A DNA stretch of 64,000 nt, taken from Sulfurovum sp. TSL6 (GTDB lineage Bacteria; Campylobacterota; Campylobacteria; Campylobacterales; Sulfurovaceae). Within the stretch, counting starts at the first letter, position 1. The number at the start of each line of letters is the position of its first letter. The stretch spans positions 186,001 through 250,000 of the forward strand of contig NZ_BPFJ01000001.1 in the NCBI RefSeq assembly GCF_019972115.1, read 5' to 3'. The notes below the pieces were generated by a model. It saw nothing but the letters and a program-made list of their open reading frames with translations, did no database searches and was not told the origin of the DNA. Of this stretch, positions 1 through 64,000 are shown one piece after another. The position numbers and the translations under genes were made by a program.

Positions 1-1
1 A

Positions 2-232
2 GAGACTTTACTGAAGCAGATGTCATTTCCTCAGGCAAAACCAAATATCATCTGTGTAGGACAAGGGAAAAATCTCAAATACCTCAAAGCCTTTAACGAC
101 AAGCATCACTGTTTTAACAGCATAGAAGTTGTGCCTCATCCTCGTTGGGTGATGCAGTATAGACGTAAGGAGAAGCAGAAGTATATAGATACTTATTTAG
201 AGGCTTTCGAGAGCATGATGAAAATGAGTTAA
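2..232 (+). CDS. SMUG2-like uracil-DNA glycosylase family protein, C-terminal fragment
   Basis: The reading frame is open from the window edge, so the gene starts upstream and only about the last 76 codons are visible. The fragment contains a VGQGKN segment and a PHPRWVMQYRRK segment near the C-terminus. From memory, the HPR-x-x-MQYRR pattern is typical of the SMUG2/DUF4918 branch of uracil-DNA glycosylases, where this histidine-containing loop contacts DNA. The first ATG visible (position 20) is internal, because in-frame codons before it read through without a stop. The catalytic N-terminal part cannot be inspected, so the call rests on the tail only. Confidence 0.55.
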   Translation, partial: ETLLKQMSFPQAKPNIICVGQGKNLKYLKAFNDKHHCFNSIEVVPHPRWVMQYRRKEKQKYIDTYLEAFESMMKMS

Positions 233-249
233 TAGTGCCTAATGACCAT

Positions 250-681
250 TTAGATGAGGCTCTCAGCCCATAAACTGAGCTCAACTCTGGAAAGTTGGCT
301 GCTTATACGGTTGACTTCCTGGCCTTTTTTAAAGGCGATGATGGTAGGAAGCGCACTCACTCCATACTCTTTGGCGACCTTCTGGTATGTATCGGCATTT
401 ATTTTGAGAAATCTCACTTTTAATCCAAAACCCAGAGCCGCATCTTCATAATCATCATACATTGCCATACAAGGGCCACAAGTGGATGAATAAAAATCAA
501 CTAGCACTGCTATGTCATTTTCACTGATATGGGTCGCACAACTCTCATCAGTTACTTCAACCGGAAAGGGGTCATCTAGATCTGCTTGACATTGTGAACA
601 GGGAATTGGCTCATTCCTAACATCACTTTTGATGGTGTTGACACTGTTGCACTCAGGGCATACGATTTTGAGAGTTTCCAT
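250..681 (-). CDS. trxC: Thioredoxin with N-terminal zinc ribbon (TrxC type)
   Basis: A 143-residue protein with two parts. Residues 1-35 carry a CPEC...CSQC zinc ribbon (cysteines at about 8, 11, 28 and 31). Residues about 45-143 form a thioredoxin fold with active site CGPC at 68-71 and the cis-proline loop ALPTI. This layout is that of thioredoxin 2, a cytoplasmic disulfide reductase often linked to oxidative stress. The residue before the active site is Thr instead of the usual Trp (TCGPC), which may change redox properties. The gene is monocistronic, and its 3' end faces the 3' end of the preceding glycosylase gene. Confidence 0.88.
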   Translation of the reverse strand: METLKIVCPECNSVNTIKSDVRNEPIPCSQCQADLDDPFPVEVTDESCATHISENDIAVLVDFYSSTCGPCMAMYDDYEDAALGFGLKVRFLKINADTYQKVAKEYGVSALPTIIAFKKGQEVNRISSQLSRVELSLWAESLI

Positions 682-985
682 GATTGACCTTTGGATAAAA
701 TATGTAGGAAGTATACACTTTTCTTAGAAAAATCAGGGGTCAGGTAACGAAAACCTACATTTAAATGTGATTATACACCTTGATTAAACCCTGTTGCAGC
801 TTCTTTTTGCTGTTCTTGCCTAGTATTGATGATAATAAGAAAATGATGTTATCATTCCGTAAGTTAAGGTGCTGCAAAATAGGGAGTCTTCTATATTTAG
901 TTTTTCCTCTATTTCATGCATACCTTATAACCCTAAAGTATGATTATTTTGTTTAGATAATTTAATGATCAAAAGGAAACACTTT
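682..985. other. Intergenic region between trxC and a Cys-rich small protein gene
   Basis: No convincing coding sequence. It should hold the divergent promoters of trxC (leftward) and the Cys-rich gene (rightward). An inverted repeat TGATAA-N13-TTATCA at 830-854 could be an operator; it vaguely resembles half of a Fur-type site, but it is too degenerate to name. Confidence 0.4.
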
Positions 986-1321
986 ATGTATACCGTACAA
1001 ATGGAAAAAGAATGTGAATGTTTTAAAAAAAGTGAATACTCGAATATTAATACGTTTAAAACACAGCAGGATGCATATAATTATGCAAATATCGTCGCTG
1101 AACTTATGAATGAAGAGTTTTGTGGTAAACATACGTTCTCTTCACAAAGAGCTGAAGGTAATAACTTTGTCATTAGAGTGGCAATAAATGCCACTTATGT
1201 CTCTGGCTGCAGTACTGGAGTAAGTTGTGATGTGGGTTGTGGTTCTACTGATGATTGGACTCTTGAGTCTACAGAAAACGCCAATAATGATAGCTGTGGT
1301 ACTGGTTGTGGCTGCGCTTAA
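986..1321 (+). CDS. Small Cys-rich C-tail protein of unknown function
   Basis: About 111 residues. An in-frame ATG lies 21 bases upstream (965), but the ATG at 986 has AAGGA eight bases before it and is preferred. The N-terminal half is an alpha/beta-looking segment beginning YTVQMEKECEC. The C-terminal third is rich in Cys, Gly and Ser with CSTG, SCDVGCGS and a final SCGTGCGCA. I have the impression of similar short proteins ending in SCGTGCGC in other Campylobacterota, but I know no function. The clustered cysteines suggest metal binding or redox activity. There is no signal peptide or membrane segment. Confidence 0.7.
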   Translation: MYTVQMEKECECFKKSEYSNINTFKTQQDAYNYANIVAELMNEEFCGKHTFSSQRAEGNNFVIRVAINATYVSGCSTGVSCDVGCGSTDDWTLESTENANNDSCGTGCGCA

Positions 1322-1376
1322 AAGAAAGTCAGGTACTCAACCTTCAAGCTAATGTAGTGTTATGACTAAATTGGTT

Positions 1377-1382
1377 TATAAT
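1377..1382 (+). promoter_or_regulatory. Putative -10 box (TATAAT)
   Basis: A perfect TATAAT lies 27 bases before the start codon of the next gene, with no clear -35 element, as is common for sigma-70 promoters in Campylobacterota. Confidence 0.4.
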
Positions 1383-1408
1383 CAGAGTTAAAATGTATAG
1401 GAGTAAAT

Positions 1409-1771
1409 ATGGCACTCAGTAAAGAAGAAAAAAACAGAGAAGCGATCAATTCTTTTTTAAAGAATAATGACATCGACCACAACACTGCTATGGGTTATGA
1501 TAATAAGCTTGAAACAAGATATTATGTTGGCGATAGTAGAAAGTTTGCAGAAGAAACCAGAATAGGTTTTAACATTATTGGTACAAGCGATATTAATGTA
1601 ATTTTTCATGAGATCAATGATATTGAGTTTGAAACAGCATTTAAGATCACAGAACAGATGTTTAGTTATGACGAAGACAATGAGACCTTAATCATTACTG
1701 GTGATACTTCTAAAAAGCATAATGATGCGTATAAAATTATTATTAGTAGTATCTATCTGGATCTCTCTTAA
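1409..1771 (+). CDS. Hypothetical 120-residue protein
   Basis: Not recognised. The start is well supported by TAGGAG seven bases upstream of ATG. The sequence is acidic, begins with a charged helix (ALSKEEKNREAINSFLKNN), and then shows alternating strands with a LIITGDTSK segment near the C-terminus. There is no signal peptide or transmembrane segment, so it is probably a soluble cytoplasmic protein. It appears to be transcribed alone and ends facing the EEP-family gene on the other strand. Confidence 0.6.
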   Translation: MALSKEEKNREAINSFLKNNDIDHNTAMGYDNKLETRYYVGDSRKFAEETRIGFNIIGTSDINVIFHEINDIEFETAFKITEQMFSYDEDNETLIITGDTSKKHNDAYKIIISSIYLDLS

Positions 1772-1806
1772 AAAATAAAAAGAAGATAGGCCGGATTATT
1801 CTACTA

Positions 1807-2820
1807 TCAAAGAAAAGTTAATTCACAAACTACTTGTGCATGATCACTTTTAAGTAAAGAACCATCTTTATTTTCTTGTAGATGCTCATCTAGGACATTA
1901 TAGTCAGTCACCTCGGCAATTCTATTTTCATTCTTTTTATGAAAATCATTTGAGATAAAAATGTAGTCTAATACATTTCCTTTTCCTAGAAAATAACTCG
2001 TAGCCTTTCTTTTTACTTCTTTTGCTTCTGGGTGTGGGTTATATACCTCTGGTGTGTACTCATAACTTGCATCATGTAAGACAAGATTTTCCTTGCTTTT
2101 GTCATCATAGTATTTGTGATTTGATAATGCATCAATGGTCAGTGAAAACTCTTTATCATTTAGGTCACACATCAAAACGGTGGGTTGATTTTTATATTTT
2201 TGTATATCAAAGAAAAGTGAAGATGCCTCACATAACCTTTGTTTTAAAGATTTAGAATATTTACCTTCCAACGCTTTTGATACCAGTTCCTTTTTATGCT
2301 CTAATGTATGGCTCTCATTAAATACGTATTCAAATTCATTAAGTCTATTTGATTTTAAATGACATACATACACTAAAAGTTCTTTTTTGTTAGGAAGTGT
2401 TATCGTTGCCTTTATGGGTACTCTGGAAAATTTGAAAAGGTCTTTATCGTCCTTCCCAAAATTGTACTTATCAATGCTAGGTTGATGTACTTCTACTGCT
2501 TGTATGTTTGATATTGGGTATTTTGAGGCAATGGCAACGGTAGTCGTAACATATTTATATCTGTTATTGGTACTTAATTTTGCCACATCAACAATTTTAA
2601 AATATTTAAAACCTAAGTCTTTAACAAGATGTCTTAAAGCCTTTCTTGAAAATACTTCTTGAAACCCGATGATATCACAATCCATTTTTAGAATTTGATG
2701 CTTTATCCATGTCGTTTTTTCAAGCCATTGCCGCTCATTGAATTTATCTTTTTTGGTATACCAAGAGTAAGGAGGCTCTACAAATTGAAAAAGATTAAAT
2801 GTACCTAGTCTTATTTTCAT
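1807..2820 (-). CDS. Endonuclease/exonuclease/phosphatase (EEP) family protein
   Basis: A 337-residue protein with the DNase I-like EEP fold. It starts with GTFNLFQF (first metal-site Asn), then DIIGFQEVF (catalytic Glu), VCHLKSN, TVLMCDLND (Asp-x-Asn pair), DYIFIS, and KSDHAQV near the C-terminus (catalytic Asp-His). All the key active-site residues of the family are present. Members cleave phosphodiester or phosphomonoester bonds in DNA, RNA, phosphoinositides or sphingolipids, and the substrate cannot be told from sequence alone. No signal peptide is seen, so it is probably cytoplasmic. It stands alone between a convergent hypothetical gene and aroK. Confidence 0.85.
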   Translation of the reverse strand: MKIRLGTFNLFQFVEPPYSWYTKKDKFNERQWLEKTTWIKHQILKMDCDIIGFQEVFSRKALRHLVKDLGFKYFKIVDVAKLSTNNRYKYVTTTVAIASKYPISNIQAVEVHQPSIDKYNFGKDDKDLFKFSRVPIKATITLPNKKELLVYVCHLKSNRLNEFEYVFNESHTLEHKKELVSKALEGKYSKSLKQRLCEASSLFFDIQKYKNQPTVLMCDLNDKEFSLTIDALSNHKYYDDKSKENLVLHDASYEYTPEVYNPHPEAKEVKRKATSYFLGKGNVLDYIFISNDFHKKNENRIAEVTDYNVLDEHLQENKDGSLLKSDHAQVVCELTFL

Positions 2821-2891
2821 ATGCTGAGTATACCTAAATACTAGTGTGAGGTAACTCTGTAACAGTGACAGATAAGAGATAGCAGTTCAAG

Positions 2892-3398
2892 TTATAAAAC
2901 TCTCTTATCTAAAATAAAATCTACTATAACATGTATAAAAGTCTGTATAGTTTGATTGGCATCAACACGGAAGGTTGCCAGCTCTTTATAGGTATTTATA
3001 CGCTCGGCAAATAACGCCTTAGCCCTAGATTCATCTTGAAGTAAAGGTCGTTTATCGCGTTCCTTTACTGATAAGCGGTTTAGTATAACATCAAAGTCAG
3101 CATCTATATAAACAATAAGTGACTTCTCTGGTATAGAACTATGTATAGGCAGTCCACCACCTGTAGCAATCACCTGACCCTTCTGTTGTGTGAGTTCATC
3201 AATACATTTTTGTTCAAGACCACGAAAATACGCTTCACCTTTGTTTTCAAAAATCTCAGAAACACTACTCTTTTGCTCCGCTTCAATCATACCATCGACA
3301 TCTACAAATTTTTTATGTAGTTGCCTTGCAAGAATTTTACCTACAGCAGTTTTACCACTTCCCATAAAGCCTATTAAAACTATGTTATCGTAGACCAA
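2892..3398 (-). CDS. aroK: Shikimate kinase
   Basis: A 168-residue protein of normal AroK length. It catalyses ATP-dependent phosphorylation of shikimate to shikimate 3-phosphate, the fifth step of the chorismate pathway. The P-loop is GFMGSGKT near the N-terminus. The shikimate-binding Asp follows in the FVDVDGMIE stretch, YFRGLE carries the conserved Arg, and ATGGG is the Walker-B-like loop. RDKRPLL marks the lid with its conserved arginines. It is cytoplasmic and appears to be a single-gene transcript. Confidence 0.95.
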   Translation of the reverse strand: MVYDNIVLIGFMGSGKTAVGKILARQLHKKFVDVDGMIEAEQKSSVSEIFENKGEAYFRGLEQKCIDELTQQKGQVIATGGGLPIHSSIPEKSLIVYIDADFDVILNRLSVKERDKRPLLQDESRAKALFAERINTYKELATFRVDANQTIQTFIHVIVDFILDKRVL

Positions 3399-3560
3399 TT
3401 TGTACCTCTTTTACTATTTTTATAAGTGTGACTATACTGTAATACTCTTTAGCTATAAAGTAAATAGAATTATAGATGTGAAAATAAACTGATATATACA
3501 CGCCTATCAAGATGATGGGAGCGAGAAGATTAATTCATTATTTCACTATGTGATGACCCC

Positions 3561-4427
3561 TTAACCCTCCACAGGCTTCGTAATCAAGTATCCACCTACA
3601 AGTACAGGGATAATGCCTAATACTTGACGAAGTTCTGGAACTTCATGGAGGTAGAAGTAGGCAAAAGCAAGTGTCATCATAGGGACCAGTCCCAGCATGG
3701 CAGAAAGTTTGGTGATGGTTGTACGGTGTAAAGCTTCTATCCACATGATCTTTGAAACGACATAGATCAAAATGCCGATAAACAGTAAAGAAGGCAGAGC
3801 CGATACAAAGGCATCGTAACGTACAGCAGGTTCAAATGCCCATGCCATGAGGGCTATAAAAGGTAGACCCACTAAGGTTCTAAAACCTAAAATGGTCTCT
3901 GAAGAACAAAATTCACGCGCTCTCTTTTGATAGAGATTGGCAAAAGGTGCAATGGCAGCTGCAATAAGGATAAGTAGATCCCCTTTGTTTAATGTAAGTT
4001 CATCAGGAATGAGGATTATGAGCGCTCCCATACCCATAATAAAAGCACCCCAGACATGCAGGGTATGCATTTTCTCATTCCCAAAGACATTGAAGTACAG
4101 GTAGGAAAAAAGCAGCTGCAGGAAGATGATCACTGCCATGTTACCTGCTGTCGTGTAGCGCATCCCTATGAAAACAAGAGCAAAGAGCGAAGTGATCCAA
4201 AAGCTTGTAAGCAATAGATCTTTGTAAGCTTCTTTGTTCTTAAGCTCTTTAAATCTATCTCGTTTATACATGATAATGATAAAAAAGGCTAAAGCTATGA
4301 GAAGAGAGTACATATAGGTATGCAGTGCCCCGATGTAAGACATGGCGACGATAGAGAATATGGGAAACCAAGACTCAAGTATGGCAAGACCGACCATGAG
4401 TATTTCACCTTCTCTTTCTTTTGTCAT
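3561..4427 (-). CDS. DMT-superfamily (EamA) transporter
   Basis: A 288-residue integral membrane protein with about ten hydrophobic segments arranged as two five-helix halves, typical of EamA drug/metabolite exporters. Charged loops such as KRDRFKELKNKE separate helices 2 and 3, and QKRAREF lies in the middle. The C-terminus ends in VLVGGYLITKP, like other family members. The substrate is unknown; related proteins export amino acids or metabolites. An alternative start ten codons downstream (MVGLAILES) would put the start closer to the first membrane helix. No operon partner is visible. Confidence 0.82.
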   Translation of the reverse strand: MTKEREGEILMVGLAILESWFPIFSIVAMSYIGALHTYMYSLLIALAFFIIIMYKRDRFKELKNKEAYKDLLLTSFWITSLFALVFIGMRYTTAGNMAVIIFLQLLFSYLYFNVFGNEKMHTLHVWGAFIMGMGALIILIPDELTLNKGDLLILIAAAIAPFANLYQKRAREFCSSETILGFRTLVGLPFIALMAWAFEPAVRYDAFVSALPSLLFIGILIYVVSKIMWIEALHRTTITKLSAMLGLVPMMTLAFAYFYLHEVPELRQVLGIIPVLVGGYLITKPVEG

Positions 4428-4637
4428 TTTTAGCCTTTGCTTTTTAGTGTATTGTATCTAAAGTCTATTATACGTAATAAAATCATATGTTTTATGGATA
4501 CCAGGAACCTGAAGAATTTTATGATACATTAGATTTGATAGCAGAGTAAAAAGGTCTTAAAGGCGTCAAACTTACACCTATCTTTCCAAATATTTCGGAA
4601 ATATAAGTGCCTTTACCAAGTGACTGTACATTTTAGT

Positions 4638-4643
4638 TATAAT
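4638..4643 (+). promoter_or_regulatory. Putative -10 box of the DUF2237 gene
   Basis: TATAAT lies 27 bases upstream of ATG 4671. Because it sits inside the longer open frame that begins at 4620, it argues against that upstream start. Confidence 0.45.
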
Positions 4644-4670
4644 TTTTCAGATAAGAATAAAGGATATATC

Positions 4671-5042
4671 ATGATGGATGAATCATTAAATGTTTTGGGT
4701 GAACCCCTGGAGCCTTGCAGTTTGAAACCTCTAACCGGCTTTCATAGAGATGGACATTGTAATACAGGCGATCATAATCCTGCGGTACATGCTGTGTGTA
4801 TCTATGCGACAGAGGAATTTTTGGAATACTCTAAAAAAGTAGGAAATGATCTTTCTACACCTATACCAGAGTACAATTTTGCAGGGGTAAAACCCGGACA
4901 AAGCTGGTGTCTTGGCGGTCATAGTTTTGTCAAAGCACATTTGGATGGCAAGGCACCGCATATCTTTATTCATGCGACACATAAAAAAATGCTTGAATTG
5001 ATCGATCTGGAAACTTTGAAACAATATGCTATAGATCTATAG
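4671..5042 (+). CDS. DUF2237 family protein
   Basis: About 123 residues. The start at 4671 is chosen because AAAGGA precedes it and a TATAAT box lies between it and the earlier in-frame start. The family hallmarks are visible: NVLGEPLEPC, PLTGFHRDGHCNTG, HAVCIYATEEFLEYSK, GNDLSTP and PGQSWCLGG. DUF2237 proteins are small, widespread, soluble proteins without an established function. The conserved cysteines suggest a bound metal or redox role, which is only inference. It is an isolated single gene. Confidence 0.9.
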   Translation: MMDESLNVLGEPLEPCSLKPLTGFHRDGHCNTGDHNPAVHAVCIYATEEFLEYSKKVGNDLSTPIPEYNFAGVKPGQSWCLGGHSFVKAHLDGKAPHIFIHATHKKMLELIDLETLKQYAIDL

Positions 5043-5509
5043 TCTCCTGTCACATACTCATTTTATGATAATAGATTTGGGAAAAAATATACATATCTCG
5101 TACGCTTTGTCTCTCAATGAGAAGAATGACTTTCTGTTTAAAACAAGAGAAGTAAGCGTACGATCTTTAAAGTGACATTTACATAGTTCGCACACAGAGT
5201 AGGAAGACTAAATAATAGCCTCTTAGAGGAAGTGTTGCCAGAAATGAATTCGTAGCCCTCTGCGTGCAAAACGTGATAAGTACGTTGGTCTATGCGTGTC
5301 ACCTGGATTTCCAGATTTTCACTTAGTCGTCGCATTTCTGCGATGCCTCCGTAACTCTTACCAAGTTTGAGACATGAAGACCCATTACTTATCTCCTAAA
5401 CTCTAGGAGTATTGCCACTGACTAATAGTAACAAAATTGTGTGTACTGTATGTGTAGTTTGGTAGAATTCTTTTTTTGTGCTCTCTATCACACAAATAAG
5501 CGAAGATAT
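5043..5509. other. Intergenic region, possibly with a degraded coding remnant
   Basis: No confident gene. On the minus strand, codons from about 5394 down to 5138 read without a stop and look protein-like (for example KLGKSYGGIAEM and HVLHAEGYEF). However, there is no start with a ribosome-binding site, the C-terminal part becomes hydrophobic and random-looking, and I recognise no family. It may be a gene relic. A short hairpin, TCCTA-AACTC-TAGGA, lies near 5393-5407. Confidence 0.3.
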
Positions 5510-6721
5510 TTAATCTATAAACAACGCTTGTTCACCTTCTTTTGGCATCCGGCAACTCTCCATCTTTCCAAAGATATTATAACGGTATGTAGCTATAAAG
5601 TCATAGATGTAGTCTCTTAGTACTCTTGGAATGAGATAAAACAGATTTGTAACTATCCATATGCCCCCTAATGACCTGAGTATTTTAAGGATGGCAGTAG
5701 ATTTGTAGTAGAGTGTGCCATCTTCATAGAAAACGATACTGTCTATATTTGGCTTCAAAGTCAATGTCTTTACAAATTCACCTTGCAGGGAGGTATAGTG
5801 AAATCGCTTTTGAGTATCTATGCGTATCAGTGTATCTACGGATTTGTTACAGAAACCACAGACACCATCAAAGATGATGACTCTTTGTTTATCTTCAATT
5901 TTAAACCAACGTGCATCAAAAGTAAAGAGGTGTATCATAATGACCCCAAGCGTTAAGTCTGGGAAATCAACGATGATCAAGATACCCAGATGCATTGCCA
6001 TGATCATAAACCATGCTATGATCCGTGTCTTTGAAAAAATGACTAAAAGAGCAAAACCTATCTCAAGAACGAGTGCTGACCAAGTGAGTATTTGTCTAAA
6101 TAGTTCAGGTGTTGAAAGTAACAGATCACGTATAAAGTAATCTCTAGCTAAAGGGTTATTGAGCAGGTGAGTGATCGCAGAACCGTCTATCCAGCTAGGT
6201 GCCATCGCTTTATCAATGCCACTGATGCTGTAGGAAACTCCGATGATGATCCATGCACCCCAGTAAAGTATGGGTGGCATAGTCCATGATTCATCTTCTT
6301 TCTCAATACCCCATCCTTCACCTTTTGGGATAAGTGCAAGTGCTAAGAGCAACCAACCAACCATAGGTAGTCCGGGGTTCAGTATGAGGTTATTTTGATG
6401 AAAAAGACAAGCCCATCCATACCATAAAAGTAGGGCTGAAGTACGTCTAAAAAAGCCTATGATGATAAAGAAAGAGAGCAGTGCCACAATAGAGACAAAG
6501 ATAGTCACAGACGTTGTACCATCAAAGAGATAGAGAATGTTTGGAAATGCTCCATAGGTAAGGTTGAAGCTGACATCAGATATCAACCCTGAATTGCTCC
6601 ATATTTCTGCGGAAACAGGTATGAGGTATAGAAAATGAATCAGCAGGTACAGTCCAAAAATGATTCTAAACATAGCAAACTGATAGGCAGGATAGTAAAG
6701 GGTTGAAGAGTTACCTGTCAT
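5510..6721 (-). CDS. HTTM membrane protein fused to a DCC thiol-disulfide oxidoreductase domain
   Basis: A 403-residue fusion. Residues about 1-275 are a multi-pass membrane domain resembling HTTM/vitamin-K-dependent-carboxylase-like proteins (FRIIFGLYLLIHFLYL, then about seven more helices). Residues about 280-403 are a DUF393/DCC-family domain starting VIIFDGVCGFCNKS, with the D-G-V-C-x-x-C signature, followed by IDTQKRFHYTSLQ and a small hydrophobic tail. DCC domains are thioredoxin-like, and the reaction of this combination is unknown. The gene overlaps the preceding hypothetical gene by 11 bases, so the two are co-translated and probably work together. Confidence 0.82.
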   Translation of the reverse strand: MTGNSSTLYYPAYQFAMFRIIFGLYLLIHFLYLIPVSAEIWSNSGLISDVSFNLTYGAFPNILYLFDGTTSVTIFVSIVALLSFFIIIGFFRRTSALLLWYGWACLFHQNNLILNPGLPMVGWLLLALALIPKGEGWGIEKEDESWTMPPILYWGAWIIIGVSYSISGIDKAMAPSWIDGSAITHLLNNPLARDYFIRDLLLSTPELFRQILTWSALVLEIGFALLVIFSKTRIIAWFMIMAMHLGILIIVDFPDLTLGVIMIHLFTFDARWFKIEDKQRVIIFDGVCGFCNKSVDTLIRIDTQKRFHYTSLQGEFVKTLTLKPNIDSIVFYEDGTLYYKSTAILKILRSLGGIWIVTNLFYLIPRVLRDYIYDFIATYRYNIFGKMESCRMPKEGEQALFID

Positions 6722-7184
6722 CTTTTTCTCCTATGGGTAAAACGTAGTTTTTGTTTTCATTTTTTGTTTTACTGTGAAGTTCCAAAGAGGCATTTTTAAT
6801 ATCACCCAAATGAAAGGCTCTGGAGAGTACTCCCGGAGTTATAAACGCATAGTTCAACACTGAACCTACAAGTTCTTTAGGGAGTATTGGCCCATAAGAG
6901 ATGGCTGCTCCCAGTACATTTCTATAGTTATATGGTTTGTCTAGCTGTGCATAGAGTTCTGGGGTTATTTTGATACGTTCTTCTTTGTGGTCTTTTTCAT
7001 AAACCAAAGTAAAATCCAATGCAAAAGTTTCCAAAAAACCTTTTTGCTGGGTAAAGACGATGGGCAGTGGTGAAGCGACTGTAATGAGTCCCAAGTTCTT
7101 GATGCTTTTGTTACCCGTGATATGTCCCAAAGCCTGCAGTAACCCTATACCTACAAGTAGGATAGAAAGTATCTTTAGTTTCAT
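6711..7184 (-). CDS. Hypothetical membrane-anchored protein, partner of the HTTM-DCC gene
   Basis: A 157-residue protein with an N-terminal hydrophobic helix (LKILSILLVGIGLLQALGHI), which is either an uncleaved anchor or a signal peptide. The remainder is predicted to lie outside the cytoplasm. It contains SPLPIVFTQQKGF and a region of mixed strands, with no cysteines for disulfides and no family I recognise. It overlaps the start of the HTTM-DCC gene by 11 bases and follows the sterol-desaturase-like gene after 25 bases, so it belongs to a three-gene membrane operon. Confidence 0.68.
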   Translation of the reverse strand: MKLKILSILLVGIGLLQALGHITGNKSIKNLGLITVASPLPIVFTQQKGFLETFALDFTLVYEKDHKEERIKITPELYAQLDKPYNYRNVLGAAISYGPILPKELVGSVLNYAFITPGVLSRAFHLGDIKNASLELHSKTKNENKNYVLPIGEKDDR

Positions 7185-7209
7185 TTTTTACCTTTTTTGT
7201 AAGCGTTAT

Positions 7210-7926
7210 TTACATTTTTAAATCCCAGGATCTTGATAAACTCTCTCTCTCTTTCGTATCACAAAATCCACAGGCATCTTCTACTCTTTCTTTAGGATTC
7301 TCATAGGTACCAAATAACATATCCCACAAAGGCAGGTCTGAAAAATTATTGTAGTGTACCCCTTCTTTATGGTGTATCTTATGCATTTCAGGACGCTGAA
7401 AAATGTATCCCACCCAGTGAGGTGTTCTAATGTTCATATGGTAGACGTATTCTCCTATGGAGCTGTATAGTATCGTCCATGCCACTGCTTCCACATTAAG
7501 CCCTAGAAGCAAATAAGAGATGCTCCCCATCAGTAAAGAGTTCGGCATGATCTCAAGGGGGTGTTTATAAAAAGATGTGATCGTCTCCAACCTCGATGCA
7601 CTGTGGTGAAGCTGATGAAACAGTACCCACAGCACATAAGAGTCATGACGCACCCTGTGCCACCAGTAAAACACAAAAGTAATGACCAGATACGCCATAA
7701 ATCCCAAGACAAAATCAGGATAGCCGTCTATGACATAGGCTTGATGTGTCTTGAACCACACATCCCAAGTAACCATCCCCAAAATGACGATCCCAAACTG
7801 CATAAGATTGATCACAACCACTCTGGACCACCAACCTTTCACTAAAGGCAAGACTCTATCAGGAAAGATACGTTCTAAAATAATTAAGCTAAGACCTATT
7901 GCTATGATAACTGTAAGCATTTGCAT
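7210..7926 (-). CDS. Sterol desaturase / fatty acid hydroxylase superfamily protein
   Basis: A 238-residue membrane protein with the eight-histidine di-iron signature: HRVRH at 90-94, HQLHH at 104-108 and HKIHH at 182-186, plus further histidines around 163 and 191. Four or so transmembrane helices surround these motifs. Family members hydroxylate or desaturate lipid tails using oxygen and two irons at the membrane surface. The position directly downstream of the Aas-type lipid acyltransferase gene (11 bases between them) supports a role in membrane-lipid modification. The exact substrate is not known. Confidence 0.87.
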   Translation of the reverse strand: MQMLTVIIAIGLSLIILERIFPDRVLPLVKGWWSRVVVINLMQFGIVILGMVTWDVWFKTHQAYVIDGYPDFVLGFMAYLVITFVFYWWHRVRHDSYVLWVLFHQLHHSASRLETITSFYKHPLEIMPNSLLMGSISYLLLGLNVEAVAWTILYSSIGEYVYHMNIRTPHWVGYIFQRPEMHKIHHKEGVHYNNFSDLPLWDMLFGTYENPKERVEDACGFCDTKERESLSRSWDLKM

Positions 7927-7937
7927 TTTGTCATCCT

Positions 7938-10900
7938 TTATTGTGCTTCACTAAGCTCTTTTGCCAATCTTTTAGCCCCTTTAAAATCAGCCTTTCCGGT
8001 TCCAAGTTTAGGCAATTCATCCACTTTGAAGTACTCTGATGGCACAAAAAGAGGGTTCATTTCAATGTTTTTGATCTTCTCTTTTAACTCGTCTAATTCT
8101 ATCTCTCCCTCAAGTAAAAGCACAAGCTTCTCGCCTTTTTTAGCATCAGGCAGGGCAGCAATGGCTATTTGGTCGTTTTCTCTCAGTACCTTGGCTATTT
8201 CACCCTCGACAAGCCCCAGACTTACCATCTCTCCGGCTACTTTGGCAAAACGGCTGTAGCGGTCGACGATGGTGAGGAAACCATCTTCATCTAAACGACC
8301 TTTGTCTCCTGTGACATACCAGCGTATACCGTCTATCTCTTTGATGACGGAGTCTGTTTTTTCAGGGTCACCGATATAGCCTTTCATGATCTGTGTTCCA
8401 CCGATGAGTATCATGCCTTCTTCACCCGTTTTGAGTGTTTCAAAACTCTCAGGATCTACGATACGAAATGTGGAACCAGGCAGTGGCAGACCAACAGTAC
8501 CTATTTTTTGACCGACCTGTGGTTTCCATGAGTCCAGCATGAGTACATCAGGCATATTGACTGAAGCTACCGGTGTGGTCTCTGTCGCACCATACCCTTC
8601 ATAGATGTCAAGTCCAAACTTCTTTTTAAACTCATCACGTATCTCATTAGGCAGTTTCTCTGCACCGGCAACTACCATACGTATATTTTTGAACATGAGT
8701 GGTGTAAGTTTCCGGTTTCTCGTGTAGAGTCTAAGGAATGTGGCCGTTGCCAACAGGATGGTCGCTTCATATTTTGCTGCCATTTTCCCTATGCCAAAAC
8801 CATCCGTAGGGTCAGGATGTGATGCGACCGGTATACCTTCAATCAGTGGTAACAGTGTAGTGACCGTCAAACCAAAAGAGTGGAAGATAGGCAGTGTTCC
8901 AAGCATCACATCGCTATCTGTAGGATTCAGCAGGGTCGCTGTCTGCTTGATGTTCCCCATGATGTTTCTGTGGCTTAACGCTATACCTTTTGGTGTACCT
9001 TCAGACCCTGATGAAAAGAGAATAGCTGCTGTATCATCAAGCTCTGCATTTTTTATAAACAGTGGACTGAGTAGCCATGCCGGTAAAGTTTTAACCACTA
9101 TCCACATAAGAAGACTTTGTGTTTTGTTTATATGCTCTTTGATATCTTCAAGATAGATGACTTCTATATTTTTAAGTACTTCTGTCATATCAAAGCCTTT
9201 GGCTTTAAGTTTGGTGATAAACTGTTTTGAAGCTACTATTTTTGTAATATCGGCGATTTTAAGTGCATGAAGCAGACTCTCTTGACCTGCCGAGTAATTG
9301 AGGTTTACGATTGTTTTGCCCAGTGAAAGCAGTGCCATATTTCCCATGGAACCACCTGCAGAAGTTGGTAGAAGTACACCTATATTTTGTGAGCCTTTTA
9401 GTTTTGATCTTAGTGAAGATGCCATCATAAGCGTAGCTGTAATGAATCTCTCTCCACTTAACTCTATACCTGTAGAATCTGCCATACAGAGTTTTGAACC
9501 GACATTTTTAGCTGAGCGTATCCATGCTTTTTGCAATACCGGTAAAGACTCTGCATAGTGCTTCCAGCTTTGTACAGAGAGATCAAATACGGATTTTTTT
9601 ACTTCTGAAGCAGTAGAGTGAATATCTATAGCCTCTGCAAAACTCACAGAGATGTCTTTACTCTTGTTACGTTTCATCTTGTTTGATGCGTAAGAGAAGT
9701 TGTCTTCCCAAAGTCCCCTAAGATAAAAAGGTATGATCACTGCATCTTCTACCTCTTTGGTTGCCATTTCAAACCCTCTTTGAAATGTACTTAAGTGTCC
9801 GTTACGCGAGAGGTGGCCTTCCGGAAAAAGTGCTACTGTTTCACCACGGTTTAGTGCTTCCGTTACTTTAACAAGAGCACTCTTACTTCCTCTGCTGGAG
9901 ATAGGTATCACCCCAAAAAATTTCAAAAAAGGTTTGAGGTACCACTTTTCATAGTAAGATCTTTCCATGACAAAACGTATCTGTTTTGGGTATGCCATCT
10001 GTAAGACAGCCCAGTCTAAAAATGATATGTGGTTACCTAAAAGAAGTATGCCTTTATCTACTTTTATATGGTTAAGACCATCAACATGTAAAGTGTACTT
10101 AAATCCTATGATCATACGGACCATATAGCGTATGAGTGACTGTGGCAGTTTGATAAAAGTGTATACCATACCTATGAAAGCGATAGTAGATATGATGTAA
10201 AACAGTCCTATGGCAGAGAACTGAAAGTATCCAAAAATAGCAGTCAAAATGAGAAACAGGAACATACTCACATTTTGCATAAAGTTATTACCTGCGAGGA
10301 CCTTACCCAGTATTTTGTGAGGTGATGAGAACTGGATCATGGCATTGAGAGGAACGATAAAAAGTCCTGAAAAGAAACCAAAAGACAAAAGTGCTGTACC
10401 TAACGCCCATAAAGAAGTAAGAGATGGAATCATATAGAGTGCAAGGGCTACACCCAGACTACCAAGAGGTATGATGCCTGTTTCTATGTAATTTTTACTC
10501 ACTCGTCCTGCAAAGATAGAACCTAGTATCATACCTATACCGGCTAGTGCCAATAAACTTTGTGCAGTGACCGTATTGGTGATGCCTAGTGTGCTTTTCA
10601 GATATTCTCCAAATATGGCTAAAACCACTTGTGATACTCCCCAAAGTATAGAAAGACCGATAATACTTAACCAGATCGTTCTATGTTGTTTGATGAGAGA
10701 AAGGTTCTGTTTCAAATAAGAGAGGTTCTTATACTCTTTGGGCTCAAATGTCATACTTTCATCTATATCAACAGCTTTGAACTTACGTACCAGTCGTCTA
10801 GCCAAAAGATACTCTACTGTACTTGCACCTATAAGTAAGTACCCTACAGGTGCAATGTATCTGAGTATCTCCGAAGGTATAATGCTGGCATCCTGAAGTA

Positions 10901-11393
10901 AACGTTCAAAGAAAATAGAATAGATGACTGCTCCGGCAAGGATAGAAGAGATTGTAACAGCTTGTACTACTGCATTTGCCTCAGACAGATGTTCATTGCC
11001 TGTCATCTCTTTGATAAGTCCATATTTTGCCGGGGAATAGATGGCACTTTGTGCTGCTAAAATAAAAGTTAAAATAAAGGCTATCCAAAACCAACCCATA
11101 TAATAAGAGAGAAGTATCAGTGTAGTAATACCGATCGCTGCCATTGATGCATACTCTATCACTTTTGTTTTCGGATATTTGTCAGCTATAAATCCTGCCG
11201 GGGAGAAGAGAAAGATAAAAGGCAGAAGGATCAAAGCATTGACTATGGCAGTGAGTATGATGAGTTCCGGACCTTCATACGCTTTAAAAATGGTGTTTTG
11301 CAAGATGATCTTGTGTCCCAAGTCTGTCATTGCATTGAGTAGTACGATCAGAATATAGGGTGTAAATCCGGCTATTTTAAAAAGTGATAGCAT
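7938..11393 (-). CDS. aas: Fused lysophospholipid transporter / PlsC acyltransferase / acyl-ACP ligase (Aas type)
   Basis: A 1151-residue three-domain protein. Residues 1-420 are an MFS transporter like LplT, with about 12 helices. Residues about 430-640 are a PlsC acyltransferase with NHISFLD (HX4D catalytic motif) and FPEGHLS (substrate loop). Residues about 650-1151 are an AMP-forming acyl ligase with the phosphate loop SSGSEGTPKG, YGATETTP and TGDKGRLDEDGF. Together these should flip lysophospholipids across the inner membrane and re-acylate them with activated fatty acid, repairing membrane lipid. In E. coli the transporter and the enzyme are separate proteins; the single fused chain is known in other bacteria. 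It heads the run of lipid-related genes that follows it on the minus strand. Confidence 0.9.
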   Translation of the reverse strand: MLSLFKIAGFTPYILIVLLNAMTDLGHKIILQNTIFKAYEGPELIILTAIVNALILLPFIFLFSPAGFIADKYPKTKVIEYASMAAIGITTLILLSYYMGWFWIAFILTFILAAQSAIYSPAKYGLIKEMTGNEHLSEANAVVQAVTISSILAGAVIYSIFFERLLQDASIIPSEILRYIAPVGYLLIGASTVEYLLARRLVRKFKAVDIDESMTFEPKEYKNLSYLKQNLSLIKQHRTIWLSIIGLSILWGVSQVVLAIFGEYLKSTLGITNTVTAQSLLALAGIGMILGSIFAGRVSKNYIETGIIPLGSLGVALALYMIPSLTSLWALGTALLSFGFFSGLFIVPLNAMIQFSSPHKILGKVLAGNNFMQNVSMFLFLILTAIFGYFQFSAIGLFYIISTIAFIGMVYTFIKLPQSLIRYMVRMIIGFKYTLHVDGLNHIKVDKGILLLGNHISFLDWAVLQMAYPKQIRFVMERSYYEKWYLKPFLKFFGVIPISSRGSKSALVKVTEALNRGETVALFPEGHLSRNGHLSTFQRGFEMATKEVEDAVIIPFYLRGLWEDNFSYASNKMKRNKSKDISVSFAEAIDIHSTASEVKKSVFDLSVQSWKHYAESLPVLQKAWIRSAKNVGSKLCMADSTGIELSGERFITATLMMASSLRSKLKGSQNIGVLLPTSAGGSMGNMALLSLGKTIVNLNYSAGQESLLHALKIADITKIVASKQFITKLKAKGFDMTEVLKNIEVIYLEDIKEHINKTQSLLMWIVVKTLPAWLLSPLFIKNAELDDTAAILFSSGSEGTPKGIALSHRNIMGNIKQTATLLNPTDSDVMLGTLPIFHSFGLTVTTLLPLIEGIPVASHPDPTDGFGIGKMAAKYEATILLATATFLRLYTRNRKLTPLMFKNIRMVVAGAEKLPNEIRDEFKKKFGLDIYEGYGATETTPVASVNMPDVLMLDSWKPQVGQKIGTVGLPLPGSTFRIVDPESFETLKTGEEGMILIGGTQIMKGYIGDPEKTDSVIKEIDGIRWYVTGDKGRLDEDGFLTIVDRYSRFAKVAGEMVSLGLVEGEIAKVLRENDQIAIAALPDAKKGEKLVLLLEGEIELDELKEKIKNIEMNPLFVPSEYFKVDELPKLGTGKADFKGAKRLAKELSEAQ

Positions 11394-11438
11394 TTGTTTC
11401 CCTTGTTACATTTTGTCGGCGAGCTTGAATACTATATT

Positions 11439-12146
11439 TTAGTAGAATTCTTCTGTACATTCCGTTACACATGTAAGTTCATAGACCCATTGGTGCAAGT
11501 CAAGCATATCTTTATAGATCTTAAAGTTTTTGTCTATGATAGCTTCAGAGTGAAATGTTTCATCGGGTGGGAATGTCGTATAGACATACATCGCACCATA
11601 GAGGTAGAGGTAGGCATAGGTGTCATTTTTATCCAGGCCTACAGGATAACGTTTGAATTGGGGCTCAGGTACCGTATAGCCTTTTCTTTTGAGTGCTTCC
11701 AAGATGTGATGCAAACTTTCTCTCTTTGCATCATTTTTGATGTATTCTCTGTAGGTAGCTAGTAGTGGCGGCTTGAAATTACGTATACCCGCAGCGACAA
11801 AGACTTCAAAAGGATCATAGTGCATATAAAAAGAACTGCTTTGCATACGGTGCGTTGCACCCTGCCAAAATATGATACCGATACGTTCTTTGATCGGGTC
11901 AAGTCTGTGAAATCTGGCATCACGATAGATACGAAAGAGGGATTTGTTTATTTTGGGTATGGCGTGAATAGTCGGTACAAGTATCTGTAAATGTTCACCC
12001 ATCTCTTCCACATAGGCTTTATTGGGTGATACGATATACTTTTCATACGCTTCTTTATGATCATCAAGCCACTCTTTGGAATTGTTGATGATGATGTTAT
12101 CGAGGAAGGCAAGTCCCTCTTTGGGAAATCCGGTAAAAGACATCAT
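11439..12146 (-). CDS. DUF2461 (TIGR02453) family protein
   Basis: A 235-residue soluble protein starting FTGFPKEGLAFLDNIIINNS, with KEWLDDHKEAYE and FRIYRDARFH, which are the recognisable parts of the DUF2461/TIGR02453 family. GFYxH-like features appear as SSSFYMHYDPFEVFVAAG. The function of the family is not established. The start codon overlaps the stop of the ElyC-like gene by four bases (ATGA), so the two are translationally coupled; an ATG one codon later is equally possible. Confidence 0.85.
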   Translation of the reverse strand: MMSFTGFPKEGLAFLDNIIINNSKEWLDDHKEAYEKYIVSPNKAYVEEMGEHLQILVPTIHAIPKINKSLFRIYRDARFHRLDPIKERIGIIFWQGATHRMQSSSFYMHYDPFEVFVAAGIRNFKPPLLATYREYIKNDAKRESLHHILEALKRKGYTVPEPQFKRYPVGLDKNDTYAYLYLYGAMYVYTTFPPDETFHSEAIIDKNFKIYKDMLDLHQWVYELTCVTECTEEFY

Positions 12147-12898
12147 ATCCCTTTCACTTTTTGCCAGATCAAGCCTAAGATCTCATGAAATACGATACGA
12201 GACTTTACCAGTGCTTCAGAAGAAAAGAATTTGCTATAGTTTAAGTGCTGTATGCTTGCCAAATGGTTCGTTGGTGCAGGGATCGGGTGCAATCCCTCAT
12301 TTTTGAAAAAGTACATTGCTCTTGTCATATGAGATGCTGAGGTGACTAAGATAAATGGTTTATTACCCAGTAATGCTTTTGCAGCTATGGCCTCTTCTTC
12401 TGTATCTCTTGGTGCTGGACGAAGTATGATCTGTTCTTTTTTTACACCTAAAGCCAAAGCTAATTTCTCTTGCATCACCGCATGGGTTGTAGGATCGAAT
12501 AATCCGCTGTACCCTGAAACAATGATACTGGCTTCTTCGTGCAGTTGATGGTAAAGGCGTATGCCTTCAGTTAACCGAACAACAGAGGCTTCAAAGATCT
12601 GAGAGGTAATGGGAAAACTTTCATCCGTATGATGCCCCCCACCTAGAACATAGATATATTTGACATTCTCAGGTGCATGGTGAAGTGTCGCATTTTTCGA
12701 CTCAATACTATGTAAGAGTGTATTGGCAACAGGTGGATAAGAAAAGAAAAATAACCATAAAACACTCAATATAAGCATGAACTTTGCTGGTTTAGTTTTG
12801 TTTCTGTAGAGTAATACTAATGCTAAAACGATGAAAAACACCCCAAGTGGAAGGGGCATTAAAAACATAGAGATAAATTTTTTGAGTAAAAAATCCAT
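12143..12898 (-). CDS. YdcF/ElyC (DUF218) family envelope protein
   Basis: A 251-residue protein with two N-terminal transmembrane helices (about 10-28 and 36-55) and a periplasmic DUF218 domain. Visible motifs are YIYVLGGGHH, EASVVRLTEGIRLYH, IIVSGYSG, PAPRDTEEEA and LVTSASHMTRAMYFF. This matches ElyC (envelope biogenesis factor) and YdcF relatives. ElyC affects peptidoglycan synthesis in E. coli, and the enzymatic activity is unknown. It lies four bases after the carboxynorspermidine dehydrogenase gene and overlaps the DUF2461 gene. Confidence 0.87.
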   Translation of the reverse strand: MDFLLKKFISMFLMPLPLGVFFIVLALVLLYRNKTKPAKFMLILSVLWLFFFSYPPVANTLLHSIESKNATLHHAPENVKYIYVLGGGHHTDESFPITSQIFEASVVRLTEGIRLYHQLHEEASIIVSGYSGLFDPTTHAVMQEKLALALGVKKEQIILRPAPRDTEEEAIAAKALLGNKPFILVTSASHMTRAMYFFKNEGLHPIPAPTNHLASIQHLNYSKFFSSEALVKSRIVFHEILGLIWQKVKGI

Positions 12899-12901
12899 TA
12901 T

Positions 12902-14119
12902 TTACTCTACGATCCTTGTTTCATCTGCTCCAAGTTCCATGACTTTCCAAGGCAACCCTTGCTTGTTCATCTCCTCCATAAATGGATCAGGGTCAAGCTC
13001 TTCCATGTTGAAGACGCCTTTACCATGCCATTTACCTTCGAGCATCAGTTTCGCTCCAATCATGGCAGGTACACCCGTCGTATAACTGACACCTTGGCTC
13101 ATCACTTCTGCATAACATTTTTCATGATCACTGACTTGATAAATGTAGATGGTTCTCTCTTTACCGTCTTTGATACCTTTTGCAAAGATTCCGATGTTCG
13201 TTTTACCTTTTGTACGTGGTCCCAGACTAGCAGGATCTGGAAGCAGGGTAGCAAGGAATTCCATAGGGACGATCTTCATCCCTTTATGTTCTACTTCCTC
13301 GATGCCAAGCATGCCCACATTTTCAAGACATTTCATATGTGTCAGATAACTCTCTCCAAATGTCATAAAAAATCTGATACGTTTTAGCCCTTTGATATGT
13401 TTCACCAAAGACTCCATCTCTTCATGGTAAAGCAGGTAGCTGTCTTTTGGCCCCACTTCAGGATAGTCCCATACCTGTTTTATCTCCATCGGTTCTGTCT
13501 CTATCCACTCTCCATTTTCCCAGTATCGACCTTTCGCAGAGACTTCACGAAGATTGATCTCCGGGTTGAAATTGGTAGCAAAAGGATACCCATGGTCCCC
13601 TGCATTACAGTCGAGGATGTCAATAGTATGTATTTCATCAAAGTAGTGTTTCTGTGCATAGGCACAAAATACATTCGTCGCTCCAGGGTCAAAACCGGAC
13701 CCAAGTAAGCCCATGATGTTCGCTTTTCTAAACTCTTCATATCTGGCCCATTGTTCTTTGTACTCAAATTTCGCTGTGTCAGGGTGTTCGTAGTTGGCTG
13801 TATCGAGGTAATCTACCTGCATCTCTTCACAGGCATCCATGATGGTAAGATCCTGATAAGGAAGTGCCACATTGATGACAATACTTGCACCGATAGCAGC
13901 AATGAGTTCTTTAAGTTCAGGTATGGAATCTGCATCTACTGTTCGTGTCTGTATCTGAACACCTGTTTTTTCTTTTACATTTGCGGCGATTGCATCACAC
14001 TTACTGAGCGTACGACTTGCCAGCGTGATATCTCCAAATGTATCAGCATTCATTGCACACTTAAAAGCAACAACATTTCCGACACCACCGGCACCGATGA
14101 TAAGGGTTTGTTTAGACAT
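12902..14119 (-). CDS. Carboxynorspermidine/carboxyspermidine dehydrogenase
   Basis: A 405-residue member of the saccharopine-dehydrogenase-like family. The N-terminal Rossmann motif is IIGAGGVGNVVAFKC. Other landmarks are TLASRTLSKCD, YLDTANYEHPD, GLLGSGFDPGATNVF and LDCNAGDHGYPF. It reductively condenses aspartate semialdehyde with putrescine or diaminopropane using NADPH, giving carboxyspermidine or carboxynorspermidine. This is the SAM-independent polyamine route used by Campylobacterota. The arginine decarboxylase that supplies agmatine and then putrescine is at 17677-19542. The decarboxylase partner (nspC) is not in this window. It is the first gene of the three-gene minus-strand unit with the ElyC-like and DUF2461 genes. 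Confidence 0.9.
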   Translation of the reverse strand: MSKQTLIIGAGGVGNVVAFKCAMNADTFGDITLASRTLSKCDAIAANVKEKTGVQIQTRTVDADSIPELKELIAAIGASIVINVALPYQDLTIMDACEEMQVDYLDTANYEHPDTAKFEYKEQWARYEEFRKANIMGLLGSGFDPGATNVFCAYAQKHYFDEIHTIDILDCNAGDHGYPFATNFNPEINLREVSAKGRYWENGEWIETEPMEIKQVWDYPEVGPKDSYLLYHEEMESLVKHIKGLKRIRFFMTFGESYLTHMKCLENVGMLGIEEVEHKGMKIVPMEFLATLLPDPASLGPRTKGKTNIGIFAKGIKDGKERTIYIYQVSDHEKCYAEVMSQGVSYTTGVPAMIGAKLMLEGKWHGKGVFNMEELDPDPFMEEMNKQGLPWKVMELGADETRIVE

Positions 14120-14152
14120 GGGAACTCCTAGTAAAGTTATAGGGTTATTTTA

Positions 14153-15067
14153 TCACAAATAGTAGTGATTTATAACATAGCTTAGCCCGAATAACAAAGG
14201 CATAAATAAAAGTGTACTAAGCAAGATAAGCGAAGTGACATCTTTAGGTCTGCAATTATATAACGAAGCCAGATTGATGTTGGCAACTGCCAGAGGTACC
14301 ATCATTTCCATAAAGATCACACCTTGTACAAAAAGAGAAAGGTTTGTAAAAGAGAGTATGAGGGCAGTAGCCAACGGCACAATGACAAACTTTTGGCTTA
14401 TGGTCCCTATAAAAAGCTTGGGATGCAGCTCTTTTATACATATACCCTGCAGGAACGTTCCCAGTAAAAAAAGTTGCAAGACGATACCGGCATAGGCACC
14501 CATTTTGAAAAATTCAATGATCTCTGTACTTAGAGGTACCTCATAAATATTGATGAGTATCGCTACAATCGAAGCTGGGATAATAGGAATTCTGATGATG
14601 TTCAAGAGTGACTCTTTGATACTGAACGAACCTCGAGAATAGATGTAGACACCGATGATATAAACGACAAATACATTGGCTATATTGATAAGGGTCGTGT
14701 AGATGACAGAGGCTTCTCCAAAGAGGGCGATACCCAAGGGGATACCTATGTTTCCTGTGTTCCCTACAAATCCGGCAATGGAAAATATGGCCCTCTCTTT
14801 GGGATCATTGAAAAGTGCCTTTCCCAGTAGGATGGTTGGAAAGAGCAGGAGAAGGATAATGGCAAGATAGATGAGTGGGACATAAAGGTGCTCACTATTC
14901 AGTCTGGCTGTACTAAAACCCCAGATGGTCACAAAGGGTTGCAAAAAGTAGACAGACATCAGGGTCAGTGTTTTTGGATTCATCTCTTCTTTAAAGATCC
15001 GTTTGGCCATATAGCCTAAAAGTATAAAGACATAGACAAAGAGAATGCTCAATAGTGTTTCAATCAT
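14153..15067 (-). CDS. AEC (auxin efflux carrier) family transporter
   Basis: A 304-residue membrane protein with about ten helices in two halves. Recognisable AEC features include GYMAKRIFKEEMNPKTL after helix 1, AGFVGNTGNIGIPLG (conserved Asn-Gly-rich loop) and MEMMVPLAVANINLASLY in the second half. Bacterial members export dicarboxylates such as malate, or other anions; the substrate here is unknown. The gene is divergent from the DedA gene, with the two start regions close together, so regulation may be shared. Confidence 0.85.
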   Translation of the reverse strand: MIETLLSILFVYVFILLGYMAKRIFKEEMNPKTLTLMSVYFLQPFVTIWGFSTARLNSEHLYVPLIYLAIILLLLFPTILLGKALFNDPKERAIFSIAGFVGNTGNIGIPLGIALFGEASVIYTTLINIANVFVVYIIGVYIYSRGSFSIKESLLNIIRIPIIPASIVAILINIYEVPLSTEIIEFFKMGAYAGIVLQLFLLGTFLQGICIKELHPKLFIGTISQKFVIVPLATALILSFTNLSLFVQGVIFMEMMVPLAVANINLASLYNCRPKDVTSLILLSTLLFMPLLFGLSYVINHYYL

Positions 15068-15125
15068 GAGAAGGATTATAACTTATTTTGGGTATGATTC
15101 ATTAATAAACTATTTAGGATTTTTT

Positions 15126-15683
15126 ATGGATTTTTCTTCTTTAGAGACTTGGGGTTACTTTGCCATAGCCTTTTTTGCATTTGGCGGTTCACTCTTTATT
15201 GTTGCGGCAGCTGGTGTGTTTTCATTTATGGGTAACATGGATCTGACTACTGCCTTGGCAGTTGCAACCGTATCAAACTTTTTAGGAGATATCTTTCTTT
15301 TTTATCTGGGGAAATACCAGAAAAAAGAGATACAGCCTTACTTCGCAAAACATAAACGTAAAATAGCCCTTGCCACGCTCATCATGCGTAAGTACGGGGT
15401 ATTGGCCATCTTTATACAGAAGTTTCTCTATGGTATCAAAACCCTTGTACCACTCTCTATGGCACTTGCCAAATATGACTTTAAAAAGTTTGCTTTTTAT
15501 AATGTATTTGCCTCTATTGTATTCGTCTTGACGATAGGACTGAGTGCGTATTATTCAAGTGAGTTTATCATTGCAGTGTTTACGTATATCAAGATACATC
15601 CATGGATAGCACCGGTGATCTTGTTTAGTATTATAGGTGCAGTATGGTTTGTTATGGAAAATATGACTAAAAAGAAAAAGTAG
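15126..15683 (+). CDS. DedA family membrane protein
   Basis: About 185 residues from the preferred start at 15126, which has TTAGGA six bases upstream; the open frame extends upstream to 15045 but would overlap the divergent AEC gene. Family motifs are present: FGGSLFIVAAAG, a glycine-rich loop followed by SNFLGDIFLFYLGKY, and FIQKFLYGIKTLVP, which matches the conserved FxRFxPGxR-like segment of DedA proteins. DedA proteins are inner-membrane lipid flippases or ion-coupled transporters (undecaprenyl phosphate recycling in some members). It is transcribed alone and ends at a strong terminator. Confidence 0.85.
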   Translation: MDFSSLETWGYFAIAFFAFGGSLFIVAAAGVFSFMGNMDLTTALAVATVSNFLGDIFLFYLGKYQKKEIQPYFAKHKRKIALATLIMRKYGVLAIFIQKFLYGIKTLVPLSMALAKYDFKKFAFYNVFASIVFVLTIGLSAYYSSEFIIAVFTYIKIHPWIAPVILFSIIGAVWFVMENMTKKKK

Positions 15684-15694
15684 TTTAAAGTGAA

Positions 15695-15723
15695 TTTAGA
15701 CCAAGATATTTTCTTGGTCTAAA
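15695..15723. terminator. Bidirectional hairpin terminator between dedA and aspB
   Basis: A perfect 12-base stem (TTTAGACCAAGA paired with TCTTGGTCTAAA) with a 5-base loop lies between the convergent DedA and aminotransferase genes. A-rich and T-rich ends fit use in both directions. Confidence 0.8.
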
Positions 15724-15737
15724 GTGTAAAAAGAGTC

Positions 15738-16904
15738 TTACTTTTTACTCTGTACAAACTTTTCAATACGTCTGATACCCTCACGGATCGTTGTGATATC
15801 TGTAGCAAATGAGAATCTAAAGTAACCTTCTGATCCGAAACCTATACCAGGAACAACAGCAACACCCGTAGACTGAAGCAGTTCTTTACAGAATTCTATA
15901 GAATCATTCGAGACATCTTTGATATTGACGAAGAGATAAAATGCACCTTGCGGTTTAAGTACAGAAAGACCGTCAATGTCGTTAAAGAGGTTTACTGCCT
16001 CTTCCGCTCTTCCTTCAAACGCTCTTCTCATCTGTTCTATTTCACTGTCGACTTCACCAAGCAGTGCAGGTATAGCCGCTTTCTGGGTAATGGAATTGAT
16101 GTTTGATGTACTTTGGCTTTGTAGCTTGTTCATCGCAGCAATGAGTTCTTTGTTCGGTGTTGCCAAGTATCCAAAACGCCATCCTGTCATCGCTACAGAT
16201 TTGCTGAGACCATTCACAGTGACAGTCCTTTGGAACATATCTTCACTGATACTTGCCGCGGCTACAAAGTCAATGTCATAAACAAGCTTCTCATACATTT
16301 CATCACTGACCACCATGATATCTGTACCTTTAAGTACGGCTGCCAGTGCTTCAAGTTCCTCTTTAGAATAGACTGAACCAGTCGGATTTGACGGTGATGT
16401 CAAGATAACCATTTTTGTTTTAGGCGTAATGGCAGCTTTGAGCTGTTCAGCAGTCATTTTGAATCCACTGATCTCATCTGTCTCTATGATGACGGGTATA
16501 GCACTTGCATATTTAACCAATTCAGGATACGTGACCCAATATGGAGAAGGAATGATAACCTCGTCACCTTCATTCAGTACCGCTTGAAAAAGATTAAAAA
16601 GAGACTGTTTTGCACCATTACTGACGATGATGTCTGAAGGTGCGTAGTCAAGGTTATTGTCTCTTTTTAGTTTTGCCGATACAGCTTCTAGAAGCGCTGG
16701 TATACCTGGTACTGCCGTGTATTGCGTAAACCCTTCGTTGATCGCTTTGATAGCCTCATCTTTGATACGTTGCGGTGTACCAAAATCCGGTTCACCAGCA
16801 GAGAAAGAAAGAATATCTTTTCCTTGTGCTTTTAAATCACGAGCAAGTGAAGAGATGGCTATAGTAAGAGATGGAGAGAGTGTTTGGATACGATCTGAAA
16901 GCAT
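15738..16904 (-). CDS. aspB: Class I/II aspartate aminotransferase
   Basis: A 388-residue PLP enzyme of the I-gamma aspartate aminotransferase type. Motifs include SFSAGEPDFGTP, SNGAKQSLFN, TSPSNPTGSVY (conserved Asn-Pro-x-Gly), SDEMYEKLVYD and NGLSKSVAMTGWRFGY (PLP-binding lysine). RFSFA near the C-terminus holds the substrate-binding arginine. It exchanges amino groups between aspartate and 2-oxoglutarate. It follows cysE and speA on the same strand, an arrangement I recall from Campylobacter jejuni. The choice of aspB over aspC as a symbol is by that analogy. Confidence 0.9.
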   Translation of the reverse strand: MLSDRIQTLSPSLTIAISSLARDLKAQGKDILSFSAGEPDFGTPQRIKDEAIKAINEGFTQYTAVPGIPALLEAVSAKLKRDNNLDYAPSDIIVSNGAKQSLFNLFQAVLNEGDEVIIPSPYWVTYPELVKYASAIPVIIETDEISGFKMTAEQLKAAITPKTKMVILTSPSNPTGSVYSKEELEALAAVLKGTDIMVVSDEMYEKLVYDIDFVAAASISEDMFQRTVTVNGLSKSVAMTGWRFGYLATPNKELIAAMNKLQSQSTSNINSITQKAAIPALLGEVDSEIEQMRRAFEGRAEEAVNLFNDIDGLSVLKPQGAFYLFVNIKDVSNDSIEFCKELLQSTGVAVVPGIGFGSEGYFRFSFATDITTIREGIRRIEKFVQSKK

Positions 16905-16972
16905 GTAAAAACCTTTGATTATAAATTGGCTAATTGTATCGAAAAATGCGTTAAAAACCGCAACATATATGT

Positions 16973-17674
16973 CTAATCCATAGAGTGGATAAAGTTATCA
17001 TAAAGCTTCTCAAGTTCATGGTCTTTTTCTTTAATATGCGCATTGTCCCCGGTTTCAATGGCAGTTTCAAGTACAGCAAGACGTTTGAGAAGATACTCAA
17101 ATATCTCTTTGTTGACATCAGGGATTTTATTGTGACTGAGCGGGGTGTTATCATATCCACGTTTAAGGACACGTGCAGGGATGCCTACAGCCGTTGAATC
17201 GGCAGGTACATTTTTCACCACCACCGAGTTGGCACCGACTTTGGAGTTACTCCCTACGGTAATGTTCCCCAGTACTTTAGCCCCTGCACCGATCACGGCA
17301 CCATTTTCTACGGTCGGGTGTCTTTTCCCTTTTGTAAGACTGACTCCACCAAGAGTGACCTGCTGATAGATAATAACATCATCACCGATGATCGCCGTTT
17401 CACCGATAACCACTCCCACACCATGGTCAATGAAAACCCTGCGGCCAATGGTTGCAGCGGGATGTATATCTATCACCGTTAAAAACTGTCCGACTGCAGA
17501 AATGAGTCGTGGAAGAAATCTTAGTCCTTTTTGGTAAAGCGAGTGTGCCAAACGATGAAACAGTAGTGCCCATAATCCAGGGTAGTTAAAAAAGAGTTCA
17601 AAAGTAGAGTGCAGGGCAGGATCATTTCTTTTTACATTAAGAAAATCTTCTTTGATAAGACTAAATGGGTTCAA
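16973..17674 (-). CDS. cysE: Serine O-acetyltransferase
   Basis: A 233-residue protein with a short N-terminal helical domain and a left-handed beta-helix of hexapeptide repeats. Catalytic features are [26 protein letters not shown] (with the catalytic His) and [20 protein letters not shown] and [11 protein letters not shown] follow. It acetylates serine with acetyl-CoA, the first step of cysteine synthesis, in the cytoplasm. A C-terminal helical extension contains AVLETAIE and may bind the O-acetylserine sulfhydrylase. It starts two bases after the stop of speA, so it is co-transcribed. Confidence 0.93.
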
Positions 17675-17676
17675 TA

Positions 17677-19542
17677 CTAACGCTCCTCGTCAATGGCTTG
17701 TATGGTCTTAAGATAGCTGTTTTCACTTAAATAAAGGTAAAGCTTCCCTAAAAGTTCACGTTTTTCTTCATGGCCGAGATGTTCAGATTCTTCTATATGA
17801 TATTTGAGTGTTTTATCCATAAGATACGTATCATAATCCAAATCATCTAAAATATCCATAATGTTTTGTGCTTCGATCAGATTATCTATAGTATGTTTTC
17901 CTTCTTCATCAAAATGGATCACTACTTCAGTAGGGTGTGTAAAGAGGTTATGTTTCATGCCCAAGACCTCTTGATATGCTCCTGTAAGGAAAAAGGCTAA
18001 AAAGTACTCTTCTGTATCCACATCGATATCATGCAGGTAGAGTGGGAATTCACGATTAAAACCTATTTCTCCATCACTGTCGCAGGTGATATCCCAAATG
18101 CTTGCAGGGTTGGTAGGTTTGGTATCCAGGCGATCTAAAGGCATAATTGGAAAGTGTTGTGCCAGACCCCAAAAGTCAGGCAGTGACTGGAACGCTGAGA
18201 AATTGACAAGGTATTTTTCCTGTATACGGTCTTGCAGTTTTTTGAGTTCATCACTGTCTTCATCTTTGAGTAAGGCGATAGATTTTTTGATGATAAGGTT
18301 GACAAGTATCTCTGTATTTGAACGGTCTTCAAGGTCAATGTATCCTAGATCAAAGAGCGTGAGAAGGCTTTCCATATGATCAAGTGCATCATGCAGGTAT
18401 TCTCTGGCCCGTTCACGGCTTAAAGAGTTAAAAAGATCATAAAGTTCTTCTACCAGCGGAGGGTTAACCTCTTTAAGACGCAGTCCTTTCTCTGTATACT
18501 CTTGGGAGAAGAGTTCAAGTACCGGTGCAATAAGCACAGAGTGGGAAGCGGCGACATATCGTCCCGATTCGGTAAAGATATCCGGCTCCTCTACACCTTT
18601 TCTTTTGGAAATATCCTGCATAAGAAAAACCACATCATTAGCAAACTCACGTAGAGAATAGTTTCTTTCTTGTTTATCTTCATGTTGGCTGTATTCAACA
18701 GCAAGGCCTCCACCAATGTTGATCGCTCCAAGTGCATCAGCCCCACGGTTTTTGAGATCTGCATAAATGTTTCCGGCTTCTCTCAACGCTTTTTTAAGTG
18801 GAGCGATGTCTCCCATCTGTGAACCTATATGAAAGTGGATCATCCAGAGGTAGTGTAGTAGATCATGTTTCTTTAGCATTTCATAGGCTTCAAGAAGCTC
18901 GGTGGAAGTAAGCCCGAATTTAGAACCGTAGCCTCCACTTTTTGCCCAGATACCTATACCTGAACTGTGTAGGCGTATACGTACCCCTATCTTAGGTGCA
19001 ATAGGTGTCTCCGCTCCGGTATTAAATTCATCATTCACCTGGATGATCGTCTCTAACTCTGTCAAACCTTCTATGGTGACTGTGATGTTGTGTCCCATCT
19101 TTGCTGCGATGAAACAGAGTGATATCATCTCTTTGTCTTTAAAACCATTGACTGTAATAGGTGCGCCCAGAGGCGTTTTCGTCATCGCAATGATCAGTTC
19201 GGCTTTACTTCCTGCTTCAAGGCCATAGTTGTAATTTTTAGAAACATCCATAAGAGCATGCACAAAATTCGGAAATTGATTGACCTTTAGGGGAAAAACA
19301 GCTTGAAAATTCCCTTTGTATTTAAATTCCTCTTTGGCTTTTTCAAAAGTGTTAAAGAGTGTAGAGATCTGTTTTTCTAAGAGATGAGGGAAACGAAGAA
19401 GCAAAGGCCCTTTATAGCCTTTTTCACGTATCTCCTGTGTGATCGAGAGCAATGATGGTTTAGACGCATGATTGATATTGATAGTCTCACCCTGAATGAT
19501 AAAGTTTTCATCACCCCAAATGTCTAAACCAAAATTTTTCAT
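17677..19542 (-). CDS. speA: Biosynthetic arginine decarboxylase
   Basis: About 621 residues from the preferred start [14 protein letters not shown] at 19542; a longer in-frame start exists 13 codons upstream but adds a poorly conserved hydrophobic tail and overlaps the divergent Mla promoter region. It is a PLP-dependent fold-III enzyme: [11 protein letters not shown] carries the PLP lysine, [10 protein letters not shown] follows, and [10 protein letters not shown] is the phosphate-binding loop. It converts arginine to agmatine, feeding putrescine and then the carboxyspermidine route (dehydrogenase at 12902-14119). It leads the speA-cysE-aspB unit. Confidence 0.94.
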
Positions 19543-19599
19543 AATAGTACCTTGCTGTTTAATTATGATAATTATAGCCAAACTTAATCTAATCTTACC

Positions 19600-19605
19600 T
19601 ATAAT
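19600..19605 (+). promoter_or_regulatory. Putative -10 box just upstream of mlaE
   Basis: TATAAT is followed only eight bases later by ATGATG, and no ribosome-binding site is visible. If the box is used, transcription would begin at about the start codon and the mRNA would be essentially leaderless. Confidence 0.35.
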
Positions 19606-19612
19606 ATTTCTT

Positions 19613-20716
19613 ATGATGAAACAGTTCTTAACCTATGAAGCAGATCAACATCACCTTAAGCTTATCTCTACAGGAGAATGGATGCTTGGCACTGTGCTTC
19701 AAATAGAAAAGGAACTGCTCCAAATTCCTATTGATAAAAAGATCGTGTGGGATGTTTCAGGTATCAGTGATTTTGACAGTGCAGGGGTACTGCTTTTTAT
19801 AGAATACTATAAACGATTTCAAAATGAAACTGATGTGGAGATCGTAGGTTATACAGAGAATCAAAAAGATATGTATACGCTTCTGAATAGAAATATCCCG
19901 GAGAATGAACTTCCTAGAAAAAAAGGTATGTTTGAAAACCTGGGTAAAAGAACTTATGAGATATTGGATGATATCAAGAGTTTCATTACCTTTTTAGGAC
20001 ATCTCTTTTATGCGATGTTTCATACCTTTGTAAAACCTAAAGATATACGTTTTAAAGAAACCATCTATCATATTCATCAATCAGGGTTTAATGCCATTAT
20101 TATCATAGCCTTAACGTCATTTTTAGTCGGGATGGTTATTTCCTATCAGGGCTCAGTTCAGTTAGCCAAATTCGGTGCAGATATTTTCATCGTAGATACG
20201 GTCGCGATATCCATTACCAGGGAGTTGGGACCTATGATCACTGCTATTGTGATTGCAGGACGTAGTGGTTCTGCCTATACTGCTGAAATAGGGGCCATGA
20301 AAATTACAGAAGAGATAGCCGCCATGCGTACTATGGGTTTTGACCCTTATACTTTTTTGGTACTTCCGCGTATCTTTGCTTTAATGGTTGCCCTCCCATT
20401 GTTGATCTTCTTTGCTGATCTGATAGGTATTTTGGGTGGTATGGTCGCTGCGAGTATGCAATTGGATATTTCTATGGGATTGTTTACCCAAAGACTTTAT
20501 GAAGTGTTGGAAGTGAAACATTATTTACTGGGTATGATGAAGGGACCGGTTTTTGCATTTCTCATTGCTGCTGTAGGGTGTTTTAGAGGATTCCAAGTCT
20601 CTTACAGTACAGAGAGTGTAGGGCTTCATACGACAGCGTCAGTGGTGAATTCCATCTTTTTGGTGATTGCTTTTGATGCACTATTCTCAGTGATATTTAC
20701 GGAGCTTGGATTATGA
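19613..20716 (+). CDS. mlaE: MlaE-type ABC permease with N-terminal STAS domain
   Basis: About 367 residues from ATG 19613 (ATG 19616 equally possible). Upstream in-frame codons would overlap speA and are rejected. Residues 1-100 form a STAS domain (IVWDVSGISDFDSAGVLLF). The rest is the MlaE permease: SFLVGMVISYQGSVQLAKFGAD, ITRELGPMITAIVIAGRSG, ITEEIAAMRTMGFDP and LVLPRIFALMVALPLL in five to six helices. It forms the inner-membrane core of a phospholipid transporter between inner and outer membrane. In E. coli the STAS protein MlaB is separate; here it is fused. It overlaps mlaF by four bases. Confidence 0.92.
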   Translation: MMKQFLTYEADQHHLKLISTGEWMLGTVLQIEKELLQIPIDKKIVWDVSGISDFDSAGVLLFIEYYKRFQNETDVEIVGYTENQKDMYTLLNRNIPENELPRKKGMFENLGKRTYEILDDIKSFITFLGHLFYAMFHTFVKPKDIRFKETIYHIHQSGFNAIIIIALTSFLVGMVISYQGSVQLAKFGADIFIVDTVAISITRELGPMITAIVIAGRSGSAYTAEIGAMKITEEIAAMRTMGFDPYTFLVLPRIFALMVALPLLIFFADLIGILGGMVAASMQLDISMGLFTQRLYEVLEVKHYLLGMMKGPVFAFLIAAVGCFRGFQVSYSTESVGLHTTASVVNSIFLVIAFDALFSVIFTELGL

Positions 20717-21486
20717 ATACGGTCATTCAAGTGAAAGATGTCATAACACGATTTGGTGAAAGAACGATTCATGATGGGGTGAGTCTTCATATTGATGAAA
20801 ATGAGATCTATGCTATTCTGGGTGAAAGCGGTTCAGGAAAATCAGTACTCATGAAAGAGATGATCATGCTCCTTGAACCGAGTGCAGGGGAAATAACTGT
20901 TTTGGATAAATCCTTAAGCAGTATAAGTTTTAAATATGCACAGGCCTTACGCAGTGACTGGGGTGTACTTTTCCAGTTTGGCGCACTGTACTCTTCTTTG
21001 ACGATCGCAGAAAATATAGAAGTGCAGCTGAAGGAGTATACCGACCTTTCGAAAGTGATGAGAGATGGATTGGTACAATCCAAGTTGGCACTGGTAGGAT
21101 TAGAACCCCATGTGGGTAGTTTGTATCCTTCCGAGCTCAGTGGAGGGATGGTAAAACGTGCAGCGCTTGCAAGAGCATTGGCAATGGAGCCCAAGCTCCT
21201 TTTTTTAGATGAACCTACATCGGGATTAGATCCCATAGGCGCACGAAATTTTGATGCACTTATTGTGGAATTACGTGATCTGTTAGGTATCACTGTCGTC
21301 ATGATCACGCATGATCTTGAGAGTATTTTCAGTATTGTAGACAGGATGGCCGTTTTGGCAGATAAACATGTGGTTGCACAGGGGTCATTGGAAAATGTGT
21401 TACAATCACAACATCCCTTTGTAGAAAAATTCTTTAAGAATGAGTACACAAAAGAGAGATTTAAGGACAAGGTAAAAGATGTATAG
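20713..21486 (+). CDS. mlaF: MlaF-type ABC transporter ATP-binding protein
   Basis: A 257-residue ABC ATPase. Walker A is GESGSGKSV, the Q-loop is LFQFGALYSSLT, the signature is ELSGGMVKRAALARAL, Walker B is LLFLDEPTSGLDP and the switch is MITHD. The SGGM signature in place of SGGQ and the QFGALYSSLT segment are typical of the Mla/Mce ATPases. It powers lipid movement by the MlaE-MlaD complex at the cytoplasmic face. ATGA overlaps with mlaE and an eight-base overlap with mlaD show tight translational coupling. Confidence 0.94.
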   Translation: MNTVIQVKDVITRFGERTIHDGVSLHIDENEIYAILGESGSGKSVLMKEMIMLLEPSAGEITVLDKSLSSISFKYAQALRSDWGVLFQFGALYSSLTIAENIEVQLKEYTDLSKVMRDGLVQSKLALVGLEPHVGSLYPSELSGGMVKRAALARALAMEPKLLFLDEPTSGLDPIGARNFDALIVELRDLLGITVVMITHDLESIFSIVDRMAVLADKHVVAQGSLENVLQSQHPFVEKFFKNEYTKERFKDKVKDV

Positions 21487-22390
21487 CAGAGTCAATTATA
21501 CCATTGTGGGAATCTTCGTAGTGCTTTTTGGTGCAGGTATGGTATGGTTTGCTTTTTGGCTTGCTAAATATGATCTGCAAGAAGAATTTGATACCTATAA
21601 ACTTGAGATGCATGAGTCTGTTTCAGGCCTTTCCATAGACTCTAATGTAAAATTACGTGGTGTAGATATCGGCAGTGTCAGTGCTATACGCATTAATCCT
21701 CAAGATATAGAAAAAGTTGAAATATTCGTCAAAATAAAAAAAGGCATACCTATTAAAGAAGATATGGTAGCATATACAGCCATGTTTGGTGTTACGGGAC
21801 TTTTGTCTATAGAGATCGATGGCGGTACAAATGCAGCTAAAACCTTAGAGCCTACAGAAGACTATATCCCGCTTATTAAGACAAAACCTTCCTTCCTTAC
21901 AAAGTTAACAGGTGACATTGGTGGAGCGAGCGGAAGAATTGAAGCGCTTTTACTGCAGAGTCAAAAACTGCTTTCAGATCATAATATTGAAACGTTGGGA
22001 GATATTCTTGGTAATATAGAACAAATGACAGCCAGAGGTGAAGAGGTGGAAGAAAAAGTGATACTCTCTCTTGATGAATTCAGAGTATCTTTGGCAAATA
22101 TGAATAGAGATTTCAAACAGATACAACAAGATTTTGCAGAGATCAAAGAAGTGACTGTGCCTACCATCGATAAATTGATGGAAACAAGTAAGAATTTCAA
22201 TCGTGTGACACTCAAAGTTGAGAATACTATAAACAGAGGAGATTATAATCTAAAACAGATTTTTGAACCTATGCTCATAGAGATACGCATACTGACCAAT
22301 CAGCTTACTGCCATGTCAAGACAACTCGAACAAAATCCTAGTGAGTTGCTTTTTAAATCCAGAAAATCAAGAAAAGGACCGGGGGAATGA
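21479..22390 (+). CDS. mlaD: MCE-domain lipid-binding protein (MlaD)
   Basis: A 303-residue protein with one N-terminal membrane helix (TIVGIFVVLFGAGMVWFAFWL) and a periplasmic MCE domain at about 37-115 (VSGLSIDSNVKLRGVDIGSV, FGVTGLLSIEIDGG). The C-terminal half is a long helical, coiled-coil-like region ending in a basic SRKSRKGPGE tail. MlaD forms a hexameric ring that carries phospholipids through the periplasm. It overlaps mlaF by eight bases and the lipoprotein gene by four. Confidence 0.92.
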   Translation: MYSRVNYTIVGIFVVLFGAGMVWFAFWLAKYDLQEEFDTYKLEMHESVSGLSIDSNVKLRGVDIGSVSAIRINPQDIEKVEIFVKIKKGIPIKEDMVAYTAMFGVTGLLSIEIDGGTNAAKTLEPTEDYIPLIKTKPSFLTKLTGDIGGASGRIEALLLQSQKLLSDHNIETLGDILGNIEQMTARGEEVEEKVILSLDEFRVSLANMNRDFKQIQQDFAEIKEVTVPTIDKLMETSKNFNRVTLKVENTINRGDYNLKQIFEPMLIEIRILTNQLTAMSRQLEQNPSELLFKSRKSRKGPGE

Positions 22391-22974
22391 GAAATAGTAC
22401 ACTTCCGTTTATAGTAACTATGATGATAGCAGCAGGATTGATAGGATGCAGTAAAGCACCTGTGATCAACGTATATAGTCTCAATATTCCTCAGGTCCAA
22501 ACAGAGACTGCCCGTGCGTATAAAGATAAAAGTATCAAAGTGACTTTCCCTCAAAGTATCAAAGAACCGTTGTCTGAAAAAATGCTGTTTTCCTATACAA
22601 CAAATGATAGAGGAACATACCAAAATTCTCAATGGTCCAATCATATGAGTAGAATTCTGCAAGGTACCTTCATTGAGGTTTTAGATAACAGCAGGCTCTT
22701 TAAAGTCGTACTCTCAGATATGTCAACTCTTGAAGAAAACTATAGATTGGAAAGTAATATTTTTGATTTTGAACATCAAGTGCGAGGCAGAGTCTCTTAT
22801 GCTGTGGTCTCCATACAATTTACTCTCATCAATGCAGATACGGGAAGACTGGTGAAAAGTAAAAGATTTTCTTACCAAGAGCCTACACCAACGACAGATG
22901 CGAAAGGCTATGCGCTTGCAACCAATAAAGCGATCATTCAACTCAGTCAAGATCTGTTGGAATGGCTTAAATAA
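22387..22974 (+). CDS. ABC-type transport auxiliary lipoprotein (PqiC/ABC_trans_aux-like)
   Basis: A 195-residue lipoprotein. The signal peptide ends in a lipobox-like LIGC at about residues 17-20 (Cys 20 would be lipidated). The domain contains VINVYSLNIP, IKVTFPQSIKEPLSEKMLFSY, a YQNSQWSNHMSRIL segment and LFKVVL, then AVVSIQFTLINADTGRLVKS and ALATNKAIIQLSQDLLEWL. These are typical of the ABC_trans_aux domain found in outer-membrane lipoproteins of PqiABC and Mla-like systems. It probably links the MlaD ring to the outer membrane. It is the last gene of the operon. Confidence 0.88.
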   Translation: MRNSTLPFIVTMMIAAGLIGCSKAPVINVYSLNIPQVQTETARAYKDKSIKVTFPQSIKEPLSEKMLFSYTTNDRGTYQNSQWSNHMSRILQGTFIEVLDNSRLFKVVLSDMSTLEENYRLESNIFDFEHQVRGRVSYAVVSIQFTLINADTGRLVKSKRFSYQEPTPTTDAKGYALATNKAIIQLSQDLLEWLK

Positions 22975-23101
22975 AATTGATACACCTCATGTATTAAATT
23001 GAGCGCAGAAGTAAAAAATTTCAATAATATCAAGATATTTGATTAAAAAACACTTTTTATGCAGTAAAATTTGTTTATTTAAGTTAATACGTATTAATAT
23101 T

Positions 23102-23107
23102 TATAAT
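23102..23107 (+). promoter_or_regulatory. Putative -10 box of the outer-membrane protein gene
   Basis: TATAAT lies 38 bases before the start codon. The perfect palindrome TTAATACGTATTAA at 23084-23097 lies just upstream, where an operator or -35 region would be. Confidence 0.4.
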
Positions 23108-23145
23108 ATTAATTATTTGATTGTATTCAAACAAAGGAAAAATAG

Positions 23146-23763
23146 ATGAAAAAAGCATTAGTGGCAGCTGCACTTTCAGCACACATGACAACACAACTTT
23201 TTGCCGGAGGAGATTTCGCTCCTGTTAAGGTACATGAACCAGTTTTAGAAGAAGTCGAGCAAGCACATGGACATCATGAAGAGTCAAAGTTTTATGTTGT
23301 AGTTGCCGGTATGATGCTACTGGGTGATGAGATCCAACATGGTGAGGCACTCCTAGATGGCAATGATGAGTATGGCTACGGTTTTGGTATCGATGTAGGA
23401 TACAGACTTGGGAATGGATTTGCACTTGAGTATGACTATACCTATGGAAAGAATACGGTGTATGAGATTACAGCGCATGAAGAAGTAGAAGCTACATCAA
23501 CATACCATACATCAGCATTAGACATTGTATACACGTATGAAGCGACACATAATCTGGGTATTTTTGGGAAAGTAGGATATGAGTTCGAGTGGGAAGAGAT
23601 CTCAGAACTTGACATCAGTGAGAGAGAAAATGATTTTGTATTTGGAGCAGGTATTGAATATGCACTCAATGAAAAGTATAAATTACTAGCTGAGTATGAA
23701 CATTCATTGATAGAAGGACCACATGGTGACGCTATCCTTGCAGGTATAATGTATAACTTCTAA
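23146..23763 (+). CDS. Outer-membrane beta-barrel protein
   Basis: A 205-residue protein with a Sec signal peptide (MKKALVAAALSAHMTTQLFA, cleavage after about residue 20). The mature part starts with a His- and Glu-rich stretch (EEVEQAHGHHEESKF), then shows eight or so amphipathic strands ending in YNF, the typical terminal aromatic of outer-membrane barrels. Segments such as GYGFGIDVGYRLGNGFALEY, LGIFGKVGYEFEWEE and KYKLLAEYEHSL match the OmpA/OMP_b-brl fold. The His-rich N-terminus may bind metal. It has its own promoter and terminator. Confidence 0.82.
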   Translation: MKKALVAAALSAHMTTQLFAGGDFAPVKVHEPVLEEVEQAHGHHEESKFYVVVAGMMLLGDEIQHGEALLDGNDEYGYGFGIDVGYRLGNGFALEYDYTYGKNTVYEITAHEEVEATSTYHTSALDIVYTYEATHNLGIFGKVGYEFEWEEISELDISERENDFVFGAGIEYALNEKYKLLAEYEHSLIEGPHGDAILAGIMYNF

Positions 23764-23776
23764 GTTGTAAAAATTA

Positions 23777-23801
23777 ATACGAAACCTATTAGGTTTCGTA
23801 T
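23777..23801. terminator. Bidirectional hairpin terminator between the barrel gene and hisS
   Basis: A perfect 10-base stem (ATACGAAACC with GGTTTCGTAT) and a 5-base loop lie between the convergent genes. Confidence 0.8.
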
Positions 23802-23807
23802 CATCAT

Positions 23808-25019
23808 TTAGAGTTCATTGATAGCAATGACTCGCTCTTCTTTAGTTTCAAGATCTTTTATCCATACAGTTCCATTTTTCAGTTCATCTTCTCCGATGAG
23901 AACAGCATATTTTGCATTGGATCGGTCTACACCTTTCATATGGCTTTTAAAACCTTTGGAGCTGTACTCAACTGTTACTTTATCCGTAAGACGTTTTTTT
24001 GTTGCAAGTTTGAGCAGTGATGGGATAGCATCTGGAGTCATCGCACCCATATAGTAACCCTCAGCCTCTTTTTCAGGCATTTTCACAAGTTCCATAATAC
24101 GCTCGATACCTAGAGCAAATCCTACTGCAGGAGTCGGTTTTCCATCTAGGAACTCAACAAGCCTGTCATAACGTCCGCCACCTGCGATAGCACTTTGTGC
24201 ACCGATCTCACTGCTTACAAATTCAAATGCTGTTTTTGAGTAGTAGTCCAAACCTCTTACAAGGTTGTCATTAACTGTGTATTTAATACCTTCTTGATCC
24301 AGCAGCTCTTTAAGCTTTTTAAAGTCCGGGTCACACTCTTCACAAAGGTAGTCTTTAAGTTTAGGAGACTCTACAAGCAATGTTTGACATGTATCATTTT
24401 TACAGTCAAGTACACGGATAGGGTTGGTTCCTATTCTTCTGTTACAATCTTCACAAAGTTCCTCTTTGATTTCAGTGAAAGAGCTAACCAGTGTCTCTTT
24501 ATACTTTGGCATACATATTTTACAACCGAGTGAGTTGATCTGTAGTTCATAGCCGATCCCGAGTGTATCAAAGATCTGTGCGATCATCGAAATGATCATA
24601 AAATCTTCATAGACAGATGCTTCGCCAAAACTTTCACATCCAAACTGGTGAAACTCTCTGAGTCTTCCTTTTTGCGGTTTTTCATAACGGAACATCGGTC
24701 CATAGTAGTAGAACTTTTGTTTGACCGGTTGGCGGTCAAGTTTTGCAGAGATAAAGGCACGCACCACACCTGCTGTGCCTTCAGGACGCATACAGACATC
24801 ATTTTCACCTTTATCGATGAACTGGTACATCTCCTTCCCTACAATATCAGAGCTTTCTCCTACCGAACGTTTAAAGAGTGCGGTCTCTTCAAGAATAGGC
24901 GTTTCGATATATCCATAACCGTAACGCTTTGCAATACTTGTAGCAGTGTTGATGATATGTTCAAAACGTTCACTCTCTTCAAAAGTAAGGTCTTTCATGC
25001 CTCTAAGCGGATTGATCAT
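23808..25019 (-). CDS. hisS: Histidine--tRNA ligase
   Basis: A 403-residue class II aminoacyl-tRNA synthetase. Motifs: GMKDLTFEESERFE at the N-terminus, MRPEGTAGVVRAF, FYYYGPMFRYEKPQKGRLREFHQFG (motif 2), LVRGLDYYSKTAFEF (His A) and AGGGRYDRLVE (His B), with the anticodon-binding domain at the C-terminus. It charges tRNA-His. The length is normal. Its ATG overlaps the stop of tmk by four bases, making it the last gene of the ubiX-coaD-tmk-hisS operon. Confidence 0.97.
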   Translation of the reverse strand: MINPLRGMKDLTFEESERFEHIINTATSIAKRYGYGYIETPILEETALFKRSVGESSDIVGKEMYQFIDKGENDVCMRPEGTAGVVRAFISAKLDRQPVKQKFYYYGPMFRYEKPQKGRLREFHQFGCESFGEASVYEDFMIISMIAQIFDTLGIGYELQINSLGCKICMPKYKETLVSSFTEIKEELCEDCNRRIGTNPIRVLDCKNDTCQTLLVESPKLKDYLCEECDPDFKKLKELLDQEGIKYTVNDNLVRGLDYYSKTAFEFVSSEIGAQSAIAGGGRYDRLVEFLDGKPTPAVGFALGIERIMELVKMPEKEAEGYYMGAMTPDAIPSLLKLATKKRLTDKVTVEYSSKGFKSHMKGVDRSNAKYAVLIGEDELKNGTVWIKDLETKEERVIAINEL

Positions 25020-25597
25020 AGTGTGTTCCTTAAATAATCTGTTATTTGTGTATGTATCGTTGCTATATCTTCTGTCGCATCTACAAAAAGATGAGGGATA
25101 CCAAGTTTGAGTATACTTTGTTTCATATGCTCTTGAACCTTTAAAAGATACTCCAAGCCTCTAAGTTCAATGCCATCCAGAGATTTAACAGAAGTCCGTG
25201 CTTCCAGCGTTTTCATATCAGTCAAAAACAAGATGACCTTGTCTGGGAAATGGCCTTCAAGAGCAAAGCGGTTGAGACTCACAAGTTCATCAAAATCAAA
25301 ATCACCATTGGCGAGAGCGTACCCTATGCCAGAAAGAAAACCTCTATCAGAAATGATGACCTTATGTTGATTTGGAGAGATCACTTCTTGGTAATGTTCC
25401 GCTCTGTCAGCTAAAAAAAGCAGAAGTTCTGCACGTTTGGACGCTAATGAATCAGAAAGGAGTATCTCTCTGGCTTTTTTACCAAATGCAGTGCCACCAG
25501 GTTCATGTGTGATGATGATCTCAGGGTGTTTTTGTGAGATAAGTTCGATCTGTGTACTCTTCCCACATGTGTCTATACCTTCAAAAAGTACATACAT
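25016..25597 (-). CDS. tmk: Thymidylate kinase
   Basis: About 193 residues from ATG 25597, where TAATG joins the coaD stop to this start; a start four codons earlier is less likely. The N-terminus MYVLFEGIDTCGKSTQ contains the P-loop. HEPGGTAFGKKAREIL carries the TMP-binding segment with the DR(Y/H)-like RGFLSG region further on, and LFLADRAEHYQEVI follows. It phosphorylates dTMP to dTDP for DNA synthesis. It is embedded in the ubiX-coaD-tmk-hisS operon. Confidence 0.95.
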   Translation of the reverse strand: MYVLFEGIDTCGKSTQIELISQKHPEIIITHEPGGTAFGKKAREILLSDSLASKRAELLLFLADRAEHYQEVISPNQHKVIISDRGFLSGIGYALANGDFDFDELVSLNRFALEGHFPDKVILFLTDMKTLEARTSVKSLDGIELRGLEYLLKVQEHMKQSILKLGIPHLFVDATEDIATIHTQITDYLRNTL

Positions 25598-26079
25598 TAG
25601 CGTGTACACTTTATAAGATCTAGTGCTGCCTCTGGGACAAGATGTTCAACTTTTCCATCAAAGTTTAAGATGGAACGAACCACAGAGGAGCTCACAAAAG
25701 CATGTTCCAATGTTGGCATGAGATAAACGGTCTCTAACTCTTTTTTGAGTGAAGCATTGGCATAACCCATTTGAAGTTCATACTCGAAGTCACTTACCGC
25801 TCTAAGACCTCTTACGAGGATATTTGCATCTAACTCATCTGAAAGATCTACAAGAAGACCTTGGAACCCTATGACTTTTATTTTAGAGAAGTCCTTTGTT
25901 GCAGCTTTTACCATATTTATACGTTGGTTAAGAGTAAACATTGGTTTTTTAGCCTCTGAGTCTGCCACTGCAACGATAATTTCATCAAACATATGACAGG
26001 CACGTGTGATGATGTCTAAATGCCCATTAGTAATAGGATCAAAAGTTCCAGGGTATATTGCACGTCTTTTCTCATTCAT
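25597..26079 (-). CDS. coaD: Pantetheine-phosphate adenylyltransferase
   Basis: About 160 residues from ATG 26079; longer in-frame starts lie within ubiX and are not conserved. The N-terminal RRAIYPGTFDPITNGHLDII has the T/HxGH nucleotidyl-transferase signature (GTFDP...NGH). LVRGLRAVSDFEYE and AFVSSSVVRSI are further family motifs. It makes dephospho-CoA from 4'-phosphopantetheine and ATP. The start overlaps the end of ubiX by eight bases (ATGAATGA) and the stop overlaps the tmk start by one base. Confidence 0.95.
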   Translation of the reverse strand: MNEKRRAIYPGTFDPITNGHLDIITRACHMFDEIIVAVADSEAKKPMFTLNQRINMVKAATKDFSKIKVIGFQGLLVDLSDELDANILVRGLRAVSDFEYELQMGYANASLKKELETVYLMPTLEHAFVSSSVVRSILNFDGKVEHLVPEAALDLIKCTR

Positions 26080-26602
26080 GTTCACTCCATCTTTCATATA
26101 GATTATTGTCAATACCTAACACATCATACCACTTTCCAATGATAAACTTTTCCATATCTTCCAGAGAAGATGACTCAGAGTAGTACCCCATCACAGGCGG
26201 TGCGATGATGACTCCTAGTGCGGCTAATTTTTGCATATTCTCCAATGCTATGGCAGAAAATGGTAACTCTCTGGGCGCAAGAAGCAACTTCTTCTGCTCC
26301 TTGATTGCTACAGCAGCGACACGTGTGGCGAGGTTATCACTTATCCCACAGGCCACCTTCGCCAAGGTATTCATACTGCAAGGAATGATCGCTGTTACAT
26401 CCACTCTAAACGAACCCGACGAGATAGATGCTGCGATATTCTCACTGGAGTGTAACGTCACATTTTTGTTTTCAAAAGACTCTACAGTGAGGGCGTTATC
26501 AGAAACGATCACATGTGCATCGATGTGCTCAGGTAAAAAGTCAACAAACTTCTTACCCAATTGAACACCACTTGCACCGGTAATTGCCACAACGAGTTTC
26601 AT
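26072..26602 (-). CDS. ubiX: Flavin prenyltransferase
   Basis: A 176-residue protein with VVAITGASGVQLGKKF at the N-terminus (FMN-binding loop), IIPCSMNTLAKVACGISDNL (conserved PCSMxTLA motif) and LLAPRELPFSAIALENM with the family arginine and glutamate. It attaches dimethylallyl to FMN, producing prenyl-FMN, the cofactor of UbiD-type decarboxylases such as those of ubiquinone or menaquinone synthesis. It is the first gene of the four-gene operon. Confidence 0.93.
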   Translation of the reverse strand: MKLVVAITGASGVQLGKKFVDFLPEHIDAHVIVSDNALTVESFENKNVTLHSSENIAASISSGSFRVDVTAIIPCSMNTLAKVACGISDNLATRVAAVAIKEQKKLLLAPRELPFSAIALENMQKLAALGVIIAPPVMGYYSESSSLEDMEKFIIGKWYDVLGIDNNLYERWSEHE

Positions 26603-26681
26603 GATATGCCTTATTTTTTATTAAAAGGGATTATAGCAAAAGAAATTAAGAGTTTGTATTGGGGTAAAGATTGCATCGTTA

Positions 26682-26756
26682 TGGAGCGGGCGAACGGGTT
26701 CGAACCGTCGACCCCAACCTTGGCAAGGTTATGCTCTACCACTGAGCTACGCCCGC
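26682..26756 (-). tRNA. tRNA-Gly (GCC)
   Basis: On the minus strand this reads GCGGGCG...CGCCCGC with an encoded CCA end, a GTTCGAAC T-loop and an anticodon loop TTGCCAA (anticodon GCC). The cloverleaf is complete. Confidence 0.95.
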
Positions 26757-26790
26757 ATATTGATCATGTGTGTAAAATAATTTGTGAAAG

Positions 26791-26866
26791 TGGAGCGGGC
26801 GAAGGGATTCGAACCCTCGACAGCCTGCTTGGAAGGCAGGAACTCTAGCCACTGAGCTACGCCCGC
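26791..26866 (-). tRNA. tRNA-Gly (TCC)
   Basis: Acceptor arms GCGGGCG and CGCCCGC, anticodon loop CTTCCAA (anticodon TCC), T-loop GTTCGAATC and an encoded CCA. It lies 34 bases from the other glycine tRNA, probably in one transcript. Confidence 0.95.
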
Positions 26867-26888
26867 ATGTATATTATGTATATTTTGG

Positions 26889-26973
26889 TGGTACCGCAGG
26901 TCGGATTCGAACCGACACGCCCGAAGGCAGAAGATTTTGAGTCTACCAAGTCTACCAGTTCCATCACTGCGGC
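26889..26973 (-). tRNA. tRNA-Leu (CAA)
   Basis: An 85-base class II tRNA with acceptor GCCGCAG/CTGCGGT, a long variable arm (GCC-TTC-GGGC) and anticodon loop CTCAAAA (anticodon CAA). The anticodon stem has one apparent T-T mismatch. CCA is encoded. Confidence 0.92.
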
Positions 26974-27138
26974 ATGCATAATAAAATGCAGAAGGGATTT
27001 TACTCCTAGGGAGCTTAAAGAAGGGTTAGTAGATGACAAATATAATCGTATAAAATATCTATAAATTATCCAATCACAAGCCATTAAATTTATATTAAGA
27101 GTGTAAAATGGACTATAAAGCAACGCTTAGGGAGAGAT

Positions 27139-28356
27139 ATGATGAAAAAAGTATTGGTGATCGGCGGAGGTTATGGTGGACTGAGAGCTATTGAAACACT
27201 GGCTAAATATGAAGACATAGATATCACTCTGATCGATAAAAATCCTTACCATTATTTACAAACGGAGGCGTATGGCTATATCGCAGGTCAATTTGACATG
27301 CATGACGTTGCGATCGATCTGAAGAATTGGTGTGAAGGATTTAAAGAAAGAGTAAAGTTCATCCATAAAGAGGCTACGTCTATCAATTTTGAGCAGAAGA
27401 GCATACATTTAAACGGGACAGACCTTTTTTATGATTATCTCATCCTTGCTACAGGTGCAAAAACAAACTTTTTTTCATTTATTGAGGGATTAAGAGAGAA
27501 CAGCTATGGTGTGAAAAATCTGGAAAGAGCACACAATTTCAGAATAAAGTTTGAAAACCTTATCTATCAAAAATTGCAGCATAAAGAGGGCTCTATCGAA
27601 GGGGAACTTAACATTGCTGTGGGTGGAGCAGGGCTTAGCGGAGTAGAAGTGGCTGCTGAGATGGCATATGTGCTGGATAATTACAGTAAAACGATCGGTG
27701 ATACAGCAAAAGAGATACATATCTATCTTATCGATGCAAGTGAGACCATACTTCCAGGTATGGGACAATACAGCATCGACAATACAAAGAAGAGATTAGA
27801 AGCATTGGGTGTCAAGATACTCACAGGTACTTTTATCAACACGGTTGACGCTACACACGTACATTTTAAAAATGGTGAAAAACTACCCTATAGTTTTATG
27901 ATCTTTACGGGTGGGATCAAAGCATCATCACTCAATGATAAGATCGAGAATGAGAAAAACCGTATCAATCAACTCATTGCCGACCCGGAGCTCAATATTA
28001 AAGGTCAGAAAAATGTCTTTGCCATAGGTGATTGTGTGGAGATCAAAGACACAGAAGGTAACATTTTGCCTCCCACAGCACAAATTGCCGAAAAAAGTGC
28101 AGAGTATGTAGCAAAAACCATTAGACAAAGAATAGACGGTGTGCAATCTCAGGCATTTGATGCTGATGTCTCGGGTGTCTTTATCGCACTGGGTGGAAAA
28201 TATGCAATAGGTGAAATGTTCAACTATATCAAGGTTAAAGGGTACACTGCCTATCTACTTAAAAAAGCGATCACACACGCCTATTATCTAGGACTTCGAT
28301 TACGTATCAATACAGGGTTTAAAAATCGTATAAAAAAGCGTCGGTTTCGAGCATAA
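27139..28356 (+). CDS. ndh: Type II NADH:quinone dehydrogenase-like flavoprotein
   Basis: A 405-residue FAD/NAD(P)-binding oxidoreductase. The FAD motif is VLVIGGGYGGLRA at the N-terminus, a second nucleotide-binding motif is NIAVGGAGLSGVEVAAEM near 165, and NVFAIGDCVE is the C-terminal FAD motif. The basic amphipathic tail FKNRIKKRRFRA could hold it on the inner membrane. The layout fits NDH-2, which passes electrons from NADH to quinone without pumping protons; a sulfide:quinone reductase is less likely because its paired catalytic cysteines are not visible. GGGAGAG lies before ATGATG. Confidence 0.83.
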   Translation: MMKKVLVIGGGYGGLRAIETLAKYEDIDITLIDKNPYHYLQTEAYGYIAGQFDMHDVAIDLKNWCEGFKERVKFIHKEATSINFEQKSIHLNGTDLFYDYLILATGAKTNFFSFIEGLRENSYGVKNLERAHNFRIKFENLIYQKLQHKEGSIEGELNIAVGGAGLSGVEVAAEMAYVLDNYSKTIGDTAKEIHIYLIDASETILPGMGQYSIDNTKKRLEALGVKILTGTFINTVDATHVHFKNGEKLPYSFMIFTGGIKASSLNDKIENEKNRINQLIADPELNIKGQKNVFAIGDCVEIKDTEGNILPPTAQIAEKSAEYVAKTIRQRIDGVQSQAFDADVSGVFIALGGKYAIGEMFNYIKVKGYTAYLLKKAITHAYYLGLRLRINTGFKNRIKKRRFRA

Positions 28357-28457
28357 AACTAGAGAAGAGATGGCAGGGTTTAAAATATATGGTTCTTTTA
28401 TGATGAGTGAAAATATGACATTTTGACCCTTTTTCATAGGGATTTATTTTAATTTGT

Positions 28458-28463
28458 TATAAT
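28458..28463 (+). promoter_or_regulatory. Extended -10 promoter of ftsK
   Basis: TGTTATAAT (28455-28463) is a perfect TGN-TATAAT extended -10, 35 bases before the TTG start codon. Confidence 0.55.
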
Positions 28464-28497
28464 ATCTTCATTATTTAATATTAATTTAGGAATAGCA

Positions 28498-30723
28498 TTG
28501 AAAATTACAATTATTATTACGGCCATACTTTTTATTTATGCTGCATTTTCTACAATCTTCCATGAGACAGCACTGGTGGGTGATATAGGGAAAAAAATAG
28601 GAGATACCAACCTCTATTTATTTGGGTACCTTGCATATATCAATATTTTTATTTTATTTTATCCGCTTTATAAACTTTATACCGATGCACGTGTGAGAAA
28701 AGATATTGATTTTTATTTGGGATGGATACTCTTCTTTATTGCACTTATACTCTTTAGCTCTTTGGTATTGGAAGTACAATATAGAGGTTTTATAGGTACA
28801 CAGATCGTTGAATTCTTGTACCCGTTTATCGGTAAAGCGGGGCTCTGGTTATTTTGGTTGATGATTATCTCACTCTCTTTGGTATTTATTATCGATGATG
28901 ATTTCGATTTCTCCCGATTTAAAATGAAAAGACCTGAGGTTTCATTCTCTTTTGCATGGGTAGGAAGTATGTTCTCTATATTGGGAAGAGTCTTGAAGAA
29001 GATATTTACAAACCCTTTTGCTTCACCTTCTCTTGAAGATGAGATGATGCCTGTACTTGAAGAAGCAAAGCCAAAGAAAAAACGTGTCAAAAGAAAGCCG
29101 GATCCAAAAAAGGTTTTAACGAAAACAGAACCAGAAACAGTACAGGCATTGGATGAAGTGGATGATCCTGTACTCAATGAAATACTCGAACTTGAACATG
29201 AGATGGAAATGCATACTTCTTTAGACCAAGGCGCTACAAGCAAGTCCCATGTTCAGATCATCAATGAGCTTGAAGAAAACTCTAAACTCATGGAGCAGAT
29301 AGAAAAAGGAAAAGTAGATAAGCCTAAAAATTTCAAACTGCCTAAACTGGATTTTTTACAAAAAGCACCGAAAACAACAAAAAAGGTCAATGAAGCAGAG
29401 ATAGATAGAAAGATAGAAGAGCTACTCTCAAAACTTGAACAATTTAAAGTAGAAGGTGATGTGGTACGCACCTATAGTGGCCCTTTGGTTACGACATTTG
29501 AGTTCAAGCCTGCACCCAATGTCAAAGTTTCTAAGATCTTAAACCTCCAGGATGACCTTGCTATGGCACTTTCTGCTGAAACGATCCGTATACAGGCACC
29601 AATTCCCGGGCGTGACGTTGTGGGTATAGAGATACCAAATGAAACGGTAGATACCATTTACCTTCGTGAGATACTTGAGAGTGATCTATTTAAAAACTCC
29701 AGTTCTCCTTTAACCGTAGCTTTAGGTAAAGATATCGTAGGCAAACCGTTTATCACAGACATTAAAAAACTTCCGCATCTGCTTATAGCAGGAACCACGG
29801 GATCGGGTAAATCTGTAGGTATCAATGCGATGATCCTTTCCTTGCTCTATAGAAATGATCCTGATCAGTTGAAGCTGATGCTGATTGATCCCAAGATGCT
29901 TGAATTTTCTATCTATAATGATATACCGCATTTGATCACACCCGTCATCACTGAACCTAAAAAAGCCATTGCGGCACTTGCCAACATGGTAGGGGAGATG
30001 GAACGTCGTTATAAATTGATGGCAGAGAACCGTACAAAAAACATTGATAATTACAATGAAAAAGTGAAAGCTGACGGTTCTGCAGAGCCTTTCCCTTTCA
30101 TTGTTGTCGTGATAGATGAGCTCGCTGACTTGATGATGAATGGAGGAAAAGAGGTAGAGTACTCCATAGCTAGATTGGCGCAAATGGCAAGAGCGAGTGG
30201 CATACACCTTATTGTTGCAACGCAGAGACCAAGTGTGGATGTTGTGACAGGGCTCATCAAAGCCAACCTTCCATCAAGACTAAGCTACCGTGTAGGTCAA
30301 CGTATAGACTCTAAAGTGATCTTGGATGCAATGGGGGCAGAAAGTCTGCTTGGGCGTGGTGATGGTCTCTTTACTCCTCCTGGTGCGACAGGACTGGTAC
30401 GTTTACATGCACCATGGAATAAAGAAGAAGAGATCGAAGAGATCGTTGAGTTCCTGAAAGCACAACGCGTCCCTGAGTATGATGAAAGTTACCTTGTTGC
30501 GGGTGGAGTAACTGCAAGTGAAGGAGAGGGAGGAGACATAGATCTTGATCCTCTTTATGAAGAGGCAAAGTCAGTGGTGTTGACAGATAAGAAAACGTCT
30601 ATCTCCTACTTGCAGCGTAAACTACAGATAGGTTATAACCGTTCTGCAAACATTATAGAACAGCTTGAAGCGATGGGTGTATTAAGCGCACCTAATGCAA
30701 AAGGTAACAGAGAAATCGTCTAA
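28498..30723 (+). CDS. ftsK: DNA translocase FtsK
   Basis: A 741-residue protein starting with TTG preceded by TTTAGGA. There are four N-terminal transmembrane helices within residues 1-145, then a charged linker. The motor domain has Walker A GTTGSGKSVGIN near 435 and Walker B-like FIVVVIDELADLMM. ATQRPSVDVVTG and PSRLSYRVGQRIDS follow. The C-terminal winged-helix gamma domain (about 680-741, LQRKLQIGYNRSANIIEQLE) reads KOPS sequences. It pumps DNA through the division septum and activates XerCD/XerH-type recombination at dif. The shortened linker is normal for this phylum. Confidence 0.96.
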   Translation: MKITIIITAILFIYAAFSTIFHETALVGDIGKKIGDTNLYLFGYLAYINIFILFYPLYKLYTDARVRKDIDFYLGWILFFIALILFSSLVLEVQYRGFIGTQIVEFLYPFIGKAGLWLFWLMIISLSLVFIIDDDFDFSRFKMKRPEVSFSFAWVGSMFSILGRVLKKIFTNPFASPSLEDEMMPVLEEAKPKKKRVKRKPDPKKVLTKTEPETVQALDEVDDPVLNEILELEHEMEMHTSLDQGATSKSHVQIINELEENSKLMEQIEKGKVDKPKNFKLPKLDFLQKAPKTTKKVNEAEIDRKIEELLSKLEQFKVEGDVVRTYSGPLVTTFEFKPAPNVKVSKILNLQDDLAMALSAETIRIQAPIPGRDVVGIEIPNETVDTIYLREILESDLFKNSSSPLTVALGKDIVGKPFITDIKKLPHLLIAGTTGSGKSVGINAMILSLLYRNDPDQLKLMLIDPKMLEFSIYNDIPHLITPVITEPKKAIAALANMVGEMERRYKLMAENRTKNIDNYNEKVKADGSAEPFPFIVVVIDELADLMMNGGKEVEYSIARLAQMARASGIHLIVATQRPSVDVVTGLIKANLPSRLSYRVGQRIDSKVILDAMGAESLLGRGDGLFTPPGATGLVRLHAPWNKEEEIEEIVEFLKAQRVPEYDESYLVAGGVTASEGEGGDIDLDPLYEEAKSVVLTDKKTSISYLQRKLQIGYNRSANIIEQLEAMGVLSAPNAKGNREIV

Positions 30724-30739
30724 ACCTCCATTTTAACCT

Positions 30740-30766
30740 GAAAAGAGACTTAAATGGTCTCTTTTC
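30740..30766 (+). terminator. Hairpin terminator after ftsK
   Basis: A perfect 10-base stem (GAAAAGAGAC with GTCTCTTTTC) ends in a T-rich run. Confidence 0.8.
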
Positions 30767-30878
30767 ATGTAACCATACGATACAAATAAATTATCTGATT
30801 CATATCTTCATCTTATAGAACACAAAATCAACTATTTTTTTGTTAATATACAGCACAAAAATTACACAGGAGACCATA

Positions 30879-33446
30879 ATGGCCTTATTAGAAGAGTATA
30901 AAGCACATACGGCTGAGCGTGCTGAGTTAGGTGTTCCACCACTCGCACTTACTGCTGATCAAACAGCACAGCTTGTTGAGCTATTAAAAACAAGTCCAAT
31001 TGCTGATGTCGATTACGCAATGGATATGTTCCAAAATAAAGTACCTGCGGGTGTAGATGATGCAGCTTATGTAAAAGCAGCATTCTTAAACGATATCGTA
31101 CAAGGTAATGTAACTTGTGATGCTATCGATGCAGTAAAAGCATGTGAGATCCTTGGATCTATGCTAGGTGGATTTAACGTTACTCCACTTGTTGAAGCAC
31201 TTAAAATAGGTGGTGAAGTTACAGATACAGCTGCTGATCAACTTAAAAACACTATCCTTGTATATGATGCATTTAACGATGTAAAAGCACTTATGGATCA
31301 AGGTAATGCAAAAGCAAAAGAGATCGTAGAGTCTTGGGCAAATGCAGAGTGGTTCTACAACAAGCCAGAGATGGAAAAAGAGATCACACTTACTGTATAT
31401 AAAATCCCTGGTGAAACAAATACTGATGACCTTTCTCCAGCGTCTGAAGCATTTACAAGAGCAGATATTCCATTGCATGCCAACTCCTTCCTAGTGAATA
31501 GAATGGATAACCCACTTGAGACTATGGATGAGCTTAGAAAAAAAGGTAACCCGTTAGCATACGTTGGTGATGTTGTAGGTACAGGTTCATCAAGAAAATC
31601 AGGTATCAACTCAGTACAGTGGCACATGGGTACAGATATTCCAGGTATTCCAGGAAAAAGAACCGGTGGTGTAGTTATCGGTGGTATCATTGCTCCAATT
31701 TTCTTCAACACTGCAGAAGATTCAGGATGTATACCAATTCAAGCACCGGTAGGTGAATTAGAGACTGGTGATGTGATCACACTTAAGCCTTTTGACGGTG
31801 TGATCGAGAAAAACGGTACAGTAGTATCTGAATTTAAACTTGAGCCAAACACAATCCCAGATGAGATGAGAGCTGGTGGACGTGTACCACTTATTATCGG
31901 TAAAGGTCTTACGGCTAAAGCTAGAGAAGCACTTGGTCTTGGTGCATCAGATGCATTCATGGCACCTGAGCAACCAGCTGACAACGGTAAAGGATTTACT
32001 CTTGCTCAAAAGATGGTTGGTAAAGCATGTGGACTTGAGGGTGTAAAACCAGGTGTTTACTGTGAGCCGGTTTGTACAACTGTTGGTTCTCAAGATACAA
32101 CTGGAGCAATGACAAGAGATGAAGTAAAAGACCTTGCAGCACTTAGTTTTGGTGCAGACTTTGTTCTTCAGTCATTCTGTCATACATCTGCATACCCAAA
32201 ACCAGCAGATATCAAACTTCACCATACACTTCCACAGTTTATGACGGAGAGAAAAGGTTTCACACTTAGACCAGGTGATGGTGTTATCCACTCATGGCTA
32301 AACAGAATGTGTCTTCCTGATACAGTAGGTACTGGTGCGGATTCACACACAAGATTCCCAATCGGTATTTCATTCCCGGCTGGTTCTGGTCTTGTTGCGT
32401 TTGCAGCGGTAACAGGTATGATGCCTCTTACAATGCCTGAGTCTGTACTTGTAAGATTTACAGGTGAAATGCAACCAGGTATTACACTGAGAGATATGGT
32501 AAATGCTATTCCTTACCAAGCGATCAAAGATGGTCTTTTGACTGTTGAAAAAGCTGGTAAGAAGAACATCTTCTCAGGACGTGTACTTGAGATCGAAGGT
32601 CTTGAGCAACTTAAGTGTGAGCAAGCATTTGAACTTTCTGATGCATCTGCTGAGCGTTCAGCTGCTGCATGTACAGTTAAGCTTGACAAAGAGCCTATCA
32701 TTGAGTACTTAGAGTCTAACATCGCATTGATCGAAGAGTTGATTGCTCAAGGTTACGAAGATAAAGCAACACTTGAAAGACGTGCACAGAAAATGAGAGA
32801 CTGGATTGCTAATCCAGTGTTATTGGATGCAGATGCAGATGCTGATTATGCAGCGGTGATCGAAATTAACATGTCTGAGATCAAAGAGCCGATCGTAGCA
32901 TGTCCAAACGATCCAGATGACGTTAAAACACTTTCTGAAGTGCATGCAGCAGGGCTAAAAACAGATATCGATGAAGTATTTGTTGGTTCTTGTATGACAA
33001 ACATCGGTCTTTTCAGAGCAAATGCAGAAGTACTTAGAGGTGAAGGTCAAGTAGATACTAAACTTTGGATCTGTCCTCCAACGAAAATGGATGAGAAGAC
33101 ACTTACAGAAGAGGGGTACTATTCAGTATTCGGAATGGCTGGTGCACGTATTGAGCCTCCAGGATGTTCTCTATGTATGGGTAACCAAGCAGCTGTTAAG
33201 CAAAATGCATGGGTATTCTCTACATCAACAAGAAACTTCGACAACAGACTTGGTAAAGGTTCTCAAGTATACCTTGGTTCTGCTGAGCTTGCTGCGGTGG
33301 TTGCACTTAAAGGTAAGATCCCAACAGCTGAAGAGTATTTAGCAATTGTATCAGATAAGATCAAGCCAGAAATGACTGATGATATCTACAAATACCTAAA
33401 CTTTAACAAGGTTTCTAAAGAAGATCTTGAAGCGATGGTTGAGTAG
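30879..33446 (+). CDS. acnB: Aconitate hydratase B
   Basis: About 855 residues from ATG 30879, which has AGGAG eight bases upstream; an in-frame start 13 codons earlier lacks this. It is the AcnB form, with the HEAT-like and swivel domains first ([17 protein letters not shown] at the start, [29 protein letters not shown]) and the iron-sulfur catalytic domains after. Cluster cysteines lie around [21 protein letters not shown] and [12 protein letters not shown]. It isomerises citrate to isocitrate, used in the oxidative or reductive TCA cycle. It is transcribed alone and bounded by hairpins on both sides. Confidence 0.97.
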
Positions 33447-33466
33447 TCAACGTCAATTTTCTTCAC

Positions 33467-33491
33467 TTTCCTACCTTTTTCAGGTAGGAAA
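33467..33491 (+). terminator. Hairpin terminator after acnB
   Basis: A perfect 10-base stem TTTCCTACCT/AGGTAGGAAA with a 5-base loop lies 21 bases after the acnB stop. The following tract is only moderately T-rich. Confidence 0.7.
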
Positions 33492-33595
33492 CTTCAATCT
33501 CTATTTTAAATTTTTCCTTCTTTATTTCTATCTATATCCTCTCTTTTTAAACTATAAAATAATTTCTTAACTCATTATATAATTAAAATTTATGT

Positions 33596-33601
33596 TATAA
33601 T
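33596..33601 (+). promoter_or_regulatory. Extended -10 promoter
   Basis: TGTTATAAT at 33593-33601 matches the TGN-TATAAT form, 51 bases before the next start codon. Confidence 0.5.
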
Positions 33602-33651
33602 ATTTTTGTTACAATAAATTGAGTCATAAATCATAAATTAAAGGAGTGAAA

Positions 33652-34077
33652 ATGGGTATGTTAATGATTGCGATTGCTATAGGTTATTTTGGAAGTATTG
33701 CTGCTTTTCTTATTATGGAAGAGATGTCGTTAAAAGATTCTGATTTTTCTGATATTAAGGATGCTTTTACAAAAGAGCTTAGTCTGGATGAGAGTTTATC
33801 AAAATATGGTACGGTTAAATATATGGCCATGTATGTTGCAATTGTAGCTATTATTGGATTAGTAGTTTCAACACAAATTCTTATACCAAATAGTTTTGGC
33901 TTAGGATTTGACATGGCCTATGTATTTTTACCGGCTCTGATCGGATCGCTTATTATTTTATTGGTCAAATGGAGATTTCAACCTCTGCTAAAACTCATTT
34001 CTTCATTTATGTTCGGAGCAGGATATATAGGCGCATCTGCATTTGCAGTTGCTGCTTCATATCTTTTCCTAGCTTAA
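33652..34077 (+). CDS. Four-helix hypothetical membrane protein
   Basis: About 141 residues from ATG 33652, which has AAGGAG five bases upstream. It has four hydrophobic segments: an N-terminal one (MLMIAIAIGYFGSIAAFLIM), then a charged loop (SLKDSDFSDIKDAFTKELSLDES), then helices around YVAIVAIIGLVVSTQIL, AYVFLPALIGSLIILLV and FGAGYIGASAFAVAASYLF. No family is recognised and there are no charged residues in the helices to suggest transport. The last four bases overlap the end of the convergent ybgC gene. Confidence 0.7.
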   Translation: MGMLMIAIAIGYFGSIAAFLIMEEMSLKDSDFSDIKDAFTKELSLDESLSKYGTVKYMAMYVAIVAIIGLVVSTQILIPNSFGLGFDMAYVFLPALIGSLIILLVKWRFQPLLKLISSFMFGAGYIGASAFAVAASYLFLA

Positions 34078-34445
34078 AATGCTTTGAAGATATCCTCGAA
34101 TTCTTCGGGGATACGGCAAGGTTTTCCTTCATCGATATAGACTAAAAGAACTTCCATACTAAAGACTTTCACCTCTTCTTTCCATACTTCTTGTAAAAGT
34201 ACCACGGATGAGCGTTTCATCGTCAATATCTTTGTTGTCACATTAAGCATATCACCCAGTGCAGAAGTGGCTAAAAAACTGGCTTTGATGTCACGTACTA
34301 CAAACCCGTTGTGATCACCTAATGTAGGTTTCACTCCTCTTTGAAAAAAGATCTCTGAGCGTGCACGTTCACAATATTTGATGTAATTGGTATGGTAGAC
34401 AATGCCACCTGCATCTGTATCTTCGTAGTAGACCCTTATTTTCAT
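34074..34445 (-). CDS. ybgC: Acyl-CoA thioesterase, YbgC/hot-dog family
   Basis: A 123-residue single hot-dog domain. It opens with IRVYYEDTDAGGIVYHTNYIKYCERARSE... broken here for length; the Y-x-D-TDAxGxVYH segment holds the catalytic Asp and the substrate-site residues of YbgC. It hydrolyses short-chain or hydroxyacyl-CoA and is often part of the Tol-Pal neighbourhood in other bacteria, but no tol genes lie nearby here. A scrap of its 5' end is duplicated 1.7 kb away (see the direct repeat at 34422 and 36102). Confidence 0.9.
   Translation of the reverse strand: MKIRVYYEDTDAGGIVYHTNYIKYCERARSEIFFQRGVKPTLGDHNGFVVRDIKASFLATSALGDMLNVTTKILTMKRSSVVLLQEVWKEEVKVFSMEVLLVYIDEGKPCRIPEEFEDIFKAF
34422..34443. 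repeat. Direct repeat, copy 1 (inside ybgC 5' end)
   Basis: The 22-base block starting TTCGTAGTAGA and ending CCTTATTTTC recurs at 36102-36123 with a single mismatch (C/T). This copy covers the start of ybgC. Confidence 0.75.
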
Positions 34446-34586
34446 ACTAAACTCCCTTATTTACAGTATTTCCTAGCTCTTAAGTTTCATTTACTCAAAG
34501 GATACCTGAACCGACTTTAAGAATGAATTTATTTCAAAAGGACTACAATATAAGTGTAACATATAAAAAACTATAAGGAGTTCTAG

Positions 34587-35876
34587 ATGAAAATGATTCA
34601 ATTGGAAAGTAAGAAAATTGTGTCAATTATGGCCGTGTTTTTTGCGATTTTATTTGGTATTATGGCTAATGGCTGCGGCGGTGGCGGTGGCGGAGGTGTC
34701 GTTGACGATGGCGGAGTGCTACCTCCACCGGTACCTACTGTTGAGGCTCCTGGTGAGCCGGTAAATTTTCGTGTTTCCGGATCAGCTGTTGGTGGGAGCC
34801 TGTCAGCCACACTGGCGTGGGAGGCTCCGATAACAGGCGGTGAGGTGGCCTCCTACGAACTCTACAGATACAGTTCGGAAGTACCTACAGTGAACCACCT
34901 CATCTCCCTTTCAGCCACAACCTTTGAGTTCATCGACAATGCCGGGCTGGAGAGGGGTGTAACTACCTACTGGAAGCTTTCTGCTAAGAATGCGGGTGGG
35001 GAGACTTTTACGTATACAGTAGAGTATACCCCGCAGGGCGGTGGTGCAGGTGAAGTCGATAAATACGGTAACAACTTTGCTGCAGCGATGATTTTTGCCG
35101 ATGGTATAGGTATCTTCAATGATGATATTAGCGGCGGGGTGTGGACGGAAAACAACATTAGCCTTGTAAACCCTTTGACCGGGCTGCGCCCGTCTCAAAT
35201 TGAAATAGACGCGCCTCTGACAGAATTCCCATACTACGACCCTACCACGACATATCTGAAAGACGGTGTGACTTACTACAAGCAGAAGACCGTAAGTACA
35301 TGGCAGGGTGAGTGGGTAGACGGGTCGACCTCGTCGGTTGAACACAATGTTACGGCAGCATGGGGCGACAACCTGATCAGCCAGACTCTGAACACCGAAT
35401 CCATCGTCAGGATCGAGATGGTGCTTACCAAAGCCCTTGATACAAATATGACGGCTTATAATATGGTTTCCCTCTACGGTGAAAAAGATGTTGAGATATA
35501 CGGGACAGATCGAACGACGAAATCAGTTGATACCGCCTTTGTCTTTACCTCCAAGGCTCGCCTTATGATCGAGGAATTGGATGAAAACAACAATACAACA
35601 ACTGTTGTGGAAAACCAGCCGCTCTTCTCAGCCGTCCCAGATGGCCCGGGTAAATTCGCAGCTGAGATCAATGTGGCCGGTAACCTTGTGTACGGATACG
35701 TATGGGACCTTAAGCAAAATCCTGTCCCAGCGGGAAGATATCGTATCACGTTCATGCTAGATGCCCAGAGCAACGTCATTATAGGTGATGTCGCATTGCC
35801 AAGCGAAGGAGACCCAAGCTCATTCCCTGTGCTCGATACCTCTACTGAGGTCCACATCGATATTACCATCCACTAA
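34587..35876 (+). CDS. Large secreted lipoprotein with a fibronectin-III-like domain, G+C-rich
   Basis: A 429-residue protein with AAGGAG before ATG. The hydrophobic signal (residues about 10-28) is followed by a lipobox-like ANGC, with Cys 30 or so lipidated, then a run of glycines (CGGGGGGG) and a Pro-rich spacer. Residues about 55-145 look like a fibronectin type III domain (PVNFRVSGSA, SATLAWEAPITGGEVASYEL, TYWKLSAKNAGGET). The rest is beta-rich with no recognised family. Its base composition is clearly more G+C-rich than all neighbours from about 34670 to 35960, suggesting recent transfer. A repeated scrap of ybgC flanks the region. The function is unknown, probably surface-exposed. Confidence 0.75.
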   Translation: MKMIQLESKKIVSIMAVFFAILFGIMANGCGGGGGGGVVDDGGVLPPPVPTVEAPGEPVNFRVSGSAVGGSLSATLAWEAPITGGEVASYELYRYSSEVPTVNHLISLSATTFEFIDNAGLERGVTTYWKLSAKNAGGETFTYTVEYTPQGGGAGEVDKYGNNFAAAMIFADGIGIFNDDISGGVWTENNISLVNPLTGLRPSQIEIDAPLTEFPYYDPTTTYLKDGVTYYKQKTVSTWQGEWVDGSTSSVEHNVTAAWGDNLISQTLNTESIVRIEMVLTKALDTNMTAYNMVSLYGEKDVEIYGTDRTTKSVDTAFVFTSKARLMIEELDENNNTTTVVENQPLFSAVPDGPGKFAAEINVAGNLVYGYVWDLKQNPVPAGRYRITFMLDAQSNVIIGDVALPSEGDPSSFPVLDTSTEVHIDITIH

Positions 35877-36101
35877 GAGCGTCCCTTTCGGGGGAACAAT
35901 TAGCGGGAGCGCAGAGGAGTCGCGCTTCTGCCTGCACAGTAGGTTGGAAAAAGAAACGTCACTCCTCCTCTTTTTCATCTACGACAATTAGCTCTCTAAA
36001 ACTGTCAAATCATTTCGCTTAATTTCCTAATATATGAAAATCATTAATCAAACAAACCTTTATTTCCTTTAGTTTCCAGAAATTATAGAAAAAGAAGCGT
36101 A

Positions 36102-36123
36102 TTCGTAGTAGATCCTTATTTTC
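36102..36123. repeat. Direct repeat, copy 2 (detached ybgC 5' scrap)
   Basis: It matches 34422-34443 at 21 of 22 positions, with further similarity on the right (CTAAA, CTC). It is not part of an intact ybgC copy. It lies between the G+C-rich lipoprotein gene and the next minus-strand gene. Confidence 0.75.
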
Positions 36124-36126
36124 CCT

Positions 36127-36582
36127 CTAAAACTCTATGTCTATTTCTTTTGATCTTTGAATATAGAGTAAGACATTTGCAAAACTATATTGATCTACCT
36201 CGTCTATACCATCATGTTTATATTCTAATAAATAGTCATATCCGTCTAATTCAATGTTTTTAATTTTTTTTAGGTGCACAACGTAGACTAGTAGATCAGC
36301 TAAATCACTCACCGGGATTATTTCTCTAAAATCTTTATCGAATGCATCTATATACTCTTCACATATGTCTTCATTTGACATAAAAAGTATCCAAAGTATG
36401 ATATTGTCTATCTTTTGTGGAGCCTTGACTTTGTTTAAAAAGCTATGATATATCTCTTCGTTTTGAGATATTTCATCAAGCTGTTCATTCGCCTGTGCTA
36501 TTAAAAAGTTGATTCTCTCTTCAGTGAGTTTATTATTTCTGTAGCCATCTAGTACTGACTCTGCGATTTGAAGTGTATGCAT
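36127..36582 (-). CDS. Hypothetical 151-residue protein
   Basis: Not recognised. An acidic, predominantly helical soluble protein: LQIAESVLDGYRNNKLTEER, then ILWILFMSNEDICEEYIDAFDKDF and DLLVYVVHLKKIKNIELDGYD. No signal peptide or membrane helix is evident. A weak AGAGAAA lies upstream of the ATG. It sits beside the duplicated ybgC scrap, so the two may have moved together. It is separate from pgeF, with about 100 bases between. Confidence 0.6.
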   Translation of the reverse strand: MHTLQIAESVLDGYRNNKLTEERINFLIAQANEQLDEISQNEEIYHSFLNKVKAPQKIDNIILWILFMSNEDICEEYIDAFDKDFREIIPVSDLADLLVYVVHLKKIKNIELDGYDYLLEYKHDGIDEVDQYSFANVLLYIQRSKEIDIEF

Positions 36583-36683
36583 TATTTCTCTTTTTATTTG
36601 ATATGTAATTATTGCAGGATATTCTGAAAATTCCTAAAAGAGAAGAAAAAAAAGTGGTTTAAACCCCTTTATTTTCTGCTATA

Positions 36684-37487
36684 TTAAGATCTGACATCCT
36701 CTTTCTTTGTCTTATTTTCGTTACTGTTTCTCATGCCTATCATGCTCATAAACCTTCCGGAGCATCCTTGCTCTTTTCTGTAAGAGAAAAACCGGTCTAC
36801 ATGACATGCAGTACAGGTATGGCTCATCTCAATGTTTTCTTCTTGTATACCTGCAGCTAAGAGTTGTTGTTTGTTGATAAAAGGCAAGTCTAACATGTAT
36901 TTTTTACCTACAGGAGTGAATCCTCCAGGAATGTGTGAAAAATGTACTGCAACATCTTCTCCTACTTCATAACAACAACGTCCTATAGAAGGTGCGACAC
37001 CAGCGATGATATCTCTTGGATCACAGCCATATATTTCAGTCATCTTTTGCACGGTTTTGGACACGATCTGTGCTTTTGTCCCTTTCCATCCCGCATGCAC
37101 AGCAGCAACAACTTCTTTTTGCTGGTCATAGAGAAGTATAGGAACACAGTCTGCAGTCAGAACATTGAGCACTATACCTTTTACATCTGTGATGAGTGCA
37201 TCACAATCTTCTATGGCATCTGAAAGACTCTCCCATCCCTTGGTCTCTTTTTGGGTAATAACTTTGATGTTGTCACTATGGGTTTGATCTGCGACAATGT
37301 AGTGGAGTGTCTTCTCGCTATTGAGCAGGTCGGAAAGCTTTTTCCTGTTGGCTCTGATCTTTTTCGTATCTTCACCGGTATGTAAAGCAAGACTGAAAGC
37401 ATAAGGAAGATCATTTGATTTGGTGGTCACAGCATGCAGCAGGGAAGGGGATTTCTTAAAGTGTGTAAAGGTGAAAAAATTCAGCAT
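36684..37487 (-). CDS. pgeF: Polyphenol oxidase/laccase-domain protein (YfiH; peptidoglycan editing factor)
   Basis: About 267 residues from ATG 37487, which is preceded by AAGGAG; the open frame extends 31 codons further but crosses the divergent rodA promoter. The family motifs are ADQTHSDNIKVI, DALITD, LTADCVPILLYD and VAAVHAGWKGTKAQIV with the metal-binding histidine, plus GRCCYEVGEDVA. SHTCTACHVDRFFSYRKEQG gives further Cys and His ligands. In other bacteria PgeF/YfiH prevents misincorporation of serine into peptidoglycan precursors; purine nucleoside activities are also reported. The divergent neighbour is the cell-wall elongation gene rodA. Confidence 0.9.
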   Translation of the reverse strand: MLNFFTFTHFKKSPSLLHAVTTKSNDLPYAFSLALHTGEDTKKIRANRKKLSDLLNSEKTLHYIVADQTHSDNIKVITQKETKGWESLSDAIEDCDALITDVKGIVLNVLTADCVPILLYDQQKEVVAAVHAGWKGTKAQIVSKTVQKMTEIYGCDPRDIIAGVAPSIGRCCYEVGEDVAVHFSHIPGGFTPVGKKYMLDLPFINKQQLLAAGIQEENIEMSHTCTACHVDRFFSYRKEQGCSGRFMSMIGMRNSNENKTKKEDVRS

Positions 37488-37510
37488 GATACTCCTTAAA
37501 TCCTTTTTGA

Positions 37511-37516
37511 TATAAT
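37511..37516 (+). promoter_or_regulatory. Extended -10 promoter of rodA
   Basis: TGATATAAT (37508-37516) gives TGN-TATAAT, with GAGGAT between it and the ATG at 37539. Confidence 0.55.
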
Positions 37517-37538
37517 ACCCTAAAAAAGAGGATCTTGT

Positions 37539-38675
37539 ATGGAATCTTGGTTTGACTTTGACAAACGTATCTTTAAACATTTTTCCTATCTTCTTATGTT
37601 ACAGCTTATACCGCTTCTTGTGATCTCATCGTATCTGGTAAATGAGATCAACCCGTATTTGTTCACAAAACAGATGGTCTACTACTTCATCGCAGGCATT
37701 GCTTTTCTTGTTTCTGTTTTTATACCATGGAGACAGATTATTTGGTGGTTCGTACCTATTTTTTATCTGGGTAATCTAGGGTTGCTTATTGCAGTTGAAT
37801 TTGTAGGAAAGACGATCCTAGGGGCACAAAGATGGATAGAGATCCCTGGTATAGGTATTACCATCCAGCCTTCAGAGTTCATTAAAGTCAGTGTTATCAT
37901 GATGCTTGGATACCTTATAGGCAGAAATCCTCCGGGAGAGAAAGGGTATGGTATTTTAAATTTTATCAAACTTTCTATTGTTATCATCATTCCTTTTTTA
38001 CTCATTGCTAAAGAACCGGACCTGGGTACGGCACTTGTATTGCTTATCACAGGGTATGGTATTTTATTTGTAGTAGGGATCAATTGGAAGATATGGGTTT
38101 CGATAGTCATCATTCTCGGGCTTAGCGCACCGCTGCTTTACAGTCAGTTAAAACCCTATCAAAAAAAGCGTGTGACCGACTTTATCGGAAAACCAAGTTA
38201 CCATGTCAGACAAGCACTGATCGCTATAGGTTCAGGCGGTGTTGAAGGTAAAAGCAAGGAAGAGGCAACGCAAACACAACTGAAGTTCCTTCCTGTCTCT
38301 TCTACGGATTTCATCTTTGCTTACCTGGGAGAAAGATTCGGTTTTAAAGGGATGATCACTGTCATTGTACTCTATATGTTTCTCATCTTTAATTTACTCT
38401 ATATTTCAGCCAAGCATACCACCGATTATCTGATCAAAGCTTTTGCCTCCGGGTTGGCATTTTTATTTTTTGTTTATATGGGTGTTAACATTTATATGGT
38501 TATCGGTCTGGCACCTGTAGTAGGCCTTCCTCTGCCTATGTTCAGTCATGGAGGGACCTCATTTATTATATTTGCTGTAATTTTTGGAATTTTACAAAAT
38601 TTAATTGCATTTAAAGACTACAGTAGATATAATTCTGACTCGAAAATCAGCATGATTTCGAAAGACCAGCCATAG
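37539..38675 (+). CDS. rodA: Rod-shape peptidoglycan polymerase RodA (SEDS family)
   Basis: A 378-residue membrane protein with about ten helices. SEDS motifs are present: GAQRWIEIPGIGITIQPSEFIKVSVI (here FVGKTILGAQRW and QPSEFIK), KEPDLGTALV with the catalytic Asp region, LPVSSTDFIFAYLGERFGF and GLPLPMFSHGGTSFI. It polymerises glycan strands from lipid II during side-wall elongation, together with a class B penicillin-binding protein. The length and motif set fit RodA rather than FtsW. The tRNA-Met gene follows nine bases after its stop, so the two may share a transcript. Confidence 0.94.
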   Translation: MESWFDFDKRIFKHFSYLLMLQLIPLLVISSYLVNEINPYLFTKQMVYYFIAGIAFLVSVFIPWRQIIWWFVPIFYLGNLGLLIAVEFVGKTILGAQRWIEIPGIGITIQPSEFIKVSVIMMLGYLIGRNPPGEKGYGILNFIKLSIVIIIPFLLIAKEPDLGTALVLLITGYGILFVVGINWKIWVSIVIILGLSAPLLYSQLKPYQKKRVTDFIGKPSYHVRQALIAIGSGGVEGKSKEEATQTQLKFLPVSSTDFIFAYLGERFGFKGMITVIVLYMFLIFNLLYISAKHTTDYLIKAFASGLAFLFFVYMGVNIYMVIGLAPVVGLPLPMFSHGGTSFIIFAVIFGILQNLIAFKDYSRYNSDSKISMISKDQP

Positions 38676-38683
38676 CACCTTAC

Positions 38684-38760
38684 GGGTCGGTAGCTCAGTT
38701 GGTTAGAGCACTCGGCTCATAACCGAGTGGTCGGGAGTTCGAGTCTCCCCCGACCCACCA
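38684..38760 (+). tRNA. tRNA-Met (CAT)
   Basis: A complete 77-base cloverleaf with acceptor GGGTCGG/CCGACCC, anticodon loop CTCATAA and encoded CCA. Elongator Met is the likely identity; a tRNA-Ile2 with modified CAT cannot be fully excluded. The A+T-rich accessory region begins directly after it. Confidence 0.93.
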
Positions 38761-38935
38761 CCATATAATCCCCTATACATCGAGTATTGTAAGTATTTTT
38801 AACTATTTTTTCCACAAATTTTTTCCACAAATTGATTTTAACATATCGTTAGAGTATAAAGCTTTTGATTTTTACTAAACATCTTTGGTTATTATAGTGT
38901 ATGATTTTTGATGAAGGTCTATAAGAGATATGGTT

Positions 38936-38959
38936 AGTTCGAATCCCTCCCTGTCCCAC
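38936..38959 (+). other. tRNA 3'-end-like fragment
   Basis: The block AGTTCGAATCCCTCC followed by CTGTCCCAC looks like the T-loop, 3' half of the T-stem and acceptor of a tRNA. There is no matching 5' half upstream, so it is a fragment. Such scraps are typical of attachment-site remnants left by integrating elements. It is not a copy of the adjacent tRNA-Met. Confidence 0.4.
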
Positions 38960-39007
38960 ACATGTCAATATCTATTTATCATCTAATATAAAGATTTTTA
39001 GACTCTT

Positions 39008-39679
39008 TCATGGTCTTATATTATGTATATTCATGGCTAGTGATATAACCTTAACAATTGATTCTTTAGCTTTTTGTGTAGAAGCTCTTATATTACCGTG
39101 CATAAAACTATTTCTATCCTCTTTAAGTTCATAAAGTGTTTTTATTAAATTAGGATCATATTTATGCTTTTCTAGTTTCTTAATTGCATCAGTAATATCT
39201 ATTGCAGGTTCTCCTTTTAGATCATGTTTAATATGTACTTTGAGTACATTTTCAAATATTCTATATGCCATTAATGAAGTAGCTGTCCATAGTCTAAAAC
39301 CATAGGATCTAAATAACTCATTTATATCTTTTTTGATACTTTCATTGATTGTATCCCAAATTTTTGGTAAAAATAGTGAAGAGATATCTTCGGGAATATT
39401 ACTAGGGGTTATTTGTTCCAAATTATATTTTATATGTTCTATCAATTTAGCTTTTTTATACTGTAATGCCATGTGAGGTTTTCTCATATTCGTTGCATTT
39501 ATTCTACTTTTACTCTGCCTATTCTTTGTATTAGAATTGTTTCGTTTAGATTTATTGCTATCTTTTTTAGTATTTATCTGGGATGGAATATGTTTTTCTT
39601 TTAATTCCATTTCCTCTAATTGATTGTTGATTTCATTCCAATCTATCCATTCTCCATCATCCCAAATACCATCTGTCAT
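39008..39679 (-). CDS. Hypothetical protein with a HEPN-like C-terminal domain
   Basis: A 223-residue protein starting with a Trp-rich acidic segment (DGIWDDGEWIDWNEI), then a Lys/Asn/Ser-rich linker (about 35-75) and a helical C-terminal domain. That domain contains FRLWTATSLMAYRIFENVLK and the motif EDRNSFMHG at about 187-195. R189-x4-H194 fits the RX4-6H signature of HEPN ribonuclease domains, and DUF4145-like proteins look similar. It may be a toxin or RNase of a defence system; no antitoxin is visible next to it. It lies between two tRNA-like scraps at the left end of the island. Confidence 0.6.
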   Translation of the reverse strand: MTDGIWDDGEWIDWNEINNQLEEMELKEKHIPSQINTKKDSNKSKRNNSNTKNRQSKSRINATNMRKPHMALQYKKAKLIEHIKYNLEQITPSNIPEDISSLFLPKIWDTINESIKKDINELFRSYGFRLWTATSLMAYRIFENVLKVHIKHDLKGEPAIDITDAIKKLEKHKYDPNLIKTLYELKEDRNSFMHGNIRASTQKAKESIVKVISLAMNIHNIRP

Positions 39680-40182
39680 ATATGTTTTTCTCCTCGATTA
39701 AGAAATAAATTATTTCATTGATTAAAGTATATCAAAAGTCTTAATTATTGTGCCCAAAAATAACTATTTTTGGAGAATTGTAGATTTTGATAGAATCGCG
39801 AAAGCCCCAGTACGTGGTTATTTGTAGTTTTTTGTTATTTTATTTTTGATTTCCCTCACTGCCCGCCACTATAAAATTCCTAATATATCGCCTACAAATC
39901 ACTTTTTTAAATTTTGTTACAACAAATGTATGTAATTAAATACTTATTCTAAAATGAAATACAATTTTTCATCTAATACTGACTACAAATGTAATCTTAT
40001 TTTCGCACTCTTTTCATTGTAAAATCTCTTATATAGATTAAAATAAAACAGAATATTAAGTTCATGTTACATAAATATGACATTAATTGGATATACTTGA
40101 TTATAATTTTTACTAATCATAAAATTTAACACTAAATTAACATAATCTTTATACAATTCAAATATCAAAAAAGGGAAGTTTG
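39680..40182. other. Non-coding left part of the island
   Basis: A+T-rich, no gene seen. It contains a perfect 9-base inverted repeat, CCAAAAATA/TATTTTTGG (39754-39773), and a tRNA-3'-end-like scrap (39847-39868). A TATAAT box at 40102-40107 could drive the rightward gene cluster starting at 40183. Confidence 0.4.
39847..39868 (+). other. Second tRNA 3'-end-like fragment
   Basis: TGATTTCCCTCACTGCCCGCCA resembles the end of a tRNA: remains of a T-loop, T-stem, acceptor arm and terminal G-CCA. No 5' tRNA half is present. With the scrap at 38936 it brackets the HEPN-like gene. Confidence 0.35.
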
Positions 40183-40533
40183 ATGAGACAAATAAAAATT
40201 ATTTATGTAACTCTACTGTCTATATTTATTTTATGTGCTCAAAATGCTATTGCTAAAGAATATGAAGTTCCTCCTACATCTAGTACACGTGGACATGTAC
40301 CTTACATTTCGGATCAAGCTATGGAAGTATGTATCAAGCTTTATAATGAGGCTAAATGGCTCGATAAAGAAATTAGCAATACTCAGGTCAATCAGTATAG
40401 TCAAGCTTCTGTCGATGCCTATAACAATAAAGTAAGCCATCATAGTCAAATGATTAATGACTTTAATAGAAATTGTGCGGGAAAACAATCTGAATCTGCC
40501 TATAAAGCTGCACAAAAGTTGAATAATAAATAA
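40183..40533 (+). CDS. Small secreted protein with a C/LD/YSQ helical domain
   Basis: About 116 residues; ATG 40183 has AAGGGAAG just upstream. A cleavable signal peptide (ending ILCAQNAIA) precedes a mature part of about 90 residues with two cysteines. Its helical domain (C...LYNEAKWLDKEIS, QYSQASVDAYNN, DFNRNCAGK) shares its pattern with a region at about residues 172-225 of the 809-residue protein encoded at 45526. The function is unknown. It is probably periplasmic and heads the chaperone/protease cluster. Confidence 0.65.
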   Translation: MRQIKIIYVTLLSIFILCAQNAIAKEYEVPPTSSTRGHVPYISDQAMEVCIKLYNEAKWLDKEISNTQVNQYSQASVDAYNNKVSHHSQMINDFNRNCAGKQSESAYKAAQKLNNK

Positions 40534-40566
40534 TAAAATTAAACTATAGAATGAGAAAGGGTAGTG

Positions 40567-40776
40567 ATGTTAATGTATTTTATTATTTTTACTGTTATTG
40601 GCTTTATTATTGGCAGTTTAGTAAAAGATATCAATAAAACTATAGCGATTATCATAGTTGTATCAATACTTTGGGGATTAGTCAATGAACCTATTTGGGG
40701 CCTAGTTACACTAGGAGAGATATCTTTAGGCTTCTTTGTATATCTGATAATAAATAAAAAATTAACTAGTTATTGA
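40567..40776 (+). CDS. Small hypothetical membrane protein
   Basis: About 69 residues from ATG 40567 (AAAGGG upstream). It has two or three hydrophobic helices (YFIIFTVIGFIIGSLV, TIAIIIVVSILWGLV and ISLGFFVYLII) joined by short loops (KDINKT). No family is recognised. It follows the secreted protein gene after 33 bases and lies about 100 bases before the GrpE-like gene, so it may be part of the same transcript. Confidence 0.55.
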   Translation: MLMYFIIFTVIGFIIGSLVKDINKTIAIIIVVSILWGLVNEPIWGLVTLGEISLGFFVYLIINKKLTSY

Positions 40777-40874
40777 ACCACCTAATCAAATGTCATGCTT
40801 GAGTACTGCAAGTACAATGGATGATGTACACAATTGTTTGTTGTATTAAGACACAAAAATTAAAAGGGAGTAAT

Positions 40875-41705
40875 ATGGAAATGAATACAATACTAATAGT
40901 CTTGTTAATAATAATGTTGATTTTACAGTCAGGAGCAATATATCTTTTATTAATCAGAAAAAGATTTAAAATCACAAGTGAATCAGCTACACAAGATATT
41001 GAAAGGTTTTTAAATAGTCTTGATGAAGAAATATCTGAAAGATCTTTATCAACAGATAAATATTTACTAAAGCTAGCTGAATCACTTGAAAAACATGATA
41101 CTAGCAGAATAAACATGATGTATGAAATTAAAACAGGCAATCAAGAAGTTATTAATAATATAACCCAAGATGTGAATACTAGTCAGAATGAAGTAAAAAA
41201 GATAGTTTCACTTTTAAATGAAATGTTGAAAACACATTTAGATGATGTAGCCAATAAAATTGGAACGATGCAAGAAGAAGTTAGAGCCGTAAAAGAACTT
41301 GCACTAGAAAAAGAAGAAAAAATTCGTAGATATGAAGAAGGATATGATCAAAGAAATATCAAGCAGTTTTACAAAGAACTTTTTAAAATCTTAGAGTCTA
41401 TTAAAAAAGAACGACAGACAAATGACAATGAGGTTATAGAGGATATTCAAGATGATCTTTTATTGTTACTTGAGAATAATGGTATTGAAAAAATTGAGAT
41501 TGTAGAAGGCACTTCATATGAAGGACTCTCAAAAGTTGCAAAAGTTATTGATACAGAAGAAACTGATGATCCAGATAAAGACCTTTTAATTAAGGAGGTA
41601 AAAAAAGATGGTTATTTTGTTCAAGTCGATGAGGAAGTGCAGCGAGTTATTCGTCCTGCAGAAGTTATTTTATATAAGTTTAATCAAGTAAAAGAAGGAG
41701 AGTAA
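40875..41705 (+). CDS. Membrane-anchored GrpE-like nucleotide exchange factor
   Basis: About 276 residues from ATG 40875 (GGGAG six bases upstream). Residues about 4-28 are a transmembrane helix (TILIVLLIIMLILQSGAIYLLL). A long charged helical region follows (about 50-170), as in the GrpE dimer stalk. The last about 100 residues resemble the GrpE beta-wing (IEIVEGTSYEG, IKEVKKDGYFVQ, QRVIRPAEVILYKFN). GrpE normally is soluble and releases ADP from DnaK; here the anchor places it at the inner membrane. The stop is one base before the Hsp70 gene, which supports the role. Confidence 0.72.
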   Translation: MEMNTILIVLLIIMLILQSGAIYLLLIRKRFKITSESATQDIERFLNSLDEEISERSLSTDKYLLKLAESLEKHDTSRINMMYEIKTGNQEVINNITQDVNTSQNEVKKIVSLLNEMLKTHLDDVANKIGTMQEEVRAVKELALEKEEKIRRYEEGYDQRNIKQFYKELFKILESIKKERQTNDNEVIEDIQDDLLLLLENNGIEKIEIVEGTSYEGLSKVAKVIDTEETDDPDKDLLIKEVKKDGYFVQVDEEVQRVIRPAEVILYKFNQVKEGE

Positions 41706-41706
41706 A

Positions 41707-43227
41707 ATGGCGAATATAGTAGGAATAGATCTTGGTACAACGATGTCAGCAATAGCTGTATTAAATAGTGTAGGAAAACCTGAAACCATTCCAAATAAAG
41801 ATGGAGAGAGAATTACACCATCTGTAATCTTTTTTGAAAATGATCACAAGTCACTAATTGGTTTAGAAGCAAAGAATTCAGCAGGATCAGATGTTCATTC
41901 AGTTGCAAAAGAATTTAAAAGAGAAATGCATAATGATGATGATAGATTTAGTGTACACGGTAGCCAATATAGTCCTAGTGAGCTTTCATCTTTCGTTCTA
42001 AAAAAATTAGTAAAGGATGCATCTACACAAGTAGGACCTATTACTGATGTAGTAATTTCTGTTCCAGCATATTTTAAAGAGAATCAAAGAAATGCTACTA
42101 TTGAAGCAGGTAAACTAGCTGGTTTAAATGTGATTGGTATTATCAATGAACCTACTGCTGCAGCTCTTTATTATGCCACAGTAGCTGATATTAAGGGTAG
42201 AGGATTGGTTTATGACCTTGGTGGAGGTACATTTGATGTAACAGTTACAGATACAGATGGAAAAGATATTAAAATTATAGCTTCCTCGGGTGATCATCAT
42301 CTAGGTGGTGTAGACTTCGATCAGGCAATGCTTGAACTTATGGAAGAAAAGTATAAAAATGAAAAAGGTAGTAGTCTTTATAGTGATGAAGAAACTAAGT
42401 ATGAAATGTTACTTGAAGCCGAAGATTTAAAGAAGTCTCTTTCATCAAGAGGATCTAAAAAAATTAAACTAAATGGAGACAGTGGTAAAGCAGTACTAGA
42501 ATTTACTCAGAAAGAGTTTGAAGAGAAGATTTCAACTTATATTTCAAGAACTGAACTGCTTGTTGAACAAGCATTGCATGAAGCAAATAGTGAACCTGAA
42601 GATATAGATTATATTTTGCTTGTAGGCGGAAGTACACGTATCCCAGCATTTCAGAAGTCAATTAAGAAATTGATGAAGAAAGAGCCTATATCTGCAGTGA
42701 ATGTTGATGAAGCAGTTGCCTTGGGCGCAGCAATTAGAGCAGGTATAATCACAGTAAAAGAAAATCCTACTAGTGTATCTAGTACTGTTGCAAATGAAGT
42801 TAATAGCATTAGTATCGTGGATGTTGCAAATCATAGTTATGGAACGATTAGTAGAACTTTTGATGAAACACTTCAGCAATATACTCTAAAAAACTCTATA
42901 TTAATTAAGAGAAATACACCTTTACCATGTAGTGAAACACAAACTTTTTATACTATATATGAAGGTCAGGATGGCATTGACATTAGCATTACACAAGGTG
43001 AAGATACTGATCCAGACTTTGTTGATAAGATTCATGAAGAAGCTATGGATTTACCTGCGAATCGACCTGAGGGTCAACCCATTGAATTCACATATATATA
43101 TGATGAAAACCAAATGATGAAATGTATATTTAAGGATATTAACTCCGGAACAGTAAAAGAAGTTTCAATGCATTTTGGTGCGAGTGAAGAGAAAAAGAAT
43201 GCATTAGATGCATTCTTGGTAGACTAA
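41707..43227 (+). CDS. Hsp70/DnaK-like chaperone lacking the C-terminal lid
   Basis: A 506-residue protein. The ATPase domain is complete: GIDLGTTMSAIAVL (phosphate 1), INEPTAAALYYA (connect 1), YDLGGGTFDVTV (phosphate 2) and LVGGSTRIPAFQ (adenosine). A substrate-binding beta domain follows (SILIKRNTPLPCSETQTF, GIDISITQGED), but the chain ends soon after, well short of the 610-640 residues of DnaK, so the helical lid is missing. It is therefore not the housekeeping DnaK. Neighbours are GrpE-like (one base upstream) and TerB/J-like (12 bases downstream) proteins. Confidence 0.88.
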   Translation: MANIVGIDLGTTMSAIAVLNSVGKPETIPNKDGERITPSVIFFENDHKSLIGLEAKNSAGSDVHSVAKEFKREMHNDDDRFSVHGSQYSPSELSSFVLKKLVKDASTQVGPITDVVISVPAYFKENQRNATIEAGKLAGLNVIGIINEPTAAALYYATVADIKGRGLVYDLGGGTFDVTVTDTDGKDIKIIASSGDHHLGGVDFDQAMLELMEEKYKNEKGSSLYSDEETKYEMLLEAEDLKKSLSSRGSKKIKLNGDSGKAVLEFTQKEFEEKISTYISRTELLVEQALHEANSEPEDIDYILLVGGSTRIPAFQKSIKKLMKKEPISAVNVDEAVALGAAIRAGIITVKENPTSVSSTVANEVNSISIVDVANHSYGTISRTFDETLQQYTLKNSILIKRNTPLPCSETQTFYTIYEGQDGIDISITQGEDTDPDFVDKIHEEAMDLPANRPEGQPIEFTYIYDENQMMKCIFKDINSGTVKEVSMHFGASEEKKNALDAFLVD

Positions 43228-43239
43228 AGGAAAATAATA

Positions 43240-44409
43240 ATGGAAATTTTTGTTTTACTGTTTGTAGGTTGGATTGTATACAATATATATAGTGGCTATA
43301 AACAAAGAGAAGCAGAAGAGCAGATTAAGATACTACTCGATGCAATGGAAGAGGAAAGACGTCTAAATGCCTTTAAGTGTAAAATAACTGATGATACTTT
43401 TAAAGGAGAAGACTTTGAATGGGATGTATTTCATGTTCAAATGAAAGGCCTTATTGAAGGAAGTCAAGATGATTTTCCTGTTAAATATATTGTTCAAATG
43501 GCGGATGTTACAGACGGAAGATCTCCCATACTAAGTGCCATTGATCAATTTCAAAGTAACGATTCTACAGTTTTTTGGTTTGAATCAGGTATTGATAGAT
43601 TACCCTATTCAAGTACCATTTTTAAAGAATGGGCTACCACAGTCAAGATACCAAAAGCAATTTTAGAATTTCCTCGATCCGGTTTAAGAAAAGTCGAATT
43701 TAAAGTCTTTGCAGTAGATGCAAATACCGATAAGATTCTTTCTCAAGATAGCACTACTGTCAGTTACCATAATACGGATAAAGGTTATGAAGAGCAATCT
43801 GAACATAGAGAATATTTTGAAGAGATGGTTGTCAAGACGGCTATGTTGGTTAGTGCAAGTGATGGAGACATGGATACAAGTGAAGCTAATGTAGTTAAAT
43901 CATGGATTCAAAGAAATATTGAAAGATATAAGGTTGAGTATAGAGACGAAGAGAAAGAACGTTTAAATGGCTATATTAAAGAAGCATATCATGATATTCA
44001 AGATGATAATATTGATATATATGATACTCTAGAAGGTATTGAAAATATTGCTAGTGAAGGTGAAAAGTTTGAACTTTTTCAGGTTTGTTTAGATGTTGCA
44101 CAGGCTGATGGTGCAGCAGATGAAGCTGAACTTGAAATTATTCATGATATTGCAGACTATATACACTTAGATGAAAAACAATTTAAATCTATGATAGAAA
44201 AAACCCTGCCAATTACAATGCACACCTCTCCAGCAAATGAAGAAAGTTTACTGGGTATTACTCCAAATATGGAAGTAAAAGAAATAAAAAGAATACTACG
44301 AGAGCAGTATCAAAAGTGGAATGCTCGTGTTGCATCAAGTGACCCAAAGATTAGAACACAAGCAGAAGAAATGATTCAACTAATTGCAAAAGCAAGAGAA
44401 AGATATTAA
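43240..44409 (+). CDS. Membrane-anchored TerB-like protein with a degenerate J-like C-terminal domain
   Basis: A 389-residue protein. Residues 3-18 form a membrane anchor (IFVLLFVGWIVYNIYSG). A beta-rich middle (about 40-180) is unassigned. A TerB-like helical domain lies at about 195-315 (VVKTAMLVSASDGDMDTSEA and FQVCLDVAQADGAADEAELE, each with acidic metal-site patterns). Residues about 330-389 look like a J domain: LLGITPNMEVKEIKRILREQ and EEMIQLIAKARERY align with its helices, but the HPD tripeptide is replaced by NAR-like residues. TerB-J architecture recalls DjlA. It probably is the co-chaperone of the neighbouring Hsp70. Confidence 0.7.
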   Translation: MEIFVLLFVGWIVYNIYSGYKQREAEEQIKILLDAMEEERRLNAFKCKITDDTFKGEDFEWDVFHVQMKGLIEGSQDDFPVKYIVQMADVTDGRSPILSAIDQFQSNDSTVFWFESGIDRLPYSSTIFKEWATTVKIPKAILEFPRSGLRKVEFKVFAVDANTDKILSQDSTTVSYHNTDKGYEEQSEHREYFEEMVVKTAMLVSASDGDMDTSEANVVKSWIQRNIERYKVEYRDEEKERLNGYIKEAYHDIQDDNIDIYDTLEGIENIASEGEKFELFQVCLDVAQADGAADEAELEIIHDIADYIHLDEKQFKSMIEKTLPITMHTSPANEESLLGITPNMEVKEIKRILREQYQKWNARVASSDPKIRTQAEEMIQLIAKARERY

Positions 44410-44411
44410 TA

Positions 44412-45521
44412 ATGTTAAATCTAGATAAACTCAGATGGATAGATGATAATATAGATGAATATCAAGGTATTCTTGTTCGTGCAGAAAATAATGCATATGC
44501 ACATAGGATGCATCTATTATCAAATTCTTTAAAAGTTACAGAAGAAATTACCCCAAGAATTTCTTCTGTTATTAAAAAAGTTCTCCAACATCTCAGCCTT
44601 TTAGATATAGAACTTGAGTGCTATGTTAATAATGATTCAGATATGAATGCAAGTTGCTTTTCTCTTGGCAATGATGTTAATCTCATCATAATTATTAGCT
44701 CAGGATTAGTTAATACAATGACTCAAGATGAATTAGCATTTGTAATTGGTCATGAGATAGGACATTATTTTTTTGGTCATTTAGATTATGCTGAAGTAAA
44801 AAGAGAAAAAAATGCATTACTGGATATGAAATTAAGCAGGATATATCAATCTCATGAGATTAGTGCTGATCGCATTGGTTTGATATGTTCTGGTTCATTA
44901 GAAAGCTCTTTACGTGCTATAGTAAAAACTGTTTCTGGATTAAATGATGAGTTTATTACACATAATCTTCATACATATTTACACCAAATCCAGTCCTTAA
45001 ATTATGATGACTTGGCACATGCTTATTATACCCATCCAATTTTTCCTATACGTGCAAAAGCACTAACTCTTTTCTCAATGAGTGAGGTTTATTATTTATG
45101 GACTGGAAAAGATAAACAAGCTCCACTGACTGAGGATTCGCTAATAGCTAGAATCCGAAAAGACCTTGAATCAACAACAATGAAAAATCTAAAAGAGGAA
45201 AGTAAACATATTGTAGAAAAATTTCAACTTTGGTTTTATGTTAAATCATTTATAGATAATAATGAATTGGAACAAGATGAAATATTATTTTTAGAGAAAA
45301 ACTTTGGAGTTGATACAACAAAAAAAGCTCTTCGACTTGCAAAAGAAAACACTAGTTCTGTAACCAAGAAATATGAAGAGTTCCGTAATCAAGTACACCA
45401 TTTACCCTTACAATATAAAAGTTTAATGGTTAATGATATGAAAAATGCGTTAGATAGTATGTTAGAAAGCCATAATGTTCAAAGATACTTTAAAAACTTA
45501 ACAAAGTCAATTTTAGGATAA
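44412..45521 (+). CDS. M48-type zinc metallopeptidase
   Basis: A 369-residue protein. HEIGH at 114-118 is the zinc site and HEISADRIG at 148-156 supplies the third ligand (Glu 149), with the ADR segment typical of M48 peptidases. A preceding hydrophobic strand (LIIIISSGLV, followed by TQDELAFVIG) matches the family. The C-terminal about 150 residues are helical and unassigned (KHIVEKFQLWFYVKSF, a region recalling TerB-like repeats). No signal peptide or strong membrane helix is evident, so it probably acts in the cytoplasm. It starts two bases after the TerB/J-like gene and ends four bases before the 809-residue protein gene. Confidence 0.85.
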   Translation: MLNLDKLRWIDDNIDEYQGILVRAENNAYAHRMHLLSNSLKVTEEITPRISSVIKKVLQHLSLLDIELECYVNNDSDMNASCFSLGNDVNLIIIISSGLVNTMTQDELAFVIGHEIGHYFFGHLDYAEVKREKNALLDMKLSRIYQSHEISADRIGLICSGSLESSLRAIVKTVSGLNDEFITHNLHTYLHQIQSLNYDDLAHAYYTHPIFPIRAKALTLFSMSEVYYLWTGKDKQAPLTEDSLIARIRKDLESTTMKNLKEESKHIVEKFQLWFYVKSFIDNNELEQDEILFLEKNFGVDTTKKALRLAKENTSSVTKKYEEFRNQVHHLPLQYKSLMVNDMKNALDSMLESHNVQRYFKNLTKSILG

Positions 45522-45525
45522 AAGA

Positions 45526-47955
45526 ATGGATGATTCAGAACTACATCATATTGCAAAGAAGGAAGTAGAAAGTAAAACCTATGATAAGGATATATGGAAT
45601 AAGGCATTAGCCTTAACAGGTGGTAATGATACAAAGGCCAAAGAAAAGTATATTAAGCTGAGGATTCTCCAGCTTAAACGAGATGGCTATAAACCTAAAA
45701 AAAGTAGTGTCAACCAAAATACTGAGTCACCTAAAAAAAGTACACATGAGCCTAAAGAAGAACCAGAATCTAAGCAGAATTCTTCGCAATCTAGCATTTC
45801 AAATCTTGAACAAAGGCATAATAAGAAACCTTCTGATAAAAAAACTTCTTATGGATGGATTCTATGGGTGATTGCTGTCGTCTTCATTTTTGCTTTAGTT
45901 TACAATAATAAAAATACAACAAAAAATAGTTCTTACTCAAAAAGCAATAATTACTCTTCAAATTATACATCTAGAAAACAAGATAACTATGTTGAAAGTA
46001 AGCCTTCTGTGTCAGAATACACATTAAGTAAAAATGAATTACTTTATTGTGAAGCAGAAATGATTAGACTGGATGTAGTAAAAGATAAAATAGACAAGTA
46101 TTCTCAATACGAAATAGATAAGTACAATGGTTTGTCTGATGATTACAACGTAAGATGCGCTAATAAAAAATATTATCAAAATGATATGTATAGTATAAAT
46201 AAATTAATTAAAAATAGAAAATATGAAATAGAGCAAGAAGGATTAGCTAGATTTCAAAAGAATACTCAAAAAATAAAAAGTACTTTTGAAGATGGAGAAG
46301 CGTTATATATAAATACTTCTCCTGTAAGTGGAGATTGTAAAGTAACAATATTTAATGATGGAAGTATCGGTGCAACATTAAATGGCAAATTTAAACAATG
46401 GAAGACTATGTCTTCATGGGAAAGAAAGAAGTGTAAAGAGGCATTAAAAGAGGAGCAAGTTAGAGTTGGATATACAAAGGAAGAAAGAAAAAAAGTAAAA
46501 GAAACAATAGAAAAATATCCATTGACTATCATTGCAAATCCATTGGATGCACGGGTTCAGATTATGAATATAAAACCAAAATATTATCACGGCATACGTC
46601 TAGTTAAGGGAAAATATAAAATTCGTATTTCAAAAAAAGGATATGTAACACAGAATCATATTTTTGACCCATCAAAATATTCTACATACAATGTAATGCT
46701 AAAGAAGAGGACAAACAATAAAAGCAGTGATCGCAGTACTGTTGATTGCAAAGTAACAATATTTAATGATGGAAGTATAGGCGCAAGTATTGGAAATGGA
46801 GCATTTAATACATGGAAAAGTATGTCTGCGCAAGAACGAAAAGAATGTGAAAAGGCATTGAAAAAGGAGCAAAGTAGAGTTGGCAGAAAAGGAAATATAT
46901 ATGAAGCTAAAACAAGTGATGAAGGCTCTCAAGCGCTAAACTGTAAAGTAACAATATTTAATGATGGAAGCATAGGCGCAAGTATTGGGAATGGAGCATT
47001 TAATACATGGAAAAGTATGTCTGCACAAGAACGAAAAGAATGTGAAAAGGCATTAAATATTGAGCAGGAGAGAATTGGACGCAAGGGAAACACTCATAAA
47101 ATAAATACAAACAATAGCAAGAAAAAAAGAACAGACAAATATCCATTAACGATTGAAACATTTCCTTCAGATGCACGCGTACAAATTATGAATATAAAAC
47201 CAAAATATTATGATGGTATACGTTTAGTAAAAGGGGAATATAAAATTCGTGTTTCAAAAAAAGGATATACAACACAGAATAGTATTGCTGATCCAGCAGA
47301 AAAAACAACCTATCAAATTATTCTAAAAAAGAAAAAAAATAACATATCATATAGTGAAAAAATAAGAAACAAAAGTTATTCGAATAATGGATTGCCTGCC
47401 AATGCAAAGTTGGATTATTATGGTCATGGCTGGGAATGTAAAAAAGGTTATTATAAATATGGCAACAAATGTAATAAGGTAGCTATTCCTGCCAATGCAA
47501 AGTTGGATTATTATGGTCATGATTGGGAATGCAGAAAAGGTTATTATAAATATGCTAACAAATGTAATAAGGTAGCTATTCCTGCCAATGCAAAGTTGGA
47601 TTATTATGGTCATGACTGGGAATGTAAAAAAGGTTATTATAAATATGGCAACAAATGTAATAAGGTAGCTATTCCTGCCAATGCAAAGTTGGATTATTAT
47701 GGTCATGACTGGGAATGCAGAAAAGGTTATTATAAATATGCTAACAAATGTAATAAGGTAGCTATTCCTGCCAATGCAAAGTTGGATTATTATGGTCATG
47801 ACTGGGAATGTAAAAAAGGTTATTATAAATATGCTAACAAATGTAATAAGGTAGCTATTCCTGCCAATGCAAAGTTGGATTATTATGGTCATGACTGGGA
47901 ATGTAGAAAAGGTTATTATAAATATGCTAACAAATGTTTACCGGTGGGACAATAA
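45526..47955 (+). CDS. 809-residue single-pass protein with PEGA domains and tandem Cys-containing repeats
   Basis: Residues 1-55 are a small helical domain. Then a Ser/Lys/Gln-rich linker leads to one transmembrane helix at about 109-127 (WILWVIAVVFIFALVY). The outer part contains a C-LD-YSQ domain (about 172-225) and three copies of a CKVTIFNDGSIGA motif followed by W-K-x-M-S and C-K/E-x-A-L. Two PEGA-like domains (YPLTIIANPLDARVQIM and YPLTIETFPSDARVQIM) follow. Six 31-residue repeats with the core PANAKLDYYGHDWEC and KGYYKYxNKC end the chain. PEGA domains usually sit on the outside of the membrane. It may be the sensor or client-binding arm of the chaperone cluster. Confidence 0.78.
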   Translation: MDDSELHHIAKKEVESKTYDKDIWNKALALTGGNDTKAKEKYIKLRILQLKRDGYKPKKSSVNQNTESPKKSTHEPKEEPESKQNSSQSSISNLEQRHNKKPSDKKTSYGWILWVIAVVFIFALVYNNKNTTKNSSYSKSNNYSSNYTSRKQDNYVESKPSVSEYTLSKNELLYCEAEMIRLDVVKDKIDKYSQYEIDKYNGLSDDYNVRCANKKYYQNDMYSINKLIKNRKYEIEQEGLARFQKNTQKIKSTFEDGEALYINTSPVSGDCKVTIFNDGSIGATLNGKFKQWKTMSSWERKKCKEALKEEQVRVGYTKEERKKVKETIEKYPLTIIANPLDARVQIMNIKPKYYHGIRLVKGKYKIRISKKGYVTQNHIFDPSKYSTYNVMLKKRTNNKSSDRSTVDCKVTIFNDGSIGASIGNGAFNTWKSMSAQERKECEKALKKEQSRVGRKGNIYEAKTSDEGSQALNCKVTIFNDGSIGASIGNGAFNTWKSMSAQERKECEKALNIEQERIGRKGNTHKINTNNSKKKRTDKYPLTIETFPSDARVQIMNIKPKYYDGIRLVKGEYKIRVSKKGYTTQNSIADPAEKTTYQIILKKKKNNISYSEKIRNKSYSNNGLPANAKLDYYGHGWECKKGYYKYGNKCNKVAIPANAKLDYYGHDWECRKGYYKYANKCNKVAIPANAKLDYYGHDWECKKGYYKYGNKCNKVAIPANAKLDYYGHDWECRKGYYKYANKCNKVAIPANAKLDYYGHDWECKKGYYKYANKCNKVAIPANAKLDYYGHDWECRKGYYKYANKCLPVGQ
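46747..47091 (+). repeat. Near-identical internal duplication (CKVTIFNDGSIGA motif)
   Basis: Two copies starting at 46747 and 46942 (195 bases apart) are almost identical at DNA level over about 125 bases. A more diverged third copy starts at 46336. The near identity indicates a recent duplication or gene conversion inside the gene. Confidence 0.8.
47392..47937 (+). repeat. Six tandem 93-base repeats encoding 31-residue units
   Basis: Each unit encodes PANAKLDYYGHxWEC followed by (K/R)KGYYKY(G/A)NKC and a linker. Units alternate between KK...YG and RK...YA forms (1 and 3 against 2 and 4; units 5 and 6 end in YA), which suggests expansion as 186-base pairs. Each unit has two cysteines, so a disulfide per unit is likely outside the membrane. 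Confidence 0.9.
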
Positions 47956-48066
47956 AATGTTTTATTACTCGATAGAAATGGAATAATTGATTTAACAACT
48001 ACTGGTGATTTAGTAAATCTTTTACAAGCTAAATTATTGAAACTAACAATTGAACGTACACTTTAA
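47956..48066 (+). pseudogene. Short in-frame coding-like tail after the 809-residue gene
   Basis: Directly after the stop codon the same frame continues open for 36 codons (LLLDRNGIIDLTTTGDLVNL, then LQAKLLKLTIERTL) to TAA. There is no start codon or ribosome-binding site. It reads like the C-terminal remnant of another gene, but a readthrough extension is not impossible. Confidence 0.35.
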
Positions 48067-48126
48067 AAAGTAGCACATAATTTCATAAGGTTTATGGTTT
48101 TTTCTCTGGATATATAAAGAATCACA

Positions 48127-48144
48127 ACATAATGCATATTATGT
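48127..48144. other. Hairpin between convergent genes
   Basis: ACATAAT-GCAT-ATTATGT is a perfect 7-base stem with a 4-base loop, between the end of the 809-residue gene and the end of the relaxase gene. It may terminate transcription, but no strong T tract follows. Confidence 0.3.
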
Positions 48145-48173
48145 GGTCATTTTGAATAAAATTTCAGGGGGAA

Positions 48174-49646
48174 TCAAAGTTTTCTAATAGCATTCATAGC
48201 TTTATTAATGAAGTTGTTTTTTTCTTTTTTGAACGCAATATCTTTAAGTGTTTTTTCGACTATATCATCACTTGATTGTTCCTTGTCTCTATCGCCAAAG
48301 AATTTCACAAAAGTAGAAGATGAGGCACCTATTTGTTCCAAAAAGTTAGTAAGTGCTTTTAGGATTTCATTATTTGCATGTAAGTTAGGAGTTTTGTATT
48401 CTGTTTCTTCTTCTATTAGTGCTTTTGTAGCTTTCAGTATTTTATTTGCTTTCAATTCACTGTTACGTTCATTTATGATACCTTGTGCTTGATTTACAAC
48501 TTCGATATTTTGTTCATTTATGCTTTGGAGTTCTTTATTTGTTTTTACTACTGACTCAATTTCTTCTTCAAGTTTAACTACTTTGAACTCTGACTTTTCC
48601 ATTTCTGTCTGCATGTCAAAAATGATGTTTTCCAAGATAGCTTCAAGTTCAAGTTCTGCATTTGCATAACTTAACGCATTTGTTTTAATGCGGTCCTCTA
48701 ATTTCTTTATTTGTGATTGAAGTATTAAATCTTGAGATCGTTTAATTTTTTCAGATTGTAGTTTGAGTCGTATTTTTTTTGCACGAGCTTTCCAGGCTTC
48801 TTCTGCCTCTGCCTTTTCTTTTTTTAAATCCTTGATTTCTTCTTTAAGCATTATTATGGTTGCTGTGTGTACTTTTTTAACATCATTGATAGCATCAGTT
48901 ATTTGCTTCCGGTGCCAATGCGAACCACGCATAGTATTGCTACCTTCTTTACCTCTGTCCATATTTAATGCTTCGGCTGTGATAGTCTGAAGTTTTCGCA
49001 TATCTTCTCTGGTAGTTCTTCCCTTACCTGTGTCCAAATCAAATGTAGAATATAGTACATGAGCATGCAAGTTTTCAAATTTTTGTAGTACGCTCATATT
49101 AAATTTTGTCTCAAAAGTTTTAGAGGTATACCAATGATTATCATCTTCATTATAAAAAATATCACGATTAGGTCTATGTGCTATGATATGCTCAGTTACT
49201 TCTTTATTGTTTTTATCATACCATTTGAAATTTATTGAATCATAGATATAATTTTCAACGTTCCACTCTTCTGCCTTTTTCCCAATCCATTCAACGAAAA
49301 CACCTTCATCCTTATGAAGCGCAGCATCGAAAATTGTATACCCACCAAACGCCTTTTTTAGTGACGAAAATAGATTATGTATATCATCAATTTTTGTCTT
49401 ATTCTTTATATTTATGGCTGCTTCTTTAATGAGGGCATCAAATTGACTTTTTTGCATATTCTGCTTAACCCTTTTCTTGTAACTTTCTTGAGCTTGAACA
49501 ATAAAGTTTTGAATATTAATTCCACTACTATAATACTCATTATCGATCGAATTATTATCGAGTAAATAAGTTACTTTTTGTTTTCTCATCATGTGTTTAA
49601 GGCTATTTTTTGTTGCATTGATGGTATGAAAACTCGATTTGGCCAT
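48174..49646 (-). CDS. Mobilisation relaxase (MobV/Mob_Pre-like)
   Basis: A 490-residue protein. The N-terminal about 230 residues are relaxase-like: FENLHAHVLYSTFD contains the His-x-His metal-site pattern, followed by TGKGRTTREDMRKLQ and AEALNMDRG, similar to what I recall of mobilisation proteins of Campylobacter plasmids. The tyrosine nucleophile cannot be assigned by eye. From about 255 to 410 it is a long coiled coil rich in Lys and Glu. It would nick the transfer origin of a mobilisable element. A strong inverted repeat lies 59-90 bases upstream of its start (49705-49736). It is oriented against its neighbours. Confidence 0.65.
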   Translation of the reverse strand: MAKSSFHTINATKNSLKHMMRKQKVTYLLDNNSIDNEYYSSGINIQNFIVQAQESYKKRVKQNMQKSQFDALIKEAAINIKNKTKIDDIHNLFSSLKKAFGGYTIFDAALHKDEGVFVEWIGKKAEEWNVENYIYDSINFKWYDKNNKEVTEHIIAHRPNRDIFYNEDDNHWYTSKTFETKFNMSVLQKFENLHAHVLYSTFDLDTGKGRTTREDMRKLQTITAEALNMDRGKEGSNTMRGSHWHRKQITDAINDVKKVHTATIIMLKEEIKDLKKEKAEAEEAWKARAKKIRLKLQSEKIKRSQDLILQSQIKKLEDRIKTNALSYANAELELEAILENIIFDMQTEMEKSEFKVVKLEEEIESVVKTNKELQSINEQNIEVVNQAQGIINERNSELKANKILKATKALIEEETEYKTPNLHANNEILKALTNFLEQIGASSSTFVKFFGDRDKEQSSDDIVEKTLKDIAFKKEKNNFINKAMNAIRKL

Positions 49647-49704
49647 GATGATATTACCTTTCTTTTTCAGAAATATTTTTATTTGGTACGTAGAATAAGC
49701 CCAA

Positions 49705-49736
49705 ATAGGGTGCTAATATGCATACTAGCACCCTAT
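49705..49736. other. Perfect 11-base inverted repeat, candidate oriT
   Basis: ATAGGGTGCTA pairs with TAGCACCCTAT around a 10-base loop containing ATGCAT. It lies just upstream of the relaxase start codon, where oriT hairpins of MobV-type elements are found. No known nic sequence was recognised. Confidence 0.45.
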
Positions 49737-49904
49737 GAGTTTCTATATCTGTTGTACTATACAAAAATGGTAAGTGTAAAATCAAACAGGCAGGTTGTTT
49801 TCAGAAGAAAAATATAGAGGGTTAACTTTTATTTTAGAGCATAATTTGGGGATAGGGTTTAAAATACTGTTTTGATTAAATGTATTCTCCCTCAAAGTTC
49901 ACTA

Positions 49905-49913
49905 TGGTAAAAT
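49905..49913 (+). promoter_or_regulatory. Extended -10 promoter of the helicase-methylase-ATPase operon
   Basis: TGGTAAAAT fits TGN followed by a -10 hexamer, 36 bases before the GTG start of the helicase gene. Confidence 0.4.
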
Positions 49914-49949
49914 ATCTATAACATATTTTATGCTAGTGGGGAAGACTTA

Positions 49950-52900
49950 GTGAGTTCAAAATTTTTTACAAATCGTGATAATAATACTTTAGAAAATCGT
50001 CTTAAAGATATACTTACTTATCATAAAAATATTACTCACTTAGAATTTCTAATAGGTTATTTCCGTATTAGTGGATTTACCAAAATAGCAACACTTTTAA
50101 GTGGTATTACAAATGGACGGATCTTAGTTGGCATCAACATTGATAAGTTAACTCTTGAAGCCAAAGAGGCTGGGGTAAAACTGAACCTCATGGATTATGA
50201 AAAAATGAGTGGTCGATTTGTTGAGGAACAGTTGCTTGAACTAAATAAAGAGTCTTATTCTCAAGAAGTTGATGAAAGTGTTATTCTCTTTGCTCAAATG
50301 TTAGCAGAAAAAAAGATTGAAATTCGTATCTCGCCAGAGAAGAATATACACTCTAAAATATATATTCTCAGAGAAGATGAGATTACAAGACATGATGGAA
50401 CTGTAGAGTACAAAGGATCTGTTATTACAGGGTCTTCAAACTTGTCTGAAAATGGTCTTAGTAAAAACTTTGAATTCAATGTTGAACTTAGAGATAGTGA
50501 TGATATAGGTTTTGCACTGGAAGAGTTCAATAACTTATGGGCAAGTGCTATTGAAATTACTGACAAAGATGTAGATAACATAAAAGCAAAATCTCACCTT
50601 AAAGATATAACACCATATGAACTTTACTTGAAATTTCTTATAGAACATTTTGATGATCGGATAGATTATGATCCAAATGTTGTTTGGAATCTTCCTAAAG
50701 GTTTTATGAAACTAGCATATCAGATAGATGCTGTTACAGAAGGACTTTCTAAAATCAAAAAACATAATGGATTTTTCTTAGCAGATGTTGTGGGGCTTGG
50801 TAAAACAGTGACAACAGCTATGGTTGTAAAAAAACTACTGTTTGATCTTCAAGGTGAGGTGCTTGTCATTGCGCCTCCTTCCATTCAAAAAGAATGGAAA
50901 GATACTTTTAAAAAGTTCGAGATAGGAACATTGAGAAATTACAATGTTGTATCACTGGGCGCATTAGAGAAAATACGAGATACAGAAAGGTACTCCTTAG
51001 TAATTATAGATGAATCCCATAAATTTAAAAACTATGCCACTAGTAGATATGCAGAGCTTGAACGTATTTGTAAAGAACAAGTAAAGTACAAAAAAAAGGT
51101 GATACTCATCTCTGCTACACCACTTAACAATAGACCTATGGATATAGCAAATCAGCTCTATTTGTTCCAAGATAAAAGAAACTCAACCATCCCTTCTCAT
51201 CCAAACCTAGAGAGCTTTTTTGCTAAGGTAGATAAAGAATATAAAGAGATTATCGCTCCTGATAAAGATGGTAAGCCCATTGATAAAGAGAAGCTACAAG
51301 ACCTTTCGTTGAGAGTAAGAGAATCCATATTACGTGAAGTAATGGTAAGACGTACACGTACAGATATACAAACACACCCTATGTATTCTGCAGACATAAA
51401 AGAGCAAGGTTTAACTATACCTAAGGTGGCACCTGTAGAAGAGGTAACATATAAGATGAATGATAGTCTTGTCAAAACTTTTTCTGATACGATAGAAATT
51501 TTGACAAGTGAATTGCAGTACGAACGATATAAAGTCTTAGGTTACATAAAACCAAAGTCTCGTAGTAAGTATGGAAAAGTTAGTGAAAACATTTTCGAAA
51601 GAGGTGCATTAGAGTTAGCAAACTTAATGAGAAATATGCTTGTAAAAAGATTTGAAAGTTCATTTCATGCTTTCAAGACAACACTACAGCGACAAGAGAG
51701 TCACCTAATAGGACTTATTAAAATGTTTGAAGATGATAGGATTCTTTTAGGATCTAAAATTAATATCTTTGATTTGCTTGAAGATGAGGAGAGTGCAGAA
51801 GAGAAGATAGAGACTATGTTTGAACAAGGTAAAGTTAAGATCTTCGAAGCTTCTGACTTTGAAGAGGGCTACAAAGAAAAACTTGAAAAAGAACTCATTA
51901 TATTTGAACGACTTAACCAAATGTGGAGAGATGTGAAAGAAGACCCAAAACTTAATACCTTTAAGGAAGTATTGAAAAAGAGTAAAGGTAAAAAGATGGT
52001 TGTCTTTACTGAGTCTAAGCAAACAGCAATATACCTAGAGGAAAACTTAAAAGAATTTAAAGTTCTTTGTGTGCATGGGGGCAATAGAGATAAGCTTAAA
52101 GATACTATTAGTCAGAACTTTGATGCCAATTATGATGAGAAAAAGAAAAAAGATGATTATGATGTTATCATTACCACAGATACCCTTAGTGAAGGGGTTA
52201 ACATGCATCGTAGTAACATCATTTATAACTATGACATACCTTGGAATGCAACAAGGCTTATGCAGCGTATAGGTCGTATTAATCGTATTGGTACAAAGCA
52301 TCATATGATTTATGTAAATAACTTCATCCCTTCAGCTCAAAGTGATGTTCTCATAGAACTTTCTAAAAAGGCTTTTGTGAAGCTTCAAACTTTTCACTCT
52401 ACCTTTGGAGAAGACAATCAAATCTATAGTAAAGATGAAGAAGTGGGTACAGTTACACTCTTTGAAGATGTAGTAGAAGACATAGATGAAGAACTTGATT
52501 TTCTTGAAGAGATAAGAGACTACAAAGAGGCAAATCCTAAGAAGTTTAAAGAGTTAGTAAAACTTCCTATGAAGATAAGAGTACAACGTAAAGATGACAT
52601 AATACAAGATGCATCTTTTGTGTTCATCAAAAATGTTGAGGCAAAGAGTTACTACTATGTGGATGAACAACGATGTGAACCAGTTAGTTTCATAAAAATG
52701 GCAAAACACCTTAAAGTTTCACCTCGACTACAGGGCGTCATCCCTTTTAAGGCTTTCCACTATGAGCAAGTAAGAAAAGCTGTAGATCATTATGATGAAG
52801 AACTTGCAAAGATAGTCCAATCGGTAAGTAGAACTAAAGTAGATAATGCAACAGATAAAAAGGCTATACGTTTACTCAAGGGGTGGCTAGATAATGGCAT

Positions 52901-53126
52901 GATAAATAGGGAAACGCATAATATATTCAAAAAAATTTTTGAAGATGGTAGGCTTCTTAACTTAGGTAAGAAGATCAAAGTACTTGCAGGTAAACCATCA
53001 CATGAAGTAGTGGCTGAACTAGAGAAGCTTCAAGCAGAGTACAGTTTACAAGAAGTTGATAGCACTAAAACACGTATCAAACGAGAGATAGAAGTTATAC
53101 TCTCAGAAACATTCACAAAGGCCTAA
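49950..53126 (+). CDS. PLD-domain SNF2-type helicase
   Basis: A 1058-residue protein starting with GTG (GGGGAAG upstream). Residues about 15-190 are a phospholipase-D-like domain with NIHSKIYIL (His-x-Lys near 133) and GSSNLSENGL. Residues about 260-480 form the first motor domain: ADVVGLGKTVTTAM (Walker A), VIAPPSIQKEW, IIDESHKF (Walker B) and LISATPLNNRP. The second motor domain has VVFTESKQTAIYL, DVIITTDTLSEGVNMH and RLMQRIGRINRIGT. A C-terminal about 200-residue region is unassigned. It is probably the DNA-tracking component of an anti-phage or restriction system with the two downstream genes. Confidence 0.88.
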   Translation: MSSKFFTNRDNNTLENRLKDILTYHKNITHLEFLIGYFRISGFTKIATLLSGITNGRILVGINIDKLTLEAKEAGVKLNLMDYEKMSGRFVEEQLLELNKESYSQEVDESVILFAQMLAEKKIEIRISPEKNIHSKIYILREDEITRHDGTVEYKGSVITGSSNLSENGLSKNFEFNVELRDSDDIGFALEEFNNLWASAIEITDKDVDNIKAKSHLKDITPYELYLKFLIEHFDDRIDYDPNVVWNLPKGFMKLAYQIDAVTEGLSKIKKHNGFFLADVVGLGKTVTTAMVVKKLLFDLQGEVLVIAPPSIQKEWKDTFKKFEIGTLRNYNVVSLGALEKIRDTERYSLVIIDESHKFKNYATSRYAELERICKEQVKYKKKVILISATPLNNRPMDIANQLYLFQDKRNSTIPSHPNLESFFAKVDKEYKEIIAPDKDGKPIDKEKLQDLSLRVRESILREVMVRRTRTDIQTHPMYSADIKEQGLTIPKVAPVEEVTYKMNDSLVKTFSDTIEILTSELQYERYKVLGYIKPKSRSKYGKVSENIFERGALELANLMRNMLVKRFESSFHAFKTTLQRQESHLIGLIKMFEDDRILLGSKINIFDLLEDEESAEEKIETMFEQGKVKIFEASDFEEGYKEKLEKELIIFERLNQMWRDVKEDPKLNTFKEVLKKSKGKKMVVFTESKQTAIYLEENLKEFKVLCVHGGNRDKLKDTISQNFDANYDEKKKKDDYDVIITTDTLSEGVNMHRSNIIYNYDIPWNATRLMQRIGRINRIGTKHHMIYVNNFIPSAQSDVLIELSKKAFVKLQTFHSTFGEDNQIYSKDEEVGTVTLFEDVVEDIDEELDFLEEIRDYKEANPKKFKELVKLPMKIRVQRKDDIIQDASFVFIKNVEAKSYYYVDEQRCEPVSFIKMAKHLKVSPRLQGVIPFKAFHYEQVRKAVDHYDEELAKIVQSVSRTKVDNATDKKAIRLLKGWLDNGMINRETHNIFKKIFEDGRLLNLGKKIKVLAGKPSHEVVAELEKLQAEYSLQEVDSTKTRIKREIEVILSETFTKA

Positions 53127-53127
53127 G

Positions 53128-56100
53128 ATGGATTTAAAAGCATTTCTAAGTAGCAAGTACGATAGTGATACATTTGAGTCATTCATAAAAGAGCGCTTTT
53201 ATGGACTTGACATTTATGATAGTGGCAATACAGATAACTTTTTAAGCGAAAGTGAAAAGAAAAGTATAGATGCCTATCGTTTTCTAGGTAAAGTGGAACT
53301 TGAAGATGGTAAAGAGATAGGCTTTTTTGAATTTAAATCTAAGTCAATACACATAGAAAATAAACGGGTAGGCTACAATGCCATACTTAAGAAACTAGCT
53401 TATGAAGAGTACTTAGATGGTGCCATAGCTTCATTTTATCATCCAGATGGCGATGTATGGAGACTTTCTTTTGTGGGCTTTGAGTATGATGAAGGTAAGG
53501 CTAGTGTAACGAACCTAAAGCGTTTTACCTATGTGCTAGGAGAGGGGATACCAACTAAGACACCTTTGGCTCAACTAAAAGACCTAAAGTACCCTAAAAT
53601 AAATGAAATAGAAAAAGCCTTTAGTGTAGAAGCTCTTAATGATAGGTTTTTTAAAGACTACAAAATGTTATTCGAAGAAATAAATACTTACCTGATTAAT
53701 AATAAGTATACCAATTTTAATAGTGATGCAGAAGATGTAAGAGCTTTTAGTAAAAAATTATTAGGAAGAATCACATTCTTATATTTTCTTCAGAAAAAAG
53801 GTTGGCTTGGGGTTAATGAAACTTGGGGAGATGGAGATAAAAACTTTTTACAAAAAACTTTTCAAAATATACCTAAAGATAAAAATTTTTATGAGTTGTA
53901 TTTAAAAAACATCTTTTTTGAAGCGTTAAATTTAAAACGACCAAATGATAACTTCAAATTACTGAATTGCAAAATTCCATTTTTGAATGGTGGTCTGTTT
54001 GAATGTAAAAATACAGATAAAGAAATATTATTTATTGAAAATAATATTTTTGAAAATATCTTTGAAATTTTTTCTCATTACAACTTTACAATCATTGAGG
54101 ATTTACCACACGACAGTGAAGTTGCCATTGACCCTGAAATGCTCGGTAAAGTATTTGAAAACTTACTAGAAGATAATTACCAAAGTTCCAAGGGAGCTTT
54201 TTATACACCACGAGAAATAGTTCATTATATGTGTAAGCAATCTATTTATGAATATATGATAAATGATTTCATAGATAATAAAGAAGCAATTTATAATCTC
54301 ATTTTTAAAGATATTTCAGATGATGATTTCTTTAAAAATAGCAAAAATGCAATAGCCGTAGAAAATAAAATAAAATCCATAAAAATTCTTGATCCAGCTA
54401 TCGGTTCTGGTGCTTTCCCAATGGGATTATTGAGTGAAATTATAGGTGTATTACAGAATTTAAATAAAACTATTGATACTGTTCAAGCAAAGATAGATAT
54501 TATTGAAAATAGTATCTATGGAATCGATATAGATGCTTCTGCCGTTGAGATTGCCAAGCTTAGATTTTGGTTAAGTATTGTTGTTGATGAAGATGAACCA
54601 AAACCATTACCTAATCTTGATTTTAAAATTATGCAAGGCAATAGTCTACTTGAAACTATTAATGGTTTTGACCCACTAGAGGAAAATGAACAGAACAAAG
54701 GAAATGGTGCAAGGTTAAAAAGAATGAAGAAAAAATTTCATGACTTTTACAATGCATCTTCAAAAGAAGAAAAATCAATTGTTTTAAAAAGTATAGAAAA
54801 AGATGTAAATGAGATTTTCACAACTGCATTAAGAAAAAGACAAATTAAACGACAAAAAAATCTTGATGTAAATAATGATTTATTTACAACAAACTCAAAA
54901 CTTTTAAAAGAAATTGAAGAGCAAAAACAAGAAATAGAATTAATTGATAAAGTTTTGAGTGACTATCAAAAAACAAAATCTACCAATGAATTGTTTTTAT
55001 ATAAAATATATTTTGCAGAAGTTTTAGATAATGGTGGCTTTGATATTGTTATTGGTAATCCACCATATTTACGGGTTCAAGGCATTGATAAGAAAGTATC
55101 AGAACAATATAAAAATATTTTTGATAGTGCAACTGGTAGTTATGATTTATACGTTTTATTTGCAGAACAAGGACTTTCCTTGCTATCTAATGAAGGAGTT
55201 TTAAACTTTATTATGCCTCATAAGTGGGTAAATGCAAGTTTTGGAAAAGGATTACGAGAGTTAAGTAGAAATACAATTCATAAGCTCATCTCTTTCGATG
55301 CTTATCAAGTCTTTAATGCTTCAACATATACTTCACTTGTATGGTTTAAAAATAAAAAGGATGACAGTTATTTAAAGTATGTAGAATTAAATAAAGATTT
55401 ATATACAAATAAAGAGCTTGAGAATTACCTTTTTGGTTTAAAAGATGATGAATTTACCAATATTAATAATAATGATTTAACTTCTGAAAGTTGGATACTA
55501 ACAAATAAACAGACATATGAAATTTTGGAAAAATTAAAAAAACAACCTTTAAGAATGAACAATATATTTGAAAAAATATTTACAGGACTGCAAACAAATA
55601 AAGATAGTATTTATTTTTTAAAAAATTGTAGATATGAAGATGATTTAATTATTGCTTTTTCTGATGAGCTACAAAAAGAGATAAGAATAGAGCAAGGGTT
55701 AGTAAAGCCACTTCTGAAAGGTGATGATATTCATAGATATGAAAAAATAACCACTGATAAGGTAGTAATATTCCCATATTATATAGAGAAAAAAGATGAT
55801 AAAGATAAAGCTATTTTATATACAGAAGATGAAATAAGTATGAAGTTTCCAAATGGATATAAATATCTTAAAGAGTGTGAGTCTATTTTAAGGGATAGGG
55901 AAAAGGGAAGATTGAGAAATGATGATTATTGGTTTAGGTATATTTATCCAAAGAATTTAACTCGCTTTGATAAAGAAAAATTAATTCAACCAGATATTTC
56001 AATGGGTGGAAATTTTGCTTATGACGAAAATGGCAAATTTTACCAGACTACAACACTATATGGCTATGAAAAGTGTAGTAATATACAAGAGAGTTATAAA

Positions 56101-56601
56101 TTTTTTATGGCAATTTTAAATTCTAAACTTTTATGGTGGTATCTAACACAAACTGGAACTACCTTGGCAAATGGATATTTTAGGTTTAAGCCTGATTATC
56201 TAAATCCTTTTCCAATGCCAAAGATTAATAATATAGAAGATACAGAGCCTTTTGAAGTTTTAGTTGATTATATTATGTGGCTAAAATCCCATAAAAATGA
56301 TCCTATTAATAAGTATGTAGATAACGAACACATAGCCAAAGAGTTTGAATCAGTCATTGATGCTATGGTGTATGAACTCTACTTTAAAGAAGAGTTTCAA
56401 GAGAAAGGACTTGAATTTATATCTTTTGCTAAAAGGGATTTTGAGAGCATTGCAAACATAACAGATGTAAAAAAGATATCAGAAACAATTCATAAGGGGT
56501 ATCAAGTACTTAGAGAACGGGAAAATGAGATACGAAATAATACACAGCTTATGAAAGTAAGACTTTCTGACATTATTTTACCAATTGAACGGAGTATATA
56601 A
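53128..56601 (+). CDS. Eco57I-like N6-adenine methylase with N-terminal nuclease-like domain
   Basis: A 1157-residue type IIG-like protein. Near residues 60-72 the VELEDGKEIGFFEFKSKS segment fits a PD-(D/E)xK nuclease core (EFK). The methylase domain has ILDPAIGSGAFPMGLL (SAM motif, about 420), YGIDIDASAVEIAKLR and IVIGNPPYLRV (catalytic NPPY, about 643). The C-terminal third (about 850-1157) has TaqI-like target-recognition features (LVKPLLKGDDIHRYE, FPYYIE, KFFMAILNSKLLWWYL). It may both methylate and cut DNA. It starts one base after the helicase stop and is followed without spacer by the ATPase gene. Confidence 0.87.
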   Translation: MDLKAFLSSKYDSDTFESFIKERFYGLDIYDSGNTDNFLSESEKKSIDAYRFLGKVELEDGKEIGFFEFKSKSIHIENKRVGYNAILKKLAYEEYLDGAIASFYHPDGDVWRLSFVGFEYDEGKASVTNLKRFTYVLGEGIPTKTPLAQLKDLKYPKINEIEKAFSVEALNDRFFKDYKMLFEEINTYLINNKYTNFNSDAEDVRAFSKKLLGRITFLYFLQKKGWLGVNETWGDGDKNFLQKTFQNIPKDKNFYELYLKNIFFEALNLKRPNDNFKLLNCKIPFLNGGLFECKNTDKEILFIENNIFENIFEIFSHYNFTIIEDLPHDSEVAIDPEMLGKVFENLLEDNYQSSKGAFYTPREIVHYMCKQSIYEYMINDFIDNKEAIYNLIFKDISDDDFFKNSKNAIAVENKIKSIKILDPAIGSGAFPMGLLSEIIGVLQNLNKTIDTVQAKIDIIENSIYGIDIDASAVEIAKLRFWLSIVVDEDEPKPLPNLDFKIMQGNSLLETINGFDPLEENEQNKGNGARLKRMKKKFHDFYNASSKEEKSIVLKSIEKDVNEIFTTALRKRQIKRQKNLDVNNDLFTTNSKLLKEIEEQKQEIELIDKVLSDYQKTKSTNELFLYKIYFAEVLDNGGFDIVIGNPPYLRVQGIDKKVSEQYKNIFDSATGSYDLYVLFAEQGLSLLSNEGVLNFIMPHKWVNASFGKGLRELSRNTIHKLISFDAYQVFNASTYTSLVWFKNKKDDSYLKYVELNKDLYTNKELENYLFGLKDDEFTNINNNDLTSESWILTNKQTYEILEKLKKQPLRMNNIFEKIFTGLQTNKDSIYFLKNCRYEDDLIIAFSDELQKEIRIEQGLVKPLLKGDDIHRYEKITTDKVVIFPYYIEKKDDKDKAILYTEDEISMKFPNGYKYLKECESILRDREKGRLRNDDYWFRYIYPKNLTRFDKEKLIQPDISMGGNFAYDENGKFYQTTTLYGYEKCSNIQESYKFFMAILNSKLLWWYLTQTGTTLANGYFRFKPDYLNPFPMPKINNIEDTEPFEVLVDYIMWLKSHKNDPINKYVDNEHIAKEFESVIDAMVYELYFKEEFQEKGLEFISFAKRDFESIANITDVKKISETIHKGYQVLRERENEIRNNTQLMKVRLSDIILPIERSI

Positions 56602-58461
56602 ATGAGGATTAACAAACTTTTACTTCAAGATTTTAAATTTTTTCTTGGAAAAAATGAATTGGAATTTGGTGGGGAAAATGTATTGATTTATGGTGAAAAT
56701 GGTAGTGGTAAGAGTTCTATCTATTGGGCTCTTTATACATTTTTACAAAGTTCAATTAAAGAAGATCATGAGATTAAAAAATATTTTGATGCAGGTGACC
56801 CACAAAACCTTATTAATAGATATGCTGAAAGCCCTGACCCTAAAATAGAACTGGAACTAATAGATAATGAAAAAAGAAAAACAGTTTATACAATTTCAAA
56901 TGATTTAATTAATACAAATAGAGGTGATGATACACAAATAAAAGAAGCAAATCTTGCTAGTGATTTTATCAATTATAGACTACTTTCAAGAATATATGAT
57001 TTTAGAAATTCTGAAGATATTGATTTGTTTAAAGTTTTTGAACAAGAAATATTAGATTATATTAGTTTGTCAACAATATTAAATGCGGGGGAAGAGTGGC
57101 AAGAGTTGAAAATAGGATTAGATCCTCATCCCAGAATGACTGATCAAACTTATAGAGACTTTCAAGATAAAATGAGCTTATTTAATAGGGAGTTAAAAGC
57201 TTATCTACTAGACATAATAGAAGATGCCAATAATTTTTTACAAAATGATTTTTCAGTGCCTATAAAATTGACTTGGAGTTATGATAATGCTACTTATAAT
57301 GACTTCGTACGTGGAAGTACTAGAAGAAGAAATCAGAAAACATTACCTCCTATAATACATCTCAAAGCAAGGTTCCTTGATGAAAATATTAGAGATAAAG
57401 ACATCCCAAAACCTCATACCTTTTTAAATGAAGCAAAGCTAACCGCTATAGCACTTTCTATACGTTTATCAATTTTAAAGAAAAGGCTTGTTGGAAATAT
57501 TTTAAAAATCCTTGTCTTAGATGACCTTTTGTTAAGTCTTGATATGAACAATAGAGATATTGTAATAGATATAATGTTGGATCAATTTGATGATTATCAA
57601 TTAATTATTTTGACACATGATAGAATATTTTTTGAATTAGTTCAGCATAAAATTAAAGTATCAGACCGGAGAAAATGGAAGAATATCGAAATGTATGAAG
57701 GTGTTACAGAAGATGTTATATATCCTTTTATTGTTGATTCAAGTACATATTTGAAAAAAGCTGAAAAATATTTCTATTTGAATGAATATGAAATATCTGG
57801 AAATTTTTTACGAAAAGAGGCAGAAAGTTTTTGTAAAGATTTTCTACCTAAAAGGTATCATTATACCTTAGAGTATGATACTTATAATTTAGCTAACTTA
57901 ATTCAACAATGTGTAAAGTATGCAAAAGATGCCAATTTAGATGATACATTGTTTAAGAAACTTGATAGTTATCGGCAATTTGTTTTAAATTCAACTAGCC
58001 ATGATAGCTATGATGTCCCAAAGTTTAAAAGTGAAATAATAGGTTGTCTAGATACCTTAAAGGAACTGAGAAAAATTAAAAATGAAACCTTTTTAAAAAA
58101 GGGAGAGATTTTAGAATTTGAAATTGTTGACGAGAATGGAAGTGATGTATATAAATTTGAAATCAAACTAGAAGATGACTTTAGGCTATTAAAAATAGGT
58201 GATGATGATACTGTTATTTCCAAAGGGATGATAAATTATTGGATAGAAAAGAATGGAGCGTATATAGGTAGTACTAGTGGAAGGAAAAAAGATTCGACAC
58301 ACCATGCAAATATAACATTAAAAAAACTTTATGAAGATACATATAAGTCATCCAATAAGGTAATGAATCCTGACTTTTGGGAAGAAATTATTATTCGAGA
58401 GACAGGGAAAAAATTAAAAGAGTATAAAATCAACAATCCTGATCCAATAGTTCAAGTTTAA
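56602..58461 (+). CDS. SMC/RecF-like ABC ATPase, third gene of the candidate defence operon
   Basis: A 619-residue protein. Walker A is IYGENGSGKSSIYWAL near 30-45, an ABC signature-like FLNEAKLTAIALSIRL lies near 275, and Walker B with D-loop is LVLDDLLLSLDMNNRD near 305. IILTHD is the switch histidine. Unlike SMC proteins there is no long coiled coil between the motifs. The C-terminal about 280 residues are a helical region (YFYLNEYEISGNFLRKEAE, LNSTSHDSYDVPKF) plus a final domain. The LNSTSHD motif reminds me of helical domains linked to ABC ATPases of defence systems. Its ATG directly follows the methylase stop. Confidence 0.8.
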   Translation: MRINKLLLQDFKFFLGKNELEFGGENVLIYGENGSGKSSIYWALYTFLQSSIKEDHEIKKYFDAGDPQNLINRYAESPDPKIELELIDNEKRKTVYTISNDLINTNRGDDTQIKEANLASDFINYRLLSRIYDFRNSEDIDLFKVFEQEILDYISLSTILNAGEEWQELKIGLDPHPRMTDQTYRDFQDKMSLFNRELKAYLLDIIEDANNFLQNDFSVPIKLTWSYDNATYNDFVRGSTRRRNQKTLPPIIHLKARFLDENIRDKDIPKPHTFLNEAKLTAIALSIRLSILKKRLVGNILKILVLDDLLLSLDMNNRDIVIDIMLDQFDDYQLIILTHDRIFFELVQHKIKVSDRRKWKNIEMYEGVTEDVIYPFIVDSSTYLKKAEKYFYLNEYEISGNFLRKEAESFCKDFLPKRYHYTLEYDTYNLANLIQQCVKYAKDANLDDTLFKKLDSYRQFVLNSTSHDSYDVPKFKSEIIGCLDTLKELRKIKNETFLKKGEILEFEIVDENGSDVYKFEIKLEDDFRLLKIGDDDTVISKGMINYWIEKNGAYIGSTSGRKKDSTHHANITLKKLYEDTYKSSNKVMNPDFWEEIIIRETGKKLKEYKINNPDPIVQV

Positions 58462-58920
58462 GTCAGTCTAACACATATTACAAGACATACTGTTGGTAAA
58501 TTAAACATGATAAAATACTAGAACTTAATATATGTGTCTCTCTTCAGTCTCTTAAAATTATATAGTGAAAAAACATTATTACCAGCTCTGGAATAAAAAG
58601 ACCAGGTAGTAAATTTGTAAAAAAATGATCTGATATGGTACTAACATGTATTTTTACATGACCTATGTTTCTCTATATGATCAATACCTGAAATATCGAA
58701 TCCACTATTTTCTAAAATAAAAAACTTCATTTAATATATCAATTACACCAAAGATATAAAAATTTAATATTTTTTATTAAATTTTTAAAACCTTCAAAAG
58801 AGGTCTAGGACTGTCTTTCAGAAGCAATTATGACTAATTGCATAAAAAGTCATAGAAAAACGACTATCTTTTACACTCCTCATAATAGTAAGATAAAAAA
58901 TCAAAAAACTGGAGAAGACT
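58462..58920. other. Non-coding region after the defence operon
   Basis: A+T-rich, no gene. Two small perfect hairpins are visible: CATGTA-TTTT-TACATG (58645-58660) and GCAATTA-TGAC-TAATTGC (58824-58841). The second lies upstream of the excisionase-like gene and could be a regulatory site. Confidence 0.4.
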
Positions 58921-59139
58921 ATGAGCAACTATGAAAATGAAATAGAAGAAGAAATAAAGGTAATGTTAGCGAAGTTTGGCAAATCAATTTTGAATAAGAA
59001 GGACACTGCATTTTACTTGGATATCTCCACGATGACCCTTGATAGAATGAGGTTGGCAGGTGATATTCGCTCAATTAGGGTAGGAGGACAAGTGAAGTTC
59101 CGGGCTAAAGAAATTGCCCGCCTCATCGTAGAAGGCTAG
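58921..59139 (+). CDS. Excisionase-like helix-turn-helix protein
   Basis: A 72-residue protein with CTGGAGAAG before the ATG. The sequence SILNKKDTAFYLDISTMTLD followed by RMRLAGDIRSIRVGGQVKF has the layout of the HTH_17/MerR-like excisionase fold: recognition helix, a wing and a final KFRAKEIARLI. Such proteins direct excision of integrated elements or regulate small operons. No integrase gene is visible nearby, so its target is not known. Confidence 0.75.
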   Translation: MSNYENEIEEEIKVMLAKFGKSILNKKDTAFYLDISTMTLDRMRLAGDIRSIRVGGQVKFRAKEIARLIVEG

Positions 59140-59316
59140 GTATAGCTATGGCATGTATATTACAAAGTATGTCTTATCCATATAGGAAGAATCTAATTTT
59201 CAATGATAAAGTGTATATTCATTCAGGTATGATACTGACATGCAGTTGATTAGAGTCCGAACCTAAATTTTTATATTATACGCCTAACTACACTATGAAA
59301 ACTTTCCCAAAATTTA

Positions 59317-59505
59317 TTATTTTTCTAATAATTTCTCATTAGCCTTCTTATCTTCTAACTGTTGTTTGATATTATCAACAAACTCAACAGGTAAAGCCTC
59401 AAGTGTTCTGTATAGGAGGTGACGTTTTAGGTCAGGATTATTTTCCCAATTGTTCAGTGTTTTTCTATCTATCCCAAAATTTTCAATCATTTCTTTTTTT
59501 ATCAT
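59317..59505 (-). CDS. Small HTH-like protein
   Basis: A 62-residue protein. The N-terminal IKKEMIENFGIDRKTLNNWE looks like a helix-turn-helix (a phage- or transposase-type recognition helix with NNWE), followed by a helical, charged C-terminus. I recognise no family member. The upstream region has TATGATA but no strong ribosome-binding site. It is convergent with the excisionase-like gene and divergent from the GIY-YIG gene. Confidence 0.5.
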   Translation of the reverse strand: MIKKEMIENFGIDRKTLNNWENNPDLKRHLLYRTLEALPVEFVDNIKQQLEDKKANEKLLEK

Positions 59506-59606
59506 AGGTCTAATTATCCTTTACTTGTAAAGAATTATTCCATAAATAAATAAATATACCCTTTTTTTAAGCTTTTATATGGAATAATTACATTTATAGG
59601 GATTTA

Positions 59607-59615
59607 TGCTATACT
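59607..59615 (+). promoter_or_regulatory. Extended -10 promoter of the GIY-YIG gene
   Basis: TGCTATACT matches TGN-TATA-T. It lies just before ATG 59619, so translation should begin further down, at 59631 or 59634, after AAAGGAAG. Confidence 0.5.
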
Positions 59616-59633
59616 AGAATGAAAGGAAGAATG

Positions 59634-60530
59634 ATGAACCATGAAAACAGAGAGAGAAAGACACTTAAAAAACGTTTTGTACACTTTAAAGAGATAGCTA
59701 TTAAGAAACACGGGGAAGGAAGATACGATTACACTTTTACAGAAGTGGACTATAAAAGAACAAGAGATAAAGTTCGTATTACTTGCAATGTATGCAATGA
59801 TACATTTATGACATTTCCTCAATCACATACATCTTCTTCAGCAAGAAGAAATGGTGGATGCAAGAAGTGTTATACTTGCAGTGAAAAAATACGTAAACTT
59901 ATTAGTAAACGTTGGGAAAAAAACAGATTGATGCGCATAAACGAATTCTTGGGGAGAATGGAACAAAGACATAAAGGATTATATCAGTATCCTCTCATAC
60001 ATCAAGAGTTTAAAAATGAGCATTCAAAGATAACAGTGTTATGTACAAAATGCAAGAATACTTTTAATCGAAATTGTAAATCTTTAAAAGATATAGATAG
60101 ATATGCTGGGTGTGAAGAGTGTAATGCTGAGAGTATGATAAAAACGATAGCAGAAAAGAACAGTGCAAGACAGCTTCGAAATCATGCTATTAAGGATGTA
60201 GAACATCCATATGGTTTCATATACAGGATAACAAATAAAAAAAATGGAAAGTTCTATATAGGATATACCAATATGACTGCAGAGAGAAGATTTAAGGCAC
60301 ATAAAGATGAGAGCCGAAGATTAGCAAGGGGTCATAGAAAGTGTATAAGTTATCTTCACAATGCGATGAATTATCATGGTATAGAATCATTCGTATTGGA
60401 TGTACTTGAATCCTTCAAAAAGATTACTCCAAGAGAGTTGGGTGAGATAGAAAAGGAGTATATCGCTGAGATGAATCCGGACTATAACTTAAGTGCTGGT
60501 GGAGAACTAGGAAGGAAACTTGTATCTTAG
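59634..60530 (+). CDS. GIY-YIG nuclease family protein with zinc-finger-like repeats
   Basis: About 298 residues from ATG 59634, which lies six bases after AAGGA; earlier ATGs at 59619 and 59631 are less suitable. Two DUF723-like treble-clef segments come first: DYTFTEVDYKRTRDKVRITC with CNVCNDTF and CKKC, then ITVLCTKCKNTF and CEEC. The GIY-YIG domain follows (about 195-290): GFIYRITNKKNGKFYIGYT, RFKAHKDE, and EKEYIAEMNPDYNLSAGG. This architecture is that of phage- or element-borne homing endonucleases. It is a likely selfish or mobile gene at the right end of the island. Confidence 0.82.
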   Translation: MNHENRERKTLKKRFVHFKEIAIKKHGEGRYDYTFTEVDYKRTRDKVRITCNVCNDTFMTFPQSHTSSSARRNGGCKKCYTCSEKIRKLISKRWEKNRLMRINEFLGRMEQRHKGLYQYPLIHQEFKNEHSKITVLCTKCKNTFNRNCKSLKDIDRYAGCEECNAESMIKTIAEKNSARQLRNHAIKDVEHPYGFIYRITNKKNGKFYIGYTNMTAERRFKAHKDESRRLARGHRKCISYLHNAMNYHGIESFVLDVLESFKKITPRELGEIEKEYIAEMNPDYNLSAGGELGRKLVS

Positions 60531-60886
60531 TTCCCCGCCCAGGGAAAAGATTATAAAAAGGAGATTCAACGTATGAAAAAAGTAATATGAATAGAGCTGG
60601 TACTAAGTGAACAAGGTCTATAGAAAGAAGTGGATTATTATGATGAAGGAGCGAGGAAGATGGTGCAATATCTTTTCAAGATAAAATATGACATAAATAT
60701 TACAAGTAATGGGATATAATAGTTTAGTTGATGAGATTTAAAATGAAACTAAGCAGTTATTTTAGCTAAAGTTATAAAATGAGTAAATAATTTGAAAGAA
60801 TTCCCCTAATTTAGCTCTGTGTCTGACACTTTTTTTATTAGAATTTTCATGATAAGACAAATTAAGTATTGTATAAAAAGGCACAG
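60531..60886. other. Right boundary zone of the island
   Basis: Contains no intact gene, only the decayed short gene at 60573-60719. It also has GTGTC-T-GACAC, a small palindrome near 60821-60831, and then the start region of sbcD. Confidence 0.4.
60573..60719 (+). pseudogene. Decayed small gene with two in-frame stop codons
   Basis: AAGGAG precedes an ATG at 60573. The frame reads MKKVI, stop (60588), IELVLSEQGL, stop (60621), then KEVDYYDEGARKMVQYLFKI and KYDINITSNGI to TAA. With the two stops repaired the protein would be about 46 residues, with a reasonable start and continuous protein-like sequence. I do not recognise the family. Confidence 0.55.
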
Positions 60887-62077
60887 ATGAAAATCTTACA
60901 TACATCAGACTGGCATCTAGGTCAAAACTTTATGGGAAAAAGCCGTGAAGAAGAACATCATGCATTTCTTGCTTGGCTCCGAGAAACTATTGAAACTGAA
61001 TCTGTTGATGTTCTTATTGTAGCAGGTGATATTTTCGATACAGGTACCCCACCGAATTATGCTCTAGAACTTTATTACAACTTTCTCAAGGAACTAGCTT
61101 CATCTCATTCATGTAAGAATATTATTATTACTGCAGGCAATCATGATTCCATAGCTACGCTCAAAGCACCTAAACAGCTTCTCAAAGCGCTCAATGTCCA
61201 TGTTATTACAAGTGGCGATGAGAATGAAGATGAACTTATTCCTATCTACGATAAAGAAGATTTGCAAGGCATTGTCTGTGCTGTACCTTTTCTTCGAGAC
61301 CATGTTGTTCGAAAGGCACAAAGTGGGCAAACAATGCAAGACAAAGAGCTTTCACTAAACGAAGGTATCAAAGAGCATTACAATGATGTCTTTGAACAGG
61401 CGAAAAGACTCCGAAGGGATTTGAAAGTACCTATTATTGCTACAGGACATCTAACTACGGTAGGGAGCAGAAGCAGTGAATCTGAACGTGACATCTATAT
61501 TGGTGGTACTATAGATATTGGCGGTGATTTTTTGGGCAAAGACTTTGACTATGTAGCCTTAGGCCATTTACATATAAATCAGACTGTAGGTAGTGACCAT
61601 GTTCGCTACAGTGGTTCACCTATACCACTTAGTTTTAGTGAGTCAAAGACTCAGAAAAAAATAAACATAGTCACCTTTACAGATAATGTTCTAAATGTTA
61701 AAGAAGTCAATATTCCACTACATAGACCTCTCTTACTTCTCAAAGGTGATGTCGCTTCGATTACAAAAGAACTAAATATGATAATAGATAAAAGTACATG
61801 GGTCGAAGTCCATCTAAGTGATAGTAATCCTTTTGCTTCGAATCAGGCCATACGTGAACTTGCAGAAGAGTTAGACTTAACGCTTCTTGCTGTAAAGATA
61901 GATAAATTAGAGCAGGCCCTTTATGCTGAAGACTTTGATGTTCTAAGTCTGGATGAGTTAACACCTTTAGAAGTTTTTAACCGTCGATTAGAGGTAGATG
62001 CTTTTGACGAAGAGGATCTAAAAGAAGACCTCATTAAAAACTTTAAAATTATCGTAGACGAAGTAGAAACATTATGA
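60887..62077 (+). CDS. sbcD: Nuclease SbcCD subunit D
   Basis: About 396 residues from ATG 60887, just before the conserved MKILHTSDWHLGQ; an in-frame start six codons earlier lacks this. It is a Mre11-type calcineurin-like nuclease with HTSDWHLG, VAGDIFDTGTPP, ITAGNHDS, ATGHLTTVG and YVALGHLHINQTVG (metal ligands). With SbcC it processes hairpins and protein-blocked DNA ends. It overlaps sbcC by four bases (ATGA), giving a coupled pair. Confidence 0.95.
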   Translation: MKILHTSDWHLGQNFMGKSREEEHHAFLAWLRETIETESVDVLIVAGDIFDTGTPPNYALELYYNFLKELASSHSCKNIIITAGNHDSIATLKAPKQLLKALNVHVITSGDENEDELIPIYDKEDLQGIVCAVPFLRDHVVRKAQSGQTMQDKELSLNEGIKEHYNDVFEQAKRLRRDLKVPIIATGHLTTVGSRSSESERDIYIGGTIDIGGDFLGKDFDYVALGHLHINQTVGSDHVRYSGSPIPLSFSESKTQKKINIVTFTDNVLNVKEVNIPLHRPLLLLKGDVASITKELNMIIDKSTWVEVHLSDSNPFASNQAIRELAEELDLTLLAVKIDKLEQALYAEDFDVLSLDELTPLEVFNRRLEVDAFDEEDLKEDLIKNFKIIVDEVETL

Positions 62078-64000
62078 AGATATTACGTCTCAAATCAAAA
62101 AACATCAATTCGCTCAAGGGTGACATATCCATAGACTTCTACGAGCTATTAAAAGACAACGCTCTCTTTGCTATAACAGGTCCTACAGGTTCTGGTAAGA
62201 GTACTCTTTTAGATGTCATTACCTGTGCCTTATACGGACAAACACCGCGTCTTAAAAACCCCAGCGACTTAATGTCCAGACATAGTGGTGAAGCTTTTTG
62301 TGAAGTAGAGTTTGAGGTCAAAGGAAAAGTCTACCGTTCTTCATGGAGACAAAAAAGAGCACGTAACAAACACGATGGAAAACTGCAACCTGCCTCTATG
62401 GAACTTTCCGATGTTAAAGCCGAAGAAGTGATAGAGACAAAAGTAAGTCGAGTGCCTAAGTTCATAGAAGAACTTACTGGTTTAGACTTTGATCGATTTA
62501 CTCAATCAATGATGCTAGCTCAAGGAAGTTTTGATGCCTTTTTAAAAGCTAAAGAGGGTGAACGATCCGCTCTTTTAGAAAAGATAACTGGCACAAAGAT
62601 ATATGCAGATATCTCAAAAAGAGTTTATGAAAAGTACAGTGAAGGCAAACAGGCTATCGAAATCGATGATAAGTTACTAGAAAACATTGAGTTTATGAAT
62701 GAGGAAGTCTTAAAAGCGAAAACAGAGACCCTTGCTCAAAATAAAAAGCAAAAACTTGAAGATGATAAACACCTCAAGGAATTAAACCTAGCCTTACACT
62801 GGACCGACACACTGTCTAAATTAATCCTAGAGAGCGAAAAGTATCATCAAGGCTTTATCGAAATTAGCAAAGAAAAAGAGGATAAAAAAGAAGATTTTAT
62901 CAAACTAGATTTGGCCAACAAAGCTTTAAATGTATCATCTCTTTATACTCAAAAATCAGGCCTAGAAAAAATAGTCCAAACAGATAGTACTTCTTTAGAG
63001 GTATTAGACAAAGAGCTTAAAATATTAGCTGCAGATATCGTCATAAGCAGTGAACTTTGTGAGCAGACTAAAATGCAAAGTACTCAAGCTAAAAGCACTT
63101 TCGACAGTGAAGTCCAAAAGCTAAAACTCGCCAGAGAGATCCAAACTCAAGAACAAGAAAACCAAAAAGCTACTACTGAGATACAAAAGACGATTGAGAG
63201 TAAAACAGCATCCGAAAAATTCCTCAAAGAGAGCCTTGAAAAAGTCAACGAAAATTTTAAAAATCTAAGCATAGAGATTGAAGCGAAAAACAACTACCTT
63301 CAGACAAATATTAAAGATGAAAAGCTCATAAGTAGTATGAGTCTCATCGAAGAGAATCTTAAAAAATTCACCCAAGAAGAGACTCGATTAACCTTACTGC
63401 TAAATGATAAAGCAAAAGTAGATGCCAGATTAAAACAAACACAAGAGTCAGAAAAAAGCTTTCAAGCAGAGCTGGAAACACTGTCTTTGACTTCAAAGAA
63501 CAGCGAAACAGCCTATGTAGATATTGAAAAGAAAACTTCTGCCGATGTCACTGTAGAGCCACGTCTGCAAGCAGAACTAAAACAGATCGAGACACTACTT
63601 TATGAGCTAAAGATATATCATGAGCTATTAAAGAAAAAAGAGCAGGAGCAATTAGGCATCACACTTAATAGTGAAAAAGAGAAAAGCTTAACAGAAAGTG
63701 TAAAAAGTGCTACAGAAAATATCAAAGAGTTAAAAGCCCATATAGAGACACTTCGTATCAAAAAAGAGCAAGAACTCAAAATTAAAGCATACGAAGCAGA
63801 TAGAGCCAATCTTGTAGAAGGCGAAGCCTGTTTTCTCTGTGGCTCTAGAGAACATCCCTTTGCTGAACACTCAGAAGCTATCTCTACAGATGAAACGACA
63901 TCTCTGATCAAAGAAAAAGAGTCTCAACTGCTGCTCAAAGAAACAGAGCTCAGATCACACGAATCAGCTCGTTCAAGTATCAAAAATAAGATCGAAACTT
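62074..64000 (+). CDS. sbcC: Nuclease SbcCD subunit C, partial (5' end)
   Basis: The gene starts at ATG 62074 inside the last codons of sbcD and runs past the window edge, so about 640 codons are seen. Walker A is ITGPTGSGKSTLLD, followed by GQTPRLKNPSDLMSRHSG and DFDRFTQSMMLAQG. A long coiled coil follows, with a zinc hook GEACFLCGSREHPF near residue 585 (Cys-x-x-Cys), the Rad50-type dimerisation site. The C-terminal coiled coil and Walker B lie outside. It is the ATP-driven partner of SbcD. Confidence 0.95.
   Translation, partial: MKILRLKSKNINSLKGDISIDFYELLKDNALFAITGPTGSGKSTLLDVITCALYGQTPRLKNPSDLMSRHSGEAFCEVEFEVKGKVYRSSWRQKRARNKHDGKLQPASMELSDVKAEEVIETKVSRVPKFIEELTGLDFDRFTQSMMLAQGSFDAFLKAKEGERSALLEKITGTKIYADISKRVYEKYSEGKQAIEIDDKLLENIEFMNEEVLKAKTETLAQNKKQKLEDDKHLKELNLALHWTDTLSKLILESEKYHQGFIEISKEKEDKKEDFIKLDLANKALNVSSLYTQKSGLEKIVQTDSTSLEVLDKELKILAADIVISSELCEQTKMQSTQAKSTFDSEVQKLKLAREIQTQEQENQKATTEIQKTIESKTASEKFLKESLEKVNENFKNLSIEIEAKNNYLQTNIKDEKLISSMSLIEENLKKFTQEETRLTLLLNDKAKVDARLKQTQESEKSFQAELETLSLTSKNSETAYVDIEKKTSADVTVEPRLQAELKQIETLLYELKIYHELLKKKEQEQLGITLNSEKEKSLTESVKSATENIKELKAHIETLRIKKEQELKIKAYEADRANLVEGEACFLCGSREHPFAEHSEAISTDETTSLIKEKESQLLLKETELRSHESARSSIKNKIET

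Follow-up and report, generated by a model that had tools for sequence, protein, structure and literature searches.

A predicted membrane-anchored Hsp70 cassette with a possible role in envelope signaling on a genomic island of Sulfurovum sp. TSL6

Gene content of the locus

A 64,000-nt stretch of the Sulfurovum sp. TSL6 genome (the window; positions 186,001 to 250,000 of contig NZ_BPFJ01000001.1) contains, at positions 40180-47955, seven genes on the forward (+) strand, of which the last five are separated by gaps of 1, 12, 2 and 4 nt in the list of open reading frames. These coordinates agree with a preliminary description of this DNA, made from the letters alone, which reported seven co-oriented genes with the last five packed at 1-12 bases. 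The first gene (40183..40533) encodes a 116-aa protein, the start at 40183 being better than an alternative at 40180 that would yield 117 aa. Its N-terminus is signal-peptide-like (KD peak of 2.05, aa 4-25); the protein is predicted to be periplasmic, and it carries a small domain that is also present in the 809-aa protein encoded at the end of the cluster (BLASTP against aa 160-215 of the latter, E 2.6e-6). The second gene (40564..40776) encodes a 70-aa hydrophobic membrane protein, as judged from its KD helices, and lies 98 nt upstream of the start of the third; its membership in the cassette is uncertain.

The five packed genes encode a GrpE-like protein (40875..41705; the start at 40875 is preceded by the ribosome-binding-like sequence AAAAGGGAG), a lidless Hsp70 of 506 aa (41707..43227; Pfam HSP70 3.8e-102, plus a tree and an alignment), a TerB/J-like, co-chaperone-like protein (43240..44409; Pfam TerB 9.6e-10), a cytosolic M48 metallopeptidase (44412..45521; Pfam Peptidase_M48 2.9e-15, with the zinc motifs HEIGH and EISAD) and the 809-aa protein (45526..47955; Pfam PEGA 2.4e-6, a membrane helix and C-terminal repeats). 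As originally proposed, this cluster is distinct from the housekeeping dnaK/grpE/dnaJ set, since dnaK and grpE adjoin each other on contig C2 of this genome. Besides DnaK and the cassette copy, only one other Hsp70 was found in the genome, a protein of 610 aa with a lid.

The proposal that three of the proteins carry a membrane helix is clearly borne out at aa 1-29 of the GrpE-like protein and at aa 106-130 of the 809-aa protein, while the helix of the TerB/J-like protein is short and borderline (KD of 1.81 over 17 residues, 1.53 over 19) and its prediction is negative in three relatives (the second copy at locus L106, L107 and L108). Helix prediction also agrees with the earlier assignment of the Hsp70 and the M48 peptidase as proteins that lack one.

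A mobile island containing defence-type genes

The cassette lies in a 42-kb island within tRNA-Met, at the end nearest the tRNA; this island covers positions 38762..64000 of the window and continues to ~266,895 of genome contig C1. The left attachment repeat consists of 32 nt at the tRNA-Met 3' end (38730..38761, + strand), the second copy lies at C1:266864-266895 (80864-80895 in window-extended coordinates), and an integrase gene is found at 79387-80607 on the minus strand in the same extended coordinates. The GC content of the island is 32%, compared to 39% upstream, and a near relative (G478) has an empty site at this position, in support of the cluster lying in an island.

The many defence-type genes of the island include Wadjet-like, GmrSD, OLD, SbcD, Eco57I methylase and SNF2-HKD genes, and this setting of a 42-kb integrative element dense in such genes is one reason to consider the cassette a stand-alone anti-phage system, in which the arm would sense phage adsorption or injection, the M48 protein would mediate a lethal or blocking response, and defence would be the function of the whole family. 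In addition, a Shewanella plasmid carries the gene of a similar periplasmic arm next to those of a different Hsp70 and an IetA/TRIP13-like AAA protein, with Tn7-type transposition genes adjoining, and such an arm is also found on a Vibrio plasmid. Against this proposal, the Hsp70, TerB/J-like and 809-aa proteins match no defence family in PADLOC-DB 2.0 (the GrpE-like and M48 proteins have only weak generic matches), the cassette encodes no recognizable toxic effector, and relatives elsewhere lie away from defence genes. A dedicated anti-phage function, which overlaps with the interpretation preferred below, is possible but on the unlikely side. The defence role suggested in the preliminary description has the surrounding genes of the window island as its one basis, and the copies in the Bacteroidota group, whose neighbors are not defence genes, speak against it. 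The expectation that no named system has this composition was upheld in PADLOC and in the open-access literature searched, which gave no account of this gene set; the TerB survey of Anantharaman et al. (2012) falls outside this scope and could mention it.

A lidless Hsp70 and its altered partners

The window Hsp70 consists of a complete nucleotide-binding domain plus SBD-beta and stops at 506 aa, so it lacks the SBD-alpha lid of DnaK-type proteins (the organism's own DnaK has 624 aa). Cassette Hsp70s form a single clade in the tree (support 100/98), every member of which is without the alpha-helical lid. The alignment indicates that they retain the equivalents of DnaK K70, E171, T199 and D201, and that the GrpE-signature loop (DnaK 290-295), on which canonical GrpE depends, is missing from them. 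In HscA and HscC, a missing loop accompanies GrpE independence (PMC8215388), and by this precedent its absence from the cassette Hsp70s counts against a GrpE-dependent cycle.

Other short or specialized Hsp70s were also considered. A Rhodococcus plasmid Hsp70 that is likewise short falls outside the cassette clade in the tree and has different neighbors, and plasmid Hsp70 matches were mostly ordinary DnaK or HscC. Among 80 viral Hsp70 loci, there was neither a GrpE-like nor a TerB/J partner, and no lidless Hsp70 of the cassette type. CoCoNuT systems contain Hsp70-like units (PMC11090510) but were rejected as a match, since these units have degenerate Walker A-like motifs and the window cluster is without McrB or McrC.

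The GrpE-like protein is predicted to contain an N-terminal membrane helix, a long coiled coil and a C-terminal GrpE-like beta domain. Pfam GrpE (PF01025) matches window positions 41217-41672 with an E-value of 8.5e-5 over profile positions 13-163 of 165, at a score of 22.7 bits versus the Pfam cut-off of 25.8; by this score and its membrane helix, the protein is not classed as a soluble GrpE. Profile-profile comparison to real GrpEs (hhalign) gave E-values of 1.7e-4 to 4.5e-4 at a probability of 33-49%. The homologue at L107 matches Pfam GrpE at 5.8e-5 (9-163 of 165), also under the cut-off, and the one at L006 is 37% identical to the window protein and begins without a membrane helix. Among the loci fetched, the GrpE-like profile matched solely these cassettes, and an AlphaFold model was poor (mean pLDDT of 41) and unfit for a fold search. 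The GrpE assignment of the 40875..41705 product, as read from its sequence, is backed by weaker evidence. In three loci of the Bacteroidota group, a single protein combines an outside leucine-rich-repeat (LRR) domain, one membrane helix and a cytosolic GrpE-like tail.

A weak match of the GrpE-like protein to ZorA (E about 0.01) raised the question of a Zorya system, which was rejected since the match covers the predicted coiled coil and a MotA-type channel is absent.

The TerB/J-like protein has a short N-terminal membrane helix, a beta domain, a TerB domain and a C-terminal J-like three-helix domain. DjlA-type proteins align to its aa 192-385 (E 5.5e-7), and Pfam DnaJ matches at only 0.11. 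The HPD motif by which a housekeeping J domain activates Hsp70 is found in none of the cassette members (0/7), all seven of which have a WxxR motif at that place, compared to its presence in 11 of 12 proteins of a DjlA-type comparison set. Since its J-like domain lacks HPD, this product is not to be called a working J protein. Its AlphaFold model was too poor for a fold search (mean pLDDT of 48), the confident part being the last ~50 residues (final helices 84-91). A calcineurin-B match in the TerB region (E 1.7e-6) may reflect EF-hand-like loops.

The M48 peptidase has HtpX and BepA among its relatives and matches its homologue at G782 (27%, E 4e-26). The 809-aa protein comprises a cytosolic N-terminus of ~105 aa, the helix at aa 106-130, a periplasmic domain, two PEGA-type domains and, at its C-terminus, six repeats of 31 aa (93 nt each), and it is homologous to the arm proteins of the Shewanella (E 6e-17) and Vibrio (E 3e-10) plasmids. 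Its repeats and PEGA domains suggest binding to the wall or surface. This feature, and the position of the gene at the close of the packed cluster, would fit a helper function in which the chaperones aid export or insertion of the 809-aa product as an adhesin or wall-binding arm, but the chaperones face the cytosol and are without known export functions, and four other loci have the core without any 809-aa-like protein; such a function is quite improbable.

A conserved core in two phyla

The unit that is conserved comprises the GrpE-like, Hsp70 and TerB/J genes in fixed order; in the Bacteroidota-group sample it is found once in G1071 and at two loci of G949. Another member of this group, G782, has the order Hsp70, TerB/J, TerB/J, M48 with no GrpE-like gene beside the Hsp70, and a truncated copy in a Campylobacterota MAG (L006) contains the GrpE-like gene, the Hsp70 and the start of a glycine-rich gene before the contig ends. 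The M48 gene is common to the window and G782, and the PEGA/repeat arm occurs at the window cassette alone. The five-gene set of the preliminary description is therefore not conserved as a whole, while the order of its core triad is kept across two phyla; the outcome named there as a refutation, homologues scattered with no conserved neighborhood, was not found for this core. Viral contigs contained no relatives of the TerB/J, GrpE-like, M48 or 809-aa proteins, and plasmid searches gave no matches for the TerB/J proteins of the window and of G1071 or for the GrpE-like protein of L006.

Since islands collect unrelated cargo and the whole five-gene set is not conserved, the locus might be viewed as a chance cluster of unrelated stress genes on a mobile element. 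This is contradicted for the triad by the recurrence of gene order in two phyla and by shared derived features in each protein, and it is hardly credible.

Comparison to known systems

The closest parallels are to membrane-anchored co-chaperones and to specialized Hsp70s. E. coli DjlA, a membrane-anchored TerB-J protein, acts on Rcs envelope signaling and requires DnaK and GrpE (PMC11709261). The TerB/J-like protein resembles DjlA in its (borderline) N-terminal helix, its TerB domain, its C-terminal J-like fold, its Hsp70 and GrpE partners and a link to envelope signaling (PMC11709261). DjlA differs in that it retains HPD and works with DnaK and GrpE of the housekeeping set. The cassette, by comparison, has a dedicated, lidless Hsp70 without the GrpE-signature loop, its GrpE-like protein is itself membrane-bound, and TerB is preceded by an additional beta domain. 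The HscC-DjlB/DjlC systems also pair a specialized Hsp70 that lacks the loop at 290-295 with membrane-bound J partners encoded nearby; however, HscC has 550-580 aa, keeps its lid, is thought to be independent of an exchange factor and has tail-anchored J partners (PMC8215388), while the window protein has 506 aa, no lid and a GrpE-like neighbor.

HSP70 and GrpE are combined with a DnaJ-bearing or TPR protein in predicted conflict systems centered on GAP1-N2 GTPases, and some of these systems include PEGA or other domains that bind the wall (Kaur et al., 2020; PMC7159879). These are GTPase-centered and mostly from actinobacteria and firmicutes, and the portions of that account consulted make no mention of a lidless Hsp70, an HPD-less J protein or a receptor-GrpE fusion (PMC7159879); the window cluster has no GAP1-N2 GTPase, nor any GTPase domain among its Pfam matches. 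The mobile Hsp70-AAA-peptidoglycan-binding operons of Shewanella (L040) and Vibrio (L042) share the homologous periplasmic arm beside an Hsp70, but that Hsp70 has about 830 aa and an AAA ATPase takes the place of the GrpE-like, TerB/J and M48 proteins. No described function for these operons was found in the literature searched.

The pairing of HscC with tail-anchored DjlB/DjlC, the proposed substrates of which are membrane proteins (PMC8215388), raises the possibility of dedicated quality control of membrane or exported proteins, in which the Hsp70 would extract or refold damaged inner-membrane proteins and the M48 protease would degrade them, with no signaling and no defence. An Hsp70, a protease and membrane tethers are the customary layout for such a task, and HtpX and BepA are M48 relatives. 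Yet a lidless Hsp70 and an HPD-less J protein are ill suited to repeated refolding cycles, LRR ectodomains on the exchange factor argue for control by an external ligand, and the protease is absent from most loci; this explanation is rather improbable.

A model for envelope signaling by the cassette

The genes, their domains and order, the missing lid, HPD and loop, the predicted helices, the LRR-GrpE fusions and the island are features of the sequence, and the model drawn from them adds, by inference, physical assembly, direction of signaling, client, protease target and a role in defence. It proposes that the cassette is a membrane-anchored Hsp70 switch that passes envelope signals inward, here probably for defence, with the M48 protease as output; the case for it and the case against it are about evenly balanced. 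In its favor are the conserved gene order, the single lidless clade with its ATPase residues kept, the LRR-GrpE fusions, the HPD-less J-like domain, the restriction of the GrpE-like profile to these cassettes among the loci fetched, the island setting and the DjlA precedent. Against it are the GrpE match under the Pfam cut-off with its poor structural model, the missing GrpE-signature loop, the uneven evidence for the TerB/J helix, the L006 GrpE-like protein without a helix, the restriction of M48 to two loci and of the PEGA arm to one, the lack of a GrpE-like gene beside the G782 Hsp70, and the setting of the Bacteroidota-group copies away from defence genes.

In this model, the GrpE-like exchange factor would be tethered at the inner membrane; its Bacteroidota-group relatives make up the cytosolic part of receptors whose ectodomain is of the LRR type. 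The Hsp70 would be kept at the membrane by the TerB/J-like protein, which lacks HPD and so probably docks the chaperone instead of triggering its ATPase. With its ATPase residues intact and no lid, the Hsp70 would bind clients loosely and act as a switch driven by nucleotide. Contact with the outside would come, in the window, from the 809-aa protein, the periplasmic arm of which is probably bound to the cell wall or surface. Changes at the envelope, phage entry or wall damage among them, would affect how the Hsp70 exchanges its nucleotide, and this in turn would release a client or present it to the cytosolic M48 protease. On the window island the purpose would most likely be defence against invading DNA or phage, and in other genomes this core may have a more general function in sensing the envelope. 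The existence of LRR-GrpE fusions gives the sensory link firmer support than the preliminary description could have drawn on.

Implications

Hsp70s are known as folding machines that cycle under the control of J proteins and of exchange factors that diffuse freely. Each partner in this cassette appears altered toward signaling, as the lid, the HPD motif and the canonical GrpE loop are all missing and, in three loci, the exchange factor is built into a membrane receptor. The presence of a receptor-fused nucleotide-exchange part in another phylum suggests an undescribed form of Hsp70-based envelope sensing. A tentative proposal, somewhat short of an even chance, is that this represents a new type of transmembrane signaling, in which an extracytoplasmic receptor with a GrpE-like factor of its own would exert direct control over an Hsp70, with the lidless Hsp70 as switch, the HPD-less TerB/J protein as dock and the M48 protease as output in some lineages. 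Mobile islands would have taken up this system for the detection of phage or of other assaults on the envelope. If so, the state of an Hsp70 could be set from across the membrane by a ligand outside, a logic not found described for bacteria, the role of DjlA and TerB domains at the membrane would become directly testable, and the cassette would be a candidate for a new defence module.

Gene content and conservation of the cassette

The Hsp70 cassette encoded in the window is real and conserved, and it has three unusual features. An ORF scan bore out the preliminary description: seven genes lie on one strand from 40183 to 47955, and the last five are closely packed, with gaps of 1, 12, 2 and 4 nt. 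Pfam matches in this cluster include HSP70 (E 3.8e-102), TerB (9.6e-10), Peptidase_M48 (2.9e-15) and PEGA (2.4e-6), while the DnaJ match of the fifth, TerB/J-like protein had an E of only 0.11. The GrpE-like protein matched nearly the whole of PF01025 at 41217-41672 (E 8.5e-5, below the curated cut-off), gave E values of 1.7e-4 to 4.5e-4 and probabilities of 33-49% when compared to 19 GrpE proteins by hhalign, and has a homologue in another phylum that matches the same Pfam family over 9-163 of 165 positions (E 5.8e-5, also below the cut-off). The curated Pfam threshold was reached by none of the GrpE-family scores, so we judge this predicted assignment to be weaker than the other domain calls, yet real. 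The cluster is also, as proposed, distinct from the housekeeping set, since housekeeping dnaK and grpE adjoin each other on another contig. The TerB/J family profile also matches calcineurin B chains (E 1.7e-6; TerB region, 43240-44409), perhaps because of EF-hand-like DG...E loops.

Of 397 genomes searched from the source organism's own phylum, the GrpE-like profile matched only that of the source organism itself, so the cassette is rare in this phylum. A Guaymas Epsilonproteobacteria contig (L006) encodes GrpE-like and Hsp70 proteins (37% and 55% identical to those of the window) in the same order, and stops just inside the following gene, whose start encodes a glycine-rich stretch. A second sample covered 395 genomes of the phylum to which a Cytophagales MAG belongs. 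One of these genomes (G782) has an Hsp70 gene followed by a pair of TerB/J-like genes and M48, matching the window order, and a TerB/J profile search revealed three further loci (one in G1071, two in G949), all with the identical order GrpE-like, Hsp70, TerB/J. Therefore, this triad is conserved, but the five-gene set as first drawn is not. The cassette is known from six loci in total; in a contrast set of 80 viral Hsp70 loci, neither a lidless Hsp70 of the cassette type nor a neighbouring GrpE-like or TerB/J gene was present. Beside the G782 cassette lies a row of TPR proteins (L092/L093 17158-27608, joined coordinates), several with runs of VSHEVSHSV-type repeat near the C-terminus.

Unusual features of the core proteins

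The six cassette Hsp70s form one group in the tree (support 100/98), separate from DnaK, HscA-like proteins and two plasmid Hsp70s, and all six end after SBD-beta, without a lid. Equivalents of DnaK K70, E171, T199 and D201 are kept in the alignment, making ATP hydrolysis plausible. The loop of DnaK 290-295 is missing, a loss that a review links to GrpE independence in HscA and HscC (PMC8215388). A dedicated GrpE-like partner beside a loopless Hsp70 is therefore unexpected, and this partner must either bind differently from canonical GrpE or have another job.

None of the seven TerB/J-like proteins has HPD in the J-like domain, where a conserved WxxR replaces it, whereas HPD is present in 11 of 12 DjlA-type proteins used for comparison. 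At three Bacteroidota-group loci (L106 4995-7145, L107 12172-14052 and L108 11906-13876), the GrpE-like domain is the predicted cytosolic tail of a 626-716 aa membrane protein, preceded by a single predicted membrane helix and an ectodomain with two leucine-rich-repeat (LRR) blocks. This fusion, the strongest functional clue found, hints at a nucleotide-exchange factor attached to a receptor that faces outward.

The window GrpE-like protein has a membrane helix only and no ectodomain. The 809-aa protein is predicted to start in the cytosol, cross the membrane once by a helix and extend far into the periplasm, where a small domain is accompanied by two PEGA-type domains and six 31-aa repeats. 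This small domain is shared by the 116-aa predicted secreted protein that opens the cluster (E 2.6e-6) and by arm proteins of Shewanella and Vibrio plasmids (E 6e-17 and 3e-10), showing that such an arm belongs to two distinct types of mobile-element Hsp70 module. The plasmid operons (L040 3486-11273, Shewanella; L042 7655-14338, Vibrio) encode a peptidoglycan-binding arm alongside an IetA/TRIP13-like AAA ATPase and an Hsp70 that is longer than, and distinct from, the cassette type; the Shewanella copy adjoins Tn7-type transposition genes.

The island around the cluster

The cluster begins 1.4 kb past a tRNA-Met gene and lies in DNA whose GC content is 32%, compared to 39% upstream. In a close relative (G478; RodA 97% identical), tRNA-Met is directly joined to sequence found 42 kb further on in the source genome. 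This empty site, a 32-nt stretch of the 3' end of the tRNA present at both borders, and a tyrosine integrase gene adjoining the far repeat define an integrated island of 42.1 kb (38762-64000, continuing to ~266,895 of the contig). Its other cargo is largely defence-type: an SNF2-HKD helicase and Eco57I methylase, SbcD with an adjoining SbcC-like ATPase, GmrSD, an OLD-type nuclease, DUF2779, and a Wadjet-like set with MksE and DUF3584.

Several other elements were observed. A 223-aa protein (39008-39679, minus strand) has an RNSFMH motif and looks HEPN-like by eye, with no Pfam match; a 490-aa protein (48174-49646, minus strand) has an HAH motif and, by eye, the look of a Mob-type relaxase, with no significant match in Pfam or PHROG. 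Shortly after the island begins, positions 38930-38958 look like a degenerate tRNA 3' end, perhaps an old attachment-site remnant. Just past the far end, 4.3 kb (contig ~266,911-271,221; window-extended 80911-85221) has no counterpart in G478.

Proposed mechanism and function

The genes, their order, motifs and predicted topology, and the island are shown by the sequence. Most likely, the cassette is a membrane-held Hsp70 that responds to an outside event. Together with the exchange factor, a TerB/J-like dock would keep a loosely binding Hsp70 beneath the membrane; an event sensed through the LRR ectodomain in some lineages, and perhaps through the 809-aa arm in the window, would alter nucleotide exchange and thus the client-bound state of Hsp70, and the M48 protease (window and G782) would act on, or be freed by, this step. 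The assembly, signal direction, client and target are what we infer. The closest precedent comes from the membrane-anchored TerB-J protein DjlA, which needs DnaK and GrpE for its effect on Rcs envelope signalling (PMC11709261).

The antiviral neighbours in the island make defence a fair guess for the window copy. The G1071 and G949 (C118) copies have metabolic-type flanking genes in common, which points to a stable chromosomal location and to a wider role at the envelope, so defence is doubtful as the function of the whole family. No description of the cassette was found in the literature searched, a search outside which the TerB survey of Anantharaman et al. (2012) falls. The cassette is akin to membrane-tethered Hsp70 machines such as DjlA-DnaK-GrpE, and the case for something more novel is credible.
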